Assembly (NCBI GenBank): GCA_012513435.1
Contig: JAAZCE010000026.1
Coordinates: 62,001-126,000 of the forward strand
Direction of reading: 5' to 3'
Origin: Clostridiales bacterium
GTDB taxonomy: Bacteria > Bacillota > Clostridia > Peptostreptococcales > Anaerovoracaceae
Length of the DNA: 64,000 nt
The first letter of the stretch is position 1; every line of letters starts with the position of its first letter. The translations under genes and the position numbers were made by a program. The notes beneath the pieces were generated by a model. It ran no database searches, was not told the DNA's origin, and worked only from the letters and a program-made list of their open reading frames with translations. Positions 1 to 64,000 of this stretch are shown here, one piece after another.

Positions 1-127
1 TTTTGGCAAGGTCGGTTACCAGCTCTGCTATGGAACTGTTATTCTCCGCTTCAAAAACATCAAACCCAACGGCCTTGAAACCCATTACGCTGCCCCTGTC
101 TCCTATTATTGCAATTTTAGTCTGCAT
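1..127 (-). CDS. ntpG: V-type ATP synthase subunit F, 5' part only
   Basis: The first 42 codons of a gene that runs off the left edge. The protein begins MQTKIAIIGDRGSVMGFKAV, the usual amino end of the small V/A-type ATPase F subunit, which sits in the central stalk and links the A3B3 head to rotor subunit D. The start overlaps the 3' end of the subunit C gene by 11 bases, so the two are likely translationally coupled. The gene order before it (F-I-K-E-C) is that of the Enterococcus hirae ntp operon, where ntpG comes next and A, B and D follow; those would lie outside this window. Confidence 0.85.
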   Translation of the reverse strand, partial: MQTKIAIIGDRGSVMGFKAVGFDVFEAENNSSIAELVTDLAK

Positions 128-1127
128 ATATATACCTCAGCCTTTCCGCAATCTGCTCCTTGGGAATACCGAATATCTTCGATACAAGAACCAGCCTCAC
201 TGCCTTTATCTCTCTTTCCTTCAGGTAAAGGAACGTAATGACAGGCTCCAGCCCGAATGGAACGATTTTTGCTCCTGCAAACAAATCCTTAAAACACCCG
301 TCTATGTTCTGTTCAAACACCGTCAAAGGCTCCCCGCGCTTGAGTGCGGCAACGCTGACGCTCATTCTTCTGGACATGTTGGCCTTGTCGATAAGCTTTC
401 CTATACCTTCATACCCTGTAGAATAGCTTTCCTCGATGTCCGAAACATCTATGCTGCCGCCTTCTGCAAACATTTTTCTGACCTGATATGCGTCCTTTTT
501 CATTCTCATCAGCCGCACTGCCGTTTCTATATTGACCACATCGGTTCTTGATGCAACATACCGGCATAAAAGAGGATTACCGATTTTCTCAGCCTTTTCC
601 CTCATTACCAGAAGGACTGCCTTGTCAATGATAATATCCACAGCCTGAGAATCCCTGGTCTTTGCCAAACGGTCCATTGCCGTAAGAGCCGCTTCCCCTA
701 GTTTTTGGGGAACTTTTTCAAACCGCCTGGAGTTAAGCTCCTCACGCATCTTGTCAATGGTAAATGTTCCCGTCTCCTTGTAAAGCTCCTCAAAGGACTT
801 CTCCGTCATCTGAGACTTGACGTAGACCTTCAGGTTATGGCCGTCCATCGGATATCTGAAGATATATGTTATCTCTGAATTATCCGTAATGTTTTCAATC
901 AGCTTATAGGTTTCTCCAAGGTCCACCTCAAAAGCCTTCTCGTAATCCTTTACGTTCCGGTTCCTAAACATTTCCTTCCCTGACAGGAACTTAAAGGCAT
1001 CTTCAGCCTCGCCTACTTCTATTACTTTCATCAGTTCATTCCGAGAAATAAGCTTATTCTCAAGAGAATGAACTCTCGCTGCGGCATGAAGGTATTTCGT
1101 ATCGTTTTTTTCCATGAATACATCCAT
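117..1127 (-). CDS. ntpC: V-type ATP synthase subunit C
   Basis: A 336-residue soluble protein of the V-ATPase AC39/subunit d family. It forms the socket that joins the membrane c-ring to the central stalk. The amino end (KYLHAAARVHSLENKLIS) and the repeated helical pattern with ARG/RYVASR-type segments fit the family and its usual length of 330-350. Two starts are possible: the first ATG at 1127, and an ATG four codons later at 1115 that sits 12 bases after AAAGGA. It lies 10 bases after the stop of the subunit E gene and overlaps the subunit F gene, inside the ntp operon. Confidence 0.88.
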   Translation of the reverse strand: MDVFMEKNDTKYLHAAARVHSLENKLISRNELMKVIEVGEAEDAFKFLSGKEMFRNRNVKDYEKAFEVDLGETYKLIENITDNSEITYIFRYPMDGHNLKVYVKSQMTEKSFEELYKETGTFTIDKMREELNSRRFEKVPQKLGEAALTAMDRLAKTRDSQAVDIIIDKAVLLVMREKAEKIGNPLLCRYVASRTDVVNIETAVRLMRMKKDAYQVRKMFAEGGSIDVSDIEESYSTGYEGIGKLIDKANMSRRMSVSVAALKRGEPLTVFEQNIDGCFKDLFAGAKIVPFGLEPVITFLYLKEREIKAVRLVLVSKIFGIPKEQIAERLRYIYAD

Positions 1128-1137
1128 TCCTTTCCCT

Positions 1138-1722
1138 TTATGCGAATAGCATTGCCGCCACGTCTGCTTCTGTTTCTTTCTTTATATCTTCCAGTATCAC
1201 CTCAAAGGTGCAGTTTGTTTCCACTTCATCCTCCAAGAGAATTACTCCGCCCAGAAAAGCACCGGTCCTTTCAGACAAGGTAATTTCCTTGCCGTATTCC
1301 TTCTCTGCTCTCTTGATGAGCTTCTTTCCTATAGCATTTTTATCCTTCTCGTTAAGTACTATCGTCATCTTACCGGTGTCTCCGTACTTGCCGATGAGCC
1401 TAACGTATAAGCCGGCCTTTTCATCATCCGAAAGCTGCCCTAATTTTTCCGCCGCCATGCCAAAAGCCTTTTCAAGAGCCTGCCTTCTGGCAGTCAGTTT
1501 GATATTCCTGCTTTCGATCCCTGCCTGGGATATGCCTCTTTGGGTTATTTCATCCGCTTCCTTCTCTGCCTTCCTGATGATGTCTTCCTGTTCGCTGTGA
1601 GCCTCTTCACCGTACAGCTTTTTTACTGCATCGGCTCTCTTCCGACCCTCATTAAAAACCTTATCAGCTTCGGCCTGTCCGTCTTCCCGGATTGCTTCCA
1701 ATATCTTTGAAATATTATCCAT
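1138..1722 (-). CDS. ntpE: V-type ATP synthase subunit E
   Basis: A 194-residue peripheral stalk subunit. The amino half is a long charged helix (about residues 1-95) expected to pair with the short helical protein encoded first in the operon, and the carboxyl half has the compact globular part that binds the top of the catalytic head. Length and charge pattern fit V/A-type subunit E. It starts 18 bases after the stop of the proteolipid gene. Identity is supported as much by its place between K and C in an ntp-type operon as by its sequence, which is weakly conserved in this family. Confidence 0.85.
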   Translation of the reverse strand: MDNISKILEAIREDGQAEADKVFNEGRKRADAVKKLYGEEAHSEQEDIIRKAEKEADEITQRGISQAGIESRNIKLTARRQALEKAFGMAAEKLGQLSDDEKAGLYVRLIGKYGDTGKMTIVLNEKDKNAIGKKLIKRAEKEYGKEITLSERTGAFLGGVILLEDEVETNCTFEVILEDIKKETEADVAAMLFA

Positions 1723-1740
1723 AAAACGTCCTTCCCATCA

Positions 1741-4179
<2,439 letters not shown>

Positions 4180-4183
<4 letters not shown>

Positions 4184-4494
4184 ATATTGCCCACGACCCT
4201 TTCCACGATTTTAAGTGATACTGAGTCCATTTTGCCTTCAGCTGCTTCCAAAATATTTTTTGCTTCTTTTTCTGCCAGCTCTATCTTTTCGGATGCCAAG
4301 GCCGCCGCCTTTTTTTCTGCATCACTTCGCAAAACGGCTGCTTGCTGGTTTGCTTGGGCAATGGCGTCTTCAATCTGTTTTTTGCCGTCTATTCTTGCCT
4401 GAAATTCAGCTTCATCGGCCGCTTTTTGAGCCTGATTAAGCTTGTCCTGTGCGCCCTGCTCAACAGATTTGATTTTGTCAATCACCTCTTGCAT
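4180..4494 (-). CDS. ntpF: V-type ATP synthase peripheral-stalk subunit G/H
   Basis: A 104-residue, almost wholly helical and Ala/Glu/Lys/Gln-rich protein with no membrane segment, expected to form the coiled-coil peripheral stalk with subunit E. The start is fixed by a strong AAAGGAGG seven bases upstream. It is the first gene of the leftward ntp operon, the same position as ntpF in Enterococcus hirae, and overlaps ntpI by four bases. The sequence alone is low complexity, so the call relies on length, helical pattern and position. Confidence 0.82.
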
Positions 4495-4645
4495 ATCACT
4501 TCCTCCTTTCGCTGTCCTATAAAAAAAGTACCATTTCTACATATATATTATCAGAGAAATATCTGATAAAGAAGCGCTTTTGCACTTTAGTAAAAAATAG
4601 TACTTTTCACTCAATTCTGATTTCCGAATCTTTTTACAATCTTGC

Positions 4646-5347
4646 TTATTTTTTCCTTTTCATCCTATTGAGCTCTTCTTTTTCCCCTGAATTAATTCGC
4701 AGACTTTCTCTGGCTTTTTGCAAGGCCTTATTATATGTAAAATCGTCCAGTCGGCAGTCCTCCATGAAGGCCTTTGTCTCATCGTAATATTTGACAAGGC
4801 ATATGGAAATCAACCATGCATTTGCCATTCTGACATAATACCCCTCATGATCTATCCCTTGAGAAATACGGAATATGTCGAATAAATGCTCTTCGTCCAG
4901 ATAGTATTCCAACAACATGACCAACCCGAAACGTATCTCAAATTCCTTGTCCGATTTCAAATATCTCTGTATGTATTCATAGGTCCCTTCTTTATGCTTT
5001 TTTATCTGCTTCAAACTGCTGCAAAACGAATCACAGATTGCCCAGTTATCTATCTTAGGGACGAAGTTACTAATTTGCTCATAAAGGTTTTCTATGTCTA
5101 TTTTCTGCTGAAAACCAATTATCATTCCCTGAAGCATAACTTCTTCGTAATATTCGTCCCCAATAACCTCCAAAAGCCCCTTTGATGTTCCACTATTTTC
5201 CTTTAACAGTTCCTTTGCCAGGCCTCTCAAAACCGGTAGCCTTACTCCGATGATATTGTCCTTGCCTGGCACCAGCCCTTCGTGGAATTTTTTATATTTC
5301 GTATCTTGAAGTCCAAAAATTCTATCTAATATTCCCTGTCTTGTCAT
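4646..5347 (-). CDS. DNA alkylation repair protein, AlkD-like
   Basis: A 233-residue all-helical protein of the AlkC/AlkD HEAT-like repeat family, which removes alkylated bases such as 3-methyl- and 7-methylguanine without base flipping. The opening (FHEGLVPGKDNIIGVRLPVLR) and the middle segments IDNWAICDSFCSSL and YYVRMANAWLI are typical of the family, as is the length. Its start overlaps the stop of the upstream membrane-protein gene by four bases, so it is probably the last gene of the leftward dnaE-pfkA unit. It is followed by about 150 bases without a gene, ahead of the ntp operon. Confidence 0.85.
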   Translation of the reverse strand: MTRQGILDRIFGLQDTKYKKFHEGLVPGKDNIIGVRLPVLRGLAKELLKENSGTSKGLLEVIGDEYYEEVMLQGMIIGFQQKIDIENLYEQISNFVPKIDNWAICDSFCSSLKQIKKHKEGTYEYIQRYLKSDKEFEIRFGLVMLLEYYLDEEHLFDIFRISQGIDHEGYYVRMANAWLISICLVKYYDETKAFMEDCRLDDFTYNKALQKARESLRINSGEKEELNRMKRKK

Positions 5348-5913
5348 GAGCTTTTCCTTCCTTCTTTTATGCTTTCAATATACTTTTCAAGGTGGAGCCT
5401 CAAAGGTCCTTCGGTCTTCAAGGCCAGCATAAACCGCTTTCGTTCCTCCAGTTCTTCCCTCTGCTTTCTCAATTCGTCCTTTAATTCCTCGTACTTGATT
5501 ATCACGTCATGCTCTATGGCCAACGCCCTTATCTTGGCAGACATGTGCATGGAATACCAAATATCCACAGCGAACACTCCGTAAAACATTGTGAACAGGG
5601 GACAGATAATACCTTGTATGTTTCCCTTGTTTTTACTGTAATCCCAAAGCTTGACTTTCATCCCCTTAATGAATATAAGACCTGCAATATATTCTATTAT
5701 GGTCATTACGATGGCCATTATTACAAGTACAATGACAGTATCAAAAATTTTGTTGTCGGTCAGTGCAAGACGGCTTAGATATGATACGAAATACATGCCC
5801 CACAGTCCAAAGCCGTATATGGGAAGATAGGGTCCTGTGAGAAATCCGGGATTTATCCACTTTAGAACAGGTGTCTGGAAGGTCTCCCTCAACTCCATAA
5901 CAGGCAAACGCAA
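5344..5913 (-). CDS. CmpB-like putative ABC-transporter type IV membrane protein
   Basis: A 189-residue membrane protein with the PF06541-type signature GFLTGPYLPIYGFG near the amino end and KGNIQGIICPLFTMFYGVF in the middle, separated by hydrophobic segments, and ending in a charged coiled coil (about residues 140-185). Family members are called putative ABC-transporter permeases but their role is not established. Most start with an extra membrane helix before the GFLxGP motif; it is missing here, because the frame begins with a TTG or an ATG right after the upstream carrier gene. Whether this is true truncation or a family variant is unclear. Confidence 0.7.
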   Translation of the reverse strand: MRLPVMELRETFQTPVLKWINPGFLTGPYLPIYGFGLWGMYFVSYLSRLALTDNKIFDTVIVLVIMAIVMTIIEYIAGLIFIKGMKVKLWDYSKNKGNIQGIICPLFTMFYGVFAVDIWYSMHMSAKIRALAIEHDVIIKYEELKDELRKQREELEERKRFMLALKTEGPLRLHLEKYIESIKEGRKSS

Positions 5914-5921
5914 GAAATAGG

Positions 5922-7163
5922 TTACAGCTCTCTTCCGTTGGACTTGGCTATCTTCAACATTGCCAATGCTGACAGCATAGCCGCCACTCCAAGACCTATA
6001 ACTCCGTAAAAGGTCGTCACGTAATTCCCGGTCATATTGTAAAGCTTTCCCGCCAGGAAAGGTCCTATGATAGCTGCAAATATAAGCTGAGTACTGACTA
6101 TGCCGAAGTTTGCAGAAAAATACCTTGACCCGTAAAGTTTGTTAACCACTGCAGAGCTGGACGTGGGTGCAGCTCCGAAGCTCATTCCCACCAGAATGCA
6201 GCCCGCCACTAATATTGGAATACTACCAGCTGTTACTGCAATGGCCGTCACTATTGTTGCAACAATAAAAATGCAATTGATTATAAGTTGAGTCCTCATA
6301 ACTCCCAGCCTGTCATACAGCAAACCATATACTATCCTTCCCAAACCGTTGGACACAGAAACAGCTCCCGCTATTAACGCTGCAGTTGCCGCTGTCACAC
6401 CTATCTGCATGGCGCATGGAGCTATATGTCCCATTAGGGCCAGGCCGGCAGCACTTACGAAAATGTGCCATATGTAAAGCATTTTGAAATCTCCGCTTTT
6501 TACCATTTCTTTTGAAGTCATGCTCTCATGGCTTCCGACGGACATACGGACATAAGAAGATGCGTTTTTCTCCTTATCATCAAAGGCCTTCACCTCTGGC
6601 CTTTGCTTTACAGTAGTCTGCAGCATGATGCCATCCAATAAAACCAGTATTCCAAATATGAATCCCAGGGCCAGGAAGGTAGTTCGCCATCCTATGGAAT
6701 CCATCAATCCTGAGCATATAGTTCCCAGTATCATAGCTCCAAGGCCAAAACACATCATCAGAACACCTGATGTCAAGCCCTGTTTTCCCGGAAACCACTT
6801 TGTGGCTATGGCTATCATCTCCACATACGCAAATCCGATGCCGAATCCACAGCAAACACCATAAAAGATATAGAAGTGTATGAGCTGGCTTCCGCGGCTT
6901 GCCATTGCGAAGCCTATGAACAGCAGTACAGCTGATATAAACAGGGAAATAAAGGCCTTATCCCTATTTTTATTAAACTGTCCTCCCGCCATCATGCCGA
7001 GGCACATTGCGATTATGGAAATGGTAAACGTGAGGGAGGTCTCTGAGCGGAGCCAGCCGAATTCCCCTTCGAGAGGTACTACGAACACAGACCATCCGTA
7101 AACCAACCCGAGGCACAGCATAGTTATGAGAGTAAACAAAAACATCAACACTTTCTTATTCAT
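5922..7163 (-). CDS. MFS transporter, OFA (oxalate/formate antiporter-like) family
   Basis: A 413-residue, 12-helix major facilitator. The amino end (LCLGLVYGWSVFVVPLEGEFGW) and the loop motifs GGQFNKNRDK after helix 2 and NGLGRIVYGLLYDRLG after helix 8 are those of OFA-family carriers, whose characterised members exchange oxalate and formate or move other small carboxylates. Substrate cannot be read from the sequence. A charged cytoplasmic loop of about 40 residues lies between helices 6 and 7. It follows pfkA by 28 bases and precedes the CmpB-like gene by eight bases, so it is probably in the dnaE-pfkA transcription unit. Confidence 0.85.
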   Translation of the reverse strand: MNKKVLMFLFTLITMLCLGLVYGWSVFVVPLEGEFGWLRSETSLTFTISIIAMCLGMMAGGQFNKNRDKAFISLFISAVLLFIGFAMASRGSQLIHFYIFYGVCCGFGIGFAYVEMIAIATKWFPGKQGLTSGVLMMCFGLGAMILGTICSGLMDSIGWRTTFLALGFIFGILVLLDGIMLQTTVKQRPEVKAFDDKEKNASSYVRMSVGSHESMTSKEMVKSGDFKMLYIWHIFVSAAGLALMGHIAPCAMQIGVTAATAALIAGAVSVSNGLGRIVYGLLYDRLGVMRTQLIINCIFIVATIVTAIAVTAGSIPILVAGCILVGMSFGAAPTSSSAVVNKLYGSRYFSANFGIVSTQLIFAAIIGPFLAGKLYNMTGNYVTTFYGVIGLGVAAMLSALAMLKIAKSNGREL

Positions 7164-7191
7164 TACTGTTCTTACCTTTCTTCCTATTCAA

Positions 7192-8151
7192 TCACGACAA
7201 AGTTACAGCTAGGTCATATATTTCACGGGCAAATTCCCGTTTCATTTTTAGTGCTTCCGCCAAACCGTAGGCAACGATTTTGCTGCCGCATATTCCTATG
7301 GCCTTGCTGTCTTCATCGTCATAGAGAAGCTGCACGGCCTTTGTAGCAGTAAGACTTGCCAACATCCTGTCTCTTTCCGTAGGTGTTCCTCCTCGCTGGA
7401 TGTAGCCCGGTACAACAGCCCTTACCTCTCTGCCGGTTCTTTCCTCTATGACCGATATAAGCTCGTCGGTAGAAATCTCCACACCCTCGGCCTTCACAAT
7501 AATACTGTGGAGCTTACCTGACTGCTGTCCTCTCAACACGCTGCGACAGACTGCGTTAATATCAAGCTCCACCTCAGGCAGAAGTATGACATCAGCTCCG
7601 CCGGTAAGCCCTGCGTGAAGGGCAATATCGCCGCAGTGGCGGCCCATTACCTCTATTATGGTAGTTCTTTCATGAGCCGAAGATGTATCCCTTATGTTGG
7701 AAATTAAATACAAAACCGTATTTACGGCCGTATCAAAACCTATGGTAAAATCCGTGTATCCCAGATCGTTATCGATAGTTCCTGGCACTCCCATAACCTT
7801 TATTCCCCTTTGAGCAAGAGAAAGCCCTCCTTTGAGGGAGCCGTCTCCTCCTATGACAACCAGACCTTCAATACCGAAGGTTTCCAGCATTGTGACTGAG
7901 TGTTCCAGACCTTCCTGGGTCATGAACCTCTCGCTTCTGGCTGTTCTCAATATAGTCCCTCCACGCTGAAGCACATCTCCCACGGACCACCATTCCATCT
8001 TCTTGATTTCTCCGTCCAGAAGACCCTCATAGCCACGCTCTATACCGTATACCTCCATTCCCATGGAAATACCCTTTCGCACAACTGCTCTTACGGCGGC
8101 ATTCATTCCGGGAGAATCTCCACCGCTTGTTAAAACGCCGATTTTTTTCAT
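7192..8151 (-). CDS. pfkA: ATP-dependent 6-phosphofructokinase
   Basis: A 319-residue phosphofructokinase that commits fructose 6-phosphate to glycolysis. GGDSPGMNAA binds at the amino end, GGDGS carries the glycine expected of ATP-using enzymes (pyrophosphate-using ones have GGDD), PGTIDND holds the catalytic Asp, and EVMGRHCG binds fructose 6-phosphate. PGTIDND, not PKTIDND, again points to ATP. An open frame extends 18 codons further upstream, but the ATG at 8151 is preferred because GGAG lies nine bases before it and the protein then starts MKKIGVLTSGGD as in the family. It lies 54 bases after dnaE, a common pairing in Firmicutes. Confidence 0.95.
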   Translation of the reverse strand: MKKIGVLTSGGDSPGMNAAVRAVVRKGISMGMEVYGIERGYEGLLDGEIKKMEWWSVGDVLQRGGTILRTARSERFMTQEGLEHSVTMLETFGIEGLVVIGGDGSLKGGLSLAQRGIKVMGVPGTIDNDLGYTDFTIGFDTAVNTVLYLISNIRDTSSAHERTTIIEVMGRHCGDIALHAGLTGGADVILLPEVELDINAVCRSVLRGQQSGKLHSIIVKAEGVEISTDELISVIEERTGREVRAVVPGYIQRGGTPTERDRMLASLTATKAVQLLYDDEDSKAIGICGSKIVAYGLAEALKMKREFAREIYDLAVTLS

Positions 8152-8205
8152 ACTATACGCTCCTATCCGAAAACAATAATCTGCCTCTTCAATTTTTTCC
8201 TGCAA

Positions 8206-11200
8206 TTACCCCTTGTAATTTTCTTCTCCCACTATAGCTACTATTTCACTTCTGAATCCTCCCTGAGGATTTACCCACAGATTCCTTTCTGTCCTGAACG
8301 AACCTCCCTCAGGCATATATATTATGGCCTGATAGTCACCCTTGTACCTTAGCATGACTGCCTTTATCTCATCAAGAACGCCATTCCCCCCTGAGGTTGG
8401 CAGCTTTATCTTAACCTGGCCTGCAGGAGTAATAGACCGGGCTTCTTTTATTTCCTTTAAGCTCACGATTTTTTCGGCGAGGAGCTTCGGCACTTCACCC
8501 TCCTTGAAGTTGATTTTTCCTGTTATGGACACTATGGCATCCTCCTGCGTTAAGGCACCGAATTTCTCGTAGACATTAGGGAAGACCACCACCTCTACTG
8601 TACCGTAAAGGTCCTCAAGGTTGACGAATGCCATCATCTTACTGCTCTTGGTCACAAGAGTCTTCTTATATGTAATTATTCCCGCCATTACGGCCTGCAT
8701 ACCGTCGTAAACCGGGCTGTTGAAATCTGTCCTTCCCTCGTTTTCCAGCACATCTACAAGCTCCTTGGAGGTAACGGTTACGAGTTTATCTATTCTCTCC
8801 TCATATTCCTTGAGAGGATGCCCGGAAATGTATACCCCAAGCATTTCTTTTTCCTGAGCAATAAGTTCATCCTTTTCAAAATTCTTCACGTCAGGTATCC
8901 TGTTGGATGCCCTGCTCTCTTCCATCGCTTGGGCGTTTAGCTGAAAGAGGGATATCTGCCCCTCCACATTGTGCTTGGCTCCCGACTGAGCCGATTCAAT
9001 GAGCTTTTCATAGATGCCCAGATGAGCCGCCCTGTTTTCATTGAGAGAATCAAGAGCTCCTGCTTTAATAAGGCTTTCTATAGCCTTCTTATTTATCCTG
9101 TGAACGTCTAAGCCCTCCATGAAGGCAAATATATCACCGGGCTCGCCTTTGGCTCTGCGAGCTTCGATTATTGCGTCCACAACGCCTTCCCCAACATTCT
9201 TAACGCCCAGCATCCCGAATCTTATTTTACCCTCCCACACCGAAAAGTTTTTCTGGCTCTTGTTTATATCCGGCGGCAAAACTTCTATGCCCATTTCCGT
9301 GCAGTTCCTCATATAATTGGCAATGTCCTGAGGATCCCCCATAACGCTTGTCATAAGAGCAGCCATGAATTCAACGGGATAATGAGACTTGAGATAACCT
9401 GTCTCGTAAGCTATAACCGCATATGCAGCGGCATGGGATTTGTTAAAGGCGTATTCGGCAAAGCTGACCATCTGATTAAATATAGCCTCCGCAGCATCCC
9501 TCGGCACACCCCTTCTCACACAGCCTTCTATTTCCATATGATTTTCATCGTCTGTCTTGCCATTGATAAAGTATTCCTTTTCCTGAAGCATAACGTCCAT
9601 CTTCTTCTTACTCATGGCACGTCTCACAAGGTCGGAACGCCCGTAGGAGTATCCGCCCAGCTCTCTCACTATCTGCATTACCTGCTCCTGATATACCAGA
9701 CAGCCGTAGGTTACGGAAAGTATGGGCTCAAGGCTTTCGTGCATGTATATTATGTTCTCCGGATTCTTCTTGTTGTCTATGTATGTTGGGATAGATGCCA
9801 TAGGCCCCGGTCTGTAAAGTGATATTCCCGCCACTATATCCTCAAAACAGTCAGGCTTTAGGTTCTTCATGAACTGGGTCATTCCGCCGCTTTCAAGCTG
9901 GAATATACCCTGGGTATTGCCCTTTGCTATCATATCGTATACGGCGGAATCGTCATATCCCATAGATTCAAAATCAATTTTAACATGGTGGTTTTTCTCT
10001 ATCATTTCCAGGGCGTCCCTGATAATTGTCAAGGTTCTCAGTCCAAGAAAGTCCATTTTCAGCAGACCCAGCTCCTCTATTGTGGTCATATTAAATTGGG
10101 TGGAGAGGCCTTTGTCCGCCAGATAAAGAGGTACGTACTCGTCTATGCTCTCCTTTGATATTACAACTCCGGCGGCGTGAGTGGACGCGTGTCTCGGCAT
10201 TCCCTCTATGGCCTTTGCCATATCTATTACCTTCCGCGTAGTTTCTTCACTGTCGTATTTTAATTTCAGCTCCGGACTGGTTTCAAGAGCCATATCGATG
10301 GTCATCTTTAGGGAAAACGGAATTGCCTTAGCAATGGCGTCGGTTTCTGGATAGCTTACGTTTAACACTCTACCTACATCTCTCACCGCCTGTTTTGCCT
10401 TCATGGTTCCGAAGGTGATTATCTGAGAAACCTTATCTTCTCCGTATTTTCCCGTAACGTAATCTATAACCTCGCCGCGTCTTTCGTAGCAGAAATCTAT
10501 GTCTATATCAGGCATGCTTACTCGCTCCGGATTGAGAAACCTCTCAAATATCAACCCGTATCTGATAGGGTCTATATCTGTTATCTTCAGTGTGTATGCC
10601 ACTATGCTGCCTGCGGCAGAGCCTCTTCCAGGGCCAACCATTATATTGTTCATCTTAGCATAATTAATAAAATCCCAGACTATGAGAAAATACTCCACAT
10701 ATCCCATGTTCTCTATGGTGGTAAGCTCATAGTCAAGTCTTTCTCTCAGCTCTTCCAGCCCCTGACCCTCCGCATTGGGATATCGCTCCTCGAAGCCGTC
10801 CCGGCAAAGCTTTCTCAGGTACTCTTTTTTCGTAAAGCCCTCCGGCACGTCAAAGTCAGGCAAATGAAGCTCTCCAAACTTAAAGGTAACGTCACAGGCC
10901 TCAGCAACAAGCTGAGTATTGTCACAGGCTTCCGGCATATTGGAAAATATTTTGCGCATTTCCTCCTCGGATTTTAGGTAAAACTGGTCGTTGGAAAATC
11001 TCATCCTGTTCTCTTCGTCTACCGTGGTGGCTGTCTGTATGCACATGAGTACATCCTGAGCCTCTGCATCCTCCTGCCTTACATAGTGAACGTCATTGGT
11101 GGCGACAAATGGAATACCTGTCTCAAGACTAAGCCTTTTCATGTCCGGCAATATGCGTGCTTCCTCCTCTAGGCCCTGGTCCTGTAGCTCAAGAAAATAG

Positions 11201-11706
11201 TTCCCCTCTCCGAATATCTCAAGCATTTCAAGAGCCTCCTTCTTGGCTCCCGTGTAATCACCATTTAAAAGTCGGTGTTGGACCTCGCCTGCAAGACAGG
11301 CAGACAAGGATATAAGGCCTTGACTGTACTTTCTCAAAACGCTTTTGTCTATTCTCGGCTTATAGTAAAACCCGTGTCGATATCCTTCCGACACTATCTT
11401 CATAAGATTCTTGTAGCCCTGATTGTTTTTTGCCAGTAAAACCAAGTGGCCCATTCTCTTGTCCTTCTCAACGTCCTTATCCAAGAGAGTCCTTGCAGCC
11501 GTGTAGACCTCGCAGCCTATTATTGGCTTTATTCCCTGCTTTTTACATTCTCTGTAAAAGTCAATGACTCCGAACATTACGCCATGGTCCGTAATGGCCA
11601 GTGATTCCATGCCTAAATCCTTTGCATGAGCCACTAAATCCTTGATTCTTGCGGCTCCGTCAAGGAGGCTGTATTCCGTATGAACGTGTAAATGTGTGAA
11701 CGCCAT
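8206..11706 (-). CDS. dnaE: DNA polymerase III subunit alpha, DnaE type
   Basis: A 1166-residue replicative polymerase. The amino-terminal PHP domain begins HLHVHTEYSLLDGAARIKDL. The catalytic core has GPGRGSAAGS and the aspartate triad motif PDIDIDF near residue 400, and FNKSHAAAYA near residue 760. After a helix-hairpin-helix region an OB-fold (about 1000-1085) is present. There is no exonuclease insertion in the PHP domain, so this is DnaE and not PolC; Clostridia usually carry both. It starts the leftward unit that includes pfkA, divergent from the L,D-transpeptidase gene across 114 bases. Confidence 0.96.
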   Translation of the reverse strand: MAFTHLHVHTEYSLLDGAARIKDLVAHAKDLGMESLAITDHGVMFGVIDFYRECKKQGIKPIIGCEVYTAARTLLDKDVEKDKRMGHLVLLAKNNQGYKNLMKIVSEGYRHGFYYKPRIDKSVLRKYSQGLISLSACLAGEVQHRLLNGDYTGAKKEALEMLEIFGEGNYFLELQDQGLEEEARILPDMKRLSLETGIPFVATNDVHYVRQEDAEAQDVLMCIQTATTVDEENRMRFSNDQFYLKSEEEMRKIFSNMPEACDNTQLVAEACDVTFKFGELHLPDFDVPEGFTKKEYLRKLCRDGFEERYPNAEGQGLEELRERLDYELTTIENMGYVEYFLIVWDFINYAKMNNIMVGPGRGSAAGSIVAYTLKITDIDPIRYGLIFERFLNPERVSMPDIDIDFCYERRGEVIDYVTGKYGEDKVSQIITFGTMKAKQAVRDVGRVLNVSYPETDAIAKAIPFSLKMTIDMALETSPELKLKYDSEETTRKVIDMAKAIEGMPRHASTHAAGVVISKESIDEYVPLYLADKGLSTQFNMTTIEELGLLKMDFLGLRTLTIIRDALEMIEKNHHVKIDFESMGYDDSAVYDMIAKGNTQGIFQLESGGMTQFMKNLKPDCFEDIVAGISLYRPGPMASIPTYIDNKKNPENIIYMHESLEPILSVTYGCLVYQEQVMQIVRELGGYSYGRSDLVRRAMSKKKMDVMLQEKEYFINGKTDDENHMEIEGCVRRGVPRDAAEAIFNQMVSFAEYAFNKSHAAAYAVIAYETGYLKSHYPVEFMAALMTSVMGDPQDIANYMRNCTEMGIEVLPPDINKSQKNFSVWEGKIRFGMLGVKNVGEGVVDAIIEARRAKGEPGDIFAFMEGLDVHRINKKAIESLIKAGALDSLNENRAAHLGIYEKLIESAQSGAKHNVEGQISLFQLNAQAMEESRASNRIPDVKNFEKDELIAQEKEMLGVYISGHPLKEYEERIDKLVTVTSKELVDVLENEGRTDFNSPVYDGMQAVMAGIITYKKTLVTKSSKMMAFVNLEDLYGTVEVVVFPNVYEKFGALTQEDAIVSITGKINFKEGEVPKLLAEKIVSLKEIKEARSITPAGQVKIKLPTSGGNGVLDEIKAVMLRYKGDYQAIIYMPEGGSFRTERNLWVNPQGGFRSEIVAIVGEENYKG

Positions 11707-11820
11707 AATAATTTCCTCATATATAGATATATTTATTTATATATTTTACCATAAAAACTGTTTTTTCTCTTTCAAAAACATAAAAAATAAAGTAAAATAT
11801 ACTGAGTTGAAGGAGTCGAT

Positions 11821-13215
11821 ATGAAAAAAGCTATTATTATTATTTCAGCAGTAGTATTATTACTCATTGCCGCACTAACATTCGCTACATTTTCTTACGC
11901 TAAAACGGCTGATTACAAAAGCGATGTCCTGCCTGACAACATCACCATCAATGGTGTGGACTGTTCCGGCTTGACTTATGATAAAGCCACCAAAAAGCTT
12001 ACGGATGCATGGAACAGCAGATGTATCGTAGTTGTCGGCGGACTGGATGAAAAACTGGCCAGCTTTACGGATTTTGGCTGTACATACGATGTTAAAAAGA
12101 AAATCAAGAATGTAAAGCATAATTATCTTGTATTCGCCGCATCGAATCACTACTTCCATACAGCCATTGCGGCTCACGTGCCTATGGTCGTCAAGGATTA
12201 TGACGAGGAATTTAAGAAAGAGGCCCTCTCCTCCAAGTTTCTCAATGACCCCAAAGCTAGGGAATGTCGTGACGCCTACGTGGACATGTCAAAGTCCTCC
12301 TTTCCTATTGTAAAGGAAGTATACGGGACAAAGGCCGATTCCGAAAGATTCTTCCAAGACCTTCTGGCGCACATACAGACGGGTGATTTGAATATTATCT
12401 TTGAAGAGAAAGATTATTACGATATGCCTAAGGTAAAGGCAGACGACAGAGACTTGAAGGCATATCAGAAATACTGCAAAAAATATCTAAAACAAAAAAT
12501 TACATATGACCTGGGTGAATCCACCTTTACTCTGTCTGCTGAGCAGCTTGACGCCCTTATGAATGACGACAGGTCAGGCGATGCAGACGCCGAAGCAGTC
12601 AAAGCCTATGTATCACAGCTTGCAAACACCTATGACAACATAGGGGCTGACAGAGCCTTCACCTCCCTGACCGGCAGAAGTGTAAATGTCAGCGGCGGAT
12701 CCTACGGCTGGGAGATAAACGAAAGCAAGGAAACCAATCAGCTTATAGCGGATATCAACAGTCACAAGGATGTTACGAGGGAGCCTGTTTTCTCAGACAA
12801 GGGCTACGGCAAGTATTCCAAGGACCTAGGAAATACATACATAGACGTGGATATTTCAAATCAGGCGGTAAATTTCTTTAAAAACGGAGAATTGATTTTC
12901 TCATCCCCTTGCGTTTCAGGATGTGTGACCGCCGGTCACTCTACATACACCGGAACCTTTTATGTAGCCAACAAGGTGCGGGATGTTGTCCTACGAGGAG
13001 ATAACGGTGATGGCACTCAATATGCAAGCCCGGTAAAATACTGGGTGGGCATATGGGGAGGCCAAGGCTTCCACGATGCTGATTGGAGAGGCGCCTTCGG
13101 TGGAGGCATATATTACAGTGGAGGCAGCCATGGTTGCGTAAACATGCCTCCAAGCAGAATGCCTGCCCTGTATTCGGAAGCCGATATTGGTATCCCGGTG
13201 GTAATGCATTATTAA
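11821..13215 (+). CDS. L,D-transpeptidase with peptidoglycan-binding domain
   Basis: A 464-residue envelope enzyme that makes 3-3 peptidoglycan cross-links. Residues 1-27 form a signal anchor. A middle region (about 190-330) resembles the PG_binding_4 domain often found in front of YkuD in clostridia. The carboxyl domain (about 340-464) is YkuD: a histidine in GFHDADW and the catalytic cysteine in SGGSHGCVNMP give the HX..SHGC signature. GAAGGAG lies eight bases before the ATG. It stands alone on the plus strand between divergent dnaE and a convergent spore block, and is followed by a clear terminator. Confidence 0.92.
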   Translation: MKKAIIIISAVVLLLIAALTFATFSYAKTADYKSDVLPDNITINGVDCSGLTYDKATKKLTDAWNSRCIVVVGGLDEKLASFTDFGCTYDVKKKIKNVKHNYLVFAASNHYFHTAIAAHVPMVVKDYDEEFKKEALSSKFLNDPKARECRDAYVDMSKSSFPIVKEVYGTKADSERFFQDLLAHIQTGDLNIIFEEKDYYDMPKVKADDRDLKAYQKYCKKYLKQKITYDLGESTFTLSAEQLDALMNDDRSGDADAEAVKAYVSQLANTYDNIGADRAFTSLTGRSVNVSGGSYGWEINESKETNQLIADINSHKDVTREPVFSDKGYGKYSKDLGNTYIDVDISNQAVNFFKNGELIFSSPCVSGCVTAGHSTYTGTFYVANKVRDVVLRGDNGDGTQYASPVKYWVGIWGGQGFHDADWRGAFGGGIYYSGGSHGCVNMPPSRMPALYSEADIGIPVVMHY

Positions 13216-13220
13216 TAATC

Positions 13221-13275
13221 AAAAAGAGCTTGCTTCATGGGACACTTCAGGCTTCTCCGAGCAAGCTCTTTTTTT
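13221..13275 (+). terminator. Rho-independent terminator after the L,D-transpeptidase gene
   Basis: AAAAAGAGCTTGC (13221-13233) pairs with GCAAGCTCTTTTT (13261-13273), and a T run follows on the plus strand. The 27-base loop is long but the stem is perfect. It lies a few bases after the stop codon. The A run on the left arm could also serve the convergent leftward gene. Confidence 0.8.
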
Positions 13276-13296
13276 GTGTAGGTTTATTTTCTAATT

Positions 13297-13860
13297 TTAT
13301 TCTACAGTGTAGGGATTTGAAATTTCTTCGTAATAGGTATACATATTCTTGATTCCATAAAAGTCTATGAAGGTAATATTATCGCTGTTATAATCCTGCA
13401 ATATGATATAATTTATCCCAACGCCTATAAGGTATCCGTCATGCTCTGCTATAGTATTGGATCCTATGAGCTGGTTCACCTTCACATATCTCCCAATTTG
13501 TGTTCTGAAGATACCGTTCATGTACTGTATTGAGTTGTAATCTAATATTTCACTGTACTGCGGCGGCAGCAGAGGATTGTTAGGAGCTGCGAACTGAGGA
13601 CTGCTGGGAAATATCCTCGGGCTTCCCAGTTCACTGGCAACAGCACTTATGCCCTGGTCCGATGCGAGGGTCTCTAGCTCAGATATGGGAATGTCCCCCG
13701 GGCTCTCTCTGACAGCTTCCTGCATCATTTGTACCCCTTGCAAGAAGGAGGTCATTTCAGATACCGGAATCATATTGTTTGGCATTTCTTCCGCCACCGT
13801 TTCCTCCATAACTATTTCTTCTACACTCATCTCTTGTGTGGTTATCCCTTGTATAGCCAT
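13297..13860 (-). CDS. GerQ-like spore coat protein (inferred)
   Basis: A 187-residue protein. The first 120 residues are acidic and low complexity and contain Pro- and Ser-rich stretches. The last 70 residues (YMNGIFRTQIGRYVKV, then GYLIGVGINYIILQDYNS and YGIKNMYTYY) match in layout the carboxyl domain of Bacillus GerQ, a coat protein that holds CwlJ in the spore coat. Its gene lies 17 bases after a cwlJ-like gene, and gerQ and cwlJ are neighbours in Bacillus. Unlike B. subtilis GerQ it has no lysine in the amino half, so cross-linking by transglutaminase through that region would not be possible. The call is inferred from domain layout and neighbour. Confidence 0.6.
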   Translation of the reverse strand: MAIQGITTQEMSVEEIVMEETVAEEMPNNMIPVSEMTSFLQGVQMMQEAVRESPGDIPISELETLASDQGISAVASELGSPRIFPSSPQFAAPNNPLLPPQYSEILDYNSIQYMNGIFRTQIGRYVKVNQLIGSNTIAEHDGYLIGVGINYIILQDYNSDNITFIDFYGIKNMYTYYEEISNPYTVE

Positions 13861-13877
13861 TTAATCACCTCTCTATT

Positions 13878-14315
13878 TTATGTTAATGCATAATAAGAGG
13901 TGGGTATATAGAAGCAATGATTGCCTACTCTATTGTGTATGACTCCTACTCTTGTAGGAAAATATGTTGCACAGGTTGTGCTGTAGGGATTGTAAAAAAA
14001 CAGGGAATTATCTACTCCTCCGAGTATACCTCCGCCTAAGGCCCAGTCTGCAATATCATAATGCTCATCAGTGGGTATCATATTGTATATGTTCTGAGGA
14101 TTATAATAGCCTCCCACCGATGTCTTCGTACAGGTAAACTGATTTTGCTGCAGAATAATATTTCTCACGTTTCCACCTTGGCTTATTCGCGAAAACTCTC
14201 CGTAACTTATATTGGTCCTATTCATTATAACCGATGCAACTCCCTGCATTCCGTTATAACCTTCTCCTCCTGCTTCACACTGTATCAGCCTGGCAAACAG
14301 TTCTCTCGTATCCAT
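13878..14315 (-). CDS. CwlJ/SleB-family spore cortex-lytic hydrolase
   Basis: A 145-residue cell-wall hydrolase that would cleave cortex peptidoglycan during spore germination. The family motif is near the start: CEAGGEGYNGMQGVASVIMNR, with the catalytic Glu in EAGGEG; the later FFYNP and HNRVGNHCFY segments also fit. It has neither a signal peptide nor a peptidoglycan-binding domain, as in CwlJ (about 142 residues) and unlike SleB. The start at 14315 is chosen over one seven codons upstream because AAAGGTGG lies ten bases before it. It sits between a GerA-family gene and the gerQ-like gene on the same strand. Confidence 0.85.
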   Translation of the reverse strand: MDTRELFARLIQCEAGGEGYNGMQGVASVIMNRTNISYGEFSRISQGGNVRNIILQQNQFTCTKTSVGGYYNPQNIYNMIPTDEHYDIADWALGGGILGGVDNSLFFYNPYSTTCATYFPTRVGVIHNRVGNHCFYIPTSYYALT

Positions 14316-14364
14316 TGCCTCATATCCACCTTTCATCTATTGCTAGGTTATTATATGAAAGTTT

Positions 14365-15771
14365 CTATTTTTTTGTTCTAAATATGAGTTTTTTCAGCTT
14401 GCTTCCATCCCAGGGCACGAGAGGATATAGATATGACGTTCCTACTATGGTCCTTGTTGCCGCCATCACTCCTACCGATAGTACAAAAGCTACCGCGACT
14501 CCCGGCCAGCCTAAAAGATGTGCACCAATAAGCATCAACACGCGAACAAACTTTATGGCATAGCCCAGCTCTATACTAGGCTGAGTGAAGCTAGCTAAAG
14601 CAACAACAGCCATACACAGAATAGTCTGAGGAATAAACCATCCAGACGAAACGGAGAATTCTCCTAATATCAGTGCACCGATGACAGACAAAGACATTCC
14701 CAGAGATTCGGGAGTATTGAGAGACGCCAGCTTCAAGCCATCGATTGCCAACTCAAGGAGTATAAACTGCCAAAATATGCTTATGGCAAAATCTTCCTCT
14801 GTTATAAAAAATTTCAGAGAATCATATACAGGAATTTTCTCTTCCGCAAAGAGCAGGTACACCGGAGTTGCAAAGAGTATCACAAGTATGTTAGCTATTC
14901 TCAAAAGCCTGAAGTAATTGCCTGTTAGCATAGGAAAATAATAATCATCAACGTCCTGAACGAAATCAAATATCCCCGCAGGTAAAAGTATTATGGTAGG
15001 CGAATTATCAACTATAATCGCTATTTTACCTTCTTCAACGTGAGCAGCAGTTATGTCCGGCCTCTGCGTGTAGCGAACCTTTGGAAAAGGATTAAATTTG
15101 CAACATTTCTTGCCTGTTAAGGCCTCTATCAATGTTTGCTCCGTTACAGTCAATCCCTGTATCTTAAGAGATTGAAGTCCTTTGTCCAGTTTTTCCACCA
15201 TTCCCATGTCTGCCTTGCCCTTCATATATGCTAATGCTACGTCTGTTTTAGTCATGCTACCTATGGCATAATTATTGAATATTAAACAATTGCTTCTTAT
15301 TCTTCTCCTGATAAGAGCAATATTTGTCATCATTGATTCTACAAAGCCATCCTTGGAACCTCTCAGACTACGCTCTTTGGAAGGCTCTTCCACTCCCCTT
15401 AGTGGATAATCTCTGCAGTCTATTATAATGATTCCGTCATATCCTGATATCAGCAGCGGCACAAGGCCGGAGTACAAGAATTTTACCGCTTTGTCTATGT
15501 CCTTCACTATCAAGGCATCTAGAAATGGCAGATCTTTCTCCATAAACTCTTCGATAGTGTCAATTTTTTTTGTCTGTTCCACTTTTAAAGAAAGGAGACT
15601 GAAAAGAACTCTCTGCATCATACTACCGCTTACCAGACCGTCAACGAAAAACATGGTTGCTTCCCTTCCTGCAACGCTAAGCTTTCTCTCTAGAAGATCG
15701 AAGCTCTCTCCCACAGGTATTTGTACTTTCATCTCTTCAAGAAATTCTTTGTATTTATCCTTTTTTTCCAT
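14365..15771 (-). CDS. GerA-family spore germination protein (SpoVAF-like)
   Basis: A 468-residue protein with a large soluble amino domain (about 1-290) and four or five membrane helices after it. GSKDGFVESMMTNIALIRRR is the best known signature of GerA/SpoVAF A-subunits. GerA proteins are part of nutrient receptors in the inner spore membrane; SpoVAF-type relatives associate with the SpoVA dipicolinate channel. No GerB or GerC partner lies beside it, which favours the SpoVAF-like reading, though this is not proven. The start at 15771 has GAGG seven bases upstream; that GAGG is inside a hairpin (15779-15830). The cwlJ-like gene follows 49 bases downstream. Confidence 0.85.
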   Translation of the reverse strand: MEKKDKYKEFLEEMKVQIPVGESFDLLERKLSVAGREATMFFVDGLVSGSMMQRVLFSLLSLKVEQTKKIDTIEEFMEKDLPFLDALIVKDIDKAVKFLYSGLVPLLISGYDGIIIIDCRDYPLRGVEEPSKERSLRGSKDGFVESMMTNIALIRRRIRSNCLIFNNYAIGSMTKTDVALAYMKGKADMGMVEKLDKGLQSLKIQGLTVTEQTLIEALTGKKCCKFNPFPKVRYTQRPDITAAHVEEGKIAIIVDNSPTIILLPAGIFDFVQDVDDYYFPMLTGNYFRLLRIANILVILFATPVYLLFAEEKIPVYDSLKFFITEEDFAISIFWQFILLELAIDGLKLASLNTPESLGMSLSVIGALILGEFSVSSGWFIPQTILCMAVVALASFTQPSIELGYAIKFVRVLMLIGAHLLGWPGVAVAFVLSVGVMAATRTIVGTSYLYPLVPWDGSKLKKLIFRTKK

Positions 15772-15778
15772 TAAAAAA

Positions 15779-15830
15779 CCTCGCATCATTTTGATATTAG
15801 TTTTTGCCTAAATCATCAATATATGCGAGG
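15779..15830 (-). promoter_or_regulatory. Hairpin covering the GerA-family gene's ribosome binding site
   Basis: CCTCGCAT (15779-15786) is complementary to ATGCGAGG (15823-15830), with further imperfect pairing inside. On the minus strand the 3' arm ends GCGAGG followed by TTTTTT and then the start codon, so it looks like a terminator for the small upstream gene, and the GAGG that would be the ribosome binding site is in the stem. A similar T run follows on the plus strand. Confidence 0.5.
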
Positions 15831-15876
15831 TCTTTTTACATTTTTTAATCAAAGGTCCGGCGCTTTCTGTGAAAAT

Positions 15877-16119
15877 TTATCGCCTCTTGTGAGATGCGCC
15901 CTTTCTGACAGGCTGCCTATTTTCTTCTTCTTTGGCTTCCCTCTTCTTTTTTCCAAAGTATCTTGCAAGCTGGTACACTACATATACGCCTGCAAGAGCC
16001 AGGCAAAAAATGACCATGGTCTTATCATCTTTGGTAAGACCCATCACCTTTGCTATAAACAATCCTCCAATAATAAATATCCAGAAATACAGAATTTTTC
16101 CAATTACACCGTTTCCCAT
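15877..16119 (-). CDS. Small membrane protein of unknown function
   Basis: An 80-residue protein with two hydrophobic segments (about residues 8-25 and 34-52) followed by a strongly basic, Lys/Arg/Glu-rich tail (residues 55-80), which by the positive-inside rule is cytoplasmic. I do not recognise the family. GAGG is present shortly before the ATG at 16119. It begins 16 bases after the stop of pycA and so may be read through from it. A hairpin follows before the GerA-family gene. Confidence 0.6.
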   Translation of the reverse strand: MGNGVIGKILYFWIFIIGGLFIAKVMGLTKDDKTMVIFCLALAGVYVVYQLARYFGKKKREAKEEENRQPVRKGASHKRR

Positions 16120-16135
16120 ATCCGTTTCTCCTCGA

Positions 16136-19100
16136 TTACTTTAACTTTGCGATAAGCTCTCCCGCCTTTACCTGCTGGCCTTCATTGATATATATCTTAT
16201 CAACTGTGCCCTTTGCAGTAGCTAGAATATTCGTTTCCATTTTCATAGCTTCAATTACAGCGATAGGCTGTTTTTCTACAACCGCATCTCCTTCATTGAT
16301 AAGGATCTTAACAATATTGCCCGGAATATTAGCACCTATCTCCATTGGATCTTCGGCATCTGCATATACTATCTGAGATGATACAGCTGCTATATTGGCA
16401 GCATTATCCTTTATCTTAACCGCGCTTCTGTTGCCATTAACTTCAAAAACCACATTTCTGAAGCCATCCTCATCTGTTTCTCTAGCATTGGAAAGTCTAA
16501 CTATAAGCTCCTTACCTTCTGCAATCTTAATTTCGCAGGTTTCCCCCTCAGAAAGCCCATGGAAAAAGATATCGCTTCCCATAAGTCTAAAGTTACCATC
16601 ACTTTCCAGACTGTTTATATAGTCCTCGAATACCTTTGGGTACAGAGCATAGCTCAGCACCTCTTTATCAAACCCTTCAAGGCTGTATTTTTCCTGAAGC
16701 ATCTTCTTGATACCTTCAAAATCCTCATCAGGAAGCAATTCTCCCGGCCTGCATGTAATCGGCTTCTTTCCATGGAGGACCAGCTTCTGGAGTCTTTCAG
16801 GGAATCCTCCCTCCGGCTGTCCCATCATGCCTTCAAAGTATGAAACTATAGAATCAGGGAAGTCTATATCTTTAGCCTTGTCATATATGTTCTCCGGAGT
16901 AAGCTCGTTCTGAACCATGAATATAGCCATATCGCCTACAGCCTTAGATGAAGGCGTTACCTTTACAATATCGCCAAGCATTTCATTTACGGATTTGTAC
17001 ATTTCCTTTACTTCCGTAAATTTATGTCCGAGACCGAAGCTTTCCACTTGAGATTTTAAATTGGAATACTGACCTCCCGGCATTTCATACTTATATATTT
17101 CTGCCGAGCCTGTCATCATGTCGGATTCAAATTCCTTATATACAGGTCTTACGGCAGCCCAGTAATCCGAAACCTTCTGTATGCCGTCTGTATCTATACC
17201 CGTATCTCTTTCCGTTCCCTCCATAGCCGCAACTATTGAGTTCAACGCTGGCTGACTGGTAAGCCCCGACATGCTGTTAAACGCTGCGTCTATAACGTCC
17301 ACTCCCGCATTAGCTGCCATCATCAGCGATGCCACACCGTTGCCGCTAGTGTCATGAGTATGAAAATGGATAGGAATGGATATTTCATTCTTAAGAGCCT
17401 CAATAAGCTTTTTGGCTGCCATTGGCTTAACAAGCCCGGACATATCCTTGATTCCAAGTATATGAGTGCCTCGCTTTTCAAGCTCCTTTGCCATCCTTAC
17501 GTAATAGTTAAGGTTATATTTTTCTCTGCTCTCATCAAGAATGTCTCCCGTATAACAGATACACGCCTCAGCTAATTTCCCCTGATTAAGAGTTTCATCA
17601 AGAGCTACTTCCATGCCCTGTATCCAGTTAAGTGAATCGAATATCCTAAATACATCTATCCCTGAGGCGGCTGATTCCTTGACGAATCTTCTTATTACGT
17701 TATCTGGGTAATTCTTATACCCTACTGCATTTGCTCCTCTTATGAGCATCTGAAACATAATGTTAGGTATCTTTGCCCTGAGAGTTTCAAGCCTTTCCCA
17801 CGGAGATTCCTTTAGAAACCTATATGCCGTATCAAAGGTTGCTCCGCCCCACATTTCCAAAGAAAATAAGTCACTGCCGTAAAGTGCCACTGCAGGTGCA
17901 ATCTTTTCCATATCCACTGTCCTCACTCTTGTAGCCATCAATGACTGTTGAGCATCTCTCATGGATGTGTCCGTAACGAGAAGCTTCTTTTGCTCTTTTA
18001 TCCAGCTAACCACACCTTCAGCGCCATTTTCATCGAGGATTTGCTTCGTTCCTCTTAGCAATTCGATTTCTTGAGGCTTTATTCTAGGGAATACAGGTAT
18101 GTCAAACTCGGGCTTGATGCCTTTATTGCCGTTAACGTATTTTTCGCCCAAGAAATTGAGCACCTTAAGCTCCTTGTCTTCTCTTGCCGCGATGTTGAGA
18201 AGCTCAGGGTTGTCGGCAATGAAACCTGTGTCACACTTACCTTCTCTGAATGTCTGATGATTAAGTACGTTCATCAGGAAGGATCTATTAGTCTTAACAC
18301 CCTGAACCTTCATTTCCTTTAACGCACGCTTTGCCTTGTTAGTGGCATCCTCGAAGGTTCTGGCCCATGAGGTGACCTTTACGAGAAGACTGTCATAATA
18401 AGGAGAAATGGTGGAATTGACAAATGCATTGCCTCCATCCAGTCTTATCCCATATCCTCCCGCACTGGTATACTTTGTTATTACTCCAGTATCAGGTGCA
18501 AACCCGTTGATAGGGTCTTCCGTAGTCAGCCTGCACTGAATCGCATATCCCCTAGGCTTGATATCATCCTGACTTTTGATGTTCACCTTATCCGAAGCTA
18601 GCTCGTAGCCTTCAGCTATAAGTATCTGGGATTGAACTATGTCTATGCCTGTGGTCATCTCTGTAACCGTATGCTCCACCTGAATCCTAGGGTTCATTTC
18701 GATAAAATAATGATTTCCCTGATTGTCTACAAGGAATTCCACAGTTCCCGCACTCTTGTAATTTACTGCTCTTGCTATTTTAATAGCATCATTGCAGATA
18801 TTCTGCCTTTGTTCTTCTGTAATGCAAAGTGCAGGGGTAAACTCAACTACCTTCTGGTGCCTCCTCTGAATCGAACAGTCACGTTCACATAAATGTACTA
18901 TATTTCCGTAGTTGTCTCCCAAAACCTGTACTTCTATATGCTTAGGTCTTTCTAAGTATTTTTCTATAAAGATGTCGTCTATCCCGAAAGCCTTCTTGGC
19001 TTCGCTCTTGGCACTCCTGTACTGTTCAATCAGTTCATCGCTGCTTCTAACGATTCTCATACCCCTGCCACCGCCTCCGGCTGCCGCCTTCAGCATTACA

Positions 19101-19579
19101 GGATATCCACATTCATTAGCAAATTCAAGTGCAACTTCCTCCGATGGAATAGTCTCGGTAATTCCCGGAATTGTAGGTACTCCCACCTCATTAGCCACTA
19201 TCTTGGACTTTATCTTATCTCCTAGGCTATCCATCATGTGATAGTCCGGTCCGATAAATACAATACCTTCATCCTGGCAAGCCTTTGCAAATTCAACGTT
19301 TTCTGCCAGAAATCCATATCCCGGATGTATGGCTTCTACACCTTTTGCCTTTGCCAATTCGATAATCTCATCAATTCCAAGATAAGCATCTACGGGTGAT
19401 TTGTTTCTCCCGATCTGATATGATTCGTCTGCCTTTGTTCTGAATAATGTATTTTTATCCTCTTCGGAGTAAATTGCTACACTTCTTATTCCCAGTTCTT
19501 TGCAGGCTCTGAATATTCTGATCGCTATTTCACCCCTGTTGGCTACCAATACTCTCTTGAACTTTCTTATGTCTTTCAT
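16136..19579 (-). CDS. pycA: Pyruvate carboxylase
   Basis: An 1147-residue biotin enzyme that makes oxaloacetate from pyruvate and bicarbonate. Domains in order: biotin carboxylase with ATP-grasp (about 1-460; KAAAGGGGRGMR and EMNPRIQVEHTVTE), carboxyltransferase (about 535-1000; TDTSMRDAQQSLMATRVRT, metal and pyruvate site residues in FHTHDTSGNG), tetramerisation segment, and the biotinyl domain at the end with the biotinylated lysine in EAMKMET. All domains are on one chain, as in PycA of Bacillus, and length is normal. It has its own 60-base leader after the MscS gene and is transcribed leftwards. Confidence 0.97.
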   Translation of the reverse strand: MKDIRKFKRVLVANRGEIAIRIFRACKELGIRSVAIYSEEDKNTLFRTKADESYQIGRNKSPVDAYLGIDEIIELAKAKGVEAIHPGYGFLAENVEFAKACQDEGIVFIGPDYHMMDSLGDKIKSKIVANEVGVPTIPGITETIPSEEVALEFANECGYPVMLKAAAGGGGRGMRIVRSSDELIEQYRSAKSEAKKAFGIDDIFIEKYLERPKHIEVQVLGDNYGNIVHLCERDCSIQRRHQKVVEFTPALCITEEQRQNICNDAIKIARAVNYKSAGTVEFLVDNQGNHYFIEMNPRIQVEHTVTEMTTGIDIVQSQILIAEGYELASDKVNIKSQDDIKPRGYAIQCRLTTEDPINGFAPDTGVITKYTSAGGYGIRLDGGNAFVNSTISPYYDSLLVKVTSWARTFEDATNKAKRALKEMKVQGVKTNRSFLMNVLNHQTFREGKCDTGFIADNPELLNIAAREDKELKVLNFLGEKYVNGNKGIKPEFDIPVFPRIKPQEIELLRGTKQILDENGAEGVVSWIKEQKKLLVTDTSMRDAQQSLMATRVRTVDMEKIAPAVALYGSDLFSLEMWGGATFDTAYRFLKESPWERLETLRAKIPNIMFQMLIRGANAVGYKNYPDNVIRRFVKESAASGIDVFRIFDSLNWIQGMEVALDETLNQGKLAEACICYTGDILDESREKYNLNYYVRMAKELEKRGTHILGIKDMSGLVKPMAAKKLIEALKNEISIPIHFHTHDTSGNGVASLMMAANAGVDVIDAAFNSMSGLTSQPALNSIVAAMEGTERDTGIDTDGIQKVSDYWAAVRPVYKEFESDMMTGSAEIYKYEMPGGQYSNLKSQVESFGLGHKFTEVKEMYKSVNEMLGDIVKVTPSSKAVGDMAIFMVQNELTPENIYDKAKDIDFPDSIVSYFEGMMGQPEGGFPERLQKLVLHGKKPITCRPGELLPDEDFEGIKKMLQEKYSLEGFDKEVLSYALYPKVFEDYINSLESDGNFRLMGSDIFFHGLSEGETCEIKIAEGKELIVRLSNARETDEDGFRNVVFEVNGNRSAVKIKDNAANIAAVSSQIVYADAEDPMEIGANIPGNIVKILINEGDAVVEKQPIAVIEAMKMETNILATAKGTVDKIYINEGQQVKAGELIAKLK

Positions 19580-19639
19580 ATTCCGAGTCTCCTTTCTTTA
19601 ATTCTTTAAAGCATTGTCTTTCATTGTATCATTTTTACT

Positions 19640-20464
19640 TTACTTAGTCAATTTCACAGTGACGTGAGGATAAGGAATATTTATATCCTGCTCATCAAAA
19701 GCAACCTTGACCTTTTCCTCAAGAAAATACTTTACCTTGAAGTAATTTTCCGTACTGCACCACGCAAGAGCTTCTATTATGACAGCGCTATCCCCTTGCT
19801 CAGATACTCCTATGCTAGGCCTTGGTTCGTCCAGTATGTCCGGACATTCTACGCATATGTTTTGTAATATTTCCTTTGCCTTGGTTATATCGCTGTCATA
19901 TCCTATACCGAATTTGCAGTCGACTCTCCTTATGGCCTCTCTGCTTCGATTTATCAATATGGATGTATTGATAAGACCGTTTGGTATTGTAATAGTTCTG
20001 TTATCCAAAGTAAGCAGCGTGGTCAGAAACAAATCTATGCTTTTTACCTTCCCGCTTACCTCTCCTATATCTATTAAATCGTCTCTCTTAAAAGGCTTGG
20101 TTATTATTATCATCATCCCACCTGCAATGTTAGCGAGACTGTCCTTCATGGCCAGAGCAACGGCCGCTCCTGCTGCACCTATAACTGCTATCAATGTGCT
20201 CATAGACACGCCAAGAGCCCCCAGACACATGGTAATCACTACTATAAGCAATACTACCTTTATGGAATTGACTACGAATTTAAAAAGCACAGGGTCAAGG
20301 TTGCTTTTTTTCAGTCCTTTCCTGAGGATAGCCAAAACTATCTTTATAGCGATAAGCCCTATTACTATAATCAGAGCTACCTGCAGTGCAACGGTGCCAA
20401 GATACTCAGCTCCACCGCTTCCTCCTATGCCATCGGTAATGCTCTTAAAAGTGATCTTTCCCAT
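19640..20464 (-). CDS. Small-conductance mechanosensitive channel, MscS family
   Basis: A 274-residue channel protein. Three membrane helices are visible (about 22-45, 60-85 and 88-115); the third, with AVIGAAGAAVALAMKDSLANIAGG, is the pore-lining TM3 with the small-residue packing typical of MscS. The beta domain follows (PFKRDDLIDIGEVSGKV, then NRTITIPNGLI). It would open under membrane tension and release solutes on osmotic downshock. The start lies three bases after the typA stop, so the two are probably cotranscribed. Confidence 0.93.
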   Translation of the reverse strand: MGKITFKSITDGIGGSGGAEYLGTVALQVALIIVIGLIAIKIVLAILRKGLKKSNLDPVLFKFVVNSIKVVLLIVVITMCLGALGVSMSTLIAVIGAAGAAVALAMKDSLANIAGGMMIIITKPFKRDDLIDIGEVSGKVKSIDLFLTTLLTLDNRTITIPNGLINTSILINRSREAIRRVDCKFGIGYDSDITKAKEILQNICVECPDILDEPRPSIGVSEQGDSAVIIEALAWCSTENYFKVKYFLEEKVKVAFDEQDINIPYPHVTVKLTK

Positions 20465-20467
20465 CTG

Positions 20468-22357
20468 TTAATCCTCCGACTTAACCTTTCTTCCGCTTCG
20501 CCTTCTTTCAAGCTCCTTAAGGTATTTCTTCCTGAGCCTGATGTCGTCCGGAACTATTTCCACCAGCTCATCATCGTCGATGAACTCAAGAGCCTCCTCC
20601 AGAGAGAATACTCTTGCAGGTGCCAGCTTAATATTGTCGTCGCTTCCTGCCGCTCTCATGTTGGTGGCTTTTTTGGCCTTACATGGATTGACCACCATAT
20701 CATCGCTTCTGGCATTCATGCCTATAATCATGCCTTCGTAAACCTTGGTCCCCGGCTGTATAAACATCTGCACCCGTTCGCTTATGCTGAATATAGCATA
20801 GGGTGTAGCGACTCCCTCTTCCTGTGCAATGGCAACGCCGTTGGTTCTTTGGGGGATATCTCCCGTGAATTCATCAAACTTGACAAATCTCCTGACCATG
20901 GTTCCTTCACCCCTCGTATCGTTGATGAATTCACTTCTGTATCCCAGAAGACCTCTGGTCGGAACTATATATTCAAGCCTAGCGAATCCGTTTTCGCTTC
21001 TCATTTCCTGCATCATGCCTTTTCTCACATTCAGCTTTGAAATGACGGAGCCGGTATACTCATCAGGAACGGACAGAACCACCTCTTCAAAGGGTTCAAG
21101 AAGCTGTCCTTTGGCTCCTCTGCGCATTATTACCTCCGGCTTGGAAACAGCCAGTTCGTAGCCCTCGCGCCTCATGTTTTCTATCAGTATGGAAAGATGC
21201 AGCTCTCCCCTACCTGAAACCTTGAAGCTGTCCGTGGTGTCGGTTTCCTCCACCTTCAGCCCTACATTTACCTCCAGCTCTTTGCCGAGCCGTTCTCTGA
21301 TATGCCTTGATGTGACGTACTTTCCTACCTTTCCTGCGAAAGGTGACTTGTTTACCATGAAGTACATGGAAAGGGTCGGCTCCTCAATGTGTATCATCTC
21401 AAGAGGCTGAGGATTTTCAGATGCGCATATAGTCTCTCCTATGGAAATATCCGGTATTCCCGAGATAACCACTATGTCTCCCGACTCTGCCTCATTGACG
21501 GCAACTCGCTTGAGACCTCTGTATACGAAAACCTGATTTATTTTTCTCTGCTCTATCTTTCCGTCACCCTTGGCTACTGCAATAATACTTCCTGTCCTGA
21601 CAATGCCCTTTGTCACTCTTCCTATTCCCAGCCTGCCAATGTAATCGTCATATCCCAGAGCTGAAACCTGCAGCTGTAAAGGCTCATTGTTCAAATCCGG
21701 ATATGGGGTTGTATGCTTGATAATGGTGTCGAAGAGGGGAGTCACGTCAAGGCCCATCATCCCATTGGCACTTTTCTCAATCTTCTTTTCTCCCGCCTCA
21801 ATTTCTATTGTCTTCACATCCTCAGGGTCATAAACCACAATACCCTGTCTGGCTATCCCGTAAAGTATAGGGAAGTCAAGCTGTCTGTCGCTGGCTTCAA
21901 GGTCCATAAACAGCTCATAAACCTCATCCACCACTTCCTCAATTCTTGCATCCCTCTTGTCTATTTTGTTGATTAACAAAATAGGATTTATCCCCTGCTC
22001 CAGGGATTTCTTGAGGACGAACCTGGTCTGAGGCATAGGCCCCTCACTGGAATCCACCAAAAGTATAACCGTATCTACTGTCTTGATTATTCTTTCCACC
22101 TCTGACGAGAAGTCCGCATGCCCCGGAGTGTCCACTATGTTTATCTTCACATCCCCGTGCATTACAGAACAATTCTTGGAGTAAATAGTTATTCCTCTTT
22201 CTCTCTCTATATCATCGCTGTCCATGATACAGTCTGCAACCTGTTCATTGTCTCTGAACACTCCGCTCTGGTTTAAAAACGCATCAACCAGGGTGGATTT
22301 ACCTGCATCTACGTGTGCGATAACTGCTATGTTTATTATTTTCTTCTTATCGGTCAT
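20468..22357 (-). CDS. typA: Translational GTPase TypA/BipA
   Basis: A 629-residue ribosome-associated GTPase of the elongation factor family, linked to 50S assembly and stress adaptation. G1 AHVDAGKST, G3 DTPGHADF and G4 NKIDKRDA are present near the amino end, followed by EF-Tu domain-2-like, EF-G domain-III/V-like and the TypA-specific carboxyl domain with GEGTMVRRF and PCKAKKATNMRAAGSD. Length is slightly above the usual 605-615 owing to a basic tail. It is transcribed leftwards with the MscS gene and is divergent from the amidase gene. Confidence 0.96.
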   Translation of the reverse strand: MTDKKKIINIAVIAHVDAGKSTLVDAFLNQSGVFRDNEQVADCIMDSDDIERERGITIYSKNCSVMHGDVKINIVDTPGHADFSSEVERIIKTVDTVILLVDSSEGPMPQTRFVLKKSLEQGINPILLINKIDKRDARIEEVVDEVYELFMDLEASDRQLDFPILYGIARQGIVVYDPEDVKTIEIEAGEKKIEKSANGMMGLDVTPLFDTIIKHTTPYPDLNNEPLQLQVSALGYDDYIGRLGIGRVTKGIVRTGSIIAVAKGDGKIEQRKINQVFVYRGLKRVAVNEAESGDIVVISGIPDISIGETICASENPQPLEMIHIEEPTLSMYFMVNKSPFAGKVGKYVTSRHIRERLGKELEVNVGLKVEETDTTDSFKVSGRGELHLSILIENMRREGYELAVSKPEVIMRRGAKGQLLEPFEEVVLSVPDEYTGSVISKLNVRKGMMQEMRSENGFARLEYIVPTRGLLGYRSEFINDTRGEGTMVRRFVKFDEFTGDIPQRTNGVAIAQEEGVATPYAIFSISERVQMFIQPGTKVYEGMIIGMNARSDDMVVNPCKAKKATNMRAAGSDDNIKLAPARVFSLEEALEFIDDDELVEIVPDDIRLRKKYLKELERRRSGRKVKSED

Positions 22358-22487
22358 TTCTTTTTCCTGCTTTCATGTAATTTCCCTTGACATTATATTT
22401 TAAAACAAATATGCCGCTGTGTCAAAAAATAAATATTCTGCGTACATTAAAATAGACGCTAAATCAAAATAATTAAAGGAGTTTTTT

Positions 22488-23036
22488 ATGCCAAGCCTAT
22501 TTTTGAGCCCCTCCGTTCAGGATTTTAATCCCTACACCAATGGACTGGGCAGTGAAGAATACAACATGAACCTTATCGCCGATGCCATGGAGCCATATCT
22601 GGTTGCATCGGGAATAACCTTCACGCGAAACAACCCCGACGACACCCTTTCGCAGGCCATAGCTCTTTCCAACGCGGGTAACTACGATTTTCATCTTGCC
22701 CTTCATTCCAATGCGGCGCCGCCGTCTCTTGCTGGTCAGATACAGGGACCCGATGTTTACTACTATGCTACCAGTACGGAAGGCAAGCGTGCCGCAGACA
22801 TATTCGCAGACAATCTTAAGGTCATTTATCCCGACCCAGCTCTTGTAAACACAGTCCCCAACACAACTCTGGGAGAACTCCGTCTCGTTCGCGCGCCGTC
22901 TAACCTCATCGAGCTTGCCTATCACGACAACCTGGAAGACGCCCTGTGGATAGTAAACAATACGGATAACATAGCCCGTAACCTTGTGCTGAGCCTTACG
23001 GAATATTTTGGGATACCCTTTGTATTGCCTGAATAA
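22488..23036 (+). CDS. N-acetylmuramoyl-L-alanine amidase (Amidase_3-like)
   Basis: A 182-residue protein with the Amidase_3 core: GSEEYNMNLIADAM (a likely zinc-ligand Glu), HLALHSNAAP (ligand His) and the final ELAYHDN with the catalytic-region Glu. The usual first zinc ligand in the GHGG motif is not present; LSPSVQDFN is in that place. There is no signal peptide, so it either acts inside the mother cell, as some spore autolysins do, or leaves by another route. AAAGGAG precedes the ATG. It is a single gene divergent from typA; the methyltransferase gene follows 50 bases later. Confidence 0.8.
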   Translation: MPSLFLSPSVQDFNPYTNGLGSEEYNMNLIADAMEPYLVASGITFTRNNPDDTLSQAIALSNAGNYDFHLALHSNAAPPSLAGQIQGPDVYYYATSTEGKRAADIFADNLKVIYPDPALVNTVPNTTLGELRLVRAPSNLIELAYHDNLEDALWIVNNTDNIARNLVLSLTEYFGIPFVLPE

Positions 23037-23086
23037 TTTCCCTGTGATAGTATATACTTATCAAATCCAATATAGGAGATATTATC

Positions 23087-24247
23087 ATGGAAAAAATAAC
23101 AAGTGTTCTCTGTTCGGCTATGGACGGCGGCAAGCTGGTTAAAATCGTATTTGCCGGCAAGAAGAAAAAATCACTGGAATACAAGAAGGTAATCCTTCGC
23201 CCTGTCACAATCAAAGGGGAGTACATGTGTCAGGCGGAGTTCCATTACGATAAAAAGGTCATCCATAAAAACATACCCTACTATGAGGCTGTTGATTTTG
23301 CCGGCGACTTAATAAGAAACGACTTCAAGCAAATCAACATCCTCACAGAGGATGAAGATATTCAAATTCTTGCTTCCAAGCCCGATAATCCTAAGATAAC
23401 CTATCAGGAAACCAGTCGAAACATTGGAAGCATCCAGCATGACAGGAAGAAGCAGTACATCATCCCAGACGGGGAGCCTTGTGATTTCCTAATTAAGCTA
23501 GGGGTAATGTCGGAAGACGGCAAGGTAGTCCAAAAGCACTACTCCAAGTTCAGGCAGATAAACAGGTTCCTTGAAATCACCGATGATTCCTTTGAAAGCC
23601 TCCCCACCCAGGGGACTATCCGCATCATAGACTTTGGCTGTGGCAAAAGCTACCTGACCTTTGCGCTCTACTACTATTTGAAGCTTATGAAAAAAAGGGA
23701 TGTGGAGATAGTAGGTCTTGACCTAAAGGAAGACGTTATACGCTTTTGCAATGATATTGCAGTTGATCTTGGATACGATGATTTGAAGTTCATAACGGGA
23801 GACATTGCCGACTATGAAAGCGACGGTGCCGATATGGTTGTGACGCTCCATGCCTGTGATACGGCCACGGACTTTGCCCTGATAAATGCCGTAAAATGGC
23901 ACAGCAAGGTTATACTTTCCGTTCCATGTTGCCAGCACGAGCTATTTCCCCAGATTAAAAATCCCGTCAACCAGCCTATTCTGAAGCACGGCATTATCAA
24001 GGACAAGTTCACCGAGCTTCTGACCGACGGCCTGCGAGGTCTCAAGCTGGAGGAGGCTGGGTATCACGTGTCCATGATTGAGTTCACTTCTCTTGAACAC
24101 ACCTCCAAAAACATCATGATAAAGGCAGTCCTTCCTAAATCAAAGGATATGACTTCAATAAAAAAAGCCTCGGAAGAATACCGGGCTTTGAGAGATTTTT
24201 ATAATGTTAAGCCTTCCTGCGAAAAAATAGGCACTATATCCCCATAA
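23087..24247 (+). CDS. Class I SAM-dependent methyltransferase (Methyltransf_32-like)
   Basis: A 386-residue protein. The first 170 residues form a family-specific region; from about residue 180 a Rossmann methyltransferase begins with IIDFGCGKSYLTFALYYYL (SAM-binding loop), then VGLDLKEDV, then VTLHACDTATDFAL and SVPCCQHEL. The HACDTATD and PCCQHE motifs are those of the GSTCD-like Methyltransf_32 group, where an RNA substrate is often suggested but not proven in bacteria. AGGAG lies before the ATG. Its last 14 bases overlap the convergent end of lysO. Confidence 0.8.
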   Translation: MEKITSVLCSAMDGGKLVKIVFAGKKKKSLEYKKVILRPVTIKGEYMCQAEFHYDKKVIHKNIPYYEAVDFAGDLIRNDFKQINILTEDEDIQILASKPDNPKITYQETSRNIGSIQHDRKKQYIIPDGEPCDFLIKLGVMSEDGKVVQKHYSKFRQINRFLEITDDSFESLPTQGTIRIIDFGCGKSYLTFALYYYLKLMKKRDVEIVGLDLKEDVIRFCNDIAVDLGYDDLKFITGDIADYESDGADMVVTLHACDTATDFALINAVKWHSKVILSVPCCQHELFPQIKNPVNQPILKHGIIKDKFTELLTDGLRGLKLEEAGYHVSMIEFTSLEHTSKNIMIKAVLPKSKDMTSIKKASEEYRALRDFYNVKPSCEKIGTISP

Positions 24248-25214
24248 CAACCGGCACCAGCGTCGATGTGACGATGCACATGAGGAAGCCTATGGCAAAG
24301 GAATAGACTACCGTATCAGGCCTGCAGGACCTTTCCACAATAGGCATACACACATCCATGGCTGCAACTCCCGGAACTCCCGTAGCTTCAAGATATCCGA
24401 TTTTCTTGGCAATGAGCGGAATAAAGACCAGGCCAGCGGTTTCTCTTATTACGTTGTGCATAAATGATACTGCGCTTGCAATGGTATACTGGGTGCCTGC
24501 CGCCGCAATGACGTTAGGAGCATAAGTATACCATCCGAATCCAGCACAAATGGCGATTCCTTCTTTTATGGTAAATCCGAAGAAAAAGCAGCATATAGTA
24601 CCTAGTAGTAAAGTTCCCAGCACTGCCGCAAAGGGAAAGGCAAAGGCTTTAAAGCCTACTGACTTCAAATTGGCTGCCACGGTCCCCGAAAGTCCCAAGT
24701 CAAAACCTACCAAGGTAAGAAGAACCGTTAATAGAACCACCAAGGATATATTGGAGTATTGGTCAAACTGCTCAAGGGCGGAGCCTGTCATTACCACCGC
24801 CGCAAGATGGCCGGCTACCATTCCCAATACCACCAGTGCCAAGATAATAATTGTACTCTTTAAATCCAGTTTATCCTCTTCCGGTTCTGCCAAACCACCA
24901 TCCTCTTCTTCTTTTGATCTCTCAAGTCTTCCGTATCTATCTATCTTAAGCACCTTTCGCACTGCAAATATGGCCACCATGCTTCCGGCTATAGTTATGA
25001 TTGTAATGACCAACGATTGAATGCCAATTGTCCCAAGATTATCTGTTATCTGTTTATTTGTTCCCATTCTAAGACCCATGATAAGCACCATCACGTAAAT
25101 GGTAATCATCATGGCAGGGCTTACAAAGCTAAATTTTTCACTCTTACTGCGAAGCTTGGATGCCGCTATATACGCTCCGGCCATAAAGCTCCAGTACAGA
25201 ATCAGAAGTTTCAC
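24234..25214 (-). CDS. lysO: Lysine exporter LysO family
   Basis: A 326-residue membrane protein with eight or more helices. The order of segments (GFDLGLSGT, then [14 protein letters not shown], then [15 protein letters not shown] and [16 protein letters not shown]) is that of the LysO/YbjE (DUF340) family, which exports lysine and its toxic analogue thialysine in Escherichia coli. Here a charged cytoplasmic loop (about residues 98-118) links the amino and carboxyl halves. Its start overlaps the stop of ung by four bases. Function as a lysine exporter is inferred from the family. Confidence 0.85.
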
Positions 25215-25882
25215 TCCGGTATTCTCCAGTCTATAGGTTCCTGACCAGTGAATTTCAAAAATTCATTAGTCCGCGAGAAATACTTCCCGTCCCAGAATCC
25301 GTTATGGGCTGACAAAGGACTTGGATGTGCCCCCTTGATTATACAATGCTGCGGATTGGTAATAAGAGCGGTCTTGGCTTTGGCATTGGCTCCCCACAGA
25401 ATGAATACCATAGGCTCCTTCCTTTCGTTGAGAAGCTCTATCACTCTATCGGTAAATATCTCCCAGCCCTTGCCCTTATGGGAATTAGCCTGATTCTGAC
25501 GTACAGTGAGGACAGCATTGAGCAGAAGAACTCCGCTGTTCGCCCAGCTTTCGAGGTTCCCGTGATTCGGCGGCTCGATTCCCAAATCACTGTTCAGCTC
25601 CTTGAATATGTTCAAAAGTGACGGCGGCTTAGGAACGCCCTTTTGCACAGAAAAACACAGCCCGTGGGCCTGCCCAGGCTGGTGATAGGGGTCTTGACCG
25701 ATAATGACGGCCTTAACCCTTTCATAAGGAGTGAACTTCAGTGCATTAAAAATATGGTACATATCAGGGTAAATAACCCTGCTGCTGTACTCCGACTTTA
25801 AAAATCCCCTTAATTTAAGGTAGTAATCCTTGTAGAATTCTCCCTTTAGGACTTCGTCCCAACTGTTTCCTATGTTAACCAT
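25211..25882 (-). CDS. ung: Uracil-DNA glycosylase
   Basis: A 223-residue family 1 uracil-DNA glycosylase. The catalytic motif [14 protein letters not shown] holds the general base Asp, [10 protein letters not shown] is the middle motif, and [11 protein letters not shown] near the end is the minor-groove loop with the catalytic His. Length is normal. It excises uracil from DNA as the first step of base-excision repair. It is the first gene of a two-gene leftward unit with lysO (four-base overlap) and is divergent from the DUF6873 gene across 93 bases. Confidence 0.97.
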
Positions 25883-25975
25883 GGTACTATTATACGTTTA
25901 TTCCACTCTTATTACAAGTTTGAAATTAGCCTCATGTTGTTTGTAATTACTCCCATCAAAGGGTATAATAACCAT

Positions 25976-26710
25976 ATGAAAAAAGTTTATTTATCCAGCA
26001 TGGCGAAAAAACCTTTAATTGAATACGTGACGAGCATCGGATATGAGCCTGTGTTCATAGACGGCAAGGATTCCCCTCTGTCCGACTCCGTCGCCACCCA
26101 TCCCGATATATACATGTGTTCCCTTGGAACAAATGAAGATGCGGAGCTGTTCCACGGCAGCACGGATGCTCTTGGAAGCAGGTATCCTGCGGACATTATT
26201 TACAATGCTGTCTGCACGGAGGAATTCTTTATTCATAACATGGACTACACCGCAAAGGCTCTATCGGAAAAGGCTCTATCAAAGGAGACTCTCTCGGAAA
26301 TTCGCCCTCCCGCAGGGGCTGCTGGCCGTAAAAAAGTCAACGTTTCTCAAGGATATACCCGCTGCTGCTGCTTGCCTGTGGATTCCCAGTCCTTCATTAC
26401 TTCCGACCGGGGCATTGCAAAGGCTTTGGATGTTGCCGGGGCTGACGTTCTTCTTATCAGTCAGGGACATGTAAAGCTCCAAGGCTTTGAATATGGCTTT
26501 ATAGGCGGCTGTGGCGGAAGGATTTTTACACATGGAAAACCCGTCGTGATTTTTAACGGCGATTTGTCATCTCACCCTGACTACTTAGCCATAAAGCAAT
26601 TTATCGAAGATCGAAGTAACGCCATAATGTTTTTTGAAGAATACCAATTAGAAGATATAGGAAGTATAATACCGGAAGATATAGGAAATTCAACATCGGA
26701 GAAGCTATGA
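25976..26710 (+). CDS. DUF6873-type protein (GME-fold), unknown function
   Basis: A 244-residue protein that resembles the DUF6873 family; its fold is thought to be like that of guanidino-group modifying enzymes, but no activity is known. Recognisable parts are YTRCCCLPVDSQSFITSDRG, VLLISQGHVKLQGFEYGFIGG and the closing NGDLSSHPDY. A short repeat is seen near residues 93-106 (ALSEK-ALSKE-TLSEI). The start at 25976 is chosen because the protein then begins MKKVYLSS with AAAGGG upstream; the frame is open 14 codons further. It overlaps the radical SAM gene by four bases. Confidence 0.65.
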   Translation: MKKVYLSSMAKKPLIEYVTSIGYEPVFIDGKDSPLSDSVATHPDIYMCSLGTNEDAELFHGSTDALGSRYPADIIYNAVCTEEFFIHNMDYTAKALSEKALSKETLSEIRPPAGAAGRKKVNVSQGYTRCCCLPVDSQSFITSDRGIAKALDVAGADVLLISQGHVKLQGFEYGFIGGCGGRIFTHGKPVVIFNGDLSSHPDYLAIKQFIEDRSNAIMFFEEYQLEDIGSIIPEDIGNSTSEKL

Positions 26711-27777
26711 AAAAGCATGCAATAATACCGGTCTTCATACCTCACAGAGGCTGTCCCAACGACTGCGTCTTCTGCAACCAAAAGGCCATAACAGCCAGAG
26801 ACGGTGATGTGAAACCTGAAGATGTAAAAAACATAATAGAAACATACCTGCCTACTCTTGAGGGCCGCGGCCTTGAAACTATTGAGCTAGCTTTTTTCGG
26901 CGGCAGCTTTACAGGAATCCCTATGGAGGATCAGTCCGCCTTCCTTAAAGTGGCTAAGAGGTACAAGGACGCAGGATATATCCACAAGATCCACATGTCT
27001 ACAAGACCAGATTATATCGACGAAAGAATCCTCGACAACCTAAAGTTCTATGGCGCCGATATCATAGAACTGGGAGTCCAGTCCTTTGACGACAAGGTAC
27101 TGGCTGCATCTGCCAGGGGTCATACCTCACAGGCCGTCTACCGGGCATGCGATTTAATCAAGGATTACAGCTTTGAACTGGGCATTCAGCTTATGATAGG
27201 TCTGCCTGAGGATTCTCTTAAGTCCTGCATCTATTCAGCAAAAGAAACCGTGAAGTTAGCTCCTTCAATAGCCAGACTCTATCCTACCATCGTCCTTAAC
27301 GATACGAGACTTCTGGAAATGTACAAAGAGGGAGCTTACACGCCTCTAACTACAGAAGACGCCCTCAAAATCACCGTGGAAATGTATAAGATGATAGATT
27401 CTGCCGGCATCAACATCATCAGGGTAGGCCTTAAAAGCACTGACCTTATCACCGAAGGAGGCGAAATACAGGGCAACACATATCACCCTGCCTTCAGACA
27501 ACTTGTCGAAGGGGAAATCGCCAAGGAATCCTTGGAAAATCAGCTAATAAAAAATCTGCTGGCGGAAAATCAGCCGCCAAACTTTTTTATAGAGCCGGAG
27601 CACAATTTTTCCTTTAGCTTTTACAGCAACGGCAATTCTTTTTCCAATATGGTAGGTAATTCCAAGAGGAACAAGCTCTACTTCCAGGGAAAATACAAAA
27701 AAATAAGAATCACCTACAGAGTAGATGATTCTCTTCAAGATGGACACTATGTGGTCAGAAACAGGGAGGGCTATTAG
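26707..27777 (+). CDS. Radical SAM protein, Elp3/YhcC-like without acetyltransferase domain
   Basis: A 356-residue radical SAM enzyme. The cluster motif CX3CX2C is at C16, C20 and C23 (GCPNDCVFC). AFFGGSFTGIP, STRPDYID, and ELGVQSFDDKVL are typical of the Elp3-like branch, to which tRNA-modifying Elp3 and uncharacterised YhcC proteins belong. The acetyltransferase domain of true Elp3 is missing; the carboxyl third (about 270-356) is specific to clostridial relatives. It starts inside the end of the DUF6873 gene and its last four bases overlap the convergent cysteine-rich gene. Confidence 0.85.
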   Translation: MKKHAIIPVFIPHRGCPNDCVFCNQKAITARDGDVKPEDVKNIIETYLPTLEGRGLETIELAFFGGSFTGIPMEDQSAFLKVAKRYKDAGYIHKIHMSTRPDYIDERILDNLKFYGADIIELGVQSFDDKVLAASARGHTSQAVYRACDLIKDYSFELGIQLMIGLPEDSLKSCIYSAKETVKLAPSIARLYPTIVLNDTRLLEMYKEGAYTPLTTEDALKITVEMYKMIDSAGINIIRVGLKSTDLITEGGEIQGNTYHPAFRQLVEGEIAKESLENQLIKNLLAENQPPNFFIEPEHNFSFSFYSNGNSFSNMVGNSKRNKLYFQGKYKKIRITYRVDDSLQDGHYVVRNREGY

Positions 27778-27971
27778 TCGCCACAACCGCATCTGCAGCC
27801 GCAGCCGCAGCCTCCTCCGCAGCTTCCACATCCACAATCACAGCTTCTGCAGCCACAGCCCCATCGTCTTCTCCTTCTTCCGCAACCACAAGTGGTTTCT
27901 TCCCTTTCACATCTTTCGGATGTCCAGGCAGTTCCTGCCGGTATCCAGTAACATCTATCACAATTTGTCAT
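27774..27971 (-). CDS. Cysteine-rich 65-residue protein, unknown function
   Basis: A 65-residue protein with 16 cysteines, 15 of them not in the first three residues, at 4, 7, 21, 28, 30, 39, 41, 44, 46, 48, 51, 55, 57, 59, 61 and 63. An R5 run stands at 32-36. From residue 39 on, the pattern is mostly CGC and CXXC, spaced by Gly, Arg, Ser or Asp. The start is chosen for the AAAGGAGA ribosome site nine bases before the ATG at 27971; the open frame extends 37 codons further upstream, but there the reading is not protein-like. I recognise no family. Metal binding, a disulfide-linked coat protein and a peptide precursor are possible. It is the last gene of the leftward ECF-exoA-pdaA run. Confidence 0.65.
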   Translation of the reverse strand: MTNCDRCYWIPAGTAWTSERCEREETTCGCGRRRRRWGCGCRSCDCGCGSCGGGCGCGCRCGCGD

Positions 27972-28017
27972 AAAAAAATCTCCTTTCATCCGTATGGTAT
28001 ATACTATGAAAAGAGAT

Positions 28018-28203
28018 TTATTTAGGTTCTTCTTGGTCTTGGGCATGATGGTTATTATCCCCGTCCTCCATGTCCGTAGCATCGTCAGCCTCCTTAGCCC
28101 GCTTCACCGCTTCAATAAACTGGTCGGACTGCCGTTTATTGACCTTGAATATAGCCACAGCTATTATGAATACTATTATACCTAATACGACTAATACTGG
28201 CAT
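28018..28203 (-). CDS. Small single-helix membrane protein, unknown function
   Basis: A 61-residue protein: residues 2-19 are one hydrophobic helix, followed by KVNKR and a charged, acidic tail (residues 25-61) with His and Asp repeats near the end. An AAAGGAG seven bases before the ATG at 28203 makes translation likely. It lies 31 bases downstream of the pdaA stop and 46 bases upstream of the cysteine-rich gene. No family recognised. The basic residues after the helix suggest the tail is cytoplasmic. Confidence 0.6.
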   Translation of the reverse strand: MPVLVVLGIIVFIIAVAIFKVNKRQSDQFIEAVKRAKEADDATDMEDGDNNHHAQDQEEPK

Positions 28204-28234
28204 GACCTGCTCCTTTCTGCAAAATTTGTTACCG

Positions 28235-29044
28235 CTACTTCAACTCTTCTATTCTCTTAAAAGTATACCCTATTTTCTCCCACTTCGTCAATAATCTATC
28301 TAGTATCCTACAGTTAGTTTCCGATGTGCTGTGCAGCAGCACTATTGCTCCCGGATGTATCCTCGGAATAAGTTTGTCAAAAGCCTCTTCATTTGTAGGC
28401 TGGTCCGACTCATACCAGTCCACATAGGCCAGACTCCAGAATATGGTCTTGTAGCCCATATCCTCCGCCATTTCAAGGTTAGCTTCACTGTATTTCCCCT
28501 GTGGCGGTCTATAGTACTTCTTCATTTTCTTACCGGTAACCTTTTCATAAGACTTTTCCAGTTTTGCAAGTTCCTCCTGAAAGGCCTCTTCCGTTGAAAT
28601 TTCTGACATGTCAGGGTGAGTATAGGTATGGTTGCCTACGGTATGACCCTCCTTTACCATTCTATTTACCAAGTCAGGGCTTGTTTCGATATAGTTCCCC
28701 ACCAGGAAAAATACGGCTGGAGCATTGTGTTTTTTTAGCACATCAAGTATCTTGGCCGTATACCCGTTTTCGTATCCCGCATCAAAGGTCAGATACAATA
28801 CTTTTTTGTCCGTATCCTCAGCATAATACCCATTATATTTTTTTAGATAGTCAGCCGTAGCGTTCCCTATAGGGGCTTCACCCTCTTCCTGAAAGCTGAG
28901 CCCCCAGTTACCATCGGCCGTCGTGCTGACGGTCCTGCTTTCCATAAATGCTGTCAGCCCGTAAATCCCCAGACCTAATACAAAAACAACAGCTATACTT
29001 CCCAAGGCTCGTAACGCACCTCGCTTCTTAATCATAAGAATCAT
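28235..29044 (-). CDS. pdaA: Delta-lactam-biosynthetic de-N-acetylase (PdaA-like)
   Basis: A 269-residue polysaccharide deacetylase with an amino-terminal signal anchor (about 8-32). NWGLSFQEEGEAPIGNATA just before the catalytic domain is the PdaA-specific leader. Deacetylase motifs: TFDAGYENG (catalytic Asp; most PdaA have TFDNGYENG), HTYTHPD (zinc-binding His pair), RPPQGKYS and the terminal LLHSTSE. In Bacillus PdaA removes acetyl groups from muramic acid so that muramic lactam can form in spore cortex. GAGGTGA precedes the ATG. It sits between exoA and a small membrane protein gene on the same strand. Confidence 0.88.
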   Translation of the reverse strand: MILMIKKRGALRALGSIAVVFVLGLGIYGLTAFMESRTVSTTADGNWGLSFQEEGEAPIGNATADYLKKYNGYYAEDTDKKVLYLTFDAGYENGYTAKILDVLKKHNAPAVFFLVGNYIETSPDLVNRMVKEGHTVGNHTYTHPDMSEISTEEAFQEELAKLEKSYEKVTGKKMKKYYRPPQGKYSEANLEMAEDMGYKTIFWSLAYVDWYESDQPTNEEAFDKLIPRIHPGAIVLLHSTSETNCRILDRLLTKWEKIGYTFKRIEELK

Positions 29045-29098
29045 AATGTCATCACCTCGGAAAATTATATTAGCGCTGTCCTGTCCTTATTCCATGAT

Positions 29099-29854
29099 TT
29101 ATGCATCTATTTCCAAAACTACGGGACAGTGGTCGCTGCCGAGGACGTCAGTCAGTATCTCCGCCTTCTCCAATTTGTCATTCAGTGCCTCCGACACGAG
29201 AAAATAGTCGATACGCCATCCTGCGTTGTTAGCTCTTGCGTTAAACCTATAGCTCCACCATGAATAGACACCTTCTTTATCAGGATAAAAGTATCTGAAG
29301 GTATCTGTAAAGCCCGCTGCCTGTAGCTCCGTCATCTTATCTCTTTCTTCATGGGTAAAGCCTGCATTCTTCCTGTTGGTCTTGGGATTTTTTAAATCCA
29401 GCTCCCTGTGAGCTACGTTAAAATCGCCACAGGTTATCACTGGCTTTTTCGCTTCCAGCTTTTTAAGGTATGCGCGAAAATCATCCTCCCAATTCATTCT
29501 GTAATTCAACCTCTTAAGCTGATCCTGAGAATTAGGCACGTAGACGTTGACAAGATAGAAATCCTCATACTCTGCGGTTATCATCCTGCCCTCGTGGTCA
29601 TGCTCGTCAATCTCCATTCCATAGGTAACGCTTACAGGCTCCCTTTTCGTAAACACAGCCGTTCCCGAATATCCCTTTTTGTCAGCTGAACACCAATATT
29701 GATGGTAGCCTTCAAGAGGCACCTCTGCCTGGCCCTCCTGCATCTTGGTCTCCTGTATACACAGGATGTCCGCCTCCGCTTCCTTTGCAAAGCCAAGAAA
29801 ACCCTTGTTCATGGCTGCCCTTATCCCGTTTACATTCCACGATACTAATTTCAT
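29099..29854 (-). CDS. exoA: Exodeoxyribonuclease III
   Basis: A 251-residue AP endonuclease/3'-exonuclease of the ExoIII family, acting in base-excision repair. Family motifs are in order: SWNVNGIRAA, CIQETKMQ (metal Glu), VYVPNSQD, GDFNVAHRELDL, YSWWSYRFNARANNAGWRIDYFL and LGSDHCPV with the catalytic Asp-His pair. Length is normal. Its start overlaps the stop of the EcfT-phosphatase fusion by four bases, and pdaA follows 55 bases later. Confidence 0.95.
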   Translation of the reverse strand: MKLVSWNVNGIRAAMNKGFLGFAKEAEADILCIQETKMQEGQAEVPLEGYHQYWCSADKKGYSGTAVFTKREPVSVTYGMEIDEHDHEGRMITAEYEDFYLVNVYVPNSQDQLKRLNYRMNWEDDFRAYLKKLEAKKPVITCGDFNVAHRELDLKNPKTNRKNAGFTHEERDKMTELQAAGFTDTFRYFYPDKEGVYSWWSYRFNARANNAGWRIDYFLVSEALNDKLEKAEILTDVLGSDHCPVVLEIDA

Positions 29855-31623
29855 TTTGTTATCTTGAAGCTGTCCACCAGCTCCCCTCCTTCTTTAAAAA
29901 CCTTGAATTCAATCTTATCTTTTGCCACCTTCACGTCAGAATACGTAGGCAGGTCCTGATAAAATTCTTTTACATAATTCGGCAACTTTATGCTCTCTTT
30001 CACGTAATTACTGGCCTTATTGCCGGAATTGCTCATTACATATGTGATGCCCTTTATAGGCTCTGTTCTCATATAGACGTGCTGATGACCGCACAGCACA
30101 AGGTCCACGTGGTTATCAGCAAATATCTCCTCCCAGTTGCTTCGCAGCTCCCTGTACAGCTCATCGTCCTCTGCAACAGGGTACATAGGGTGGTGCATGT
30201 ACGCTATTGTCCACTTGGCCTGACTTTTTTGTAAATCCTGGGCAAGCCATTTATTTATGGCTTCTACTGTGTCCTCGTATCCCTCCTCGCTCTTTCTCTC
30301 CTTCATGAAAAGGCAGCTGTTGAGAGCTACAAAGTGGCACTGCCCGTAATCAAAGGAATAGAATTCTTCAGGCAAAGGGCTGTCTTCGGGCAAGACCATC
30401 ATCTTCAGGTAAATCGTCGGCCTTATGGAAGTCTCGTGGTTTCCCACCGTGGTCATCATAGGTATTCTGGAAAAAACCGGCTCTCCGTTTGCAAATAAGG
30501 CATCCCAGTCATCTGTCTCCGAGGGCTTGTCCACCATGTCTCCTGCAAATACGCCAAAGGCCGCGTCACTGTTATCCTGATATGCGGCTTTTATCATATT
30601 CCCCCAGGCTCCATAGTCTCTGTCCCTAAGCTTGTACTGTATATCGCCTATGTAAAGAAATTCAAATTCCTCAGTCTCCTCGCCTCCTGCAGTAAATCTG
30701 CTTTTGGCGCTCATTTCCTTGCCGTCTCCCACAGAATACTCGTAATCCTTGCCGTCCTTAAGGTCCTCAAGAACAGCAGTATATCTGTAGTATCTTCCTT
30801 CTCTCACTTCGGTACACTGAGCCTTGAATTCTTTGCCGTTACATTCTACTATGCCATTATATTCTTCCTGGCTGCTCCAGGATATGGACACGGCGTTTTC
30901 TCCCATTATGGATATTGCTGCCTGTCTGTCCATAACGCCGTCTACTGGGTTATAATGAGCAGCAAATACGAAGGCAACTGCTAACACCGGTGCGGCAATA
31001 AGGATTGCAGCATCTCTTTTTTTCAGTTTCAATTTCCTCATATATGTTCTCTGGTTATATGCTCTGAACCCTCTGGCCTCCATAGCCACAGAGGTATCCT
31101 TAGCTCTTTCCAGCGCTCCTGCCAAAATAGGCATACATATACGCCTGAATGCCGTCAACTTATGCCTTACAGAGGTTCTTCTCAGCTCCGTGCCCCTCAG
31201 CTGTATACTGTAATACACGTCAAGGGCTTCCTCCCGCAGTATAGGAAAGAAGTGAAAGGCCAGCACAACCATATAAGCCAGCTCATAAGGCATCCTGCAC
31301 TGTATCAGAGCGAGCAGATAATCTCGCATCTGTCCTGTAAGCAATATCATGGCTGACATGATGATTATCAGAAGCCTTACTGCCAGCAGTGCGCCTAAAT
31401 ATATATTGCCAAAGGCAGCCTGGAGTATGAACAGGAATACCACCATTCCCACAGCACCCATAAGCTGCTTCTTCAAACAGACAAAATCAATTTTCCCTAT
31501 GAGCATGATAGCAACAGAAAGCAGGAGAAGTCCCACCAGCCAGCTAATCTTATCAACGAACATAGCGGCTCCGGATATGGCTATAATCATCATGATTCTC
31601 GTTCTGGGGTCAAGATTATTCAT
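29851..31623 (-). CDS. Fusion of ECF transporter EcfT subunit and purple-acid-phosphatase-like domain
   Basis: A 590-residue fusion. Residues 1-225 are an EcfT/CbiQ protein: membrane helices in the first 125 residues, then a cytoplasmic coupling region with both Arg-Gly motifs, LRG at 142-144 and ARG at 183-185, then a last helix (205-222) preceded by KLKLKKR, which puts what follows outside. Residues about 230-312 look like the fibronectin-like domain of purple acid phosphatases; 322-520 carry metallophosphatase motifs GDIQ (326-329), GDMVD (361-365), GNHE (394-397), MHHP (476-479) and GHQH (512-515). It overlaps the second ATPase gene by eight bases and exoA by four. Confidence 0.85.
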   Translation of the reverse strand: MNNLDPRTRIMMIIAISGAAMFVDKISWLVGLLLLSVAIMLIGKIDFVCLKKQLMGAVGMVVFLFILQAAFGNIYLGALLAVRLLIIIMSAMILLTGQMRDYLLALIQCRMPYELAYMVVLAFHFFPILREEALDVYYSIQLRGTELRRTSVRHKLTAFRRICMPILAGALERAKDTSVAMEARGFRAYNQRTYMRKLKLKKRDAAILIAAPVLAVAFVFAAHYNPVDGVMDRQAAISIMGENAVSISWSSQEEYNGIVECNGKEFKAQCTEVREGRYYRYTAVLEDLKDGKDYEYSVGDGKEMSAKSRFTAGGEETEEFEFLYIGDIQYKLRDRDYGAWGNMIKAAYQDNSDAAFGVFAGDMVDKPSETDDWDALFANGEPVFSRIPMMTTVGNHETSIRPTIYLKMMVLPEDSPLPEEFYSFDYGQCHFVALNSCLFMKERKSEEGYEDTVEAINKWLAQDLQKSQAKWTIAYMHHPMYPVAEDDELYRELRSNWEEIFADNHVDLVLCGHQHVYMRTEPIKGITYVMSNSGNKASNYVKESIKLPNYVKEFYQDLPTYSDVKVAKDKIEFKVFKEGGELVDSFKITK

Positions 31624-32254
31624 AAACCTTCTCCATAGCTACCACTTCATCGCAGTATGTCCTTATAAATTCAGCATCGTGACTGATGATTATGACCCCG
31701 CAGTCCAGCCCCTTAAGATGTTCCCCCAAGAAAGCCCTTCGCTTTAGGTCCAAGCTTGCCGTAGGTTCATCGAGGATAAGATACTTTGGCTTCATGGCAA
31801 GTATTGCCGCCAGCACAAGCCTCTGCTTTTCTCCGTGACTTAGAAGAAATGGAAAGCTCTTTCTATAGCTTTCCATACCAAAATACTCAAGGTATTGGGT
31901 AGTCCTCTTTTCCCTTTCCTCCTGAGAAAGCCCCAGATTTTTTAACCCGTAATCTATTTCTTCCTCCACTGAGGAGGAAAATATCTGTCTTGCCGGATTT
32001 TGCATTACATAGCCTATGAGCCTGCCTCTCTCCGCCAGGGTCTTATCCTTCATATTTTCTCCGTCAAGAATGATTTCTCCCGATTGAGGCTCCAGTATGC
32101 CCATAATAAGTCTCGACAGAGTGGTCTTGCCAACTCCGTTCCTCCCCGTAAGGGCCGTTATTCTGTCGCCGGAAAATTCAGCGGAAAAGTCGTTTATGAT
32201 TTTGTTGCCGGTATTTTCATAGGAAAATACCAGACTCTCTATTATCAAGCTCAT
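31616..32254 (-). CDS. ECF transporter ATP-binding protein (EcfA2-like)
   Basis: A 212-residue ABC ATPase. Walker A is GRNGVGKTT (37-45), the Q-loop is VMQNPARQIF, Walker B is YLILDEP (158-164) and the H-loop is IISHDAEF. The signature is LSHGEKQ (138-144) where the standard form is LSGGQ. It is shorter than the 270-290 residues of most EcfA proteins and lacks their carboxyl extension. Its start overlaps the stop of the first ATPase by four bases and its stop overlaps the EcfT fusion by eight, so three subunits of one importer are encoded together. No substrate-binding S subunit is nearby. Confidence 0.88.
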   Translation of the reverse strand: MSLIIESLVFSYENTGNKIINDFSAEFSGDRITALTGRNGVGKTTLSRLIMGILEPQSGEIILDGENMKDKTLAERGRLIGYVMQNPARQIFSSSVEEEIDYGLKNLGLSQEEREKRTTQYLEYFGMESYRKSFPFLLSHGEKQRLVLAAILAMKPKYLILDEPTASLDLKRRAFLGEHLKGLDCGVIIISHDAEFIRTYCDEVVAMEKVYE

Positions 32255-32949
32255 ATATATTTCTTCACCTTTTCCGGAGCTCCAAAGGCCTTGACTTTAC
32301 CGTCCTCAAGGAGTATCCATCTGTCCGCATCTTCAATGAGCCTATGGTCATGTTCTACAATAATAATAGTTTTACCCCTCAGCTTTAACCCACGAATTAT
32401 ATTGGTCAAGCAGCTCTTGTACTCCTCGTCCAAGTGGCTGAAGGGTTCATCTAATATTATTACCTCTGGGTCCATGGTTAGTATTGAACCTATGGCTACA
32501 AGCTGTTTCTGCCCGCCGGAAAGCTTGTTTGGATTCTCTTCTCTGATTTCTTTCAACCCCAACAGCTCCAGCACTTCATCTACTCTTTCTCTGACTTTTT
32601 TCGGTTCAAGACAAAGGTTTTCCGGGCCAAAGGCCAGCTCGTCCTCCACCGTTGAGGTGACTATCTGTCTATCTGGGTCCTGCATGACGAAGCCTACGGT
32701 TTCGGCCAGGTCCTTCATTTGGCAATCCCTAAGGTTCTTATCGCAGAGGTTTATCTGTCCCGATACCACTCCCCCTACTGCGTTGGGAATTATTCCACAC
32801 AAAATATGACAAAGGGTGCTCTTGCCAGATCCTGAATCTCCCAGAAGTCCCGTTATCGATTCCTCCTCTATGGAAAAATCTATTCCATTGAGAATGGGTT
32901 TATTTTCATCATATGAAAATGTTAGGTTCTTTACATTAATAATATTCAT
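32251..32949 (-). CDS. ECF transporter ATP-binding protein (EcfA1-like)
   Basis: A 232-residue ABC ATPase with standard motifs: Walker A GDSGSGKST (37-45), Q-loop VMQDPDRQIV, signature LSGGQKQ, Walker B VIILDEP and H-loop VEHDHRL. VTSTVEDELAFGPEN is typical of the CbiO/EcfA type. It is the first gene of the leftward operon, upstream of the second ATPase and the EcfT fusion. The pair would power uptake of a vitamin or metal through an S subunit encoded elsewhere. Confidence 0.88.
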   Translation of the reverse strand: MNIINVKNLTFSYDENKPILNGIDFSIEEESITGLLGDSGSGKSTLCHILCGIIPNAVGGVVSGQINLCDKNLRDCQMKDLAETVGFVMQDPDRQIVTSTVEDELAFGPENLCLEPKKVRERVDEVLELLGLKEIREENPNKLSGGQKQLVAIGSILTMDPEVIILDEPFSHLDEEYKSCLTNIIRGLKLRGKTIIIVEHDHRLIEDADRWILLEDGKVKAFGAPEKVKKYI

Positions 32950-33018
32950 GGAAGTATTTTAACATCTTTTTTCTACAAAAGTGTTATTCAGCCAACTTTT
33001 TAAAGAACCTTTCGCCTC

Positions 33019-34697
33019 TTAAACCGACGGCATAGATCCCTGTTGATAAAAATTATATCTGACGTTTGGCTCATTTTTACATTTGTACATTACACTGTCC
33101 GCGGCACGATACAAGTCATCAAAGCTGTAATCATGATCCTCATGGATGATTACAGCACCAAGGCTGGCTGAAAGTCTCTCCCCTGTCAGACCCGGCACGT
33201 TTGTATTCTGCAGTTTTTCATAGAATCTGTCTATGCAGACTTTAGCAACCTCGCTAGATGCTATTTCCTTTGCCAATACGGCGAACTCATCGCCCCCGAA
33301 TCTGATAAGCACATCATTCCCTCTGAAAGAATCGCGCATACAGTCGGCCATAGCCTTTAGAGCGACATCGCCCACTCCATGGCCAAACATATCATTGATC
33401 TGTTTGAATCTGTCAATATCCAACAAGCAAAACAATCCTACTCCATTTGACTGTAAGAAATCACGAATACGCTTCTCGCCTCCCCCTCGATTAAATAGGC
33501 CTGTCAGTGCATCTGTCTCGGAGACCTCCTGCCACTGGCGGGCAATTTGCATCTGACGGTACAACTGTTCTGAGACGCTCCTTGCTTCGCTCTTAGCACT
33601 TTCCGCCAATTCCCTGGCTTGATATTCTTCTGTTACATCCTTGATGGTGAAGACAGCCCTTGCTGGTTTGCCGTCAGAATTAAATATGGTTTCATAGGTT
33701 ATTCTTTCAAGATGCAAGGTCTTGTCTGTATAACGAATCAACATTAAGCAATCGCCATTTTCACTGCCATTATAAATATCTTGTATCACAGCCCTAAATT
33801 TCTCATACTCCTCTTCTGAAATAAACATAGTAGAGTCCTTTATTGATTCAGGTATATTCTGTATTGTTTCTTCAAGACCCAGCTTTTTCGCACTATCCTT
33901 TGAAAAAAACAGTATTCTTTTTTCCACATCCAAGCGGCAGATACTTCTTCCTATCTGTTCAAAGCAAAGCTGTAACTCTTTTTCACCAATTTGTGCAAGA
34001 TTGGCCAGCTTCTTGGTTATTTCCTTATATCCCCAATGACCCCTCACACTTATAAAGAACAATACAATTAGCAGGATCAAAGTTCCGGCAAATATAAAGC
34101 CTTGGTACCGTTGCTCACTCCCGCTTCATCCGCCTTGAAGACAGGAACATTGGCCGCTGATGTTATCATTTGCACCCCCTCAGTCAGTGTATATCTTGTT
34201 CCTTCCCCATCCTCGTTAAAAACACAGTAAATCAGTATAGTGTCTTTTGTATATTGACTTATTCTTTCCTTAATCTCTTCTGCCGTCATCTCCGAACAAT
34301 TGAACAGTGAAAAAGACAAGGCCGGAAAATTGCTCTGCTGTTCCAGTATCTGTCCGGCAGAGCCTTGCCCCGAAATAGAATCGGCAGGGATGTCGCTTAT
34401 TCATATATAAGTGAAATATCGGGAAAATATTTATCTCTGTTTTCAATAGCATAATCAAACGCCGCTTCATCTCCCAAAATCACGGCATCATAAGTAAATT
34501 TTGAACAAAGGTCATCTAATTCATCAGTTAATTTCTCACTGGCAACACCCTCATCACAATATTTTTCATTCATAAAAAGATATTGTATAGATACCTTTCC
34601 CTTCAGTTCTTCCTCCACTTTCCCAATAATGGTGGATACCGGCTCAAAATCATAGCCGTAGGAATTAATAAACAGCTAAAATCCTTGTTTTTTTCAT
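33019..34697 (-). pseudogene. Decayed sensor: substrate-binding-like domain, PAS and GGDEF
   Basis: A gene for a membrane diguanylate cyclase broken at several points. It starts at ATG 34697 (AAGGAG upstream) and reads MKKTRILAV, then shifts frame at 34665-34675 into INSYGYDFEPVSTIIGKVEE. That frame stops at 34397 (SLIYE); a third frame continues through a sugar-binding-protein-like domain to VPVFKADEAGVSNG and stops at 34077. The last frame, intact from 34080, has a membrane helix, a PAS domain and a GGDEF domain with RFGGDEF and an RGND inhibitory site five residues before it. The intact 353-codon tail might still be made, but its start is not supported by a ribosome site. A deletion at the SBP/helix join is likely. 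Confidence 0.75.
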
Positions 34698-34844
34698 GTA
34701 GAGCATATCTCCTTGTGTAATTCTAACTCCTAGGATTCTTTTGTACACTGGGATTTATTTTAGCATATTATTATAGCACACTATGCCCCCGCTAACAATC
34801 TGAGAATATACCCGAAAACTCCTTTAAACATCATTAAAACGCCC

Positions 34845-34873
34845 TTGAAACATTACAAATAAACAAGTATACT
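34845..34873 (+). promoter_or_regulatory. Promoter of the large surface-protein gene
   Basis: TTGAAA at 34845-34850 and TATACT at 34868-34873 are separated by exactly 17 bases, a close match to a housekeeping sigma-A promoter. The ATG of the surface protein follows 51 bases later. TTAGGAG at 34908-34914 is the ribosome site. Confidence 0.75.
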
Positions 34874-34923
34874 ATTCCTAATTAGTGTTTTAAACAGGTA
34901 TATTAGTTAGGAGCGAGCCCAAT

Positions 34924-37900
34924 ATGAAACGAAAACTCTCTATTGCAATATTTACCCTTATGCTTATTCTTTTGGGCACATCAGCCTCTTTCTTTACCGA
35001 AGGAGCATATGCCGCCCTTCCCGACGATGACAACAACGAAATTACCTTTCCTGCACCTGATAACAAGGATGCCGGCGATGAACCTCCCGAGGATGCCTTG
35101 TTCTGGGTAACTACGGAAACCTTAACACCTAATTACGACAATAACCCTTATGATGTATCCACATATGGCATCAATACCCAGCTGCTTATAAACAAACCCG
35201 GAGATTACTATCTTAAAGGTGTTAGCACTAATGTTTTCGTTACCATCACCTCAGGGGGAGTTAATCTCTATCTCCAGGACGGACTGGTTATCGATCCCTT
35301 CGCAGGGGCCAATGTAGGGGCAGCGACGCCTGCTATTGATATCAAGGATCAGGGCGGCGAAGTGAAAATTATTACCTGCGCTGGTGCTAAATGTGCTCTT
35401 AGAGGATACTTCAGCGGAACAATCAGGAAAAACGGCACCAATACCAAGCTTACCTTTGCTACTGCAGGCACTTCAAACAGCGGGTACCTTCGCGTTGTCG
35501 GTGGTAGGGGCTTTGGAGATGCTGCCATAGGCAGCGAAACAGGTAAATCCACGGGGAATATTTTCTTTGAAAGCGGCCAGTGGAGAGTTGAACCCAGATC
35601 AGGCTCAAGTATAGGCGCAGGCGCAGACGGATCTGTTGATGGAATAACCTTTAACGGTGGGGCCGTAACGGCATTTGGAACAACGGATGAAAGATTCACT
35701 TATCCCCTGGGCACCGCTGCCATCGGAACTGCAGGAGGCCCTAATACCTGCGCAGATAATATCGTTATTAACGGCGGTACAGTTAAGGCCACAGGAGGAA
35801 GTGCCAACTTCGGCTATTACTGCGGAGCCGCTATCGGAGGCGGTTCCTACAGCTCTGTGGGTACTATCACTATTAATGGCGGAAATGTAAGGGCCAATGG
35901 GGGCAACACCAATCACGGTGGTGCCTCCGGTATTGGCGGAGGCAACGACTGTCCCAGCACAAAGCAAATAAAAATTAACGGAGGCTCCGTTAACGCCACC
36001 GGAGGAAATTCCTGTGACGGAATAGGCGGAAGCAGTACTGGCAATGTAACTATTACAGGGGGAAGCGTAACAGCCAGAGGAGGTGCTAACGGAGCACTCC
36101 CTAGCTGTGGATCAGGCATAGGAGCTCGCGGCTCTATTGTTATCACAGGAGGAAATGTTACGGCTACAGGCGGATCCGGAGGCATACGCGGCGGCGGCCA
36201 AGGCATTGCTTCAGGAAACGTAAACATTTCAGGGGGCATAATAAAAGCAACCGGTAGTGATAGAAATTCCGGGGGCATAGGCCACGGTGGAGGAACCCTA
36301 TCCATAAGCGGAGGAACTATTATAGCCAGGGCTTCAAGTGGAGGCAAGGATCTCGCCCACGGCATGAACAATCTATATATTTCAGGTGGTACAATCAATG
36401 CCTCCTCATGGGGAGCCACGCCATATAATAAGGCCGATGGCGACGAGGTATATAAGACAGCAGTAACCCTTGAAGACTATGATACTAGCAGCAGTGGTAA
36501 AGCTACTAATGCTCTTGCTCAGGCTCTTACCGTCAAAGACCTATCTTATGATTACGGCCTTGATGATGTATATGGAAGAAATGCGAACGGCAACGACGGC
36601 AAGTCCTACTTTTTATTCCTTCCGGAAGGTAATGCGGTTACTACACTTCAGGCGAATGATAATGGCAGCGTTCCTGCCACCAGCACTACCTATGGAGGCT
36701 ACATAGAAACAACCTCTGATCATACGGCTGAAGGCACTCTCTACCCTGCCGACAAGCTTATTTTGACTGCCGGAGAAGGTGGAACCAATGGCTCAGCCCT
36801 AGCCTCATACCTGCAATCAGAAGCACAAAGCTTTGTTCCTGCAACAAAGACAGGATATGTAGTTACAGGCTATAGTTTTGATATGGATGGAAAGGACCTT
36901 CTTCTTGGTAACGAAGGTCGCTTTTATAAAAGCGTTAGCTATGGTGACAAAATTTACACCGATAAAGACGGTAAATATCAAAAATCGGATAGCAGCTCCA
37001 ATGCGGATATTCCCCTCTACGCTCAATACATAGCTGCCACTTACGATGTGGTATTCGATAAGAACCTGCCTGACGATGCCAGCACCAAAAGCGCAGCAAC
37101 AGGCACTATGCAAAATCAGAAAATGATCTATGGTGTTTCTGCAAATCTCAAGGCCAACGCCTATGCCTTGCCGGGATATAATTTTGCAGGCTGGAATACC
37201 GAGGCAGATGGCAGTGGAGCAAGAAGCTATAGCGATGAATACTCTGTCAGTAATCTTACATCAGAGGACAAAGGCCATGTGACGCTCTACGCCCAGTGGA
37301 CACCCAAGACCTACAGTGTCATATTTAATAATGGCGATTCATATGCTACAGGCACCATGGACCCTATCACATTGACCTTTGATAAACCTGTCTCACTTCC
37401 GCCTAACATCTACAGCCTAACTGACAAGACATTCGCAGGCTGGAGCAGAGGCGCTTTGGGGTCATTATATAAGAACGAAGCTACAGTATGCAATCTATGT
37501 GGCAAGCCTTACCTTCCCTCAGTTACCCTGACAGCTCAGTGGGCAGAAGAAGACTCTGTTACAGTTATCCTTACCGATAATGGCCAGCCTGTTAAAGCTG
37601 CAAAGGATCTTATCAAGCTTGAAAAAGATGAAACAAAATTTGGCGGCTTCACAGGAACCGATGGCATATATACAGTCAAAAATATAGCCACAGGCACCTA
37701 TGATGTGATTCTGGACGGAGCTTTATCAGGTTACAGCACGGAAGGCAAAACTGTAACAGTAGCAGACAATACAGCATCACTAGTTCACCTAGATTATGCC
37801 ACTGTTGAAATCAGCAAGGAGAATGAATTCATTACAGATACCTGGATAGAAGACCCTGTATCGAAAAAACCTGTAACCGAGCTTCTCCACCAGCCTATAG

Positions 37901-38922
37901 GTAGTCAGCTCAAAATAGGTTCTACTACGGCAGATGGCTACAGCTTTGAGTCCTATACAGCCCTCCTCAATGATCCGGTGTGGGAGAATGATGATAACAC
38001 AGAACCTAATCAAACCATAACCATAACCGGAGAAACCATCATAGAGGCTCACCCTACGGCTAATCTATATAAGCTTTCATTTGACAAGAATGCTAATGAT
38101 ACGATAGGTTATATGGATAATCAGGATATGGTATACGACGAGCCTCAGGACATAAGCAAATGCCGCTTTACCCGCCCCGGATATGATTTTAAGGTTTGGA
38201 CACTCACTGACAAATGGACCGGTACTGAATATAAGGACGGAGAAAACGTAACAAACCTCACTGATGTTAAGGATGCAGTAGTCAAGCTTTACGCACAGTG
38301 GGATTCTCAGCCATATTATATACATTTTGACGATAACGGCTCACATGGACTTATGCTGAACCAGAAGCTATTCCATGACACTGCAAGCAAGCTTAGTAAG
38401 TGTGAATTCGAGCTGGAGGACTGGCACTTCGCAGGCTGGAATACTCAGTCAAACGGCGAAGGAAAATCCTACGGCGATGAAGAAGAAGTTACCAATCTTA
38501 CAAACAACATGAATGAAACAGCCACCCTATATGCACAGTGGGAGCACGATACCTTTACTCTAAGCTTCAACGCCAACGGAGGTGAGGGATCCATGGACCC
38601 TCAGGATGTTTGGACCAACTCAGGCTACCCAATGCCCCTCTGTGATTTTACAAAAAAGGGCTACAGCTTTACGGCATGGAACACCAAGGCCAATGGTTCG
38701 GGAACCTCTCTTAAAGCCGGGGATGTGGCAGACGATCTTGCTAAAAACGGTGAGACAGCTACAGTCTATGCTCAGTGGGAAAAGAACCCTGACGGCGGAG
38801 ATAAGCACGACAATGGAACCAACACAGGGGACAGCCGCAACATACTCCTGCCGATTATCCTGATAATATTGGGAGCTGTGGGAATCATCGCATCAGCAAT
38901 AGGCATCAGAAGGAGAAAATAG
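34924..38922 (+). CDS. Large secreted surface protein with Gly-rich repeats and InlB/Flg_new-type repeats
   Basis: A 1332-residue protein with a signal peptide (1-30). Residues about 160-510 carry many turns of an INGGTVxATGG-like repeat, probably a right-handed beta-helix. Residues 705-873 and 1048-1287 hold five Listeria-Bacteroides/InlB B-type repeats, each ending GWNTxxxGxGxxY..LYAQW. A segment at 877-950 (TGTDGIYTVKNIATGTYDV) looks like a carboxypeptidase-regulatory-type domain. The carboxyl end, NTGDSRN followed by a hydrophobic helix (about 1304-1325) and RRRK, is like a sortase or plain membrane anchor, but no standard LPXTG is present. Likely an adhesin or matrix-binding protein; the ligand is unknown. 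It stands alone. Confidence 0.8.
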   Translation: MKRKLSIAIFTLMLILLGTSASFFTEGAYAALPDDDNNEITFPAPDNKDAGDEPPEDALFWVTTETLTPNYDNNPYDVSTYGINTQLLINKPGDYYLKGVSTNVFVTITSGGVNLYLQDGLVIDPFAGANVGAATPAIDIKDQGGEVKIITCAGAKCALRGYFSGTIRKNGTNTKLTFATAGTSNSGYLRVVGGRGFGDAAIGSETGKSTGNIFFESGQWRVEPRSGSSIGAGADGSVDGITFNGGAVTAFGTTDERFTYPLGTAAIGTAGGPNTCADNIVINGGTVKATGGSANFGYYCGAAIGGGSYSSVGTITINGGNVRANGGNTNHGGASGIGGGNDCPSTKQIKINGGSVNATGGNSCDGIGGSSTGNVTITGGSVTARGGANGALPSCGSGIGARGSIVITGGNVTATGGSGGIRGGGQGIASGNVNISGGIIKATGSDRNSGGIGHGGGTLSISGGTIIARASSGGKDLAHGMNNLYISGGTINASSWGATPYNKADGDEVYKTAVTLEDYDTSSSGKATNALAQALTVKDLSYDYGLDDVYGRNANGNDGKSYFLFLPEGNAVTTLQANDNGSVPATSTTYGGYIETTSDHTAEGTLYPADKLILTAGEGGTNGSALASYLQSEAQSFVPATKTGYVVTGYSFDMDGKDLLLGNEGRFYKSVSYGDKIYTDKDGKYQKSDSSSNADIPLYAQYIAATYDVVFDKNLPDDASTKSAATGTMQNQKMIYGVSANLKANAYALPGYNFAGWNTEADGSGARSYSDEYSVSNLTSEDKGHVTLYAQWTPKTYSVIFNNGDSYATGTMDPITLTFDKPVSLPPNIYSLTDKTFAGWSRGALGSLYKNEATVCNLCGKPYLPSVTLTAQWAEEDSVTVILTDNGQPVKAAKDLIKLEKDETKFGGFTGTDGIYTVKNIATGTYDVILDGALSGYSTEGKTVTVADNTASLVHLDYATVEISKENEFITDTWIEDPVSKKPVTELLHQPIGSQLKIGSTTADGYSFESYTALLNDPVWENDDNTEPNQTITITGETIIEAHPTANLYKLSFDKNANDTIGYMDNQDMVYDEPQDISKCRFTRPGYDFKVWTLTDKWTGTEYKDGENVTNLTDVKDAVVKLYAQWDSQPYYIHFDDNGSHGLMLNQKLFHDTASKLSKCEFELEDWHFAGWNTQSNGEGKSYGDEEEVTNLTNNMNETATLYAQWEHDTFTLSFNANGGEGSMDPQDVWTNSGYPMPLCDFTKKGYSFTAWNTKANGSGTSLKAGDVADDLAKNGETATVYAQWEKNPDGGDKHDNGTNTGDSRNILLPIILIILGAVGIIASAIGIRRRK

Positions 38923-38954
38923 AAAAAGTGTAAATGACGGAATCATAAAAAAAG

Positions 38955-38969
38955 GGCTGCAAAGCAGCC
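38955..38969 (-). terminator. Terminator for the leftward ABC-2 operon
   Basis: GGCTGC (38955-38960), AAA, GCAGCC (38964-38969) form a six-pair stem. Reading leftwards it is followed by C and a run of seven T (38947-38953), so it serves the minus strand. Confidence 0.75.
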
Positions 38970-38977
38970 ACTATACT

Positions 38978-39006
38978 GAGAGGGGCTAAATCAGCCTCTC
39001 TTTTTT
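38978..39006 (+). terminator. Terminator for the surface-protein gene
   Basis: GAGAGGGGCT (38978-38987) pairs, with one bulge, with AGCCTCTC (38993-39000), and TTTTTT follows at 39001-39006 on the plus strand. The stem overlaps the last codons of the convergent permease gene. Confidence 0.75.
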
Positions 39007-39884
39007 AGTATATTAAAGATAACATACAGTCCTACCAGGATTACGATGGTGCCAACGAGTACAAGATACATCTGCCATATCTCAACTTTGTTATCCATAA
39101 AGTACAGATTATTATCAAATCCATCCTTTATGACGTCCACCACTTCCTTAGGAAAATATTCTTCCTCCATTTCCATCAACGAGCCTCCCATAAGATGCTT
39201 GTGCAGCAACACCGTTCCATAAGTACCCGGCAGACAGGTGATGAAGTTCTGAATGCTTTCCGAAAACTGAGCAATAGGCATATATGCACCACACACAAAT
39301 CCGTAGGCGGCACTGATAATAGTGCTTACTGCTGCAATGCCGCCCTGACTGGTCAGGAAAAAACAAACCAAGGAAGAAAAGGCCGTACCGAAGAGCACCA
39401 TAATAAACACGTCGACAATTACCAGTAATGCATCCTGAGTAGATAGATACCAGCCCACCTGTGACAGATATATAAACCCCACCGCCGTTGTAATATAACA
39501 TATTATCCCCGTTATAAGCGCCGTGGAAACATAATAGCTCAGCCCGATAACGGAACGCTTGACAGGAGCTATAGTTATATCGTCTCTTGCGCCCGTCACC
39601 TTGTCCTGCACCATAATCATGTTGGCACTAAAAGCCACGGTCACACAGCATACGGCCAGAAGTGATGAAAAGAGCCAACCGCCCACAAATCCGTCTATTA
39701 TAGATTCAGGCACGTCAATGTTGGACGGAACACTTGAATGAAAGCTATCCTCGTAGACTTTCCCCAAAAATGTAATAAATAAAAGCAGCAGTATCAGCGG
39801 TGCCACCATGGCAGTAAATAAAGTCCCCTTATCCTTAAAAAACAGTTTAGTATTACGCCCTATCAAATATCCAAGTGTTCTCAT
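38991..39884 (-). CDS. ABC-2 type transporter permease
   Basis: A 297-residue permease with six membrane segments. The amino end FLKDKGTLFTAMVAPLILLL, a large outer loop, and helices such as NMIMVQDKVTGARDDITIAPV are those of the ABC-2/DrrB type, used to export drugs, polysaccharide precursors or peptides. It starts four bases into the end of the ATPase gene, so the two make one exporter. Substrate cannot be told. Its 3' end lies over a two-way terminator. Confidence 0.88.
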   Translation of the reverse strand: MRTLGYLIGRNTKLFFKDKGTLFTAMVAPLILLLLFITFLGKVYEDSFHSSVPSNIDVPESIIDGFVGGWLFSSLLAVCCVTVAFSANMIMVQDKVTGARDDITIAPVKRSVIGLSYYVSTALITGIICYITTAVGFIYLSQVGWYLSTQDALLVIVDVFIMVLFGTAFSSLVCFFLTSQGGIAAVSTIISAAYGFVCGAYMPIAQFSESIQNFITCLPGTYGTVLLHKHLMGGSLMEMEEEYFPKEVVDVIKDGFDNNLYFMDNKVEIWQMYLVLVGTIVILVGLYVIFNILKKRG

Positions 39885-40807
39885 CTCTCGTCCCCTCCTG
39901 TCAGCGTTTTGCCTGTCACCGCCAGGAAAACGTCGTCCATCTTCCCCTTAGTTATCTCATAGTCAGTAAATATCTCAGGATGTGCCACGATGAGCCTGGT
40001 AGCAGTTTCCGTGTCCGGCACTGCAATGCAATAGGCGTCTCTGATTTCTGAAATAGGTCTTCCGAAGCTTTCCGCTTGCTCTTTGGTTGCTCCGTAAAGG
40101 GTTATAAAGTCACCTGTATAGGCGTTTTTTAGCTCAAGAGGCGTACCGTCGGCTACGATTTTACCGTTATCCAGTATGACTACATAATCCGCATCGGCTG
40201 CCTCTTCCATGTAATGGGTGGTTAAAAATACGGTTATACCCTCGGTTTTTCTCAAATAGCCTATTACATTCCAAAGAGTTTTTCTCGTCTGAGGATCCAG
40301 CCCCGTAGTCGGTTCATCAAGAATCAAGATCTTCGGTCTGTGAAGCAGGGCTCTGGCTATATCTATACGCCTGCGCTGCCCGCCAGAAAGCTTACCTACG
40401 TTTCGCTTCAGCAAATCTCCAAATTCCAGAAGTTGGGTAAGCTCCCTGAGCCGTTCCTTAAACTCTTTTCCCGTAATCCCGTAGAGAGCCCCGCGGCTTC
40501 TGAGATTGTCCTGAACAGTCAAGGCCTTGTCTAATACGGAATTCTGGAATACGACTCCCAGTTCCCTCTTTATCTTGTCTGCGCTGTGGTCCAGGTCTGT
40601 GCCGTCTATAATGACGCTGCCTTCATTCTTAGAAAGCTGCGCGCACATTATGGATATAGTCGTGCTCTTGCCTGCTCCGTTCAGCCCCAGAAAAGCAAAA
40701 AGCTCTCCTTCCTTTACGCGAAAGCTAATATCCCGAACCGCCTTGATATCTCCAAAGTTCTTGCTTAGATGCTCTATTTCTATAATGTTCTTCTTAGTGC
40801 TTTTCAT
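39881..40807 (-). CDS. ABC transporter ATP-binding protein (DrrA/CcmA-type)
   Basis: A 308-residue ABC ATPase. Walker A is GLNGAGKST, the Q-loop VFQNSVLDKAL, signature LSGGQRRRI, Walker B ILILDEP and H-loop TTHYMEEAA. Length and the extra carboxyl region (about 220-308) are those of the DrrA type that pairs with ABC-2 permeases. The ATG at 40807 is preferred to one 14 codons upstream, which lies inside the end of the preceding gene; GGGGGAA is upstream. It overlaps the permease gene by four bases and follows the DUF2804 gene closely. Confidence 0.88.
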   Translation of the reverse strand: MKSTKKNIIEIEHLSKNFGDIKAVRDISFRVKEGELFAFLGLNGAGKSTTISIMCAQLSKNEGSVIIDGTDLDHSADKIKRELGVVFQNSVLDKALTVQDNLRSRGALYGITGKEFKERLRELTQLLEFGDLLKRNVGKLSGGQRRRIDIARALLHRPKILILDEPTTGLDPQTRKTLWNVIGYLRKTEGITVFLTTHYMEEAADADYVVILDNGKIVADGTPLELKNAYTGDFITLYGATKEQAESFGRPISEIRDAYCIAVPDTETATRLIVAHPEIFTDYEITKGKMDDVFLAVTGKTLTGGDER

Positions 40808-40842
40808 GCTCTCTTCCCCCTCTAAGATTGTATGCTGCTTTC

Positions 40843-41901
40843 CTACCATTTATTGAAAACCTTCTCCGCAAACCCGAAAAAGTCCTTAAGCTCTATTACA
40901 CCGCCATCGTCCAGCACCGCCTTACCCGTGAATCTGCCGAAGACCTGATGCTGATCTGAACAAATAAGCCCTACGCTGGTTTTTGATGCTCTGTCCAGCA
41001 CCGGTTCAAAATCCATTTCAAAACGTCCGTCATCACTGGTGAATGTCCAAGGCTTCATGTAATCGTCACTGCCCTTTTCGTCCTTGTGTATGTTAAAGCG
41101 CACCTGTGACAGCTTATGAGCCTTGCCGTCGTAAAAAATCATGTTTTCCGTGGCTGCCGAAGTGTCGCCGAAGCCATATCCGATGTTAAAGCCAAATGGC
41201 TTTCCTTGGTAAGTTCCGGACCCGCTTCCCCAGTACCATGTATTTTTGTATGTCCACACTCCTCTGCCCCAGTCAAGCAGACCGAAAGAATATGCCGGAT
41301 CAAATGTGTACTTTCGTCCCTGCATTTCCACAAAACCTGAGGCAGGCATACAGTTTATCTTCTGGTTGTAGTAAAATGCAGTATCCTTTTCTGCAAAAGG
41401 CACCGCTATAACCATAGTATCAGCCCCTTCTCTACCCTTGTCGCCGCTCTCAGGAGTTCCCAGTACTATCTCTCCTCTTATAGGCTCTTTATGGTAAAAG
41501 TCATCCATCTTGAAGCTCAATACCCTACGATGTCCGTCGTTCTTGAAGGAAAGAAAATAGTTTTTTGCAAAGATTTCCGTATACCCCTTCTCCGAGGTTG
41601 AGGGCAGTCCGGTCTTCCCCCTGGGCATAAGCCTCATTGGGCTTTTGGTTTTCTCACTCTGCTTTTCAAAATCAAGGATGGATATGCTGTCAAGGCCCAT
41701 ATAGGAATTGTCTGCTATAGTAAGGGCTACCCCTACCTTGCCGTCTGTAATCAGGTAATAATCCCATTCCTTTATCCTTAAACTGCCGGCTTTTATGGCA
41801 GATCTGCTATAATCCAGTACGAGATTTGTAGCATAGCCTGCCTCTGTAAGCCTGCCCTTTTCATCAAGAAGCGGCTTTTTTTCTGTGATTTGATGCTGCA
41901 T
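40843..41901 (-). CDS. DUF2804 family protein
   Basis: A 352-residue protein of the DUF2804 family, beta-rich and lacking a signal peptide. Typical parts are KPLLDEKGRLTEAGYA at the amino end and TYKNTWYWGSGSG, followed by GKPFGFNIGYGFGDTS. No activity has been shown; a lipocalin-like or tocopherol-cyclase-like fold has been proposed for such proteins. The start at 41901 is fixed by GAGGAGG five bases upstream; an ATG ten codons earlier lacks a ribosome site. It is directly upstream of the ABC exporter genes on the same strand and is probably in their operon. Confidence 0.8.
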   Translation of the reverse strand: MQHQITEKKPLLDEKGRLTEAGYATNLVLDYSRSAIKAGSLRIKEWDYYLITDGKVGVALTIADNSYMGLDSISILDFEKQSEKTKSPMRLMPRGKTGLPSTSEKGYTEIFAKNYFLSFKNDGHRRVLSFKMDDFYHKEPIRGEIVLGTPESGDKGREGADTMVIAVPFAEKDTAFYYNQKINCMPASGFVEMQGRKYTFDPAYSFGLLDWGRGVWTYKNTWYWGSGSGTYQGKPFGFNIGYGFGDTSAATENMIFYDGKAHKLSQVRFNIHKDEKGSDDYMKPWTFTSDDGRFEMDFEPVLDRASKTSVGLICSDQHQVFGRFTGKAVLDDGGVIELKDFFGFAEKVFNKW

Positions 41902-42038
41902 AATTACCTCCTCAGCCCCCTTGTTTTTCACTTAATTATACAATACCATTTAAAATAAGACAAGGAACCACTTGTTGCTGATAAAATTACCGCCCCTGTG
42001 GATTTTCTATGCTATAATACTTGCCATAAGGACGGTAA

Positions 42039-42527
42039 ATGAAAATGAAAGAACAAAAAACCAATGTAATGCGCATATTGGATAAAAGTAAAATCGCCTA
42101 TAAAAGCCATGACTATTCCCACACCGGAGTAATAAGCGGAACGGAAGTGGCGGCAGCACTGGGCCAGAACCCCAAGCAGGTATTCAAAACACTGGTTACA
42201 GAAGGCAAATCGGGGAATCACTATGTCTTTGTCATTCCTGTAGAGGATGAGCTAGATTTAAAAAAAGCCGCCAAAAGCGTAGGCGAAAAATACGTTGAAA
42301 TGATAAAGCAAAAAGACATGCTAAAAATCACAGGCTACATCCACGGCGGATGCTCCCCTATTGGCATGAAGAAGCCATTTACAACTGTCATAAATAACAC
42401 GGCGGCTGAATACGCTACCATCATATTCAGCGCCGGTAAAATCGGACATCAGGTAGAACTTGGTATTGATAGGCTGAGAAAGGTCATAGACTTTGATTTA
42501 GTCGATGTTGTGAAAAACATGCATTAA
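42039..42527 (+). CDS. ybaK: Cys-tRNA(Pro)/Cys-tRNA(Cys) deacylase, YbaK/EbsC
   Basis: A 162-residue editing enzyme that hydrolyses Cys-tRNA(Pro). The protein has the YbaK pattern: KTLVTEGKSGNHYVFVIPVEDELDLKK, with the conserved Lys, and GGCSPIGMKKPFTTVI, the active-site GGxSPxG loop. Length is normal for the family. It is a single gene, divergent from the DUF2804 operon, and followed by a hairpin terminator. A diverged copy of codons 105-141 lies 300 bases downstream. Confidence 0.93.
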   Translation: MKMKEQKTNVMRILDKSKIAYKSHDYSHTGVISGTEVAAALGQNPKQVFKTLVTEGKSGNHYVFVIPVEDELDLKKAAKSVGEKYVEMIKQKDMLKITGYIHGGCSPIGMKKPFTTVINNTAAEYATIIFSAGKIGHQVELGIDRLRKVIDFDLVDVVKNMH

Positions 42528-42544
42528 ATATTTCTTAATAAAGA

Positions 42545-42585
42545 AATAACCGCCCAAGCTCACATCTTAGCGGTTATTCTTTATA
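42545..42585 (+). terminator. Terminator after ybaK
   Basis: AATAACCGC (42545-42553) pairs with GCGGTTATT (42570-42578), and a T-rich stretch (CTTTAT) follows. The loop is 16 bases. It lies 18 bases after the ybaK stop. Confidence 0.65.
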
Positions 42586-42813
42586 ATCACTTATTGAGCA
42601 ACCGTTCATTGGCTTCTCTCTTTCTTCTCACTCACACCCCCTCCATGAGTTTTCTCACATACTTTGAAAAATAAGTCAGTGATGTGCTGCGTGGGCACGA
42701 TCTTTTTTGCATGTTTTCTTGTAAAACTCAGTGTTTAGATCTCATATAGCCTTTAACTGAGGATTAAAATCATAAAACACGATGTTTTAGTAGAGAATAA
42801 TCCCGAAAACTCA
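42586..42813. other. Gene-free stretch within a decay zone
   Basis: About 230 bases between the ybaK terminator and the ybaK remnant. I see no reading frame with a ribosome site and no convincing RNA structure. Frames are broken by stops on both strands; it is likely worn-out coding DNA of unknown origin. Confidence 0.5.
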
Positions 42814-43059
42814 GTGATATGCTTTTGGATTATGGGAAGTTCCTCCTGCAGATGCTCCCCTATAGGCATGAAGAAGCAGTTTACTACCGTCATAAACATT
42901 ACAGCGGCTGAATACGCTACAATGATATTCAGCGCCAGTAAAATCGGACATCAGGTAGAGCTTGCCATTTTAGATGAGATCGCCACCAAATACAACGGCG
43001 AAGTTCATATTGATACAAGTGAAAATATGTTTGATATCAAGGTCAGTATGCAAGCATAG
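42814..43059 (+). pseudogene. Chimeric remnant: ybaK fragment joined to a histidine-kinase tail
   Basis: An open frame of 81 codons without a ribosome site. Residues 13-50 (RCSPIGMKKQFTTVINITA and on to KIGHQVEL) are a near copy of YbaK residues 106-143, and the DNA is close to 90% identical by eye. After that the frame continues LDEIATKYNGEVHIDTSENM and DIKVSM, which is not YbaK but resembles the last strand region of GHKL histidine kinases of the AgrC type. It appears to be the scar of a deletion or recombination joining two genes. Confidence 0.65.
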
Positions 43060-43070
43060 GAATTGAGCCT

Positions 43071-44204
43071 TTACTTCTTCATCTTCTCATGAAAATCAGA
43101 CATGTCCTGTGAAATTTTAATCTGCTGAGGGCACACTGCCTCACAGCTCCCACAGCCTATACATGCGCCTGGCTTTTTGTCATCAGACAATGTACTCATG
43201 GCCATAGGCGCTATGAAATCGTTGTCCGTAAAGCAGTTCTCATTATAGAGAGACAGAAGCCAGGAAATCTCCAGCCCCTGAGGACATTGACTTTCGCAGT
43301 AGCGACAGGCTGTGCAAGGGAGTACATTCTTATCAAGCATATTCTCTGCAACCTTTAGCAATGCAGTCCACTCCTCCTTGTTCAAAGGTTTTTCTTCTTC
43401 AAAGGTCTCAATATTCTCCTTTAGTTGCTTTAAGTCCGACATCCCCGAAAGAACCATCTTGATGTCAGGAATGCCCTGCAAAAATCTAAAGGCCCATGCC
43501 GGAATTTCCTCCTCTGGCCTAAGGGCCTTAAGGACTTTACTATCCTTCTGTGAAAGTGTCGCTAGCTTACCACCTCTTAAAGGCTCCATGACCCAAATAG
43601 GTATGCCATGCTTTTCCAAAATTTCCATCTTTTCCTTTGCTTTCTGGAAGGTCCAGTCCACGTAGTTTAGCTGTATCTGACAAAATTCCATGTAGCTTCC
43701 GTATTTCTCAAGGAAGCGCTCTGTCACTTCGTTACTGCCGTGCACTGAAAATCCCAGATGCCTAATACGCCCCTTTTCCTTCTGCTTCAGAAGATATTCC
43801 ATGATTCCGTATTTTGCATCTAAATACTGCTCTATATTCATTTCGCATACGTTATGAAAAAGATAAAAGTCAAAGTACTCAACATCACACTTCTTTAGCT
43901 GCGCTTCAAATATTTCCTCAACCTTAGGGATGTTTTCAAGGTCATACCCGGGAAATTTTGTCGCTAGATAATAATTCTCACGAGGATATTTTTTCAGCAG
44001 TCTTCCCATTACAGGCTCCGACTGTCCATCGTGATACCCCCAGGCGGTATCGAAGTAATTGACCCCATGCTCAACAGCATAGTCTAACATCTTTTCACTC
44101 TGAGCCTCGTCTATCTGTGAATAGACTCCATCGATTACAGGAAGGCGCATTGCTCCCATCCCTAGCATGGATAACTTTAAATCTTTAAATCCCTTATATA
44201 TCAT
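43071..44204 (-). CDS. Aldo/keto reductase with carboxyl 4Fe-4S domain
   Basis: A 377-residue two-domain protein. Residues 1-270 are an aldo/keto reductase barrel with the tetrad Asp and Tyr (FDTAWGYHDG), Lys (YLATKFPG) and His (YLFHN). The carboxyl region has two iron-sulfur motifs, CTACRYCESQCPQG and CIGCGSCEAVCPQQ. Such fusions are common in Clostridia, but substrates are unknown. A frameshifted MerR regulator gene lies six bases upstream on the same strand, the typical pairing for such a reductase. Confidence 0.9.
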   Translation of the reverse strand: MIYKGFKDLKLSMLGMGAMRLPVIDGVYSQIDEAQSEKMLDYAVEHGVNYFDTAWGYHDGQSEPVMGRLLKKYPRENYYLATKFPGYDLENIPKVEEIFEAQLKKCDVEYFDFYLFHNVCEMNIEQYLDAKYGIMEYLLKQKEKGRIRHLGFSVHGSNEVTERFLEKYGSYMEFCQIQLNYVDWTFQKAKEKMEILEKHGIPIWVMEPLRGGKLATLSQKDSKVLKALRPEEEIPAWAFRFLQGIPDIKMVLSGMSDLKQLKENIETFEEEKPLNKEEWTALLKVAENMLDKNVLPCTACRYCESQCPQGLEISWLLSLYNENCFTDNDFIAPMAMSTLSDDKKPGACIGCGSCEAVCPQQIKISQDMSDFHEKMKK

Positions 44205-44210
44205 CTTTTC

Positions 44211-44590
44211 TTACTCCTCCTCCCCGGTCAGCTTACCTGTTTTCACTGCAACCTCGTATCGTCCTATTTTGTATTCAAGACGCTCAAGGGTTTCATCTAT
44301 CTGCTTTCTCTGCTTAATCAAAGCCTCTCGCTGATTAGCCAAAAGCTGAAGTCTTGCGGGAATAGTTTCATCCCCCTCCTGATACAACCTCAGATATTCT
44401 ATCATCACCTCTACGGGAAGCCCTGCATTCCTCATGCACTTAGCCAGAATTACCCAGTTTATGTCCTCTTCCTGATAATCCGTATACCTCCAGCTATACG
44501 AGTGACAGGTGGAATCATACCTACACGTTCATAGTATCTCAAGGTGTCTGGGGAAATATCATACTTTTCACTGACCTCTTTAATAGTCAT
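44211..44590 (-). pseudogene. MerR-family regulator, frameshifted
   Basis: Starting at ATG 44590 the frame reads MTIKEVSEKYDISPDTLRYY and ERVGMIPPVTRIAGGI, a clear MerR amino-terminal winged helix, then hits a stop after RIIRKRT. One base shift near 44487 restores YTDYQEEDINWVILAKCMRN and a normal MerR coiled-coil tail that ends at 44211. The missing base would be in GGTATACGGATTATC. One deleted base accounts for everything, so a sequencing error is possible. If real, the downstream aldo/keto reductase has lost its regulator. Confidence 0.8.
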
Positions 44591-44611
44591 GGTTGTCCCT
44601 CCTGTTTTATC

Positions 44612-45590
44612 TTATTTATTGTTTCTGCCGCTCTGTAGCATATCCATTATAAAACCTGGATTTAACTCCAGGTCAATAGTTTTTTTGATATTTAATTGCA
44701 TTATCTCCCCACCGTCTATGAGTATAATGCGCTCTGCATTTTTTATGGTAGCTCTTACCTGAGCCAGCTTGTCAAAGGCTCCCTGTATCCTAGCCCCTGT
44801 CACAGCATCCAGCGCGGATGTATCCTCGTCCAGAATCAGTATCGGCAAAGAGAAATACCTCCTGCTGAACTATGCCTATATTCTTTCTCAGCTCTGCCTT
44901 ACTTAGTCTTCGGTAGCTTCATTAGCAAACGCCTTGGAGGTTCTTATCCCCGACAAGCCCAATTCTATTTCACTGTTTATTTCCGACATCTTGACCTTGA
45001 CATTTTTTGATATCCTAACCATACTCTTACGGCAAATAATGACTATCAGCAGGAATACAGGTATTATTACAAGTATTACGAGAGCCAGGCGCCACTCTAT
45101 TGTAAACATGATTATTATGGAGCCGACTATAGTCACAAAGGATATGAACAAGTCCTCAGGCCCGTGATGAGAAAGCTCTGTAATCTCAAAAAGGTCTCCT
45201 GTCATTCTGTTCATCAGCTGACCAGTCCTGTTTCTATCAAAAAATTCAAATTCAAGCTCCTGTATATGCACTAACAAATCATTGCGAAGATCCGCTTCCA
45301 CTCTCACGCCAAACATATGCCCCAGTAGGTTATAATATAATTCATAACCACCCTCAGCAAAAAAGCAATAGCAACTATGGCCATTACCGTAAAGAATGTG
45401 TGATATTCCTTTCCTGGCAGCATCCTGTTCATGGCATCTCTTGCAACCAATGGAAAGGCCAAGTCAATAAGCGATGCCACAAGAGCACAGGATAAATCCA
45501 GTATGAACAGTTTGATATGAGGCCTGAAGTATCCCAGGAGTATTCTTAATACAGGCTTCGTGTAGTCTTTTTCTTTTTCATTATTTATAT
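44612..45590 (-). pseudogene. Multidrug ABC exporter (MsbA type), frameshifted and internally deleted
   Basis: Reading leftwards from about 45590 there is no start codon, but NEKEKDYTKPVLRILLGYFR and a first pair of membrane helices are seen; one frameshift at about 45320 leads to VRVEADLRNDLLVHIQELEF and the next helices, up to GLSGIRTSKAFANEATED (44903). Then come only LRKNIGIVQQEVFLF (Q-loop region) and, after another jump, ILILDEDTSALDAV (Walker B) to the end at 44612. Walker A and the LSGGQ signature are both missing. The exporter cannot work. Confidence 0.8.
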
Positions 45591-46384
45591 TTTTGCACTG
45601 CTTGATTATAAAGCTCTAAGGCCGTTTCATAGCTCTGAATCTTATCATTATTTGTGCTTGGAGCATATCCGGAAAATCCGGAAAGTACGTTGTACTCAGT
45701 CCCTCCGTTTGTCACAGAGTCCTTGCCAATCTTAGAAATCCATACTGTATAAGTCCCGGTGTTAAAGTTGTATCGAAGAGTAGGAACCGCTTCCCCCACC
45801 GCTTTATCCTTAATATCAACAGTTGACCAGTAAAGCATGTCATCTTTTTTATTATATCGCCATGACTGGGCGCCCATCTTTTTGAGGTCAATCCCGGCTG
45901 CCTTTAATTCTTTAAGAAACTCATTAGTGTAGGCATCATCCACTCCTTCAGCTCCGGAATCCATCTTGCTAACTGTATATTTAGATAATATATCCTTAAG
46001 GCTCATTATAACACCCTTGTTACCAAAAGAATTATTGCTGTGCTTAGAACAATACACGGAGAAGCTGCTTCCATCAAATGTAGCGGTAATTATACCATCC
46101 TCTGGACAAAAGGTGTCAAAGTCAAAATTCTTGCCATAATCCCTTTGAAGTGTGGCACTGCTTATCAGTCCCTCGTTGAAGATTTCTCCTGACATATAGC
46201 TTGAGGATAGCTCTGCTTTTAGGCTTCTTCTGTTGGCATCACATGTTGCTGCTCTAGCTTCTGCCAGCTTGCCTGTAAAAATAGGGATAGAAATAACCAC
46301 CAGTATAGCTATAATTGCAACCACAATCATAAGCTCTATCAAGGTAAATCCATTATTTTGTTTTCTACATGTGTTTTTATTCAT
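45581..46384 (-). CDS. Type IV prepilin-like protein
   Basis: A 267-residue protein with a textbook prepilin leader: MNKNTCRKQNNG, then FTLIELMIVVAIIAILVVIS, with the Glu at position 5 of the mature protein and a hydrophobic helix of about 20 residues. The rest has no cysteines shared with major pilins that I can match, but includes a region CPEDGIITATFDGSSFSVYCSKH like small pseudopilins. The ATG at 46384 is chosen as the leader would otherwise be too long. No pilus assembly gene (PilB, C, D, T) is in this window; it stands alone between the hydantoinase operon and the dead exporter. Confidence 0.75.
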   Translation of the reverse strand: MNKNTCRKQNNGFTLIELMIVVAIIAILVVISIPIFTGKLAEARAATCDANRRSLKAELSSSYMSGEIFNEGLISSATLQRDYGKNFDFDTFCPEDGIITATFDGSSFSVYCSKHSNNSFGNKGVIMSLKDILSKYTVSKMDSGAEGVDDAYTNEFLKELKAAGIDLKKMGAQSWRYNKKDDMLYWSTVDIKDKAVGEAVPTLRYNFNTGTYTVWISKIGKDSVTNGGTEYNVLSGFSGYAPSTNNDKIQSYETALELYNQAVQKYK

Positions 46385-46425
46385 GATTACATTATACCTA
46401 CTACCATAAACTTTTTCAACCAAAA

Positions 46426-46448
46426 GGGACCGGCTTTCGACCGATCCC
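46426..46448 (-). terminator. Terminator after the hydantoinase operon
   Basis: GGGACCGG (46426-46433) and CCGATCCC (46441-46448) form a stem with one mismatch and a loop of seven. Reading leftwards the stem is followed by four T. It lies 28 bases after the hydantoinase-like gene stop. Confidence 0.55.
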
Positions 46449-46475
46449 CTCAAAACTCTCTGATTTAGTTATTAC

Positions 46476-48026
46476 TTATTTTAAATCTCCTGCGGCCTTT
46501 ATCTTTACCCTGTTGGTATTGCCTGGGTAATACTGAAGTGGAACATCCTCAACATCTATAATCTCGATGGTTTCTCTGACGGCTCCCGCATCAGCAGCGG
46601 CTTTTATTGCCTCCTCCTTGGCCTCCTCAAGGGCAATTTCTCTTGGAGTACTATCATAGTCTATAAGCTTTTCTACTATTCCGCTCACCTTAGATATAGC
46701 AGAGCCTATGGCATTAGCTGTGCCAAAGAATTCAGGCTTAATCACCGAGGCAGCACCCTCCAAATCCTGAGGAAGGGCAATGGAACCGCCGCCTACCAAG
46801 ATAACGTCCACATCTGCACTGGAAACCTTCATAGCGTCTATAGCGTCTTCCGCCAAAGACCTGATTGCGGCCATTGCCTTCTCTGCGAAGTCTTCTTTCA
46901 AGTGCGCAACTTTTTCCTTATCGCCTAAATCAAACATGCTCAATCTTACTGCAATATCCGTTGCGGTTATAGTGTCGCCTCCGAATATCAGCGCCTTCTT
47001 CATTATTTCATAGCCGACACTGTCAGGTCCCACAGTTACGGTGCCATCGCTTTTTTCTCTTACTATGGAGCCTCCGCCCAGCCCGATGGTTACAACATCA
47101 GGCATCCTGAAGTTAGTTCTCACGCCGCCTATAGTTGCCGCAATACTGGACTCTCTTGGGAATCCATTCTGTATTACACCAAGGTCTGTAGTTGTGCCGC
47201 CAACGTCTATTACAAGAGCATTCTCCAGCTTAGAAAGATAGCTGGCCCCTCTTATGGAGTTGGTCGGCCCACAGGCTATGGTCAGTATAGGATAACGTCT
47301 GGCATGATCCATAGTCATCAAAGTCCCGTCATTCTGAGAAAGATATATATCGGCATCGGTTATTCCCATCTCCGCAAGGGATTTAGCAAACCCTTCTGTA
47401 AAGCTCTCGGCCACATGAAACAGGGCCGCGTTGAGTATTGTCGCGTTCTCTCTTTCGATAAGTCCCATAGAGCCTATTTCACTGGAAATAGATATGTGTA
47501 CATCCTCGCCCATAACTTCGCGACATATTTCCGCAGCTCTTAGCTCATGCTCGTTCCTTACGGTAGAAAACACACATGAAATAGCAATGGATTCCACCTT
47601 GCCTCTAACTTCTTCAAAGAATTCTTTTATTCCATCCTCGTCAAGGGCTGTAAGCTCTTTGCCGTCGTATTCAAAGCCGCCTCGGACTATAGTGCTCGCA
47701 ACTACCGTTCTCCGTATGTCCTCTTCCCAGTCAACCATGGGAGGCACGCCTACGGTGGCAGGAGCTCCTATCCTCATCATCGCTACATGAGCAAGATGCT
47801 TTCGCTCCACGATAGCGTTGGTACACTGAGTTGTCCCCAGCATTGCCTGGCTTACATCCTTAGGATTTACTCCTGATTGTGACAATATAGTTCTTATAGA
47901 TTCCACTATACCGTCATATATGTCTGCTGATGTAGGGCTCTTTATCTCCGCTACCACATCGAGACTTTCATTTATCAGTACAGCATCCGTATTAGTTCCG
48001 CCTACATCTATACCAAGTTTATACAT
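46476..48026 (-). CDS. Hydantoinase/oxoprolinase family protein (HyuA-like)
   Basis: A 516-residue protein of the hydantoinase A/oxoprolinase family, ATP-dependent amide-ring hydrolases with an actin-like fold. Nucleotide motifs are GIDVGGTNTDAVLI at the start and VIDVGGTTTDLGV near residue 275; GLGGGSIV and VILVGGGSIALP follow. The domain corresponds to HyuA alone; no HyuB gene is adjacent. The ATG at 48026 has AAAGGAGG eight bases upstream. It overlaps the end of the DUF917 gene by eight bases. Substrate could be a hydantoin, 5-oxoproline or other cyclic amide. Confidence 0.85.
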   Translation of the reverse strand: MYKLGIDVGGTNTDAVLINESLDVVAEIKSPTSADIYDGIVESIRTILSQSGVNPKDVSQAMLGTTQCTNAIVERKHLAHVAMMRIGAPATVGVPPMVDWEEDIRRTVVASTIVRGGFEYDGKELTALDEDGIKEFFEEVRGKVESIAISCVFSTVRNEHELRAAEICREVMGEDVHISISSEIGSMGLIERENATILNAALFHVAESFTEGFAKSLAEMGITDADIYLSQNDGTLMTMDHARRYPILTIACGPTNSIRGASYLSKLENALVIDVGGTTTDLGVIQNGFPRESSIAATIGGVRTNFRMPDVVTIGLGGGSIVREKSDGTVTVGPDSVGYEIMKKALIFGGDTITATDIAVRLSMFDLGDKEKVAHLKEDFAEKAMAAIRSLAEDAIDAMKVSSADVDVILVGGGSIALPQDLEGAASVIKPEFFGTANAIGSAISKVSGIVEKLIDYDSTPREIALEEAKEEAIKAAADAGAVRETIEIIDVEDVPLQYYPGNTNRVKIKAAGDLK

Positions 48027-49122
48027 TTGCCCCACCTCCTTTGTATCTTTTTTCTACCGGAATGTACTCCGTATCGCATCCAAAGTATCTGGGCCCTACA
48101 AGCTCAAGGCCTTTCTCTGTACGCCACATTTCAAAGCACTTTAGCCCCACTACATATACGCGTTTCCCGTATTTAAGGGCATCTGTGGTTATAGGAGAAA
48201 AGGTTTCCGCATCCACCAGGCAAATAAGGTCAGGCACGGTTGCCAGTATCTGCCCATCCACATTTGCCAGCAGGTTTTCATTCTGAAATTCCACAAATGC
48301 TTCCTTTCCTTTATAGTCTCCTATTCCTTCAAGCATTACCTTGCCGAAGTTAAATGCTCCTCTTGTCTCTCTGAGAACGTCGGATATTTTTCCCTTAAAG
48401 AGCTTATACCCTTCGGAAAACTTTAAAAAATGCTCTTCCGGCGTTATATCATCTGTATGTTTTTTTACGGTGCGTATTGCCTCTCCCAACTTCTGACTTC
48501 TTGTAACGATATTCTTTACACCGTACTGCTTAAGCTGCTTTCCAGTCATAGGATAAAGGGCAACTGAAACCGCCCCTCCGCAGCTCATGGTAACAGAACG
48601 GGCAAGCTCCTCCGTCCACTTGTTGGAAATAGTCTTGTAAAGTACGCTGTTTCCCTTTTCATCGGTCAAAGCCATAGGGCATGAATTTATGCCTCCAATG
48701 GTAAAGGTCACCATCTGCAGCTCTGGAAATGCTCTTCCCATTCCGTCTGCATCCACAAGAGGCAATCCCAGATGGGCGCAGGCAGCTATAGGCAGCATAG
48801 AATTTACACCGCCTGCTTCTATGGGAATAACCGCATCTATCTCCTTACCCATGAACTGGGATACCATATCCCTAAGCGTATCGTATTCCTTTTCACCTAC
48901 TGCTTTTTCTGCCAGAACCGTAGGGGCCCCCATCATAGCAATTGCTACTATAAGTGCATCGTCGGCCACTTCCTCAGGCTCTAACAACGTCACCGGTCCA
49001 TTTTCCTTTATGGCTCCCATAGCCACAAGTTTCCCTATATAAGGGTCTCCGCCTCCCCCTGCACCAAGCAGCGCAGCTCCCAAAGCTATATCTTCAATTT
49101 CCTTTATATCTAGTTTTCGCAT
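48019..49122 (-). CDS. DUF917 (S-methyl-thiohydantoin desulfurase-like) protein
   Basis: A 367-residue protein of the DUF917 family. Recognisable parts are the amino-terminal GAALLGAGGGGDPYIGKLVA, IPIEAGGVNSMLPIAACAHL with DADGMGRAFPELQM, and TVPDLICLVDAETFSPITT near the end. Family members occur beside hydantoinases, and one branch is annotated S-methyl-thiohydantoin desulfurase; the reaction here is not known. It lies 23 bases after the permease gene and overlaps the HyuA-like gene, so the three form one operon. Confidence 0.85.
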   Translation of the reverse strand: MRKLDIKEIEDIALGAALLGAGGGGDPYIGKLVAMGAIKENGPVTLLEPEEVADDALIVAIAMMGAPTVLAEKAVGEKEYDTLRDMVSQFMGKEIDAVIPIEAGGVNSMLPIAACAHLGLPLVDADGMGRAFPELQMVTFTIGGINSCPMALTDEKGNSVLYKTISNKWTEELARSVTMSCGGAVSVALYPMTGKQLKQYGVKNIVTRSQKLGEAIRTVKKHTDDITPEEHFLKFSEGYKLFKGKISDVLRETRGAFNFGKVMLEGIGDYKGKEAFVEFQNENLLANVDGQILATVPDLICLVDAETFSPITTDALKYGKRVYVVGLKCFEMWRTEKGLELVGPRYFGCDTEYIPVEKRYKGGGANV

Positions 49123-49145
49123 ATCTTATGATCCTCCTGTATCGC

Positions 49146-50486
49146 CTATTTTGCCATAGCTGTCGCTTCTTCTATGGTCATTTCTCCCTGTCCTATCATC
49201 TTCGTATTCTTCAAGAGATTATAAAGAACAATGTACACTACAAAGGCTATTATTACTCCGTCAAGCGCGGCACTGAACACCGTTATAACCCCCAGTGTTT
49301 CGAGCAGTGCGAATACGCCGCTGCATACCCAGGCAATTATTCCCACCCAGCTTATACCACGCTGAGGCTTCCAGTTGTCCTTGTTGCCTTTGCAGATTAC
49401 CCAGTAATCTGCAATGATGATGCCCATTATAGGCGGAACAACTGCCCCGATAATGCTGATATATGTATTCAGTGCATCTGCCAGTCCCATAATTGCCAAT
49501 ATGATTCCTAGCACTCCTACTATCATTGTTACCAACGGGCGTTTCTTGTCCTTTATGGAAAACATCTTGCACATTGCCAGTCCCGACATATATGCATTGC
49601 CTGTATTGGTCGTCCAGGTTGCAAGCACCAGAACCAGCATGGATAATATAGGCAGTCCAAGTCCGGCAAACATACTGGTAACATCATAGCTTCCTGTGCC
49701 TAGTGCCATGATAGCACCTACCATAATCATTATTGTTGCTGCCGGCAGTACTCCCAAAACCGTAGCCCTTATAACATCACCCCTTGACTTGCAGAAACGC
49801 GTATAATCAGAGTTGCAGGTTGCACCCAGGGCAAAGAGTCCTATTACAGTTGATACCGCCGCAGGGATGGCCATCGCATTGGTGGTTACCGTATCCGTTA
49901 TAGTTCCCCAGCCAGCTGTATTTATGGAATGTACCGCACCATAAACGCAGAGTATTATCAGCAGCGGCACTGCAATATAGTTCAGCACCGACATCCATTT
50001 AACGCCGTATACTGCGGTCACACACATTACCGCTCCCCACAAAACGCAGGCTAACCAAAACGGGAAGTTCACACCCATGATTTGCATCAGAGTGTTAAAG
50101 GCCAATGCACAGGTTGCCGTCTGAACCGCGAACCACCCTGTCTCCGCTATGAATACAACAAGAGCCATGGAAAAGTTCGCTCCCATCATTCCAAAAGCTC
50201 TGGTCGATGTCATTGTAGCGTTAAGGCCCAAGTCGCTTCCTATTATCCCACCTAATACCATAAGCAAACAGCATATAGCGAACCCAACAACCGTTACCCA
50301 GAATATAGATGTAACGGTAAGGGCTCCTGCAAATATGCCTCCCACCATGAGCATAGGTATGCATATCATCGTTCCTATCCATATGAAAGCTACGCTTCCC
50401 CATGAACGTTTCTCTTCGGGCAAAATCTGAGATATGCCCTTGTCCTGTTTCGCAGCTGTATTCGTTGTTGCTTTGTTTTCTTCCAT
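49146..50486 (-). CDS. NCS1-family nucleobase/hydantoin permease (CodB-like)
   Basis: A 446-residue, 12-helix carrier. The amino end (SWGSVAFIWIGTMICIPML), the TM3 segment TRAFGMMGANFS, and ADYWVICKGN between helices 9 and 10 are those of the NCS1 cytosine/purine/hydantoin family. The genes after it, for DUF917 and a hydantoinase, favour a hydantoin or cyclic ureide over cytosine; there is no cytosine deaminase nearby. It is the first gene of the leftward operon, divergent from a PucR regulator across 245 bases that likely hold both promoters. Confidence 0.88.
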   Translation of the reverse strand: MEENKATTNTAAKQDKGISQILPEEKRSWGSVAFIWIGTMICIPMLMVGGIFAGALTVTSIFWVTVVGFAICCLLMVLGGIIGSDLGLNATMTSTRAFGMMGANFSMALVVFIAETGWFAVQTATCALAFNTLMQIMGVNFPFWLACVLWGAVMCVTAVYGVKWMSVLNYIAVPLLIILCVYGAVHSINTAGWGTITDTVTTNAMAIPAAVSTVIGLFALGATCNSDYTRFCKSRGDVIRATVLGVLPAATIMIMVGAIMALGTGSYDVTSMFAGLGLPILSMLVLVLATWTTNTGNAYMSGLAMCKMFSIKDKKRPLVTMIVGVLGIILAIMGLADALNTYISIIGAVVPPIMGIIIADYWVICKGNKDNWKPQRGISWVGIIAWVCSGVFALLETLGVITVFSAALDGVIIAFVVYIVLYNLLKNTKMIGQGEMTIEEATAMAK

Positions 50487-50731
50487 TGAAAAATTCCTCC
50501 TATTTCATAATGTGTACAACAGTACCATTCTATTATTACAGCCTTCAATTTGTAACTGTCTATAAAGCAGAAAAATAGTCCCATATCTTTGTCCTTTCGG
50601 ACAAGTATATTTTCATTGAATTCTGACATGATCGCTACCAGTGCTTTCATTTTTTTGTTTTTTTATGCTTGTAACTATTAAATTTGCACATTATACTAGG
50701 TTTAGAGCGAATTATAAAGGAGGCAATGTCT

Positions 50732-52321
50732 ATGAGCGTTACCGTATCTGATTTGTTAAATTTACCATCATTGAAGCAGGCAAAGGTTATTGCCGGCAAG
50801 AAGGGTCTCAATAAAATCGTTTCATCTATATCCGTACTGGAATCTGTCAATCCATCGGTACTCGTAGATGGATTGTTTCAGCAGGGCGAATTTTTTGGAA
50901 GTGAAATAGTAATTACAGGGTTTCTCAATTGTCCCGATGACGTTGACTGTCAATGCGCCAATATAAAAAGGCTGGCCGAGGGCGGAGAAATAGGCCTCAT
51001 CCTCTTTTACGTAGGTATATATGTGCCTTGTGTAGACAAAAAGCTTATAGACCTTGCCAACGAAATGAACTTTGTCCTTATCCAGATGCCAAAATCCAAG
51101 GACCTGCGATACGGCGAGGTCATCAACGATGTTACGGAGCATTTATTCAACGACCGTTCAAAAAACGAATTTATCGTGTCAGATATTCTGGCCCGTGTTT
51201 CCATGCTTCCCGAACATCAGCGTTCCATCAACACTGTGCTGAGAATGGTCAGCGATGGAGTTATGTCCTCTGTTATACTGACCGATTCCTCTATGAATCT
51301 GCTGAATCTGGCGGCATGGCCCCAGAACATTGAAGAAAATATAAAAGATAATTTACAGAGCATATATGGAGCGGCAAACGCCGAAGACCCGGCCAGTAAT
51401 CTTTTGCCTGATGCCCACACCTATTCCTTTTCCATTTTCCCGGACAACGAGCTGCCTATGAAGCTTTTTCTTGTAAAGGAAGGCGTGCCCTTAAGCCAGA
51501 TGCTTCAGGAGCAGGTTGCCGATATCGTGCGTATATGTGTCAATATATGGGGTGAAAGCCACAGCAATGTGGCCATTAGAGAGCTTATCCGCGCCATACT
51601 TCAGGATGACCCAATTAAAATGCACCGTCTAGCCGAACTATTCCATGTGAACACTTCTGACATACACGATATGTGGATATTGTCAGGAGAGCTTGAGTCG
51701 TCACCGAAAACACTTCAAGAAAAGCTGGACCTGATATGTGATTATATGAACGTTTGCTCCAATATAGTTTTTGCAGATGTCTACGAAGATAAGCTCCTTA
51801 TATTCGCCAGCACGCCTGACTCCGAAAAGGAAGCAGAAAAACAGGTGCTTTCCATCCTGTCCGAAATAAAGCCCTTCGATGCGACGGTTACCCTTTCTAA
51901 GTTCAGCAATCTTCAGAATACAACGGATGTCCGGAAAGCTTATCTATGCCACAAGGACAATCTTACGGATGCAAAAAAAATATTCCCGACACGCACCTGG
52001 TTCAGTGCCGGGAATATTGAGTTCTCACAGGAATGCCACAGTCTCATTGATAAAGGCGAGGATGCTATTTCTCATTACACCTCTATCTTCAAGAGCCTCC
52101 AGCAAAGAAACGATGACTGGAATGCAGTAGACACCCTGGGAGTTTATATGTTCGATGCAGACTGCAGCATAACCACCGCTTCCGAACTTTTGCACGTCCA
52201 TAAGAATACTGTTAAATACCGCCTGAAGGTCATCGACAACCACCTGGGCTACAGCCATGATAAGATGCCTGACAATATGAAGATGTACTACGCCATCGCT
52301 CTTTACAGACTGCTCTCCTGA
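50732..52321 (+). CDS. PucR-family transcriptional regulator
   Basis: A 529-residue regulator. The amino-terminal PucR domain starts VTVSDLLNLPSLKQAKVIAG and runs to about residue 120; a middle region, probably ligand-sensing, follows; the carboxyl HTH_30 domain is ASELLHVHKNTVKYRLKVID. Family members control purine, hydantoin or amino acid use. The start at 50732 lies eight bases after AAAGGAGG; the frame is open 16 codons further upstream. It is divergent from the permease-DUF917-HyuA operon, which it probably controls. Confidence 0.9.
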   Translation: MSVTVSDLLNLPSLKQAKVIAGKKGLNKIVSSISVLESVNPSVLVDGLFQQGEFFGSEIVITGFLNCPDDVDCQCANIKRLAEGGEIGLILFYVGIYVPCVDKKLIDLANEMNFVLIQMPKSKDLRYGEVINDVTEHLFNDRSKNEFIVSDILARVSMLPEHQRSINTVLRMVSDGVMSSVILTDSSMNLLNLAAWPQNIEENIKDNLQSIYGAANAEDPASNLLPDAHTYSFSIFPDNELPMKLFLVKEGVPLSQMLQEQVADIVRICVNIWGESHSNVAIRELIRAILQDDPIKMHRLAELFHVNTSDIHDMWILSGELESSPKTLQEKLDLICDYMNVCSNIVFADVYEDKLLIFASTPDSEKEAEKQVLSILSEIKPFDATVTLSKFSNLQNTTDVRKAYLCHKDNLTDAKKIFPTRTWFSAGNIEFSQECHSLIDKGEDAISHYTSIFKSLQQRNDDWNAVDTLGVYMFDADCSITTASELLHVHKNTVKYRLKVIDNHLGYSHDKMPDNMKMYYAIALYRLLS

Positions 52322-53175
52322 ACCGGAATCCATATCTCGCAGTAATAGTTTTCGTCCTGAGTTCCCTTCGGGTACTTGTCGGGGAGGTCGTACATTTCAA
52401 TACAATATCCCGCTGCGAATTCGTAATCCTTTAATGCAGGAAGCCACTCGGAGAATATCTTGGTGTTTACATCCTGAAGAGCTACGGGCATAGGTCCCCT
52501 GCAAGGGAAAACCGCCCATGTAAATGCCGGTATAGTCTTTGTCACAAATCCTTCCGGAATATCCGTAATAGGGTCGTACATATCCGCAATTAAATACTCA
52601 AACTCCTCATTTCCCATGCTCTCATCAATATTGATGCCAAACATCCCGCAGACGTGTTTCCCATTCCCATTGGCATAATGCTCCTGCCAAAACTTAGGAA
52701 TTTCCTGTTTTGCATCCTCGTACTTAAAACGCTTAGAGGCTCCAAGTACCGTGAATGCATCCTTTTTTGTAATTTTGTAATCCATAAGATAACCACCTTC
52801 CAATGATACTTTTATTTTCAGCGGAGCAAATGATTTTAGCATAACGTCTCCTTTTTGGACCATAGAAGGCGTGAATCCATGAAATCTGTAAAAAGCTTTC
52901 GCAAAGCTGTCCGGTGAATCATACCCATACTTCATTGCAACGTCTATCACCTTTTTACCGCCTGCAGCCAGCTCGCTTCCCGCCAGAGCAAGCCTTCTAT
53001 TGCGGATGTACTCCGCAACAGTTAGTCCGCACAGCATACCAAATCCCTTCTGAAAGTAAAAGGTCGATACATTTATATGCCTTGCCACATCCTCCACACT
53101 TACATCCTTGGTAATGTTTTTTTCGATATACTCTATGGATTGACTGATAGATTCCATCCATTCCATGCTTATCAT
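52303..53175 (-). CDS. AraC-family regulator with GyrI-like effector domain
   Basis: A 290-residue protein. An AraC-type double helix-turn-helix is at the amino end (about 10-105; VEDVARHINVSTFYFQKGF and MKYGYDSPDSFAKAFYRFHG). Residues about 125-290 form a GyrI-like effector domain with FTWAVFPCRGPMP and the closing YYCEIWIPVQ. The layout is that of Rob/SoxS-linked small-molecule-sensing regulators. No drug exporter gene sits beside it, so its target is unknown. Its 3' end overlaps the convergent pucR gene by 19 bases. Confidence 0.88.
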   Translation of the reverse strand: MISMEWMESISQSIEYIEKNITKDVSVEDVARHINVSTFYFQKGFGMLCGLTVAEYIRNRRLALAGSELAAGGKKVIDVAMKYGYDSPDSFAKAFYRFHGFTPSMVQKGDVMLKSFAPLKIKVSLEGGYLMDYKITKKDAFTVLGASKRFKYEDAKQEIPKFWQEHYANGNGKHVCGMFGINIDESMGNEEFEYLIADMYDPITDIPEGFVTKTIPAFTWAVFPCRGPMPVALQDVNTKIFSEWLPALKDYEFAAGYCIEMYDLPDKYPKGTQDENYYCEIWIPVQESSL

Positions 53176-53484
53176 CTCCTCGCTGTAAGAACATTATACC
53201 TTCCTGAGATGTTACCCTCCCGACAATATTTGCTCTCTTTTGTCTCCGGTATAAAATCTTTTTATCTGCATCTAAAGTCATTCCGCTTGCTGAAACAGGA
53301 CCATCACAAATAAAATAAGTGATACCACTATGCCCATTGATATTATTTTGACTCATTATTCAAGGATACCTAATCTGTCGATTTTTCTTCATATGAAATA
53401 TTATGTCCTATTTTGCAATTTCATGTCTTTTTTGTTGTTATTTGTCAAATAATTATGTAATCTCTACCCTATCGGAGGGTGGCT
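53176..53484. other. Intergenic region between the AraC regulator and agrB
   Basis: 309 AT-rich bases without a supported gene. A frame of 119 codons on the minus strand covers part of it and runs into the AraC gene, but has no ribosome site and no family match. The last 90 bases should hold the agrB promoter; I see no good sigma-A pair and no clear LytTR repeats. Confidence 0.5.
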
Positions 53485-54051
53485 ATGCAAACAATAGAAG
53501 AAAAAATATTGTCCAATGGGAAGTTCCGAAAATCCCTGACGGATATAGAAAAGATAAAAGTACGATATGCTTTGACATTGATACGAAATGAAGGAGTGAA
53601 ACTTATTATCTTTTTTGTCCTCTTTTTCGCCACAGGATATATCAAAGAATTCCTGTTGTGTATTCTTATTGCCTGTACAGTCCGTGTATTTGCCGGCGGC
53701 ATACATATGAAAACCAATATAGGCTGTTTCCTATTCAGCCTAGTCGTACTGGTTTCCCAAATTATCCTTCTGCCACAGATACATATGCCGGAAATCTGCT
53801 GTAACATAGCATTGATTCTTACTGTAGGTATAATTTGCGTTTTGTCACCTGTTGAATCTGCTAAGAAACCCTTCGTAGGCAGACAACGATATTTATTGTG
53901 TAAAAGAGTTTCAATTATTTCGAGTATTATCTGGGGTATAGTCTTAATTTTCTTTATCCCGGATATGCATATAAAACTATGCGGGGCATGGGTTCTAATA
54001 GTACAGGCATTGCAGATGTGCGGTGTTAAGGCATATCACTGTCTAAAATAA
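53485..54051 (+). CDS. agrB: AgrB-type peptide-processing membrane protease
   Basis: A 188-residue membrane protein with about five helices. The catalytic pair of AgrB is seen at H74 and C81 (GGIHMKTNIGC), with the seven-residue spacing known in Staphylococcus. AgrB cuts the carboxyl tail of AgrD and closes the thiolactone or lactone ring. GGAGG lies six bases before the ATG at 53485. The agrD gene follows 16 bases later, so both are cotranscribed; a sensor kinase and response regulator are on the opposite strand. Confidence 0.92.
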   Translation: MQTIEEKILSNGKFRKSLTDIEKIKVRYALTLIRNEGVKLIIFFVLFFATGYIKEFLLCILIACTVRVFAGGIHMKTNIGCFLFSLVVLVSQIILLPQIHMPEICCNIALILTVGIICVLSPVESAKKPFVGRQRYLLCKRVSIISSIIWGIVLIFFIPDMHIKLCGAWVLIVQALQMCGVKAYHCLK

Positions 54052-54067
54052 AGGGAGGTATTTTCAT

Positions 54068-54202
54068 ATGTTAAAAAAATTTAGTGCGTATTTGTTTTCC
54101 GTTATGTCTCTTGGACTTATTGCATTTGCTGATATTGCAACCTCAGCAAACACAATACTACTTCATGGTGAGCCGGATTGTCCTGAGGAATTATTAAAAT
54201 AA
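54068..54202 (+). CDS. agrD: AgrD-like autoinducing peptide precursor
   Basis: A 44-residue pro-peptide. Residues 1-27 are an amphipathic leader (MLKKFSAYLFSVMSLGL and on), the ring region is about 28-33, and the tail EPDCPEELLK is the AgrB recognition segment. GGGAGG lies ten bases before the ATG. Counting back nine residues from the L of PEEL, as in S. aureus AgrD (DEVEVPKEL), places the ring at T29-I-L-L-H33, with Thr29 where Cys or Ser stands in known AgrD proteins. The only Cys (C38) is in the tail. The last nine bases overlap the convergent kinase gene. Confidence 0.8.
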   Translation: MLKKFSAYLFSVMSLGLIAFADIATSANTILLHGEPDCPEELLK

Positions 54203-55444
54203 CACTTTAATAATTATTATTTCGTCATTCATGCTTATTTGTATTTTACCGTGATTTTTTTCGGCAATGGCTTTGATATTTGACAACCCCTGCCCCCGTT
54301 GTTTTCCCCGCTTAGTCGAAAATCCCCGCTTTAACATTTGGCTTTTTTCTAAAGCAAAATCCTCCGGAAGATTGTTGATGGTCTGAAAAAGGAATTTCCC
54401 CTGTTCCTCTCCAATCTCAAAGTATACCTTGCGCTTTTCTTCCGGTAGCTCCACTGCTGCCTCAAAGGCATTGTCTATAAGATTTCCCGTAATCTCTATA
54501 AGCTCTCTATGAGTACATGGTATGCTTTTTAATGAATTACCTATCAATATGCTCAGTTCAACATTCTTTTCCTGTCCCTCTCTTTCCTTGTTCATCAGGT
54601 AAGCCGATAGGACTCCATCACCCACATAAACAGCATTGGCTTTCTCTTTTTCCCGTTTTTCAATCAATTCATCTGTATAATCTCTGATTCTCCCTACGCT
54701 CTTCAAGCTGTCAGTTTCCGCAATACTCCTAATCGCCTGTATATGCTTTGAAAACTCGTGCTGCTCTGCCGCCATGCGACTGATAAATTCTTCTTTGGCT
54801 TCCACCAGGCTCTCCTGATAAGAAATCAGCTCCTTTTGCTTTACCCCAAACACAATATTATACGCCAAAGCGACATTCACCCCAACGACTACTATGGCCA
54901 ATATGAAAATGCTTATATCCACCGTATTGGTTTCATTCCAATTATGGGTCAAGGCAATTTGTATAAGAAAAAGATTGAAAAAAATCACCTGTACAGCTTT
55001 TTTGTACTTACTGTAATATCTTTGGATTTTAGTCTTACATTTAGCAAAAATACTAAACATATATGTGATAGCTGTTAAAGTTGATAACATAATTATAACG
55101 TACATATAACTTTGAAGATATGTTGGAAATATAAGAATCAAAAAGAAATCAATTATAATTTCAAAAAGCACGTAAGTCGCCATTCCTCCGATGGAATCAA
55201 AAATCACATCCAATATCGACCCTCTGTAACATAGATACACTACTAACATTATACAAATACCGCTGATTCCTGCGTTAATATCAATGTCATTAAGAAATGT
55301 GATAAATGTAATTGCCGTCATAATCACAGAGACTACGAGGATTTTTAATATATTCAAATAGCGATTATCCAATATGCTTAGAATACCATTAACACCCAAT
55401 ATTTCTATCATCGATGCTGTTATTGTATACATTGATTCATTCAT
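54194..55444 (-). CDS. AgrC-type histidine kinase (GHKL family)
   Basis: A 416-residue kinase with about six or seven membrane helices in the first 200 residues, then a dimerisation helix with the phospho-acceptor His in EQHEFSKH, an N box ELIEITGNLIDNAFEAA and a G box GQGLSNIKAI. This is the layout of AgrC, which senses cyclic peptides. The start at 55444 lies after TGGAGGTAAGG. It is transcribed with the LytTR regulator gene 55 bases upstream, and against agrBD, with a nine-base overlap at the 3' ends. Confidence 0.9.
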   Translation of the reverse strand: MNESMYTITASMIEILGVNGILSILDNRYLNILKILVVSVIMTAITFITFLNDIDINAGISGICIMLVVYLCYRGSILDVIFDSIGGMATYVLFEIIIDFFLILIFPTYLQSYMYVIIMLSTLTAITYMFSIFAKCKTKIQRYYSKYKKAVQVIFFNLFLIQIALTHNWNETNTVDISIFILAIVVVGVNVALAYNIVFGVKQKELISYQESLVEAKEEFISRMAAEQHEFSKHIQAIRSIAETDSLKSVGRIRDYTDELIEKREKEKANAVYVGDGVLSAYLMNKEREGQEKNVELSILIGNSLKSIPCTHRELIEITGNLIDNAFEAAVELPEEKRKVYFEIGEEQGKFLFQTINNLPEDFALEKSQMLKRGFSTKRGKQRGQGLSNIKAIAEKNHGKIQISMNDEIIIIKVLF

Positions 55445-55499
55445 GTTCCTTACCTCCATCAAACATTATTTTAATAAAAAACAAAATGCTGTCGACTGT

Positions 55500-56261
55500 C
55501 TATATACTGTTTTTATCATACAGATATTTTTTATATTTATTGATAACTTCATCATAATATGTCTTGCTGACTTCACATTGAAAACATGTTTCAAAATCAA
55601 ATAAGGGTGCCCAAATATTTCTGCGCACTTTTACAAAGTTTACTGCTTTTGCTATATTAAGAGCAAAAGATTTATGACACTGTATGAGATAAGCATAGTC
55701 AATATCTTCAAGAGCACGCCTCATTGGCCGGCGAGCTAACTGGTATCTTCCCTTCACAGTATACAAATAGCAATATCTTCCCAGCACCTCTAGGCCTATT
55801 ATATCCTTGGCATATATTACCACATCTCCGGTGGTCGTGTTTAAGCTGACTACTTTTTTTAAGTCTGATTCCTTATCCTTTTTCTTCATGGCTTCAAGCA
55901 AAGAACCGATATGTTTCCTTATTATGTCCTTCTTAAAGGGCTTAAGTATATAACTATAACAATGGTATTCTTGGAAAGCATCAAGCTGACCCATTGCAAA
56001 GCCTGTAACAAAGACGATGGGCGTTTGAATGTATTTCTCCATGCTGCGAACTTTCTTTGCAAAATCAAACCCACTCAAAACCGGAAGGTCTCTGTCCACA
56101 AAAAAGATATCTATATTCCTATCTGAATCCACCACGTATTCCATGGCTTCCAACCCGTCTTCGCATACTACAAAATCAAGCTCTTTCCATATATCCGACA
56201 AGGTCTTCTGCAGGCTCATAGAGTCTTCTTTATTATCTTCTACAATCATCGCCATTATCAT
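55500..56261 (-). CDS. AgrA-type response regulator (REC-LytTR)
   Basis: A 253-residue response regulator. REC domain: MIVEDNKEDS acidic pocket, FFVDRDLPVLSG with the phospho-accepting Asp, and YILKPFKK. Residues about 140-245 are a LytTR DNA-binding domain (KDIIGLEVLGRYCYLYTVKG, then YLIQCHKSFALNI and VNFVKVRRN). This is the AgrA layout. It is upstream of the kinase gene on the same strand and should be its partner. Its own ribosome site is weak. Confidence 0.9.
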   Translation of the reverse strand: MIMAMIVEDNKEDSMSLQKTLSDIWKELDFVVCEDGLEAMEYVVDSDRNIDIFFVDRDLPVLSGFDFAKKVRSMEKYIQTPIVFVTGFAMGQLDAFQEYHCYSYILKPFKKDIIRKHIGSLLEAMKKKDKESDLKKVVSLNTTTGDVVIYAKDIIGLEVLGRYCYLYTVKGRYQLARRPMRRALEDIDYAYLIQCHKSFALNIAKAVNFVKVRRNIWAPLFDFETCFQCEVSKTYYDEVINKYKKYLYDKNSI

Positions 56262-56299
56262 TGTTTTACACTAGCCTATCTACTACAAAAGATTCATAA

Positions 56300-56557
56300 T
56301 CAAACTATATTCCTTTCCCCTGTTTCATCTTCTAACAATTCCTCGTAGGTTGCCTTGTATATCCTCTTCAATCCCAATAACACCCGAATTTTAATATGAT
56401 GCTTCCCTGATTCAATTTGTGCGTAAATTTCTCTAGAAACAGGTAGCCCCATAACCTGAAGTTTAGCAGATACTTCAAGCTGAGTAAAGCCTGCCTTTTT
56501 TCGCAGCCTTTTTAAATTTTCTCCGATATTACAATCTTGTATTAAACGCTGATCCAT
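56300..56557 (-). CDS. Small XRE-family DNA-binding protein
   Basis: An 85-residue Cro/CI-type helix-turn-helix protein: IGENLKRLRKKAGFTQLEVSAKLQVMGLPVSREIYAQIE, of which the second half is the recognition helix area. GGAGATAAC lies seven bases before the ATG. It has no sensing domain. It is upstream of the LytTR regulator gene on the same strand, 38 bases away, and divergent from the dlt operon, either of which it may control. Confidence 0.85.
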   Translation of the reverse strand: MDQRLIQDCNIGENLKRLRKKAGFTQLEVSAKLQVMGLPVSREIYAQIESGKHHIKIRVLLGLKRIYKATYEELLEDETGERNIV

Positions 56558-56771
56558 AAGGTTATCTCCTATGTAACGATTTTATTACTTATTTAATTTT
56601 AGCTCAATAACCGCCTGTATATGTTATGTTTTTATTACACTAATTGCACTTCCATATGAAGACAGAAGCTCAACAATAATTCTTAAGAATTATTAAGAAT
56701 TCCTTTGACCCTTTTTAAAGAAGTTACTTTTATAATAACATTAGAAACAGATTAAAAATAAACATTATGCG
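56558..56771. other. AT-rich region between the XRE gene and the dlt promoter
   Basis: About 210 bases with no gene. AATTCTTAAGAATT (56692 area) and repeats of TTAAGAATT form a small AT-rich palindrome. Regulator binding sites are likely here but I cannot name one. Confidence 0.4.
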
Positions 56772-56800
56772 TTGACAAACAATATTATATAATATATAGT
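56772..56800 (+). promoter_or_regulatory. dlt operon promoter
   Basis: TTGACA at 56772-56777 and TATAGT at 56795-56800, spaced by 17 bases, form a near-consensus sigma-A promoter. The dltA start codon is 55 bases downstream. Confidence 0.75.
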
Positions 56801-56855
56801 ATTGACCAACGAACAATATTGTTTTGCTACAACCCACCTATGGAAGGAGGCTATT

Positions 56856-58370
56856 ATGTACTTATTGGACAGAATAGAATATTTGGGGGAGGCCAAGGGA
56901 AGTAGACTGGCGGTGCACTCCCATAACGATTGCATAACATATAAAGGATTAGCGAAAGGTTCCGGCAGACTGGCATTCTGGCTGGATAAACAGCTTGGAA
57001 ACGATAAGACTCCTGTGTTGGTCTACGGTCACAAGAGTCCTCTGATGATACTTTGCTTCCTAGCCTGTGTCAAATCCGGAAGAGCCTATTGCCCTGTGGA
57101 TGTTTCCGTTCCAAGGAGCAGAGTGATAGAAATAGCCGAGGCTATGGAAACCAAAATTATACTTGCCACGGAGGATATAGATATGTCTTCAGCACCCTCC
57201 GTAAATGCAAAAGAAATATACGAAATAGCATATGGAACGTCAGAGGAGATCGAACGCAGCAAATGGGTAAAGCCTACTGACATTTTCTATATAATATACA
57301 CCTCAGGAAGCACCGGAAAGCCAAAAGGTGTTCAAATCACCTACCATAATTTGAGCAACTTTCTCAACTGGTCCTCCACCGTTACCGGCAGCCCGTCAGA
57401 TGAAGCAGTATTTTTAAATCAGGCACCCTTTTCCTTTGACCTGTCAGTAATGGATTTATATACATGCCTTTACGCAGGCGGCATGCTCTGGACGGTAAAC
57501 AGGAATATGCAAAGGGATATGGCAAGCCTTTTCTCTTCTTTGAGAGCTTCGGGAATCACCACCTGGGTCTCCACTCCGTCCTTTGCAGACCTGTGCCTGA
57601 GCGACCCTGCTTTTTGCAGCAAGCTAATGCCGGATATTGAACAATTTCTCTTCTGCGGGGAAACTCTCAAGCCAGGAACTGCCGAAACTCTAATGAACAG
57701 GTTCCCCCATGCCCAAGTAGTCAATATGTACGGCCCTACAGAAAGCACGGTGGCTGTAACGAATATCACCATAACCGATAAAATGGTAACGAGCGGCAAG
57801 CCTCTGCCTGTAGGCATCCCTATGCCGGAAGCTTTCATTGAGATATGGGATGAAAATGGCAAACCTGTCACGGAGGGTACTAAGGGTGAAATAGTCATTA
57901 TCTGCGACAGCGTAAGCCCCGGATATTTCAGAAACCGTGTAGCTACAGTAAAAAACTTTTTTACCTGCTCCCGCAGCGGTAGGATTTGTCGAGGCTACCA
58001 CACCGGCGATGAGGGCTATATGGAGAATGGCATACTCTATTACTGCGGCAGAATAGATTTGCAGGTCAAGCTCCACGGATACAGAATAGAAGTGGAAGAT
58101 ATAGAGAACAACCTGCTTAAGGAGGATGATATTTTGGCTACGGCTGTAGTTCCTAAGCTAAAGGGCGATGTCATAAAATGCCTAGTGGCCTTTATCGTCA
58201 AGAACAGCAACTCCGCCAACGAGGGCTACGAAGAAATAAAGCAGATTAAAAGCAATCTCAAGAAACACCTTCCTGAATACATGATTCCCAAGAAGCTGGT
58301 CTTCATCAATGAAATGCCTATAACCAACAATGGCAAGGCAGACCGCAAGAAGCTGAGGGAAATGGTCTGA
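56856..58370 (+). CDS. dltA: D-alanine--poly(phosphoribitol) ligase (DltA)
   Basis: A 504-residue adenylating enzyme that activates D-alanine and loads it on DltC. Motifs in order: IIYTSGSTGKPKGVQITY (A3), NMYGPTEST (A5), YHTGDEG (A7), GRIDLQVKLHGYRIEVEDIE (A8) and the closing NGKADRKKL with the catalytic Lys (A10). The start at 56856 is chosen since AAGGAGG lies six bases upstream; the frame is open 18 codons before that. It is the first gene of dltABCDX and its stop codon overlaps the dltB start. Confidence 0.95.
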   Translation: MYLLDRIEYLGEAKGSRLAVHSHNDCITYKGLAKGSGRLAFWLDKQLGNDKTPVLVYGHKSPLMILCFLACVKSGRAYCPVDVSVPRSRVIEIAEAMETKIILATEDIDMSSAPSVNAKEIYEIAYGTSEEIERSKWVKPTDIFYIIYTSGSTGKPKGVQITYHNLSNFLNWSSTVTGSPSDEAVFLNQAPFSFDLSVMDLYTCLYAGGMLWTVNRNMQRDMASLFSSLRASGITTWVSTPSFADLCLSDPAFCSKLMPDIEQFLFCGETLKPGTAETLMNRFPHAQVVNMYGPTESTVAVTNITITDKMVTSGKPLPVGIPMPEAFIEIWDENGKPVTEGTKGEIVIICDSVSPGYFRNRVATVKNFFTCSRSGRICRGYHTGDEGYMENGILYYCGRIDLQVKLHGYRIEVEDIENNLLKEDDILATAVVPKLKGDVIKCLVAFIVKNSNSANEGYEEIKQIKSNLKKHLPEYMIPKKLVFINEMPITNNGKADRKKLREMV

Positions 58371-59527
58371 TGGAGCTCTTCGGAAACTTTACATTCTTCG
58401 GTATTGCTGCTCTCGTAGCCATACCCGCCGTTGTGCTGGGAATCAAAGAAAAGTCGCTAAAGTATTATACGTTTTTTGCATCTCTATTTTTCATCTGGCT
58501 GGCTATGGGAGCTCATACCAAGGCATTGATATATTTAACAGTCTTTTGCCTGCTGGAATACGCCATAGTCGGAGGCTATCTGTATCTGAGAAAAAAATAC
58601 GGCAGAAAGGAAAGCATCTACTGGTGCTTCCTGCTTCTGTCCATCACGCCCCTTACCATAAGCAAGATATCAGGATTCCTCGATATGCATATATTCGGGT
58701 TCCTGGGAATCTCCTATTTGACCTTTAAGGCAACACAGATGGTAATAGAAATTTACGATGGGATTATTAAGCAAGCCTCGGCCTTTGAATTTGCCAGCTT
58801 CCTGCTGTTCTTCCCAGCCATCACCTCTGGCCCTATTGACAGGAGTCGCAGATACAGTCAGAACCTTAACAGCATAATGCCAAAAAACGAGTATCTTGAA
58901 CTCCTTGGCGAAGGACTTTACAAAATCGTAAAGGGCATGGTCTACAAATTCGTTATCGCCTCTACATTCTATCAGGGCATGCTGTGGCTGGGCATGGCAC
59001 ATACCTTTAAGAATGCGCTCGTTTACATGTACTGCTACGGATTCTACCTGTTCTTTGATTTTGCGGGATACAGTGCTATGGCTATCGGCATCAGCTATCT
59101 GTTCGGTATCAGAACACCTGAAAATTTCAAGGCACCTTTTGTCAGCAAGGATATAAAGGAATTCTGGAACCGCTGGCATATCACCTTGTCCTATTGGTTC
59201 AGGGATTTCGTCTTTTCCCGCCTGGTCATGAGAGCAATAAAGAAGAAATGGTTTAAAGCAAAGCTTACAGCGGCCTCATGGTGTTTTATTATCAACATGA
59301 CTATAATGGGGCTCTGGCACGGCCTTGACAGCTATTACATACTATATGGACTTTATCACGGTGTGCTTTTGGCACTTACAGAGATATATCAGAAAAGGTC
59401 ATACTTTCATAAGAAGCATAAAAAGGACAGATGGTATCAGTTTGTTTCCTGGTTCATAACCTTTAATCTGGTCATGTTCGGTTTCTTCATCTTCTCAGGA
59501 AGATTCACAACGCTATTGGGATTCTAG
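58370..59527 (+). CDS. dltB: D-alanyl transfer protein DltB (MBOAT)
   Basis: A 385-residue MBOAT acyltransferase with about 11 membrane segments that moves D-alanine from DltC across the membrane. The catalytic histidine is in MGLWHGLDSYYILYGLYHG; FPAITSGPIDRSRRY, and KEFWNRWHITLSYWFRDFVF with its Asn-His region are typical MBOAT parts. It overlaps dltA by one base, and dltC follows 39 bases later. Confidence 0.95.
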   Translation: MELFGNFTFFGIAALVAIPAVVLGIKEKSLKYYTFFASLFFIWLAMGAHTKALIYLTVFCLLEYAIVGGYLYLRKKYGRKESIYWCFLLLSITPLTISKISGFLDMHIFGFLGISYLTFKATQMVIEIYDGIIKQASAFEFASFLLFFPAITSGPIDRSRRYSQNLNSIMPKNEYLELLGEGLYKIVKGMVYKFVIASTFYQGMLWLGMAHTFKNALVYMYCYGFYLFFDFAGYSAMAIGISYLFGIRTPENFKAPFVSKDIKEFWNRWHITLSYWFRDFVFSRLVMRAIKKKWFKAKLTAASWCFIINMTIMGLWHGLDSYYILYGLYHGVLLALTEIYQKRSYFHKKHKKDRWYQFVSWFITFNLVMFGFFIFSGRFTTLLGF

Positions 59528-59566
59528 ACATTACAAATTTAACCTACACAATTGGAGGGCAAAATA

Positions 59567-59797
59567 ATGGAAGAAAGATTATTAAATTTACTGGCAGATG
59601 TATGCGAGGACGATATTGTCAAAACACAGAGAAACTTGAATCTGGTGGAAGAAGGTTTGCTGGACTCTCTCGGATACACTGAATTGCTGGTAGGCATTGA
59701 AGAGGAGCTCGGTGTGCTTCTTGCTCCCTCAGAAATAGCAAGAGAAGATGTGGAAACAGCTAATAAGATAATTGCTCTGGTAAAATCCAGAAGCTAG
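59567..59797 (+). CDS. dltC: D-alanyl carrier protein DltC
   Basis: A 76-residue carrier protein. The serine that takes the phosphopantetheine arm is in EEGLLDSLGYTELLVGIEE. Size and acidity fit DltC. The ATG at 59567 has TTGGAGG eight bases upstream; a TTG codon five codons earlier is inside that ribosome site. It lies between dltB and dltD, with dltD starting four bases after its stop. Confidence 0.92.
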   Translation: MEERLLNLLADVCEDDIVKTQRNLNLVEEGLLDSLGYTELLVGIEEELGVLLAPSEIAREDVETANKIIALVKSRS

Positions 59798-59801
59798 TCA
59801 C

Positions 59802-60980
59802 ATGAAAAAAATTGCTGCATTTCTGACAGCCTTTGTGCTTTTCATAGGAGCTGTTTCCAGTCTTCACGCTCTGACCTACGTAAAATTGGGGGTAGACAAT
59901 CACACCTTCGGCACCTGGACAAATATATATAAATACAATTCCAGAAACGCTGTGGCTGAAAGATTGACGAACAATACTCTTTTGGTTTTTGGATCCTCGG
60001 AATTCAATCACGGCAGGAAAACACCATACCATCCAAGAGCCATCTTCAAGAATACGAACATGGCTCCTATGCTGATAGGAACGGCCTACTCTCAAAGCAT
60101 GACCCACGCCATAGCTTTGGCATCGCTTGAACCGGATATGAAAAACCGCAAGGCAGTGCTTATACTGTCCCCTCAGTGGTTCTCGAAAGAAGGTGTCATA
60201 CCTAAGGATTACGCCCTGCGATATTCGGAAAGCAATTACGCTGGGATGCTGAACAATAAACATATTTCCAAGGAATTAAAAAAGCGTATAGCCGCTCGCT
60301 CCGAAAGCCTGCTCAAGAGCAAGCCAGCTCTTTACAGCCGTATCCTGAAATACGATGAGTTTTATCTTGAAGGCAACAAAAGCTTTCTTGACAGCCTTTA
60401 CATATGTATGCGAAAACAATTCGTAAATGAACAGGACAGCCTCTCTCTGCTGGCTTCCGCAAAATTTACCAGGCTCTACAAGAAAAATACGCAGACACCG
60501 CAGACTGCCAATAAAATAAATATTATAGAATGGAACCAACTTGCTGAAAATGCCACTAGAGATGCCAGAAAGGCTACCTGCAATAATCCATTTAATATGT
60601 CTGACAAAGCATATAAAAGGAATATAAGGCCAATAGAAAAGACCAAAAAAAACCGGGATAAAAATAGGCGCTTTGATACATCGCCGGAATACCACGACCT
60701 GATATGCTTCCTAGATGTCTGCAAGGAAACTGGCATTGAGCCTATGCTGGTAATGCTGCCCTTCAACGGACGCTGGTATGATTATACAGGTCTTCCAGAG
60801 GAACAGCGGGAAAACTATTACAGTAAAATAAGGGGGCTGGCTGAGGAATATAATGCACAGCTGGCCGATTTGTCGAGAAACGAATACTCGACCTGCTTTA
60901 TGGAAGATGTAGCACACGTGGGATGGAAAGGCTGGGTATCAGTAAATGAAAGCATTTACAACTTTTATAATGAAAATTAA
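59802..60980 (+). CDS. dltD: D-alanyl-lipoteichoic acid biosynthesis protein DltD
   Basis: A 392-residue protein anchored by an amino-terminal helix (about 5-25), with the rest outside. The SGNH-like catalytic parts are visible: LLVFGSSEFNHG with the nucleophile Ser, and FMEDVAHVGWKGW with the Asp-His pair. DltD performs the last step of D-alanine transfer to lipoteichoic acid outside the cell. The last 11 bases overlap dltX. Confidence 0.93.
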   Translation: MKKIAAFLTAFVLFIGAVSSLHALTYVKLGVDNHTFGTWTNIYKYNSRNAVAERLTNNTLLVFGSSEFNHGRKTPYHPRAIFKNTNMAPMLIGTAYSQSMTHAIALASLEPDMKNRKAVLILSPQWFSKEGVIPKDYALRYSESNYAGMLNNKHISKELKKRIAARSESLLKSKPALYSRILKYDEFYLEGNKSFLDSLYICMRKQFVNEQDSLSLLASAKFTRLYKKNTQTPQTANKINIIEWNQLAENATRDARKATCNNPFNMSDKAYKRNIRPIEKTKKNRDKNRRFDTSPEYHDLICFLDVCKETGIEPMLVMLPFNGRWYDYTGLPEEQRENYYSKIRGLAEEYNAQLADLSRNEYSTCFMEDVAHVGWKGWVSVNESIYNFYNEN

Positions 60981-61107
60981 AACTAAGATAGACAAGGAAT
61001 ATCTGGTTTATACCGGGATATTCCTTGGTGGTATGCTGCTTATTTATCTGTATATGATATTCGGGAGCATGGTCGTAACACCAACCTTCACATATGCGCA
61101 GTTTTAA
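60970..61107 (+). CDS. dltX: DltX microprotein
   Basis: A 45-residue protein not given in longer ORF lists. A basic start (MKIKTKIDKEY) is followed by one membrane helix (about 11-32) and an outer tail that ends exactly F40-T-Y42-A-Q-F45, the FxYxxF motif of DltX, in which the Tyr is known to carry D-alanine between DltC and DltD. The ATG overlaps the end of dltD by 11 bases, so its translation is likely coupled; no strong ribosome site is present. In most Firmicutes dltX precedes dltA; here it is last. Confidence 0.82.
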   Translation: MKIKTKIDKEYLVYTGIFLGGMLLIYLYMIFGSMVVTPTFTYAQF

Positions 61108-61110
61108 TAG

Positions 61111-61311
61111 TGCTTAGGCAACTCAGAACACATTGAGCTGGAATATATAATCGAATATCATGTATCTGCCGTAATAAATTTTATAAATTACTGGTTCAAT
61201 AGAAACAATGATCTGTCTATTGAAGAGCTGTTATCCTTACTTATAAATATTTCAAAAACAGGCTCCTTAAGCATGTTGGAGAATAAGGAATTCTTTGATA
61301 ATAATAATTGA
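61111..61311 (+). pseudogene. Remnant of a TetR-family regulator (ligand-domain tail)
   Basis: An open frame of 66 codons without start codon or ribosome site, just after the dltX stop. It reads LEYIIEYHVSAVINFINYW followed by FNRNNDLSIEELLSLLINIS, which looks like the last two helices of a TetR regulator of the DhaS/TetR_C_8 type (a Y..sGaI..i..W pattern before SxEEl). No DNA-binding half is nearby. Probably left over from a deletion. Confidence 0.55.
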
Positions 61312-61321
61312 TTCAAGTGAT

Positions 61322-61930
61322 TTAAAATCCCAATTCTTCGTCAATCAGTACGACTTCTACATCCTCTATATCGTTGAGCTTTTTCATGTAAATCGTCATC
61401 GCATTGCATATTCTGTCAGGGCTGGAGCAGTTATAGCAATGGTCGCCATTTATAGCGCACGGTGTGCGCAGCGCATAGCGCTCTGCATTTTTAGGCGCCG
61501 CAATATTGCGAGCGCGCCATATTGCCCTTTCCAAATCAGGCTCTATCTTATTCGTGCTCACTACAAAATACACCCTCTCATGTCCGAATAACGAGCCTGC
61601 GATTCTGTTGCCGGTGCCGTCGATATTGACCATTTCCCCGGTTTCCGACATGGCATTTACAGAAGTCAGGTAGATTTCCGTTGTAAGACATTTTTGTGCA
61701 ATCTCCAGGAATTCATCATTATCCTTGCTTTGGTTTGGGTCGTACACCGTATTGTGTGCAGATAGCCTGTCATACAATTTCATGTGATTCATTGTTGCTG
61801 AATCCCCAAAACCGATAATACGGCCGTCAAGCTTACTGTCTAAATAATCGGCAGCCTCCTCGCCTGTAGTAAAATAGCTCACGGAATAACGATTCTTCTT
61901 AAGCGCGTCTATAGCAGTTTGAATATTCAT
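61322..61930 (-). CDS. LUD-domain lactate utilisation protein (LutC-like)
   Basis: A 202-residue LUD-domain protein. GFGDSATMNHM, LTSVNAMSETGEMVNIDGTG and HERVYFVVSTNKIEPDLERA with CAINGDHCYNCSSPDRICNA near the end fit the DUF162/LutC group. LutC helps a three-part iron-sulfur lactate oxidase, but in Clostridia lone LUD proteins of this type have no known role. The two Cys pairs in the tail might bind metal. The ATG at 61930 is chosen because AAGGAG lies nine bases upstream. No lutA or lutB is in the window. Confidence 0.82.
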   Translation of the reverse strand: MNIQTAIDALKKNRYSVSYFTTGEEAADYLDSKLDGRIIGFGDSATMNHMKLYDRLSAHNTVYDPNQSKDNDEFLEIAQKCLTTEIYLTSVNAMSETGEMVNIDGTGNRIAGSLFGHERVYFVVSTNKIEPDLERAIWRARNIAAPKNAERYALRTPCAINGDHCYNCSSPDRICNAMTIYMKKLNDIEDVEVVLIDEELGF

Positions 61931-62040
61931 ATTCAAACTCCTTCCCAATTTATTTTTTCTTTTAGCTATATTATAATTGCAGGAAACAAAAATACAAGTA
62001 CGCACATTTTTGTGCCTTAATAAAAAGGATATTAATTATT

Positions 62041-62071
62041 GGTACTCTGTCAAGTTAACGGACAGAGTACC
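62041..62071. repeat. Perfect 11-base inverted repeat beside the IS256 remnant
   Basis: GGTACTCTGTC (62041-62051) and GACAGAGTACC (62061-62071) form a perfect stem with a nine-base loop. No T run follows. It lies 40 bases before the transposase remnant; either an operator or the scar of an element. Confidence 0.5.
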
Positions 62072-62113
62072 ATGTATTATTATGGGGAGAGTATGATAAA
62101 AAGTCTGTAAATA

Positions 62114-62546
62114 GTGAGAAACACCCTAAAGCATGTTCCATACAAGGACAAGAAGACATTTGCCGGGGATTTAAAAACTATTTATCAAGCGGCTACAGAA
62201 GAAAAAGCACATGAAAGCCTGATGGAAGTCACAGAAAAATGGAGCGATAAATATCCTAACGCAATGAAAAGCTGGGGAACAAATTGGGATGCAATAGTGC
62301 CGATTTTCAAGTTTTCAGCCGCCGTCAGGAAGATTATATATACCACAAATGCAATAGAAAGCTTAAATAGCACATACAAGAAACTGAACCGCCAAAGAAG
62401 CGTATTTCCATCTGATAGAGCCCTACTGAAAGCTCTGTATTTTGGCAACAGGAATAGCTACCAAGAAATGGAGCACCCCTTTGCGTAATTGGGCGACTGT
62501 ATACGGAGAATTCCAGATAATGTATCCTGATAGGATGCCGGAATAA
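62114..62546 (+). pseudogene. IS256-family transposase remnant
   Basis: The last third of an IS256/Mutator transposase. It begins VRNTLKHVPYKDKKTFAGDL and includes the family motifs NWDAIVPIFKFSAAVRKII and YTTNAIESLNSTYKKLNRQR with the catalytic Glu. At about 62460 the frame shifts: STPLRNWATVYGEFQIMYP, the normal end, is in the next frame and stops at 62546. The amino-terminal two thirds, with the first two catalytic Asp residues, are gone, so it is inactive. Confidence 0.85.
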
Positions 62547-62563
62547 TCAACGAACCTACACAT

Positions 62564-62617
62564 AAAAAAGCCAGGTCAGGCGCCTCTTAGGAAGGCTTCT
62601 CTTGACATGGCTTTTTT
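62564..62617. terminator. Two-way terminator-like hairpin after the IS256 remnant
   Basis: AAAAAAGCCAGGTCA (62564-62578) pairs, with one mismatch, with TGACATGGCTTTTTT (62603-62617), and GCCT/AGGC pair inside the loop. A and T runs lie on both sides, so it could stop transcription from either direction. Confidence 0.6.
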
Positions 62618-62796
62618 GGTATTTTATACTATGGATGTAAATCCGAGAGTCTAGATTACCACTTGACTCTCCATCAACTCAAAATCATAGAAGGTTAACA
62701 AGTCTATTTACAGAGATTTATTCACACGCTCTTTTTGTTTGTGAATATATCAAATGAGTTATAGATAAATCCATTACTCTGCTAACCTTTCTTGAC

Positions 62797-63642
62797 TCAT
62801 TCCCTTAGATTTTCACCTAATGTAATATCATCACTCCTTTTTTTGCATTCTATCATAATTTCAGTTACATACTCACTCATCTCGTTAATTGCCATTTCAT
62901 TTAATCCTTGTTCGTATGAAAAGCCTACCAACTTTAGGTTGTTGCTCTTTGCAAATTGTAATATTCTTTGGTAAGTTTTAGGGAGATTTGACCATTCCCC
63001 AATACAAAATGTACGAATATAAGTGCCTGCCTCCTTTTTGAATAACCCTTTTTTGCTTTTCGGAGTTTGAATTTTAACAAAATAATGACTATATTCGTCA
63101 AATATACCTTGCTCCAAGTAATCAACAGGCATCATAGAGCCATAGCTTGTATTGAAAATTCGATTTACATTGTCCCTTTTTTCAAAGTTTGAAATTTCAT
63201 TTAAAGCCTTTTCATCAATTTCCTCCTCGCTGTTTATGGATGTTAAGAATAAATATTCCGTAGAACAGGAAACTAATTCAATCTTATTTAAATCCACAGT
63301 TTTTAGTATGTTAAGGTTAGACTTTTTTTCTTCTAAAACTCCTTTTATTTGTTTTAGCTGCTTTATTTTTTTATCGATTTCCTCAACTTTATTAGAAAGC
63401 AGTGTTTCTAAATAGTTTGCACTTCTATTTTTAGTATAAGCTTTGATTTCTTCTAAACTCATTGAAAGTTCCCTAAGGGCTAAAATTATTTCAAATTCCG
63501 AACCCTGCATATAACTATAATACCGATATCCATTGTCGCCTTTATATTTTGGAGAAAACAATCCCACATCATCATAATAGTGAAGCTTTCTTGTATTTAC
63601 ATTGTGTATTTTAGCAAATTCTTTTATTGTTAAAAACTTCAT
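62797..63642 (-). CDS. MerR-family regulator with effector-binding domain (BltR/BmrR-like)
   Basis: A 281-residue regulator. The MerR winged helix is MKFLTIKEFAKIHNVNTRKL with HYYDDVGLFSP, then GYRYYSYMQ; a coiled coil (about 80-115) and a GyrI-like effector domain (about 130-281; YFVKIQTPKSKKGLFKKEAG and TYIRTFCIGEW) follow. MerR proteins of this type sense drugs and switch on exporters or modifying enzymes. The start at 63642 is chosen as the protein then begins MKFLTIKEFA; the frame is open 40 codons upstream through the promoter region. It is divergent from a GNAT-like gene. Confidence 0.85.
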   Translation of the reverse strand: MKFLTIKEFAKIHNVNTRKLHYYDDVGLFSPKYKGDNGYRYYSYMQGSEFEIILALRELSMSLEEIKAYTKNRSANYLETLLSNKVEEIDKKIKQLKQIKGVLEEKKSNLNILKTVDLNKIELVSCSTEYLFLTSINSEEEIDEKALNEISNFEKRDNVNRIFNTSYGSMMPVDYLEQGIFDEYSHYFVKIQTPKSKKGLFKKEAGTYIRTFCIGEWSNLPKTYQRILQFAKSNNLKLVGFSYEQGLNEMAINEMSEYVTEIMIECKKRSDDITLGENLRE

Positions 63643-63664
63643 ATAAAATTCATCATCCTTTCTA

Positions 63665-63695
63665 TTGACCTTACACTTACTGTAAAGTGTATCAT
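63665..63695 (+). promoter_or_regulatory. MerR-type promoter with 19-base spacer and dyad
   Basis: TTGACC (63665-63670) and TATCAT (63690-63695) are separated by 19 bases, the long spacer that MerR proteins act on. Between them ACACTT and AAGTGT form a dyad centred on the spacer. It faces the rightward GNAT-like gene, and the MerR gene is 23 bases to the left. Confidence 0.75.
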
Positions 63696-63732
63696 GTAAA
63701 TATAGCATAATCAAGAAAGGAATTGTAAATGA

Positions 63733-64000
63733 ATGAAAAATGTTATTTTTAGAACTATTCAAAAATCAGACTATCATATGGTTGCTGATATTATCAGTGA
63801 TACTTGGGGATATAGAAAGTTTTGCAGCGAGAAAACATCACATAAAATGGGACTGTTATATCTTGCAAGTTGCCTCTGTAACCAGACCTTTAATATGGTC
63901 GCAGTCAAGAATAATGACGTTGTGGGAATTATTATGGGAAACGATATTAAAAATTCCAAAACTTCTTTTTCTAATCGAATGTTTTTGACAAAAAACAGTA
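63733..64000 (+). CDS. GNAT-like acetyltransferase, 5' part only
   Basis: The first 89 codons of a gene cut by the right edge. It begins MKNVIFRTIQKSDYHMVADI and has TFNMVAVKNNDVVGIIMGND, which is the beta2-beta4 pattern of GNAT acetyltransferases in which a long loop precedes acetyl-CoA binding. The acetyl-CoA motif itself lies beyond the edge. AAAGGA is upstream of the ATG at 63733. The promoter with a 19-base spacer lies 38 bases upstream, so it is likely the MerR target. Confidence 0.65.
   Translation, partial: MKNVIFRTIQKSDYHMVADIISDTWGYRKFCSEKTSHKMGLLYLASCLCNQTFNMVAVKNNDVVGIIMGNDIKNSKTSFSNRMFLTKNS

Follow-up and report, generated by a model that had tools for sequence, protein, structure and literature searches.

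An EcfT transporter subunit fused to a purple-acid-phosphatase-like domain: a candidate component of a proposed molybdenum/tungsten cofactor importer

The PF09819 family is the YkoE family, YkoE being the PF09819 protein of YkoEDC, a vitamin (HMP/thiamine) importer of Bacillus subtilis and one of the ECF importers that have a module of their own. ECF import also extends to a metal cofactor, as Staphylococcus lugdunensis has an ECF importer for heme (PMC7299338). For the molybdenum cofactor, the view prevailing in 2022 was that cells needing it must synthesize their own, with a nematode as the exception, the worm obtaining the cofactor from dietary E. coli (PMC9793310). A paper on metabolic models deemed cofactor uptake by E. 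coli unrealistic (PMC3423039), and the ‘coenzyme uptake’ list of PMC3766115 does not contain the molybdenum cofactor. The genes named as controlled by the molybdenum-cofactor (Moco) riboswitch are those for molybdate transport, for making the cofactor and for enzymes that use it (Regulski 2008, PMC2408646). In Proteobacteria, some outer-membrane proteins of the type 11 secretion system (T11SS) have been suggested, from gene co-occurrence, to serve in cobalamin or molybdopterin uptake (PMC12282271). Neither an ECF importer of the molybdenum cofactor nor a fusion of EcfT with a phosphatase was found among the matches listed for open-access PMC full text.

The window, i.e. the whole stretch of 64,000 nucleotides that was analyzed, contains an EcfT gene whose frame continues into a phosphatase domain. 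Based on the gene content of related loci, we consider it somewhat more probable than the contrary that this gene provides the T subunit for an importer devoted to preformed molybdenum/tungsten cofactor, with an outer phosphatase trimming the cargo.

The fusion gene, its topology and its relatives

The initial annotation had described a single 590-codon frame joining EcfT to a phosphatase, and this was borne out: the frame lies on the minus strand (31623..29851), as do all features of the window given below, contains no internal stop, and matches both Pfam families and solved chains. By sequence, the closest solved chains are those of EcfT for the first part (E 4e-11) and that of a plant-type purple acid phosphatase for the second (E 6e-9). 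The EcfT part spans residues 1-222 (30958..31623), with a CbiQ/EcfT Pfam match over residues 8-194 (71 bits, cut-off 25). Both Arg-Gly coupling motifs and all five metal motifs claimed for the protein are present. The first coupling motif is L-R-G at residues 142-144 (R143-G144; 31192..31200) and the second A-R-G at residues 183-185 (R184-G185; 31069..31077), so that the gene has what is looked for in an EcfT, namely the EcfT/CbiQ domain, the two Arg-Gly motifs and two ATPase genes alongside. The phosphatase part comprises residues 224-590 plus the stop codon (29851..30954) and is probably extracellular. It is made up of a purple-acid-phosphatase N-terminal domain at residues 242-311 (30691..30900; Pur_ac_phosph_N 26.9 bits, below the cut-off of 30) and a Metallophos catalytic domain at residues 322-517 (30073..30660; 57.8 bits, cut-off 21.5). 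Alignment placed metal motif I at GD (326-327; 30643..30648), motif II at GDMV (361-364, with GD at 361-362; 30532..30543), motif III at GNHE (394-397; 30433..30444), motif IV at HH (477-478, with H477; 30190..30195) and motif V at GHQH (512-515; 30079..30090). Together these make up the metallophosphoesterase set of five metal motifs; the domain may act as a phosphatase with a two-metal centre.

The two parts meet at a membrane helix, residues 205-223 (30955..31011; Kyte-Doolittle 2.34), which probably leads outside. A joining helix after a KLKLKKR segment had been proposed; the helix is there, but it is not an added linker, as it aligns with EcfT's own last membrane helix in a solved EcfT and in free EcfT relatives. 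EcfT is described as having five transmembrane helices and a three-helix coupling domain that touches the ATPases on the cytosolic side (PMC4820897). Since the coupling domain is cytosolic and one last helix follows it, the segment after this helix should be outside. The charge distribution agrees with this placement: the stretch preceding the helix (residues 128-202) contains 18 K/R and 7 D/E, the one beyond it (residues 223-590) 40 K/R and 65 D/E. The phosphatase domain thus likely faces the cell exterior, as had been deduced from the positive-inside rule. Two AlphaFold predictions, made with few input sequences, had pLDDT values of 41 and 46.

Fusions of this kind were found in five genomes from three genera of one family: the window genome and the genomes designated G009, G215, G326 and G363. 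The searches covered overlapping genome sets at E-value limits of 1e-3, 1e-20, 1e-15 and 1e-22, at which a divergent fusion could have escaped. Among 61 genomes (the window genome and 60 relatives), G009 encodes a fusion that is 61% identical to the window protein over residues 1-589 and likewise lies downstream of EcfA1 and EcfA2; within the genus (49 genomes) the fusion occurs only in these two. The other three came from 393 order-level genomes. No fusion outside the family was found among these 393 and 391 class-level genomes, the window genome's own being the only one in the latter set. In G215 the N-terminal domain of the phosphatase is mostly lost and the catalytic domain retained, and in G363 the EcfT part is interrupted by a contig end. 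The metal motifs are kept in all five aligned fusions. The Tyr ligand in motif II is what makes true purple acid phosphatases purple; it is absent from all five (the window gene reads GDMVD), and the domain is therefore classed as purple-acid-phosphatase-like.

The window genome is a 109-contig assembly with an estimated contamination of 7.41%, a setting in which a fusion could arise from assembly or gene calling. The four other fusions, however, come from separately assembled genomes and have the same, conserved join. An assembly artefact was therefore rejected, and the chance that assembly or gene calling produced the fusion is vanishingly small. The initial annotation had asked whether the fusion recurs in related species, and would have doubted it had the frame been broken at the join by a stop or frameshift, or had no other fusion existed; four other genomes carry it, one of them 61% identical over the full length. 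That EcfT and the purple-acid-phosphatase-like domain form a genuine fusion in one frame is certain.

In the EcfT tree (40 rows) the five fusions group as one clade with a support of 99/94, and in the phosphatase tree (21 rows) they do so with 85/88; a single fusion event is thus enough to account for them. Between the window and G009 copies, pS was 0.76-0.91, i.e. silent sites are near saturation, pN was 0.20-0.38, and pN/pS was 0.24-0.41 across four regions. The low pN against near-saturated pS indicates purifying selection on both halves.

The transport module and the operons of relatives

The fusion is the third gene of an EcfA1-EcfA2-EcfT unit. The EcfA1-type ATPase (32251..32949; 232 amino acids) is of a short form and matches ABC_tran with 101 bits and ECF_ATPase_1 with 213 bits, below the equivalog cut-off of 315; it is 63% identical to its G009 homologue. 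The EcfA2-type ATPase (31616..32254; 212 amino acids; ABC_tran 108.7 bits, ECF_ATPase_1 169 bits, below the cut-off of 315) shares 4 bases with the EcfA1 gene and 8 with the EcfT gene.

The statement that no S subunit is encoded nearby holds for the 64,000-nucleotide window, in which none was found, but not for the rest of the genome, which encodes an S-type PF09819 protein on another contig, nor for relatives, where an S subunit belongs to the operon in 35 of 42 loci. The S-type protein of the window genome, on contig C46 (G000:C46:7355-7714), scores 56.9 bits, over the cut-off, and has AxxxA at residues 37 and 41; we infer that it is the partner of the window's EcfA1-A2-T module. The 20 kb examined around its gene contain no EcfA or EcfT. 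They do contain four matches to PF00174 (the sulfite-oxidase fold), with the proteins of this fold near the S gene being secreted, together with genes for an ExbB-type protein, DUF2149, MobB, an NTPase_1-type protein and a DUF364 protein. About 19 kb further along C46 lie genes reading as modABC, a MoCF-domain protein, MOSC, mogA, moaC and moaA; MoaC, MoaA and MoCF were also identified by searches. In G009, homologues of C46 genes (a PF00174 gene, ExbB and a 561-residue protein) are followed in one run by EcfA1-A2-T-phosphatase, which ties together the two halves of the split system. A PF09819 S-type protein was found in 23 of the 25 genomes tested and was not found anywhere in G009 or G363; other S proteins are 38-59% identical to that of the window genome. 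The S subunits of G326 and G215 are likewise fusions, with a PF00174 domain, and each of the two membrane subunits of these genomes thus has an additional domain.

Operon make-up was surveyed with profiles for 13 groups of genes at 42 loci, of which 41 were picked by an EcfT match and one by an S match; none of the 17 class-level loci had contributed to the profiles. The set found in relatives consists of the S and T subunits, two ATPases, MobB, a kinase and proteins of the sulfite-oxidase fold, together with a phosphodiesterase or phosphatase that is secreted. Of the 42 loci, 37 have one or more sulfite-oxidase-fold genes. Seven loci are without S: those of G009 and G363, those of G376 and G044 and the second G062 locus, where S is on another contig, and those of G567 and G779, which run into contig ends. 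Among the class-level loci, MobB and the kinase are each present in 16, S in 15, a secreted phosphodiesterase of the PF01663 type in 14 and the phosphatase in one. Three loci from public assemblies contained the whole set (L036) or, with contig ends, part of it (L034 and L035).

The window's family differs from the other lineages in several of these genes. MobB is present in 5/16 family loci vs 25/26 others and the kinase in 2/16 vs 24/26, an NTPase_1-type protein often taking the kinase's place in the window's clade. The phosphatase occurs in 11/16 family loci vs 1/26 outside, and the PF01663-type phosphodiesterase in 2/16 vs 22/26. Strict mutual exclusion of these two enzymes was considered and is only nearly true, the 42 loci comprising 22 with the phosphodiesterase alone, 10 with the phosphatase alone, two with both and eight with neither.

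That a phosphatase and an unrelated phosphodiesterase occupy one operon slot suggests that these enzymes act on the cargo. The phosphatase might instead be a general phosphate-scavenging ectoenzyme, for which EcfT is a mere membrane anchor with no part in import. Phosphatases of the same family do occur at 14 further loci where the stretch examined (only ~4 kb in seven cases) lacks genes for S, EcfT and sulfite-oxidase-fold proteins alike; one of these loci is in the window genome (G000:C104), and one has ExbB and NTPase_1 genes. The domain might therefore have a general phosphatase function. However, both enzyme classes accompany the operon in their respective lineages, and we regard scavenging as an unlikely explanation. 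The initial idea of a phosphatase that is tied to an ECF importer and could process cargo where it enters the transporter is supported, with the domain probably facing outward.

Linkage to the molybdenum cofactor and a proposed mechanism

Of the 26 genomes outside the family, 21 have RF01055, the riboswitch of the molybdenum and tungsten cofactors (Moco/Tuco), no more than 15 kb from the module, against 1.23 expected from riboswitch counts and genome sizes (P ~4e-25 under an assumption of independence that is untrue for related genomes). For the 17 class-level genomes the figures are 12 and 0.80. In the window's own family, RF01055 was found within 15 kb in 1/16 (G062) and within 20 kb in 2/16 (also G366). 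The window's EcfT clade has 13 operons, and RF01055 was found beside none of them; the cargo in this clade is thus deduced by homology, and this absence is the main weakness of the case. Phosphatases of the family in question nevertheless lie behind RF01055 at three loci: in G366, RF01055 is upstream of a same-strand run of longest open frames from the phosphatase to S, ATPase and T; in G393, the run that it heads includes an ABC transporter, a ThiF protein, two MoeA, sulfite-oxidase-fold proteins and the phosphatase; in G060, ~300 bases separate it from the gene for an 856-residue protein that has Metallophos and SLH domains and matches PF00174 with 23.8 bits, just short of the cut-off of 24. 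The fusion genome G326 has a single RF01055 (45.4 bits, cut-off 36), located beside an ExbB/sulfite-oxidase-fold cluster. Single matches to SAM, NiCo, cobalamin and T-box riboswitches were also present in the scanned stretches.

Thiamine phosphates, PLP and FMN had been suggested as cargo. An importer of another vitamin (HMP/thiamine or a flavin), with the phosphatase stripping that vitamin's phosphate, would suit PF09819 being the YkoE family, the match of PF09819 in B. subtilis, and the FMN-binding proteins present in many operons. In the scanned stretches, however, neither a TPP nor an FMN riboswitch reached the gathering score, against many Moco riboswitches; the S proteins score 38-65 bits against PF09819, compared with 122 for the G404 copy, and the two that were tried match no NCBIfam model. 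Transport of such a vitamin is in our judgment improbable. With the operons of relatives tied to RF01055, MobB and proteins of a molybdopterin-domain fold, a phosphate of thiamine, PLP or FMN is the less likely cargo.

Enzymes of the sulfite-oxidase fold have a motif with a Mo-binding cysteine. In the alignment of 51 single-domain proteins from these loci, 30 have Ser at the Mo-binding stretch, and in only six does a Cys occur at all within the 30 residues that precede the invariant Gly; with Ser at this position and few Cys near it, these proteins look like binders more than enzymes. Searches of solved structures with two of them returned nothing useful. Cys does occur elsewhere, after residue 35 in 40/51 and at one C-terminal column in 22/51, and FMN_bind and RnfD-type genes (some identified by reading) adjoin the operons. 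These observations would fit secreted cofactor-dependent oxidoreductases with FMN-binding partners, where the riboswitch governs consumers of the cofactor and the ECF unit serves another ligand of the redox chain. The residues at the Mo-binding stretch speak against such enzymes, as do the MobB and kinase genes of loci outside the family and the ECF genes forming the operon core, which makes this reading very doubtful.

Genes for cofactor synthesis are scarce in the fusion genomes. MoaA, MoaC and MoeA_N were all not found in four of the five; MoeA_N was found in none of the five vs 16 of 20 other module-bearing genomes, and MoaA and MoaC were not found in 4/5 vs 3/20. As the fusion genomes are related to one another and 83-100% complete, the missing genes are suggestive, not proof. 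G326 and G363 encode a formate-dehydrogenase-type protein with an in-frame TGA, beside genes reading as selA and selB, and so have a cofactor enzyme without detected cofactor-synthesis genes. In the search for Mo-enzymes with PF00384, G215 had only the shorter type, none was found in G009, and the window genome had one protein of 1169 residues, which may or may not bind the cofactor. Against cofactor import stand the MoaA and MoaC kept by the window genome, the lack of linkage between S and the window operon, the S proteins not found in G009 and G363, and the rarity of MobB and the kinase in the window's family. The cofactor is a probable, though unproven, cargo for the window's own clade.

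In the cofactor-import mechanism that we propose, secreted, lipid- or wall-anchored sulfite-oxidase-fold proteins lacking the Mo-binding cysteine would capture the cofactor, a molybdopterin, outside the cell. The phosphatase domain, tethered by the last helix of EcfT, would then take off a phosphate or attack the nucleotide tail. A phosphate or nucleotide tail makes the cofactor highly charged; its removal outside would ease passage through the S subunit, and the less charged pterin could pass into the PF09819-family protein encoded on the other contig. The ATPases would power release inside the cell, and MobB together with a kinase or P-loop protein may there restore the active cofactor. The cargo, the pairing with the C46 S subunit, the topology, the substrate of the phosphatase and the order of these steps are deductions, drawn for the steps themselves from gene content.

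On a broader scale, the operons may belong to a widespread and so far unrecognized bacterial uptake system, consisting of a surface relay of sulfite-oxidase-fold proteins, trimming ectoenzymes of two unrelated classes, ECF import, and rebuilding by MobB and a kinase. In the fusion clade, the trimming enzyme would have become part of the transporter, with most hosts not making the cofactor. We give this general proposal an even chance of being correct.

Comparison with known systems

The aptamer family found beside the operons of relatives is the same as that controlling the genes described in PMC2408646, and a cofactor importer is not among the genes named there. The T11SS proteins of PMC12282271 represent an earlier suggestion of molybdopterin uptake, but they are outer-membrane proteins of Proteobacteria, and neither an ECF importer nor a phosphatase is part of that suggestion as presented there. 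The ECF heme importer of S. lugdunensis likewise handles a large metal cofactor; its cargo differs, and its description in PMC7299338 mentions no phosphatase in the part concerned.

If a bacterial cofactor importer exists, the cofactor would be a shared good among anaerobes, and auxotrophy and cross-feeding would become testable. The fusion would then be an importer bearing its own cargo-processing enzyme, a design that we did not find in the open-access PMC literature.

The fused domain resembles purple acid phosphatases and calcineurin-like phosphoesterases in its N-terminal domain (a weak match) and its five metal motifs, and differs from purple acid phosphatases in lacking the motif II Tyr ligand and in being tethered to a transporter. 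YkoEDC of B. subtilis shares with the window system a PF09819 S subunit, two ATPase domains and an EcfT with both Arg motifs. Unlike YkoEDC, the window system has an S subunit that scores far from the family core and an EcfT that bears a phosphatase, and the operons of its relatives add sulfite-oxidase-fold proteins, MobB, a kinase and linkage to the Moco riboswitch.

Genes around the ECF operon

The stop codon of the EcfT/phosphatase fusion gene is overlapped by the start of an exonuclease/endonuclease-type gene (29099-29854, minus strand), and the two genes may be co-transcribed. The ECF operon also neighbours a gene for a 1332-residue protein (34924-38922, plus strand) with Listeria-Bacteroides repeats and beta-helix repeats, whose ends read as a signal peptide at the start and a C-terminal anchor. 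Elsewhere in the window, a single run of genes (46476-50486, minus strand) reads as two hydantoinase-like genes together with a permease of the cytosine/purine type.

Putative selenium genes and RNA elements

In the stretch L157, a formate-dehydrogenase-type gene with an in-frame TGA and the genes after it occupy 7701-17263 (plus strand); those downstream include genes reading as selA, selB and selD. In the window's genome, a yjdF (azaaromatic) riboswitch (stretch L155, 13563-13687, minus strand) lies close to the moa genes, and the same contig carries a Group II intron D1-D4-7 match (L156, 9738-9848, minus strand).

Clusters with ExbB-type genes

In several stretches, ExbB-type genes are clustered with lipoprotein or surface-layer-domain genes (L113, 3458-4379, together with DUF2149; L063, 1851-2480; L079, 17946-18581; L068, 3158-3805), which suggests that a TonB-like motor is present in single-membrane cells.
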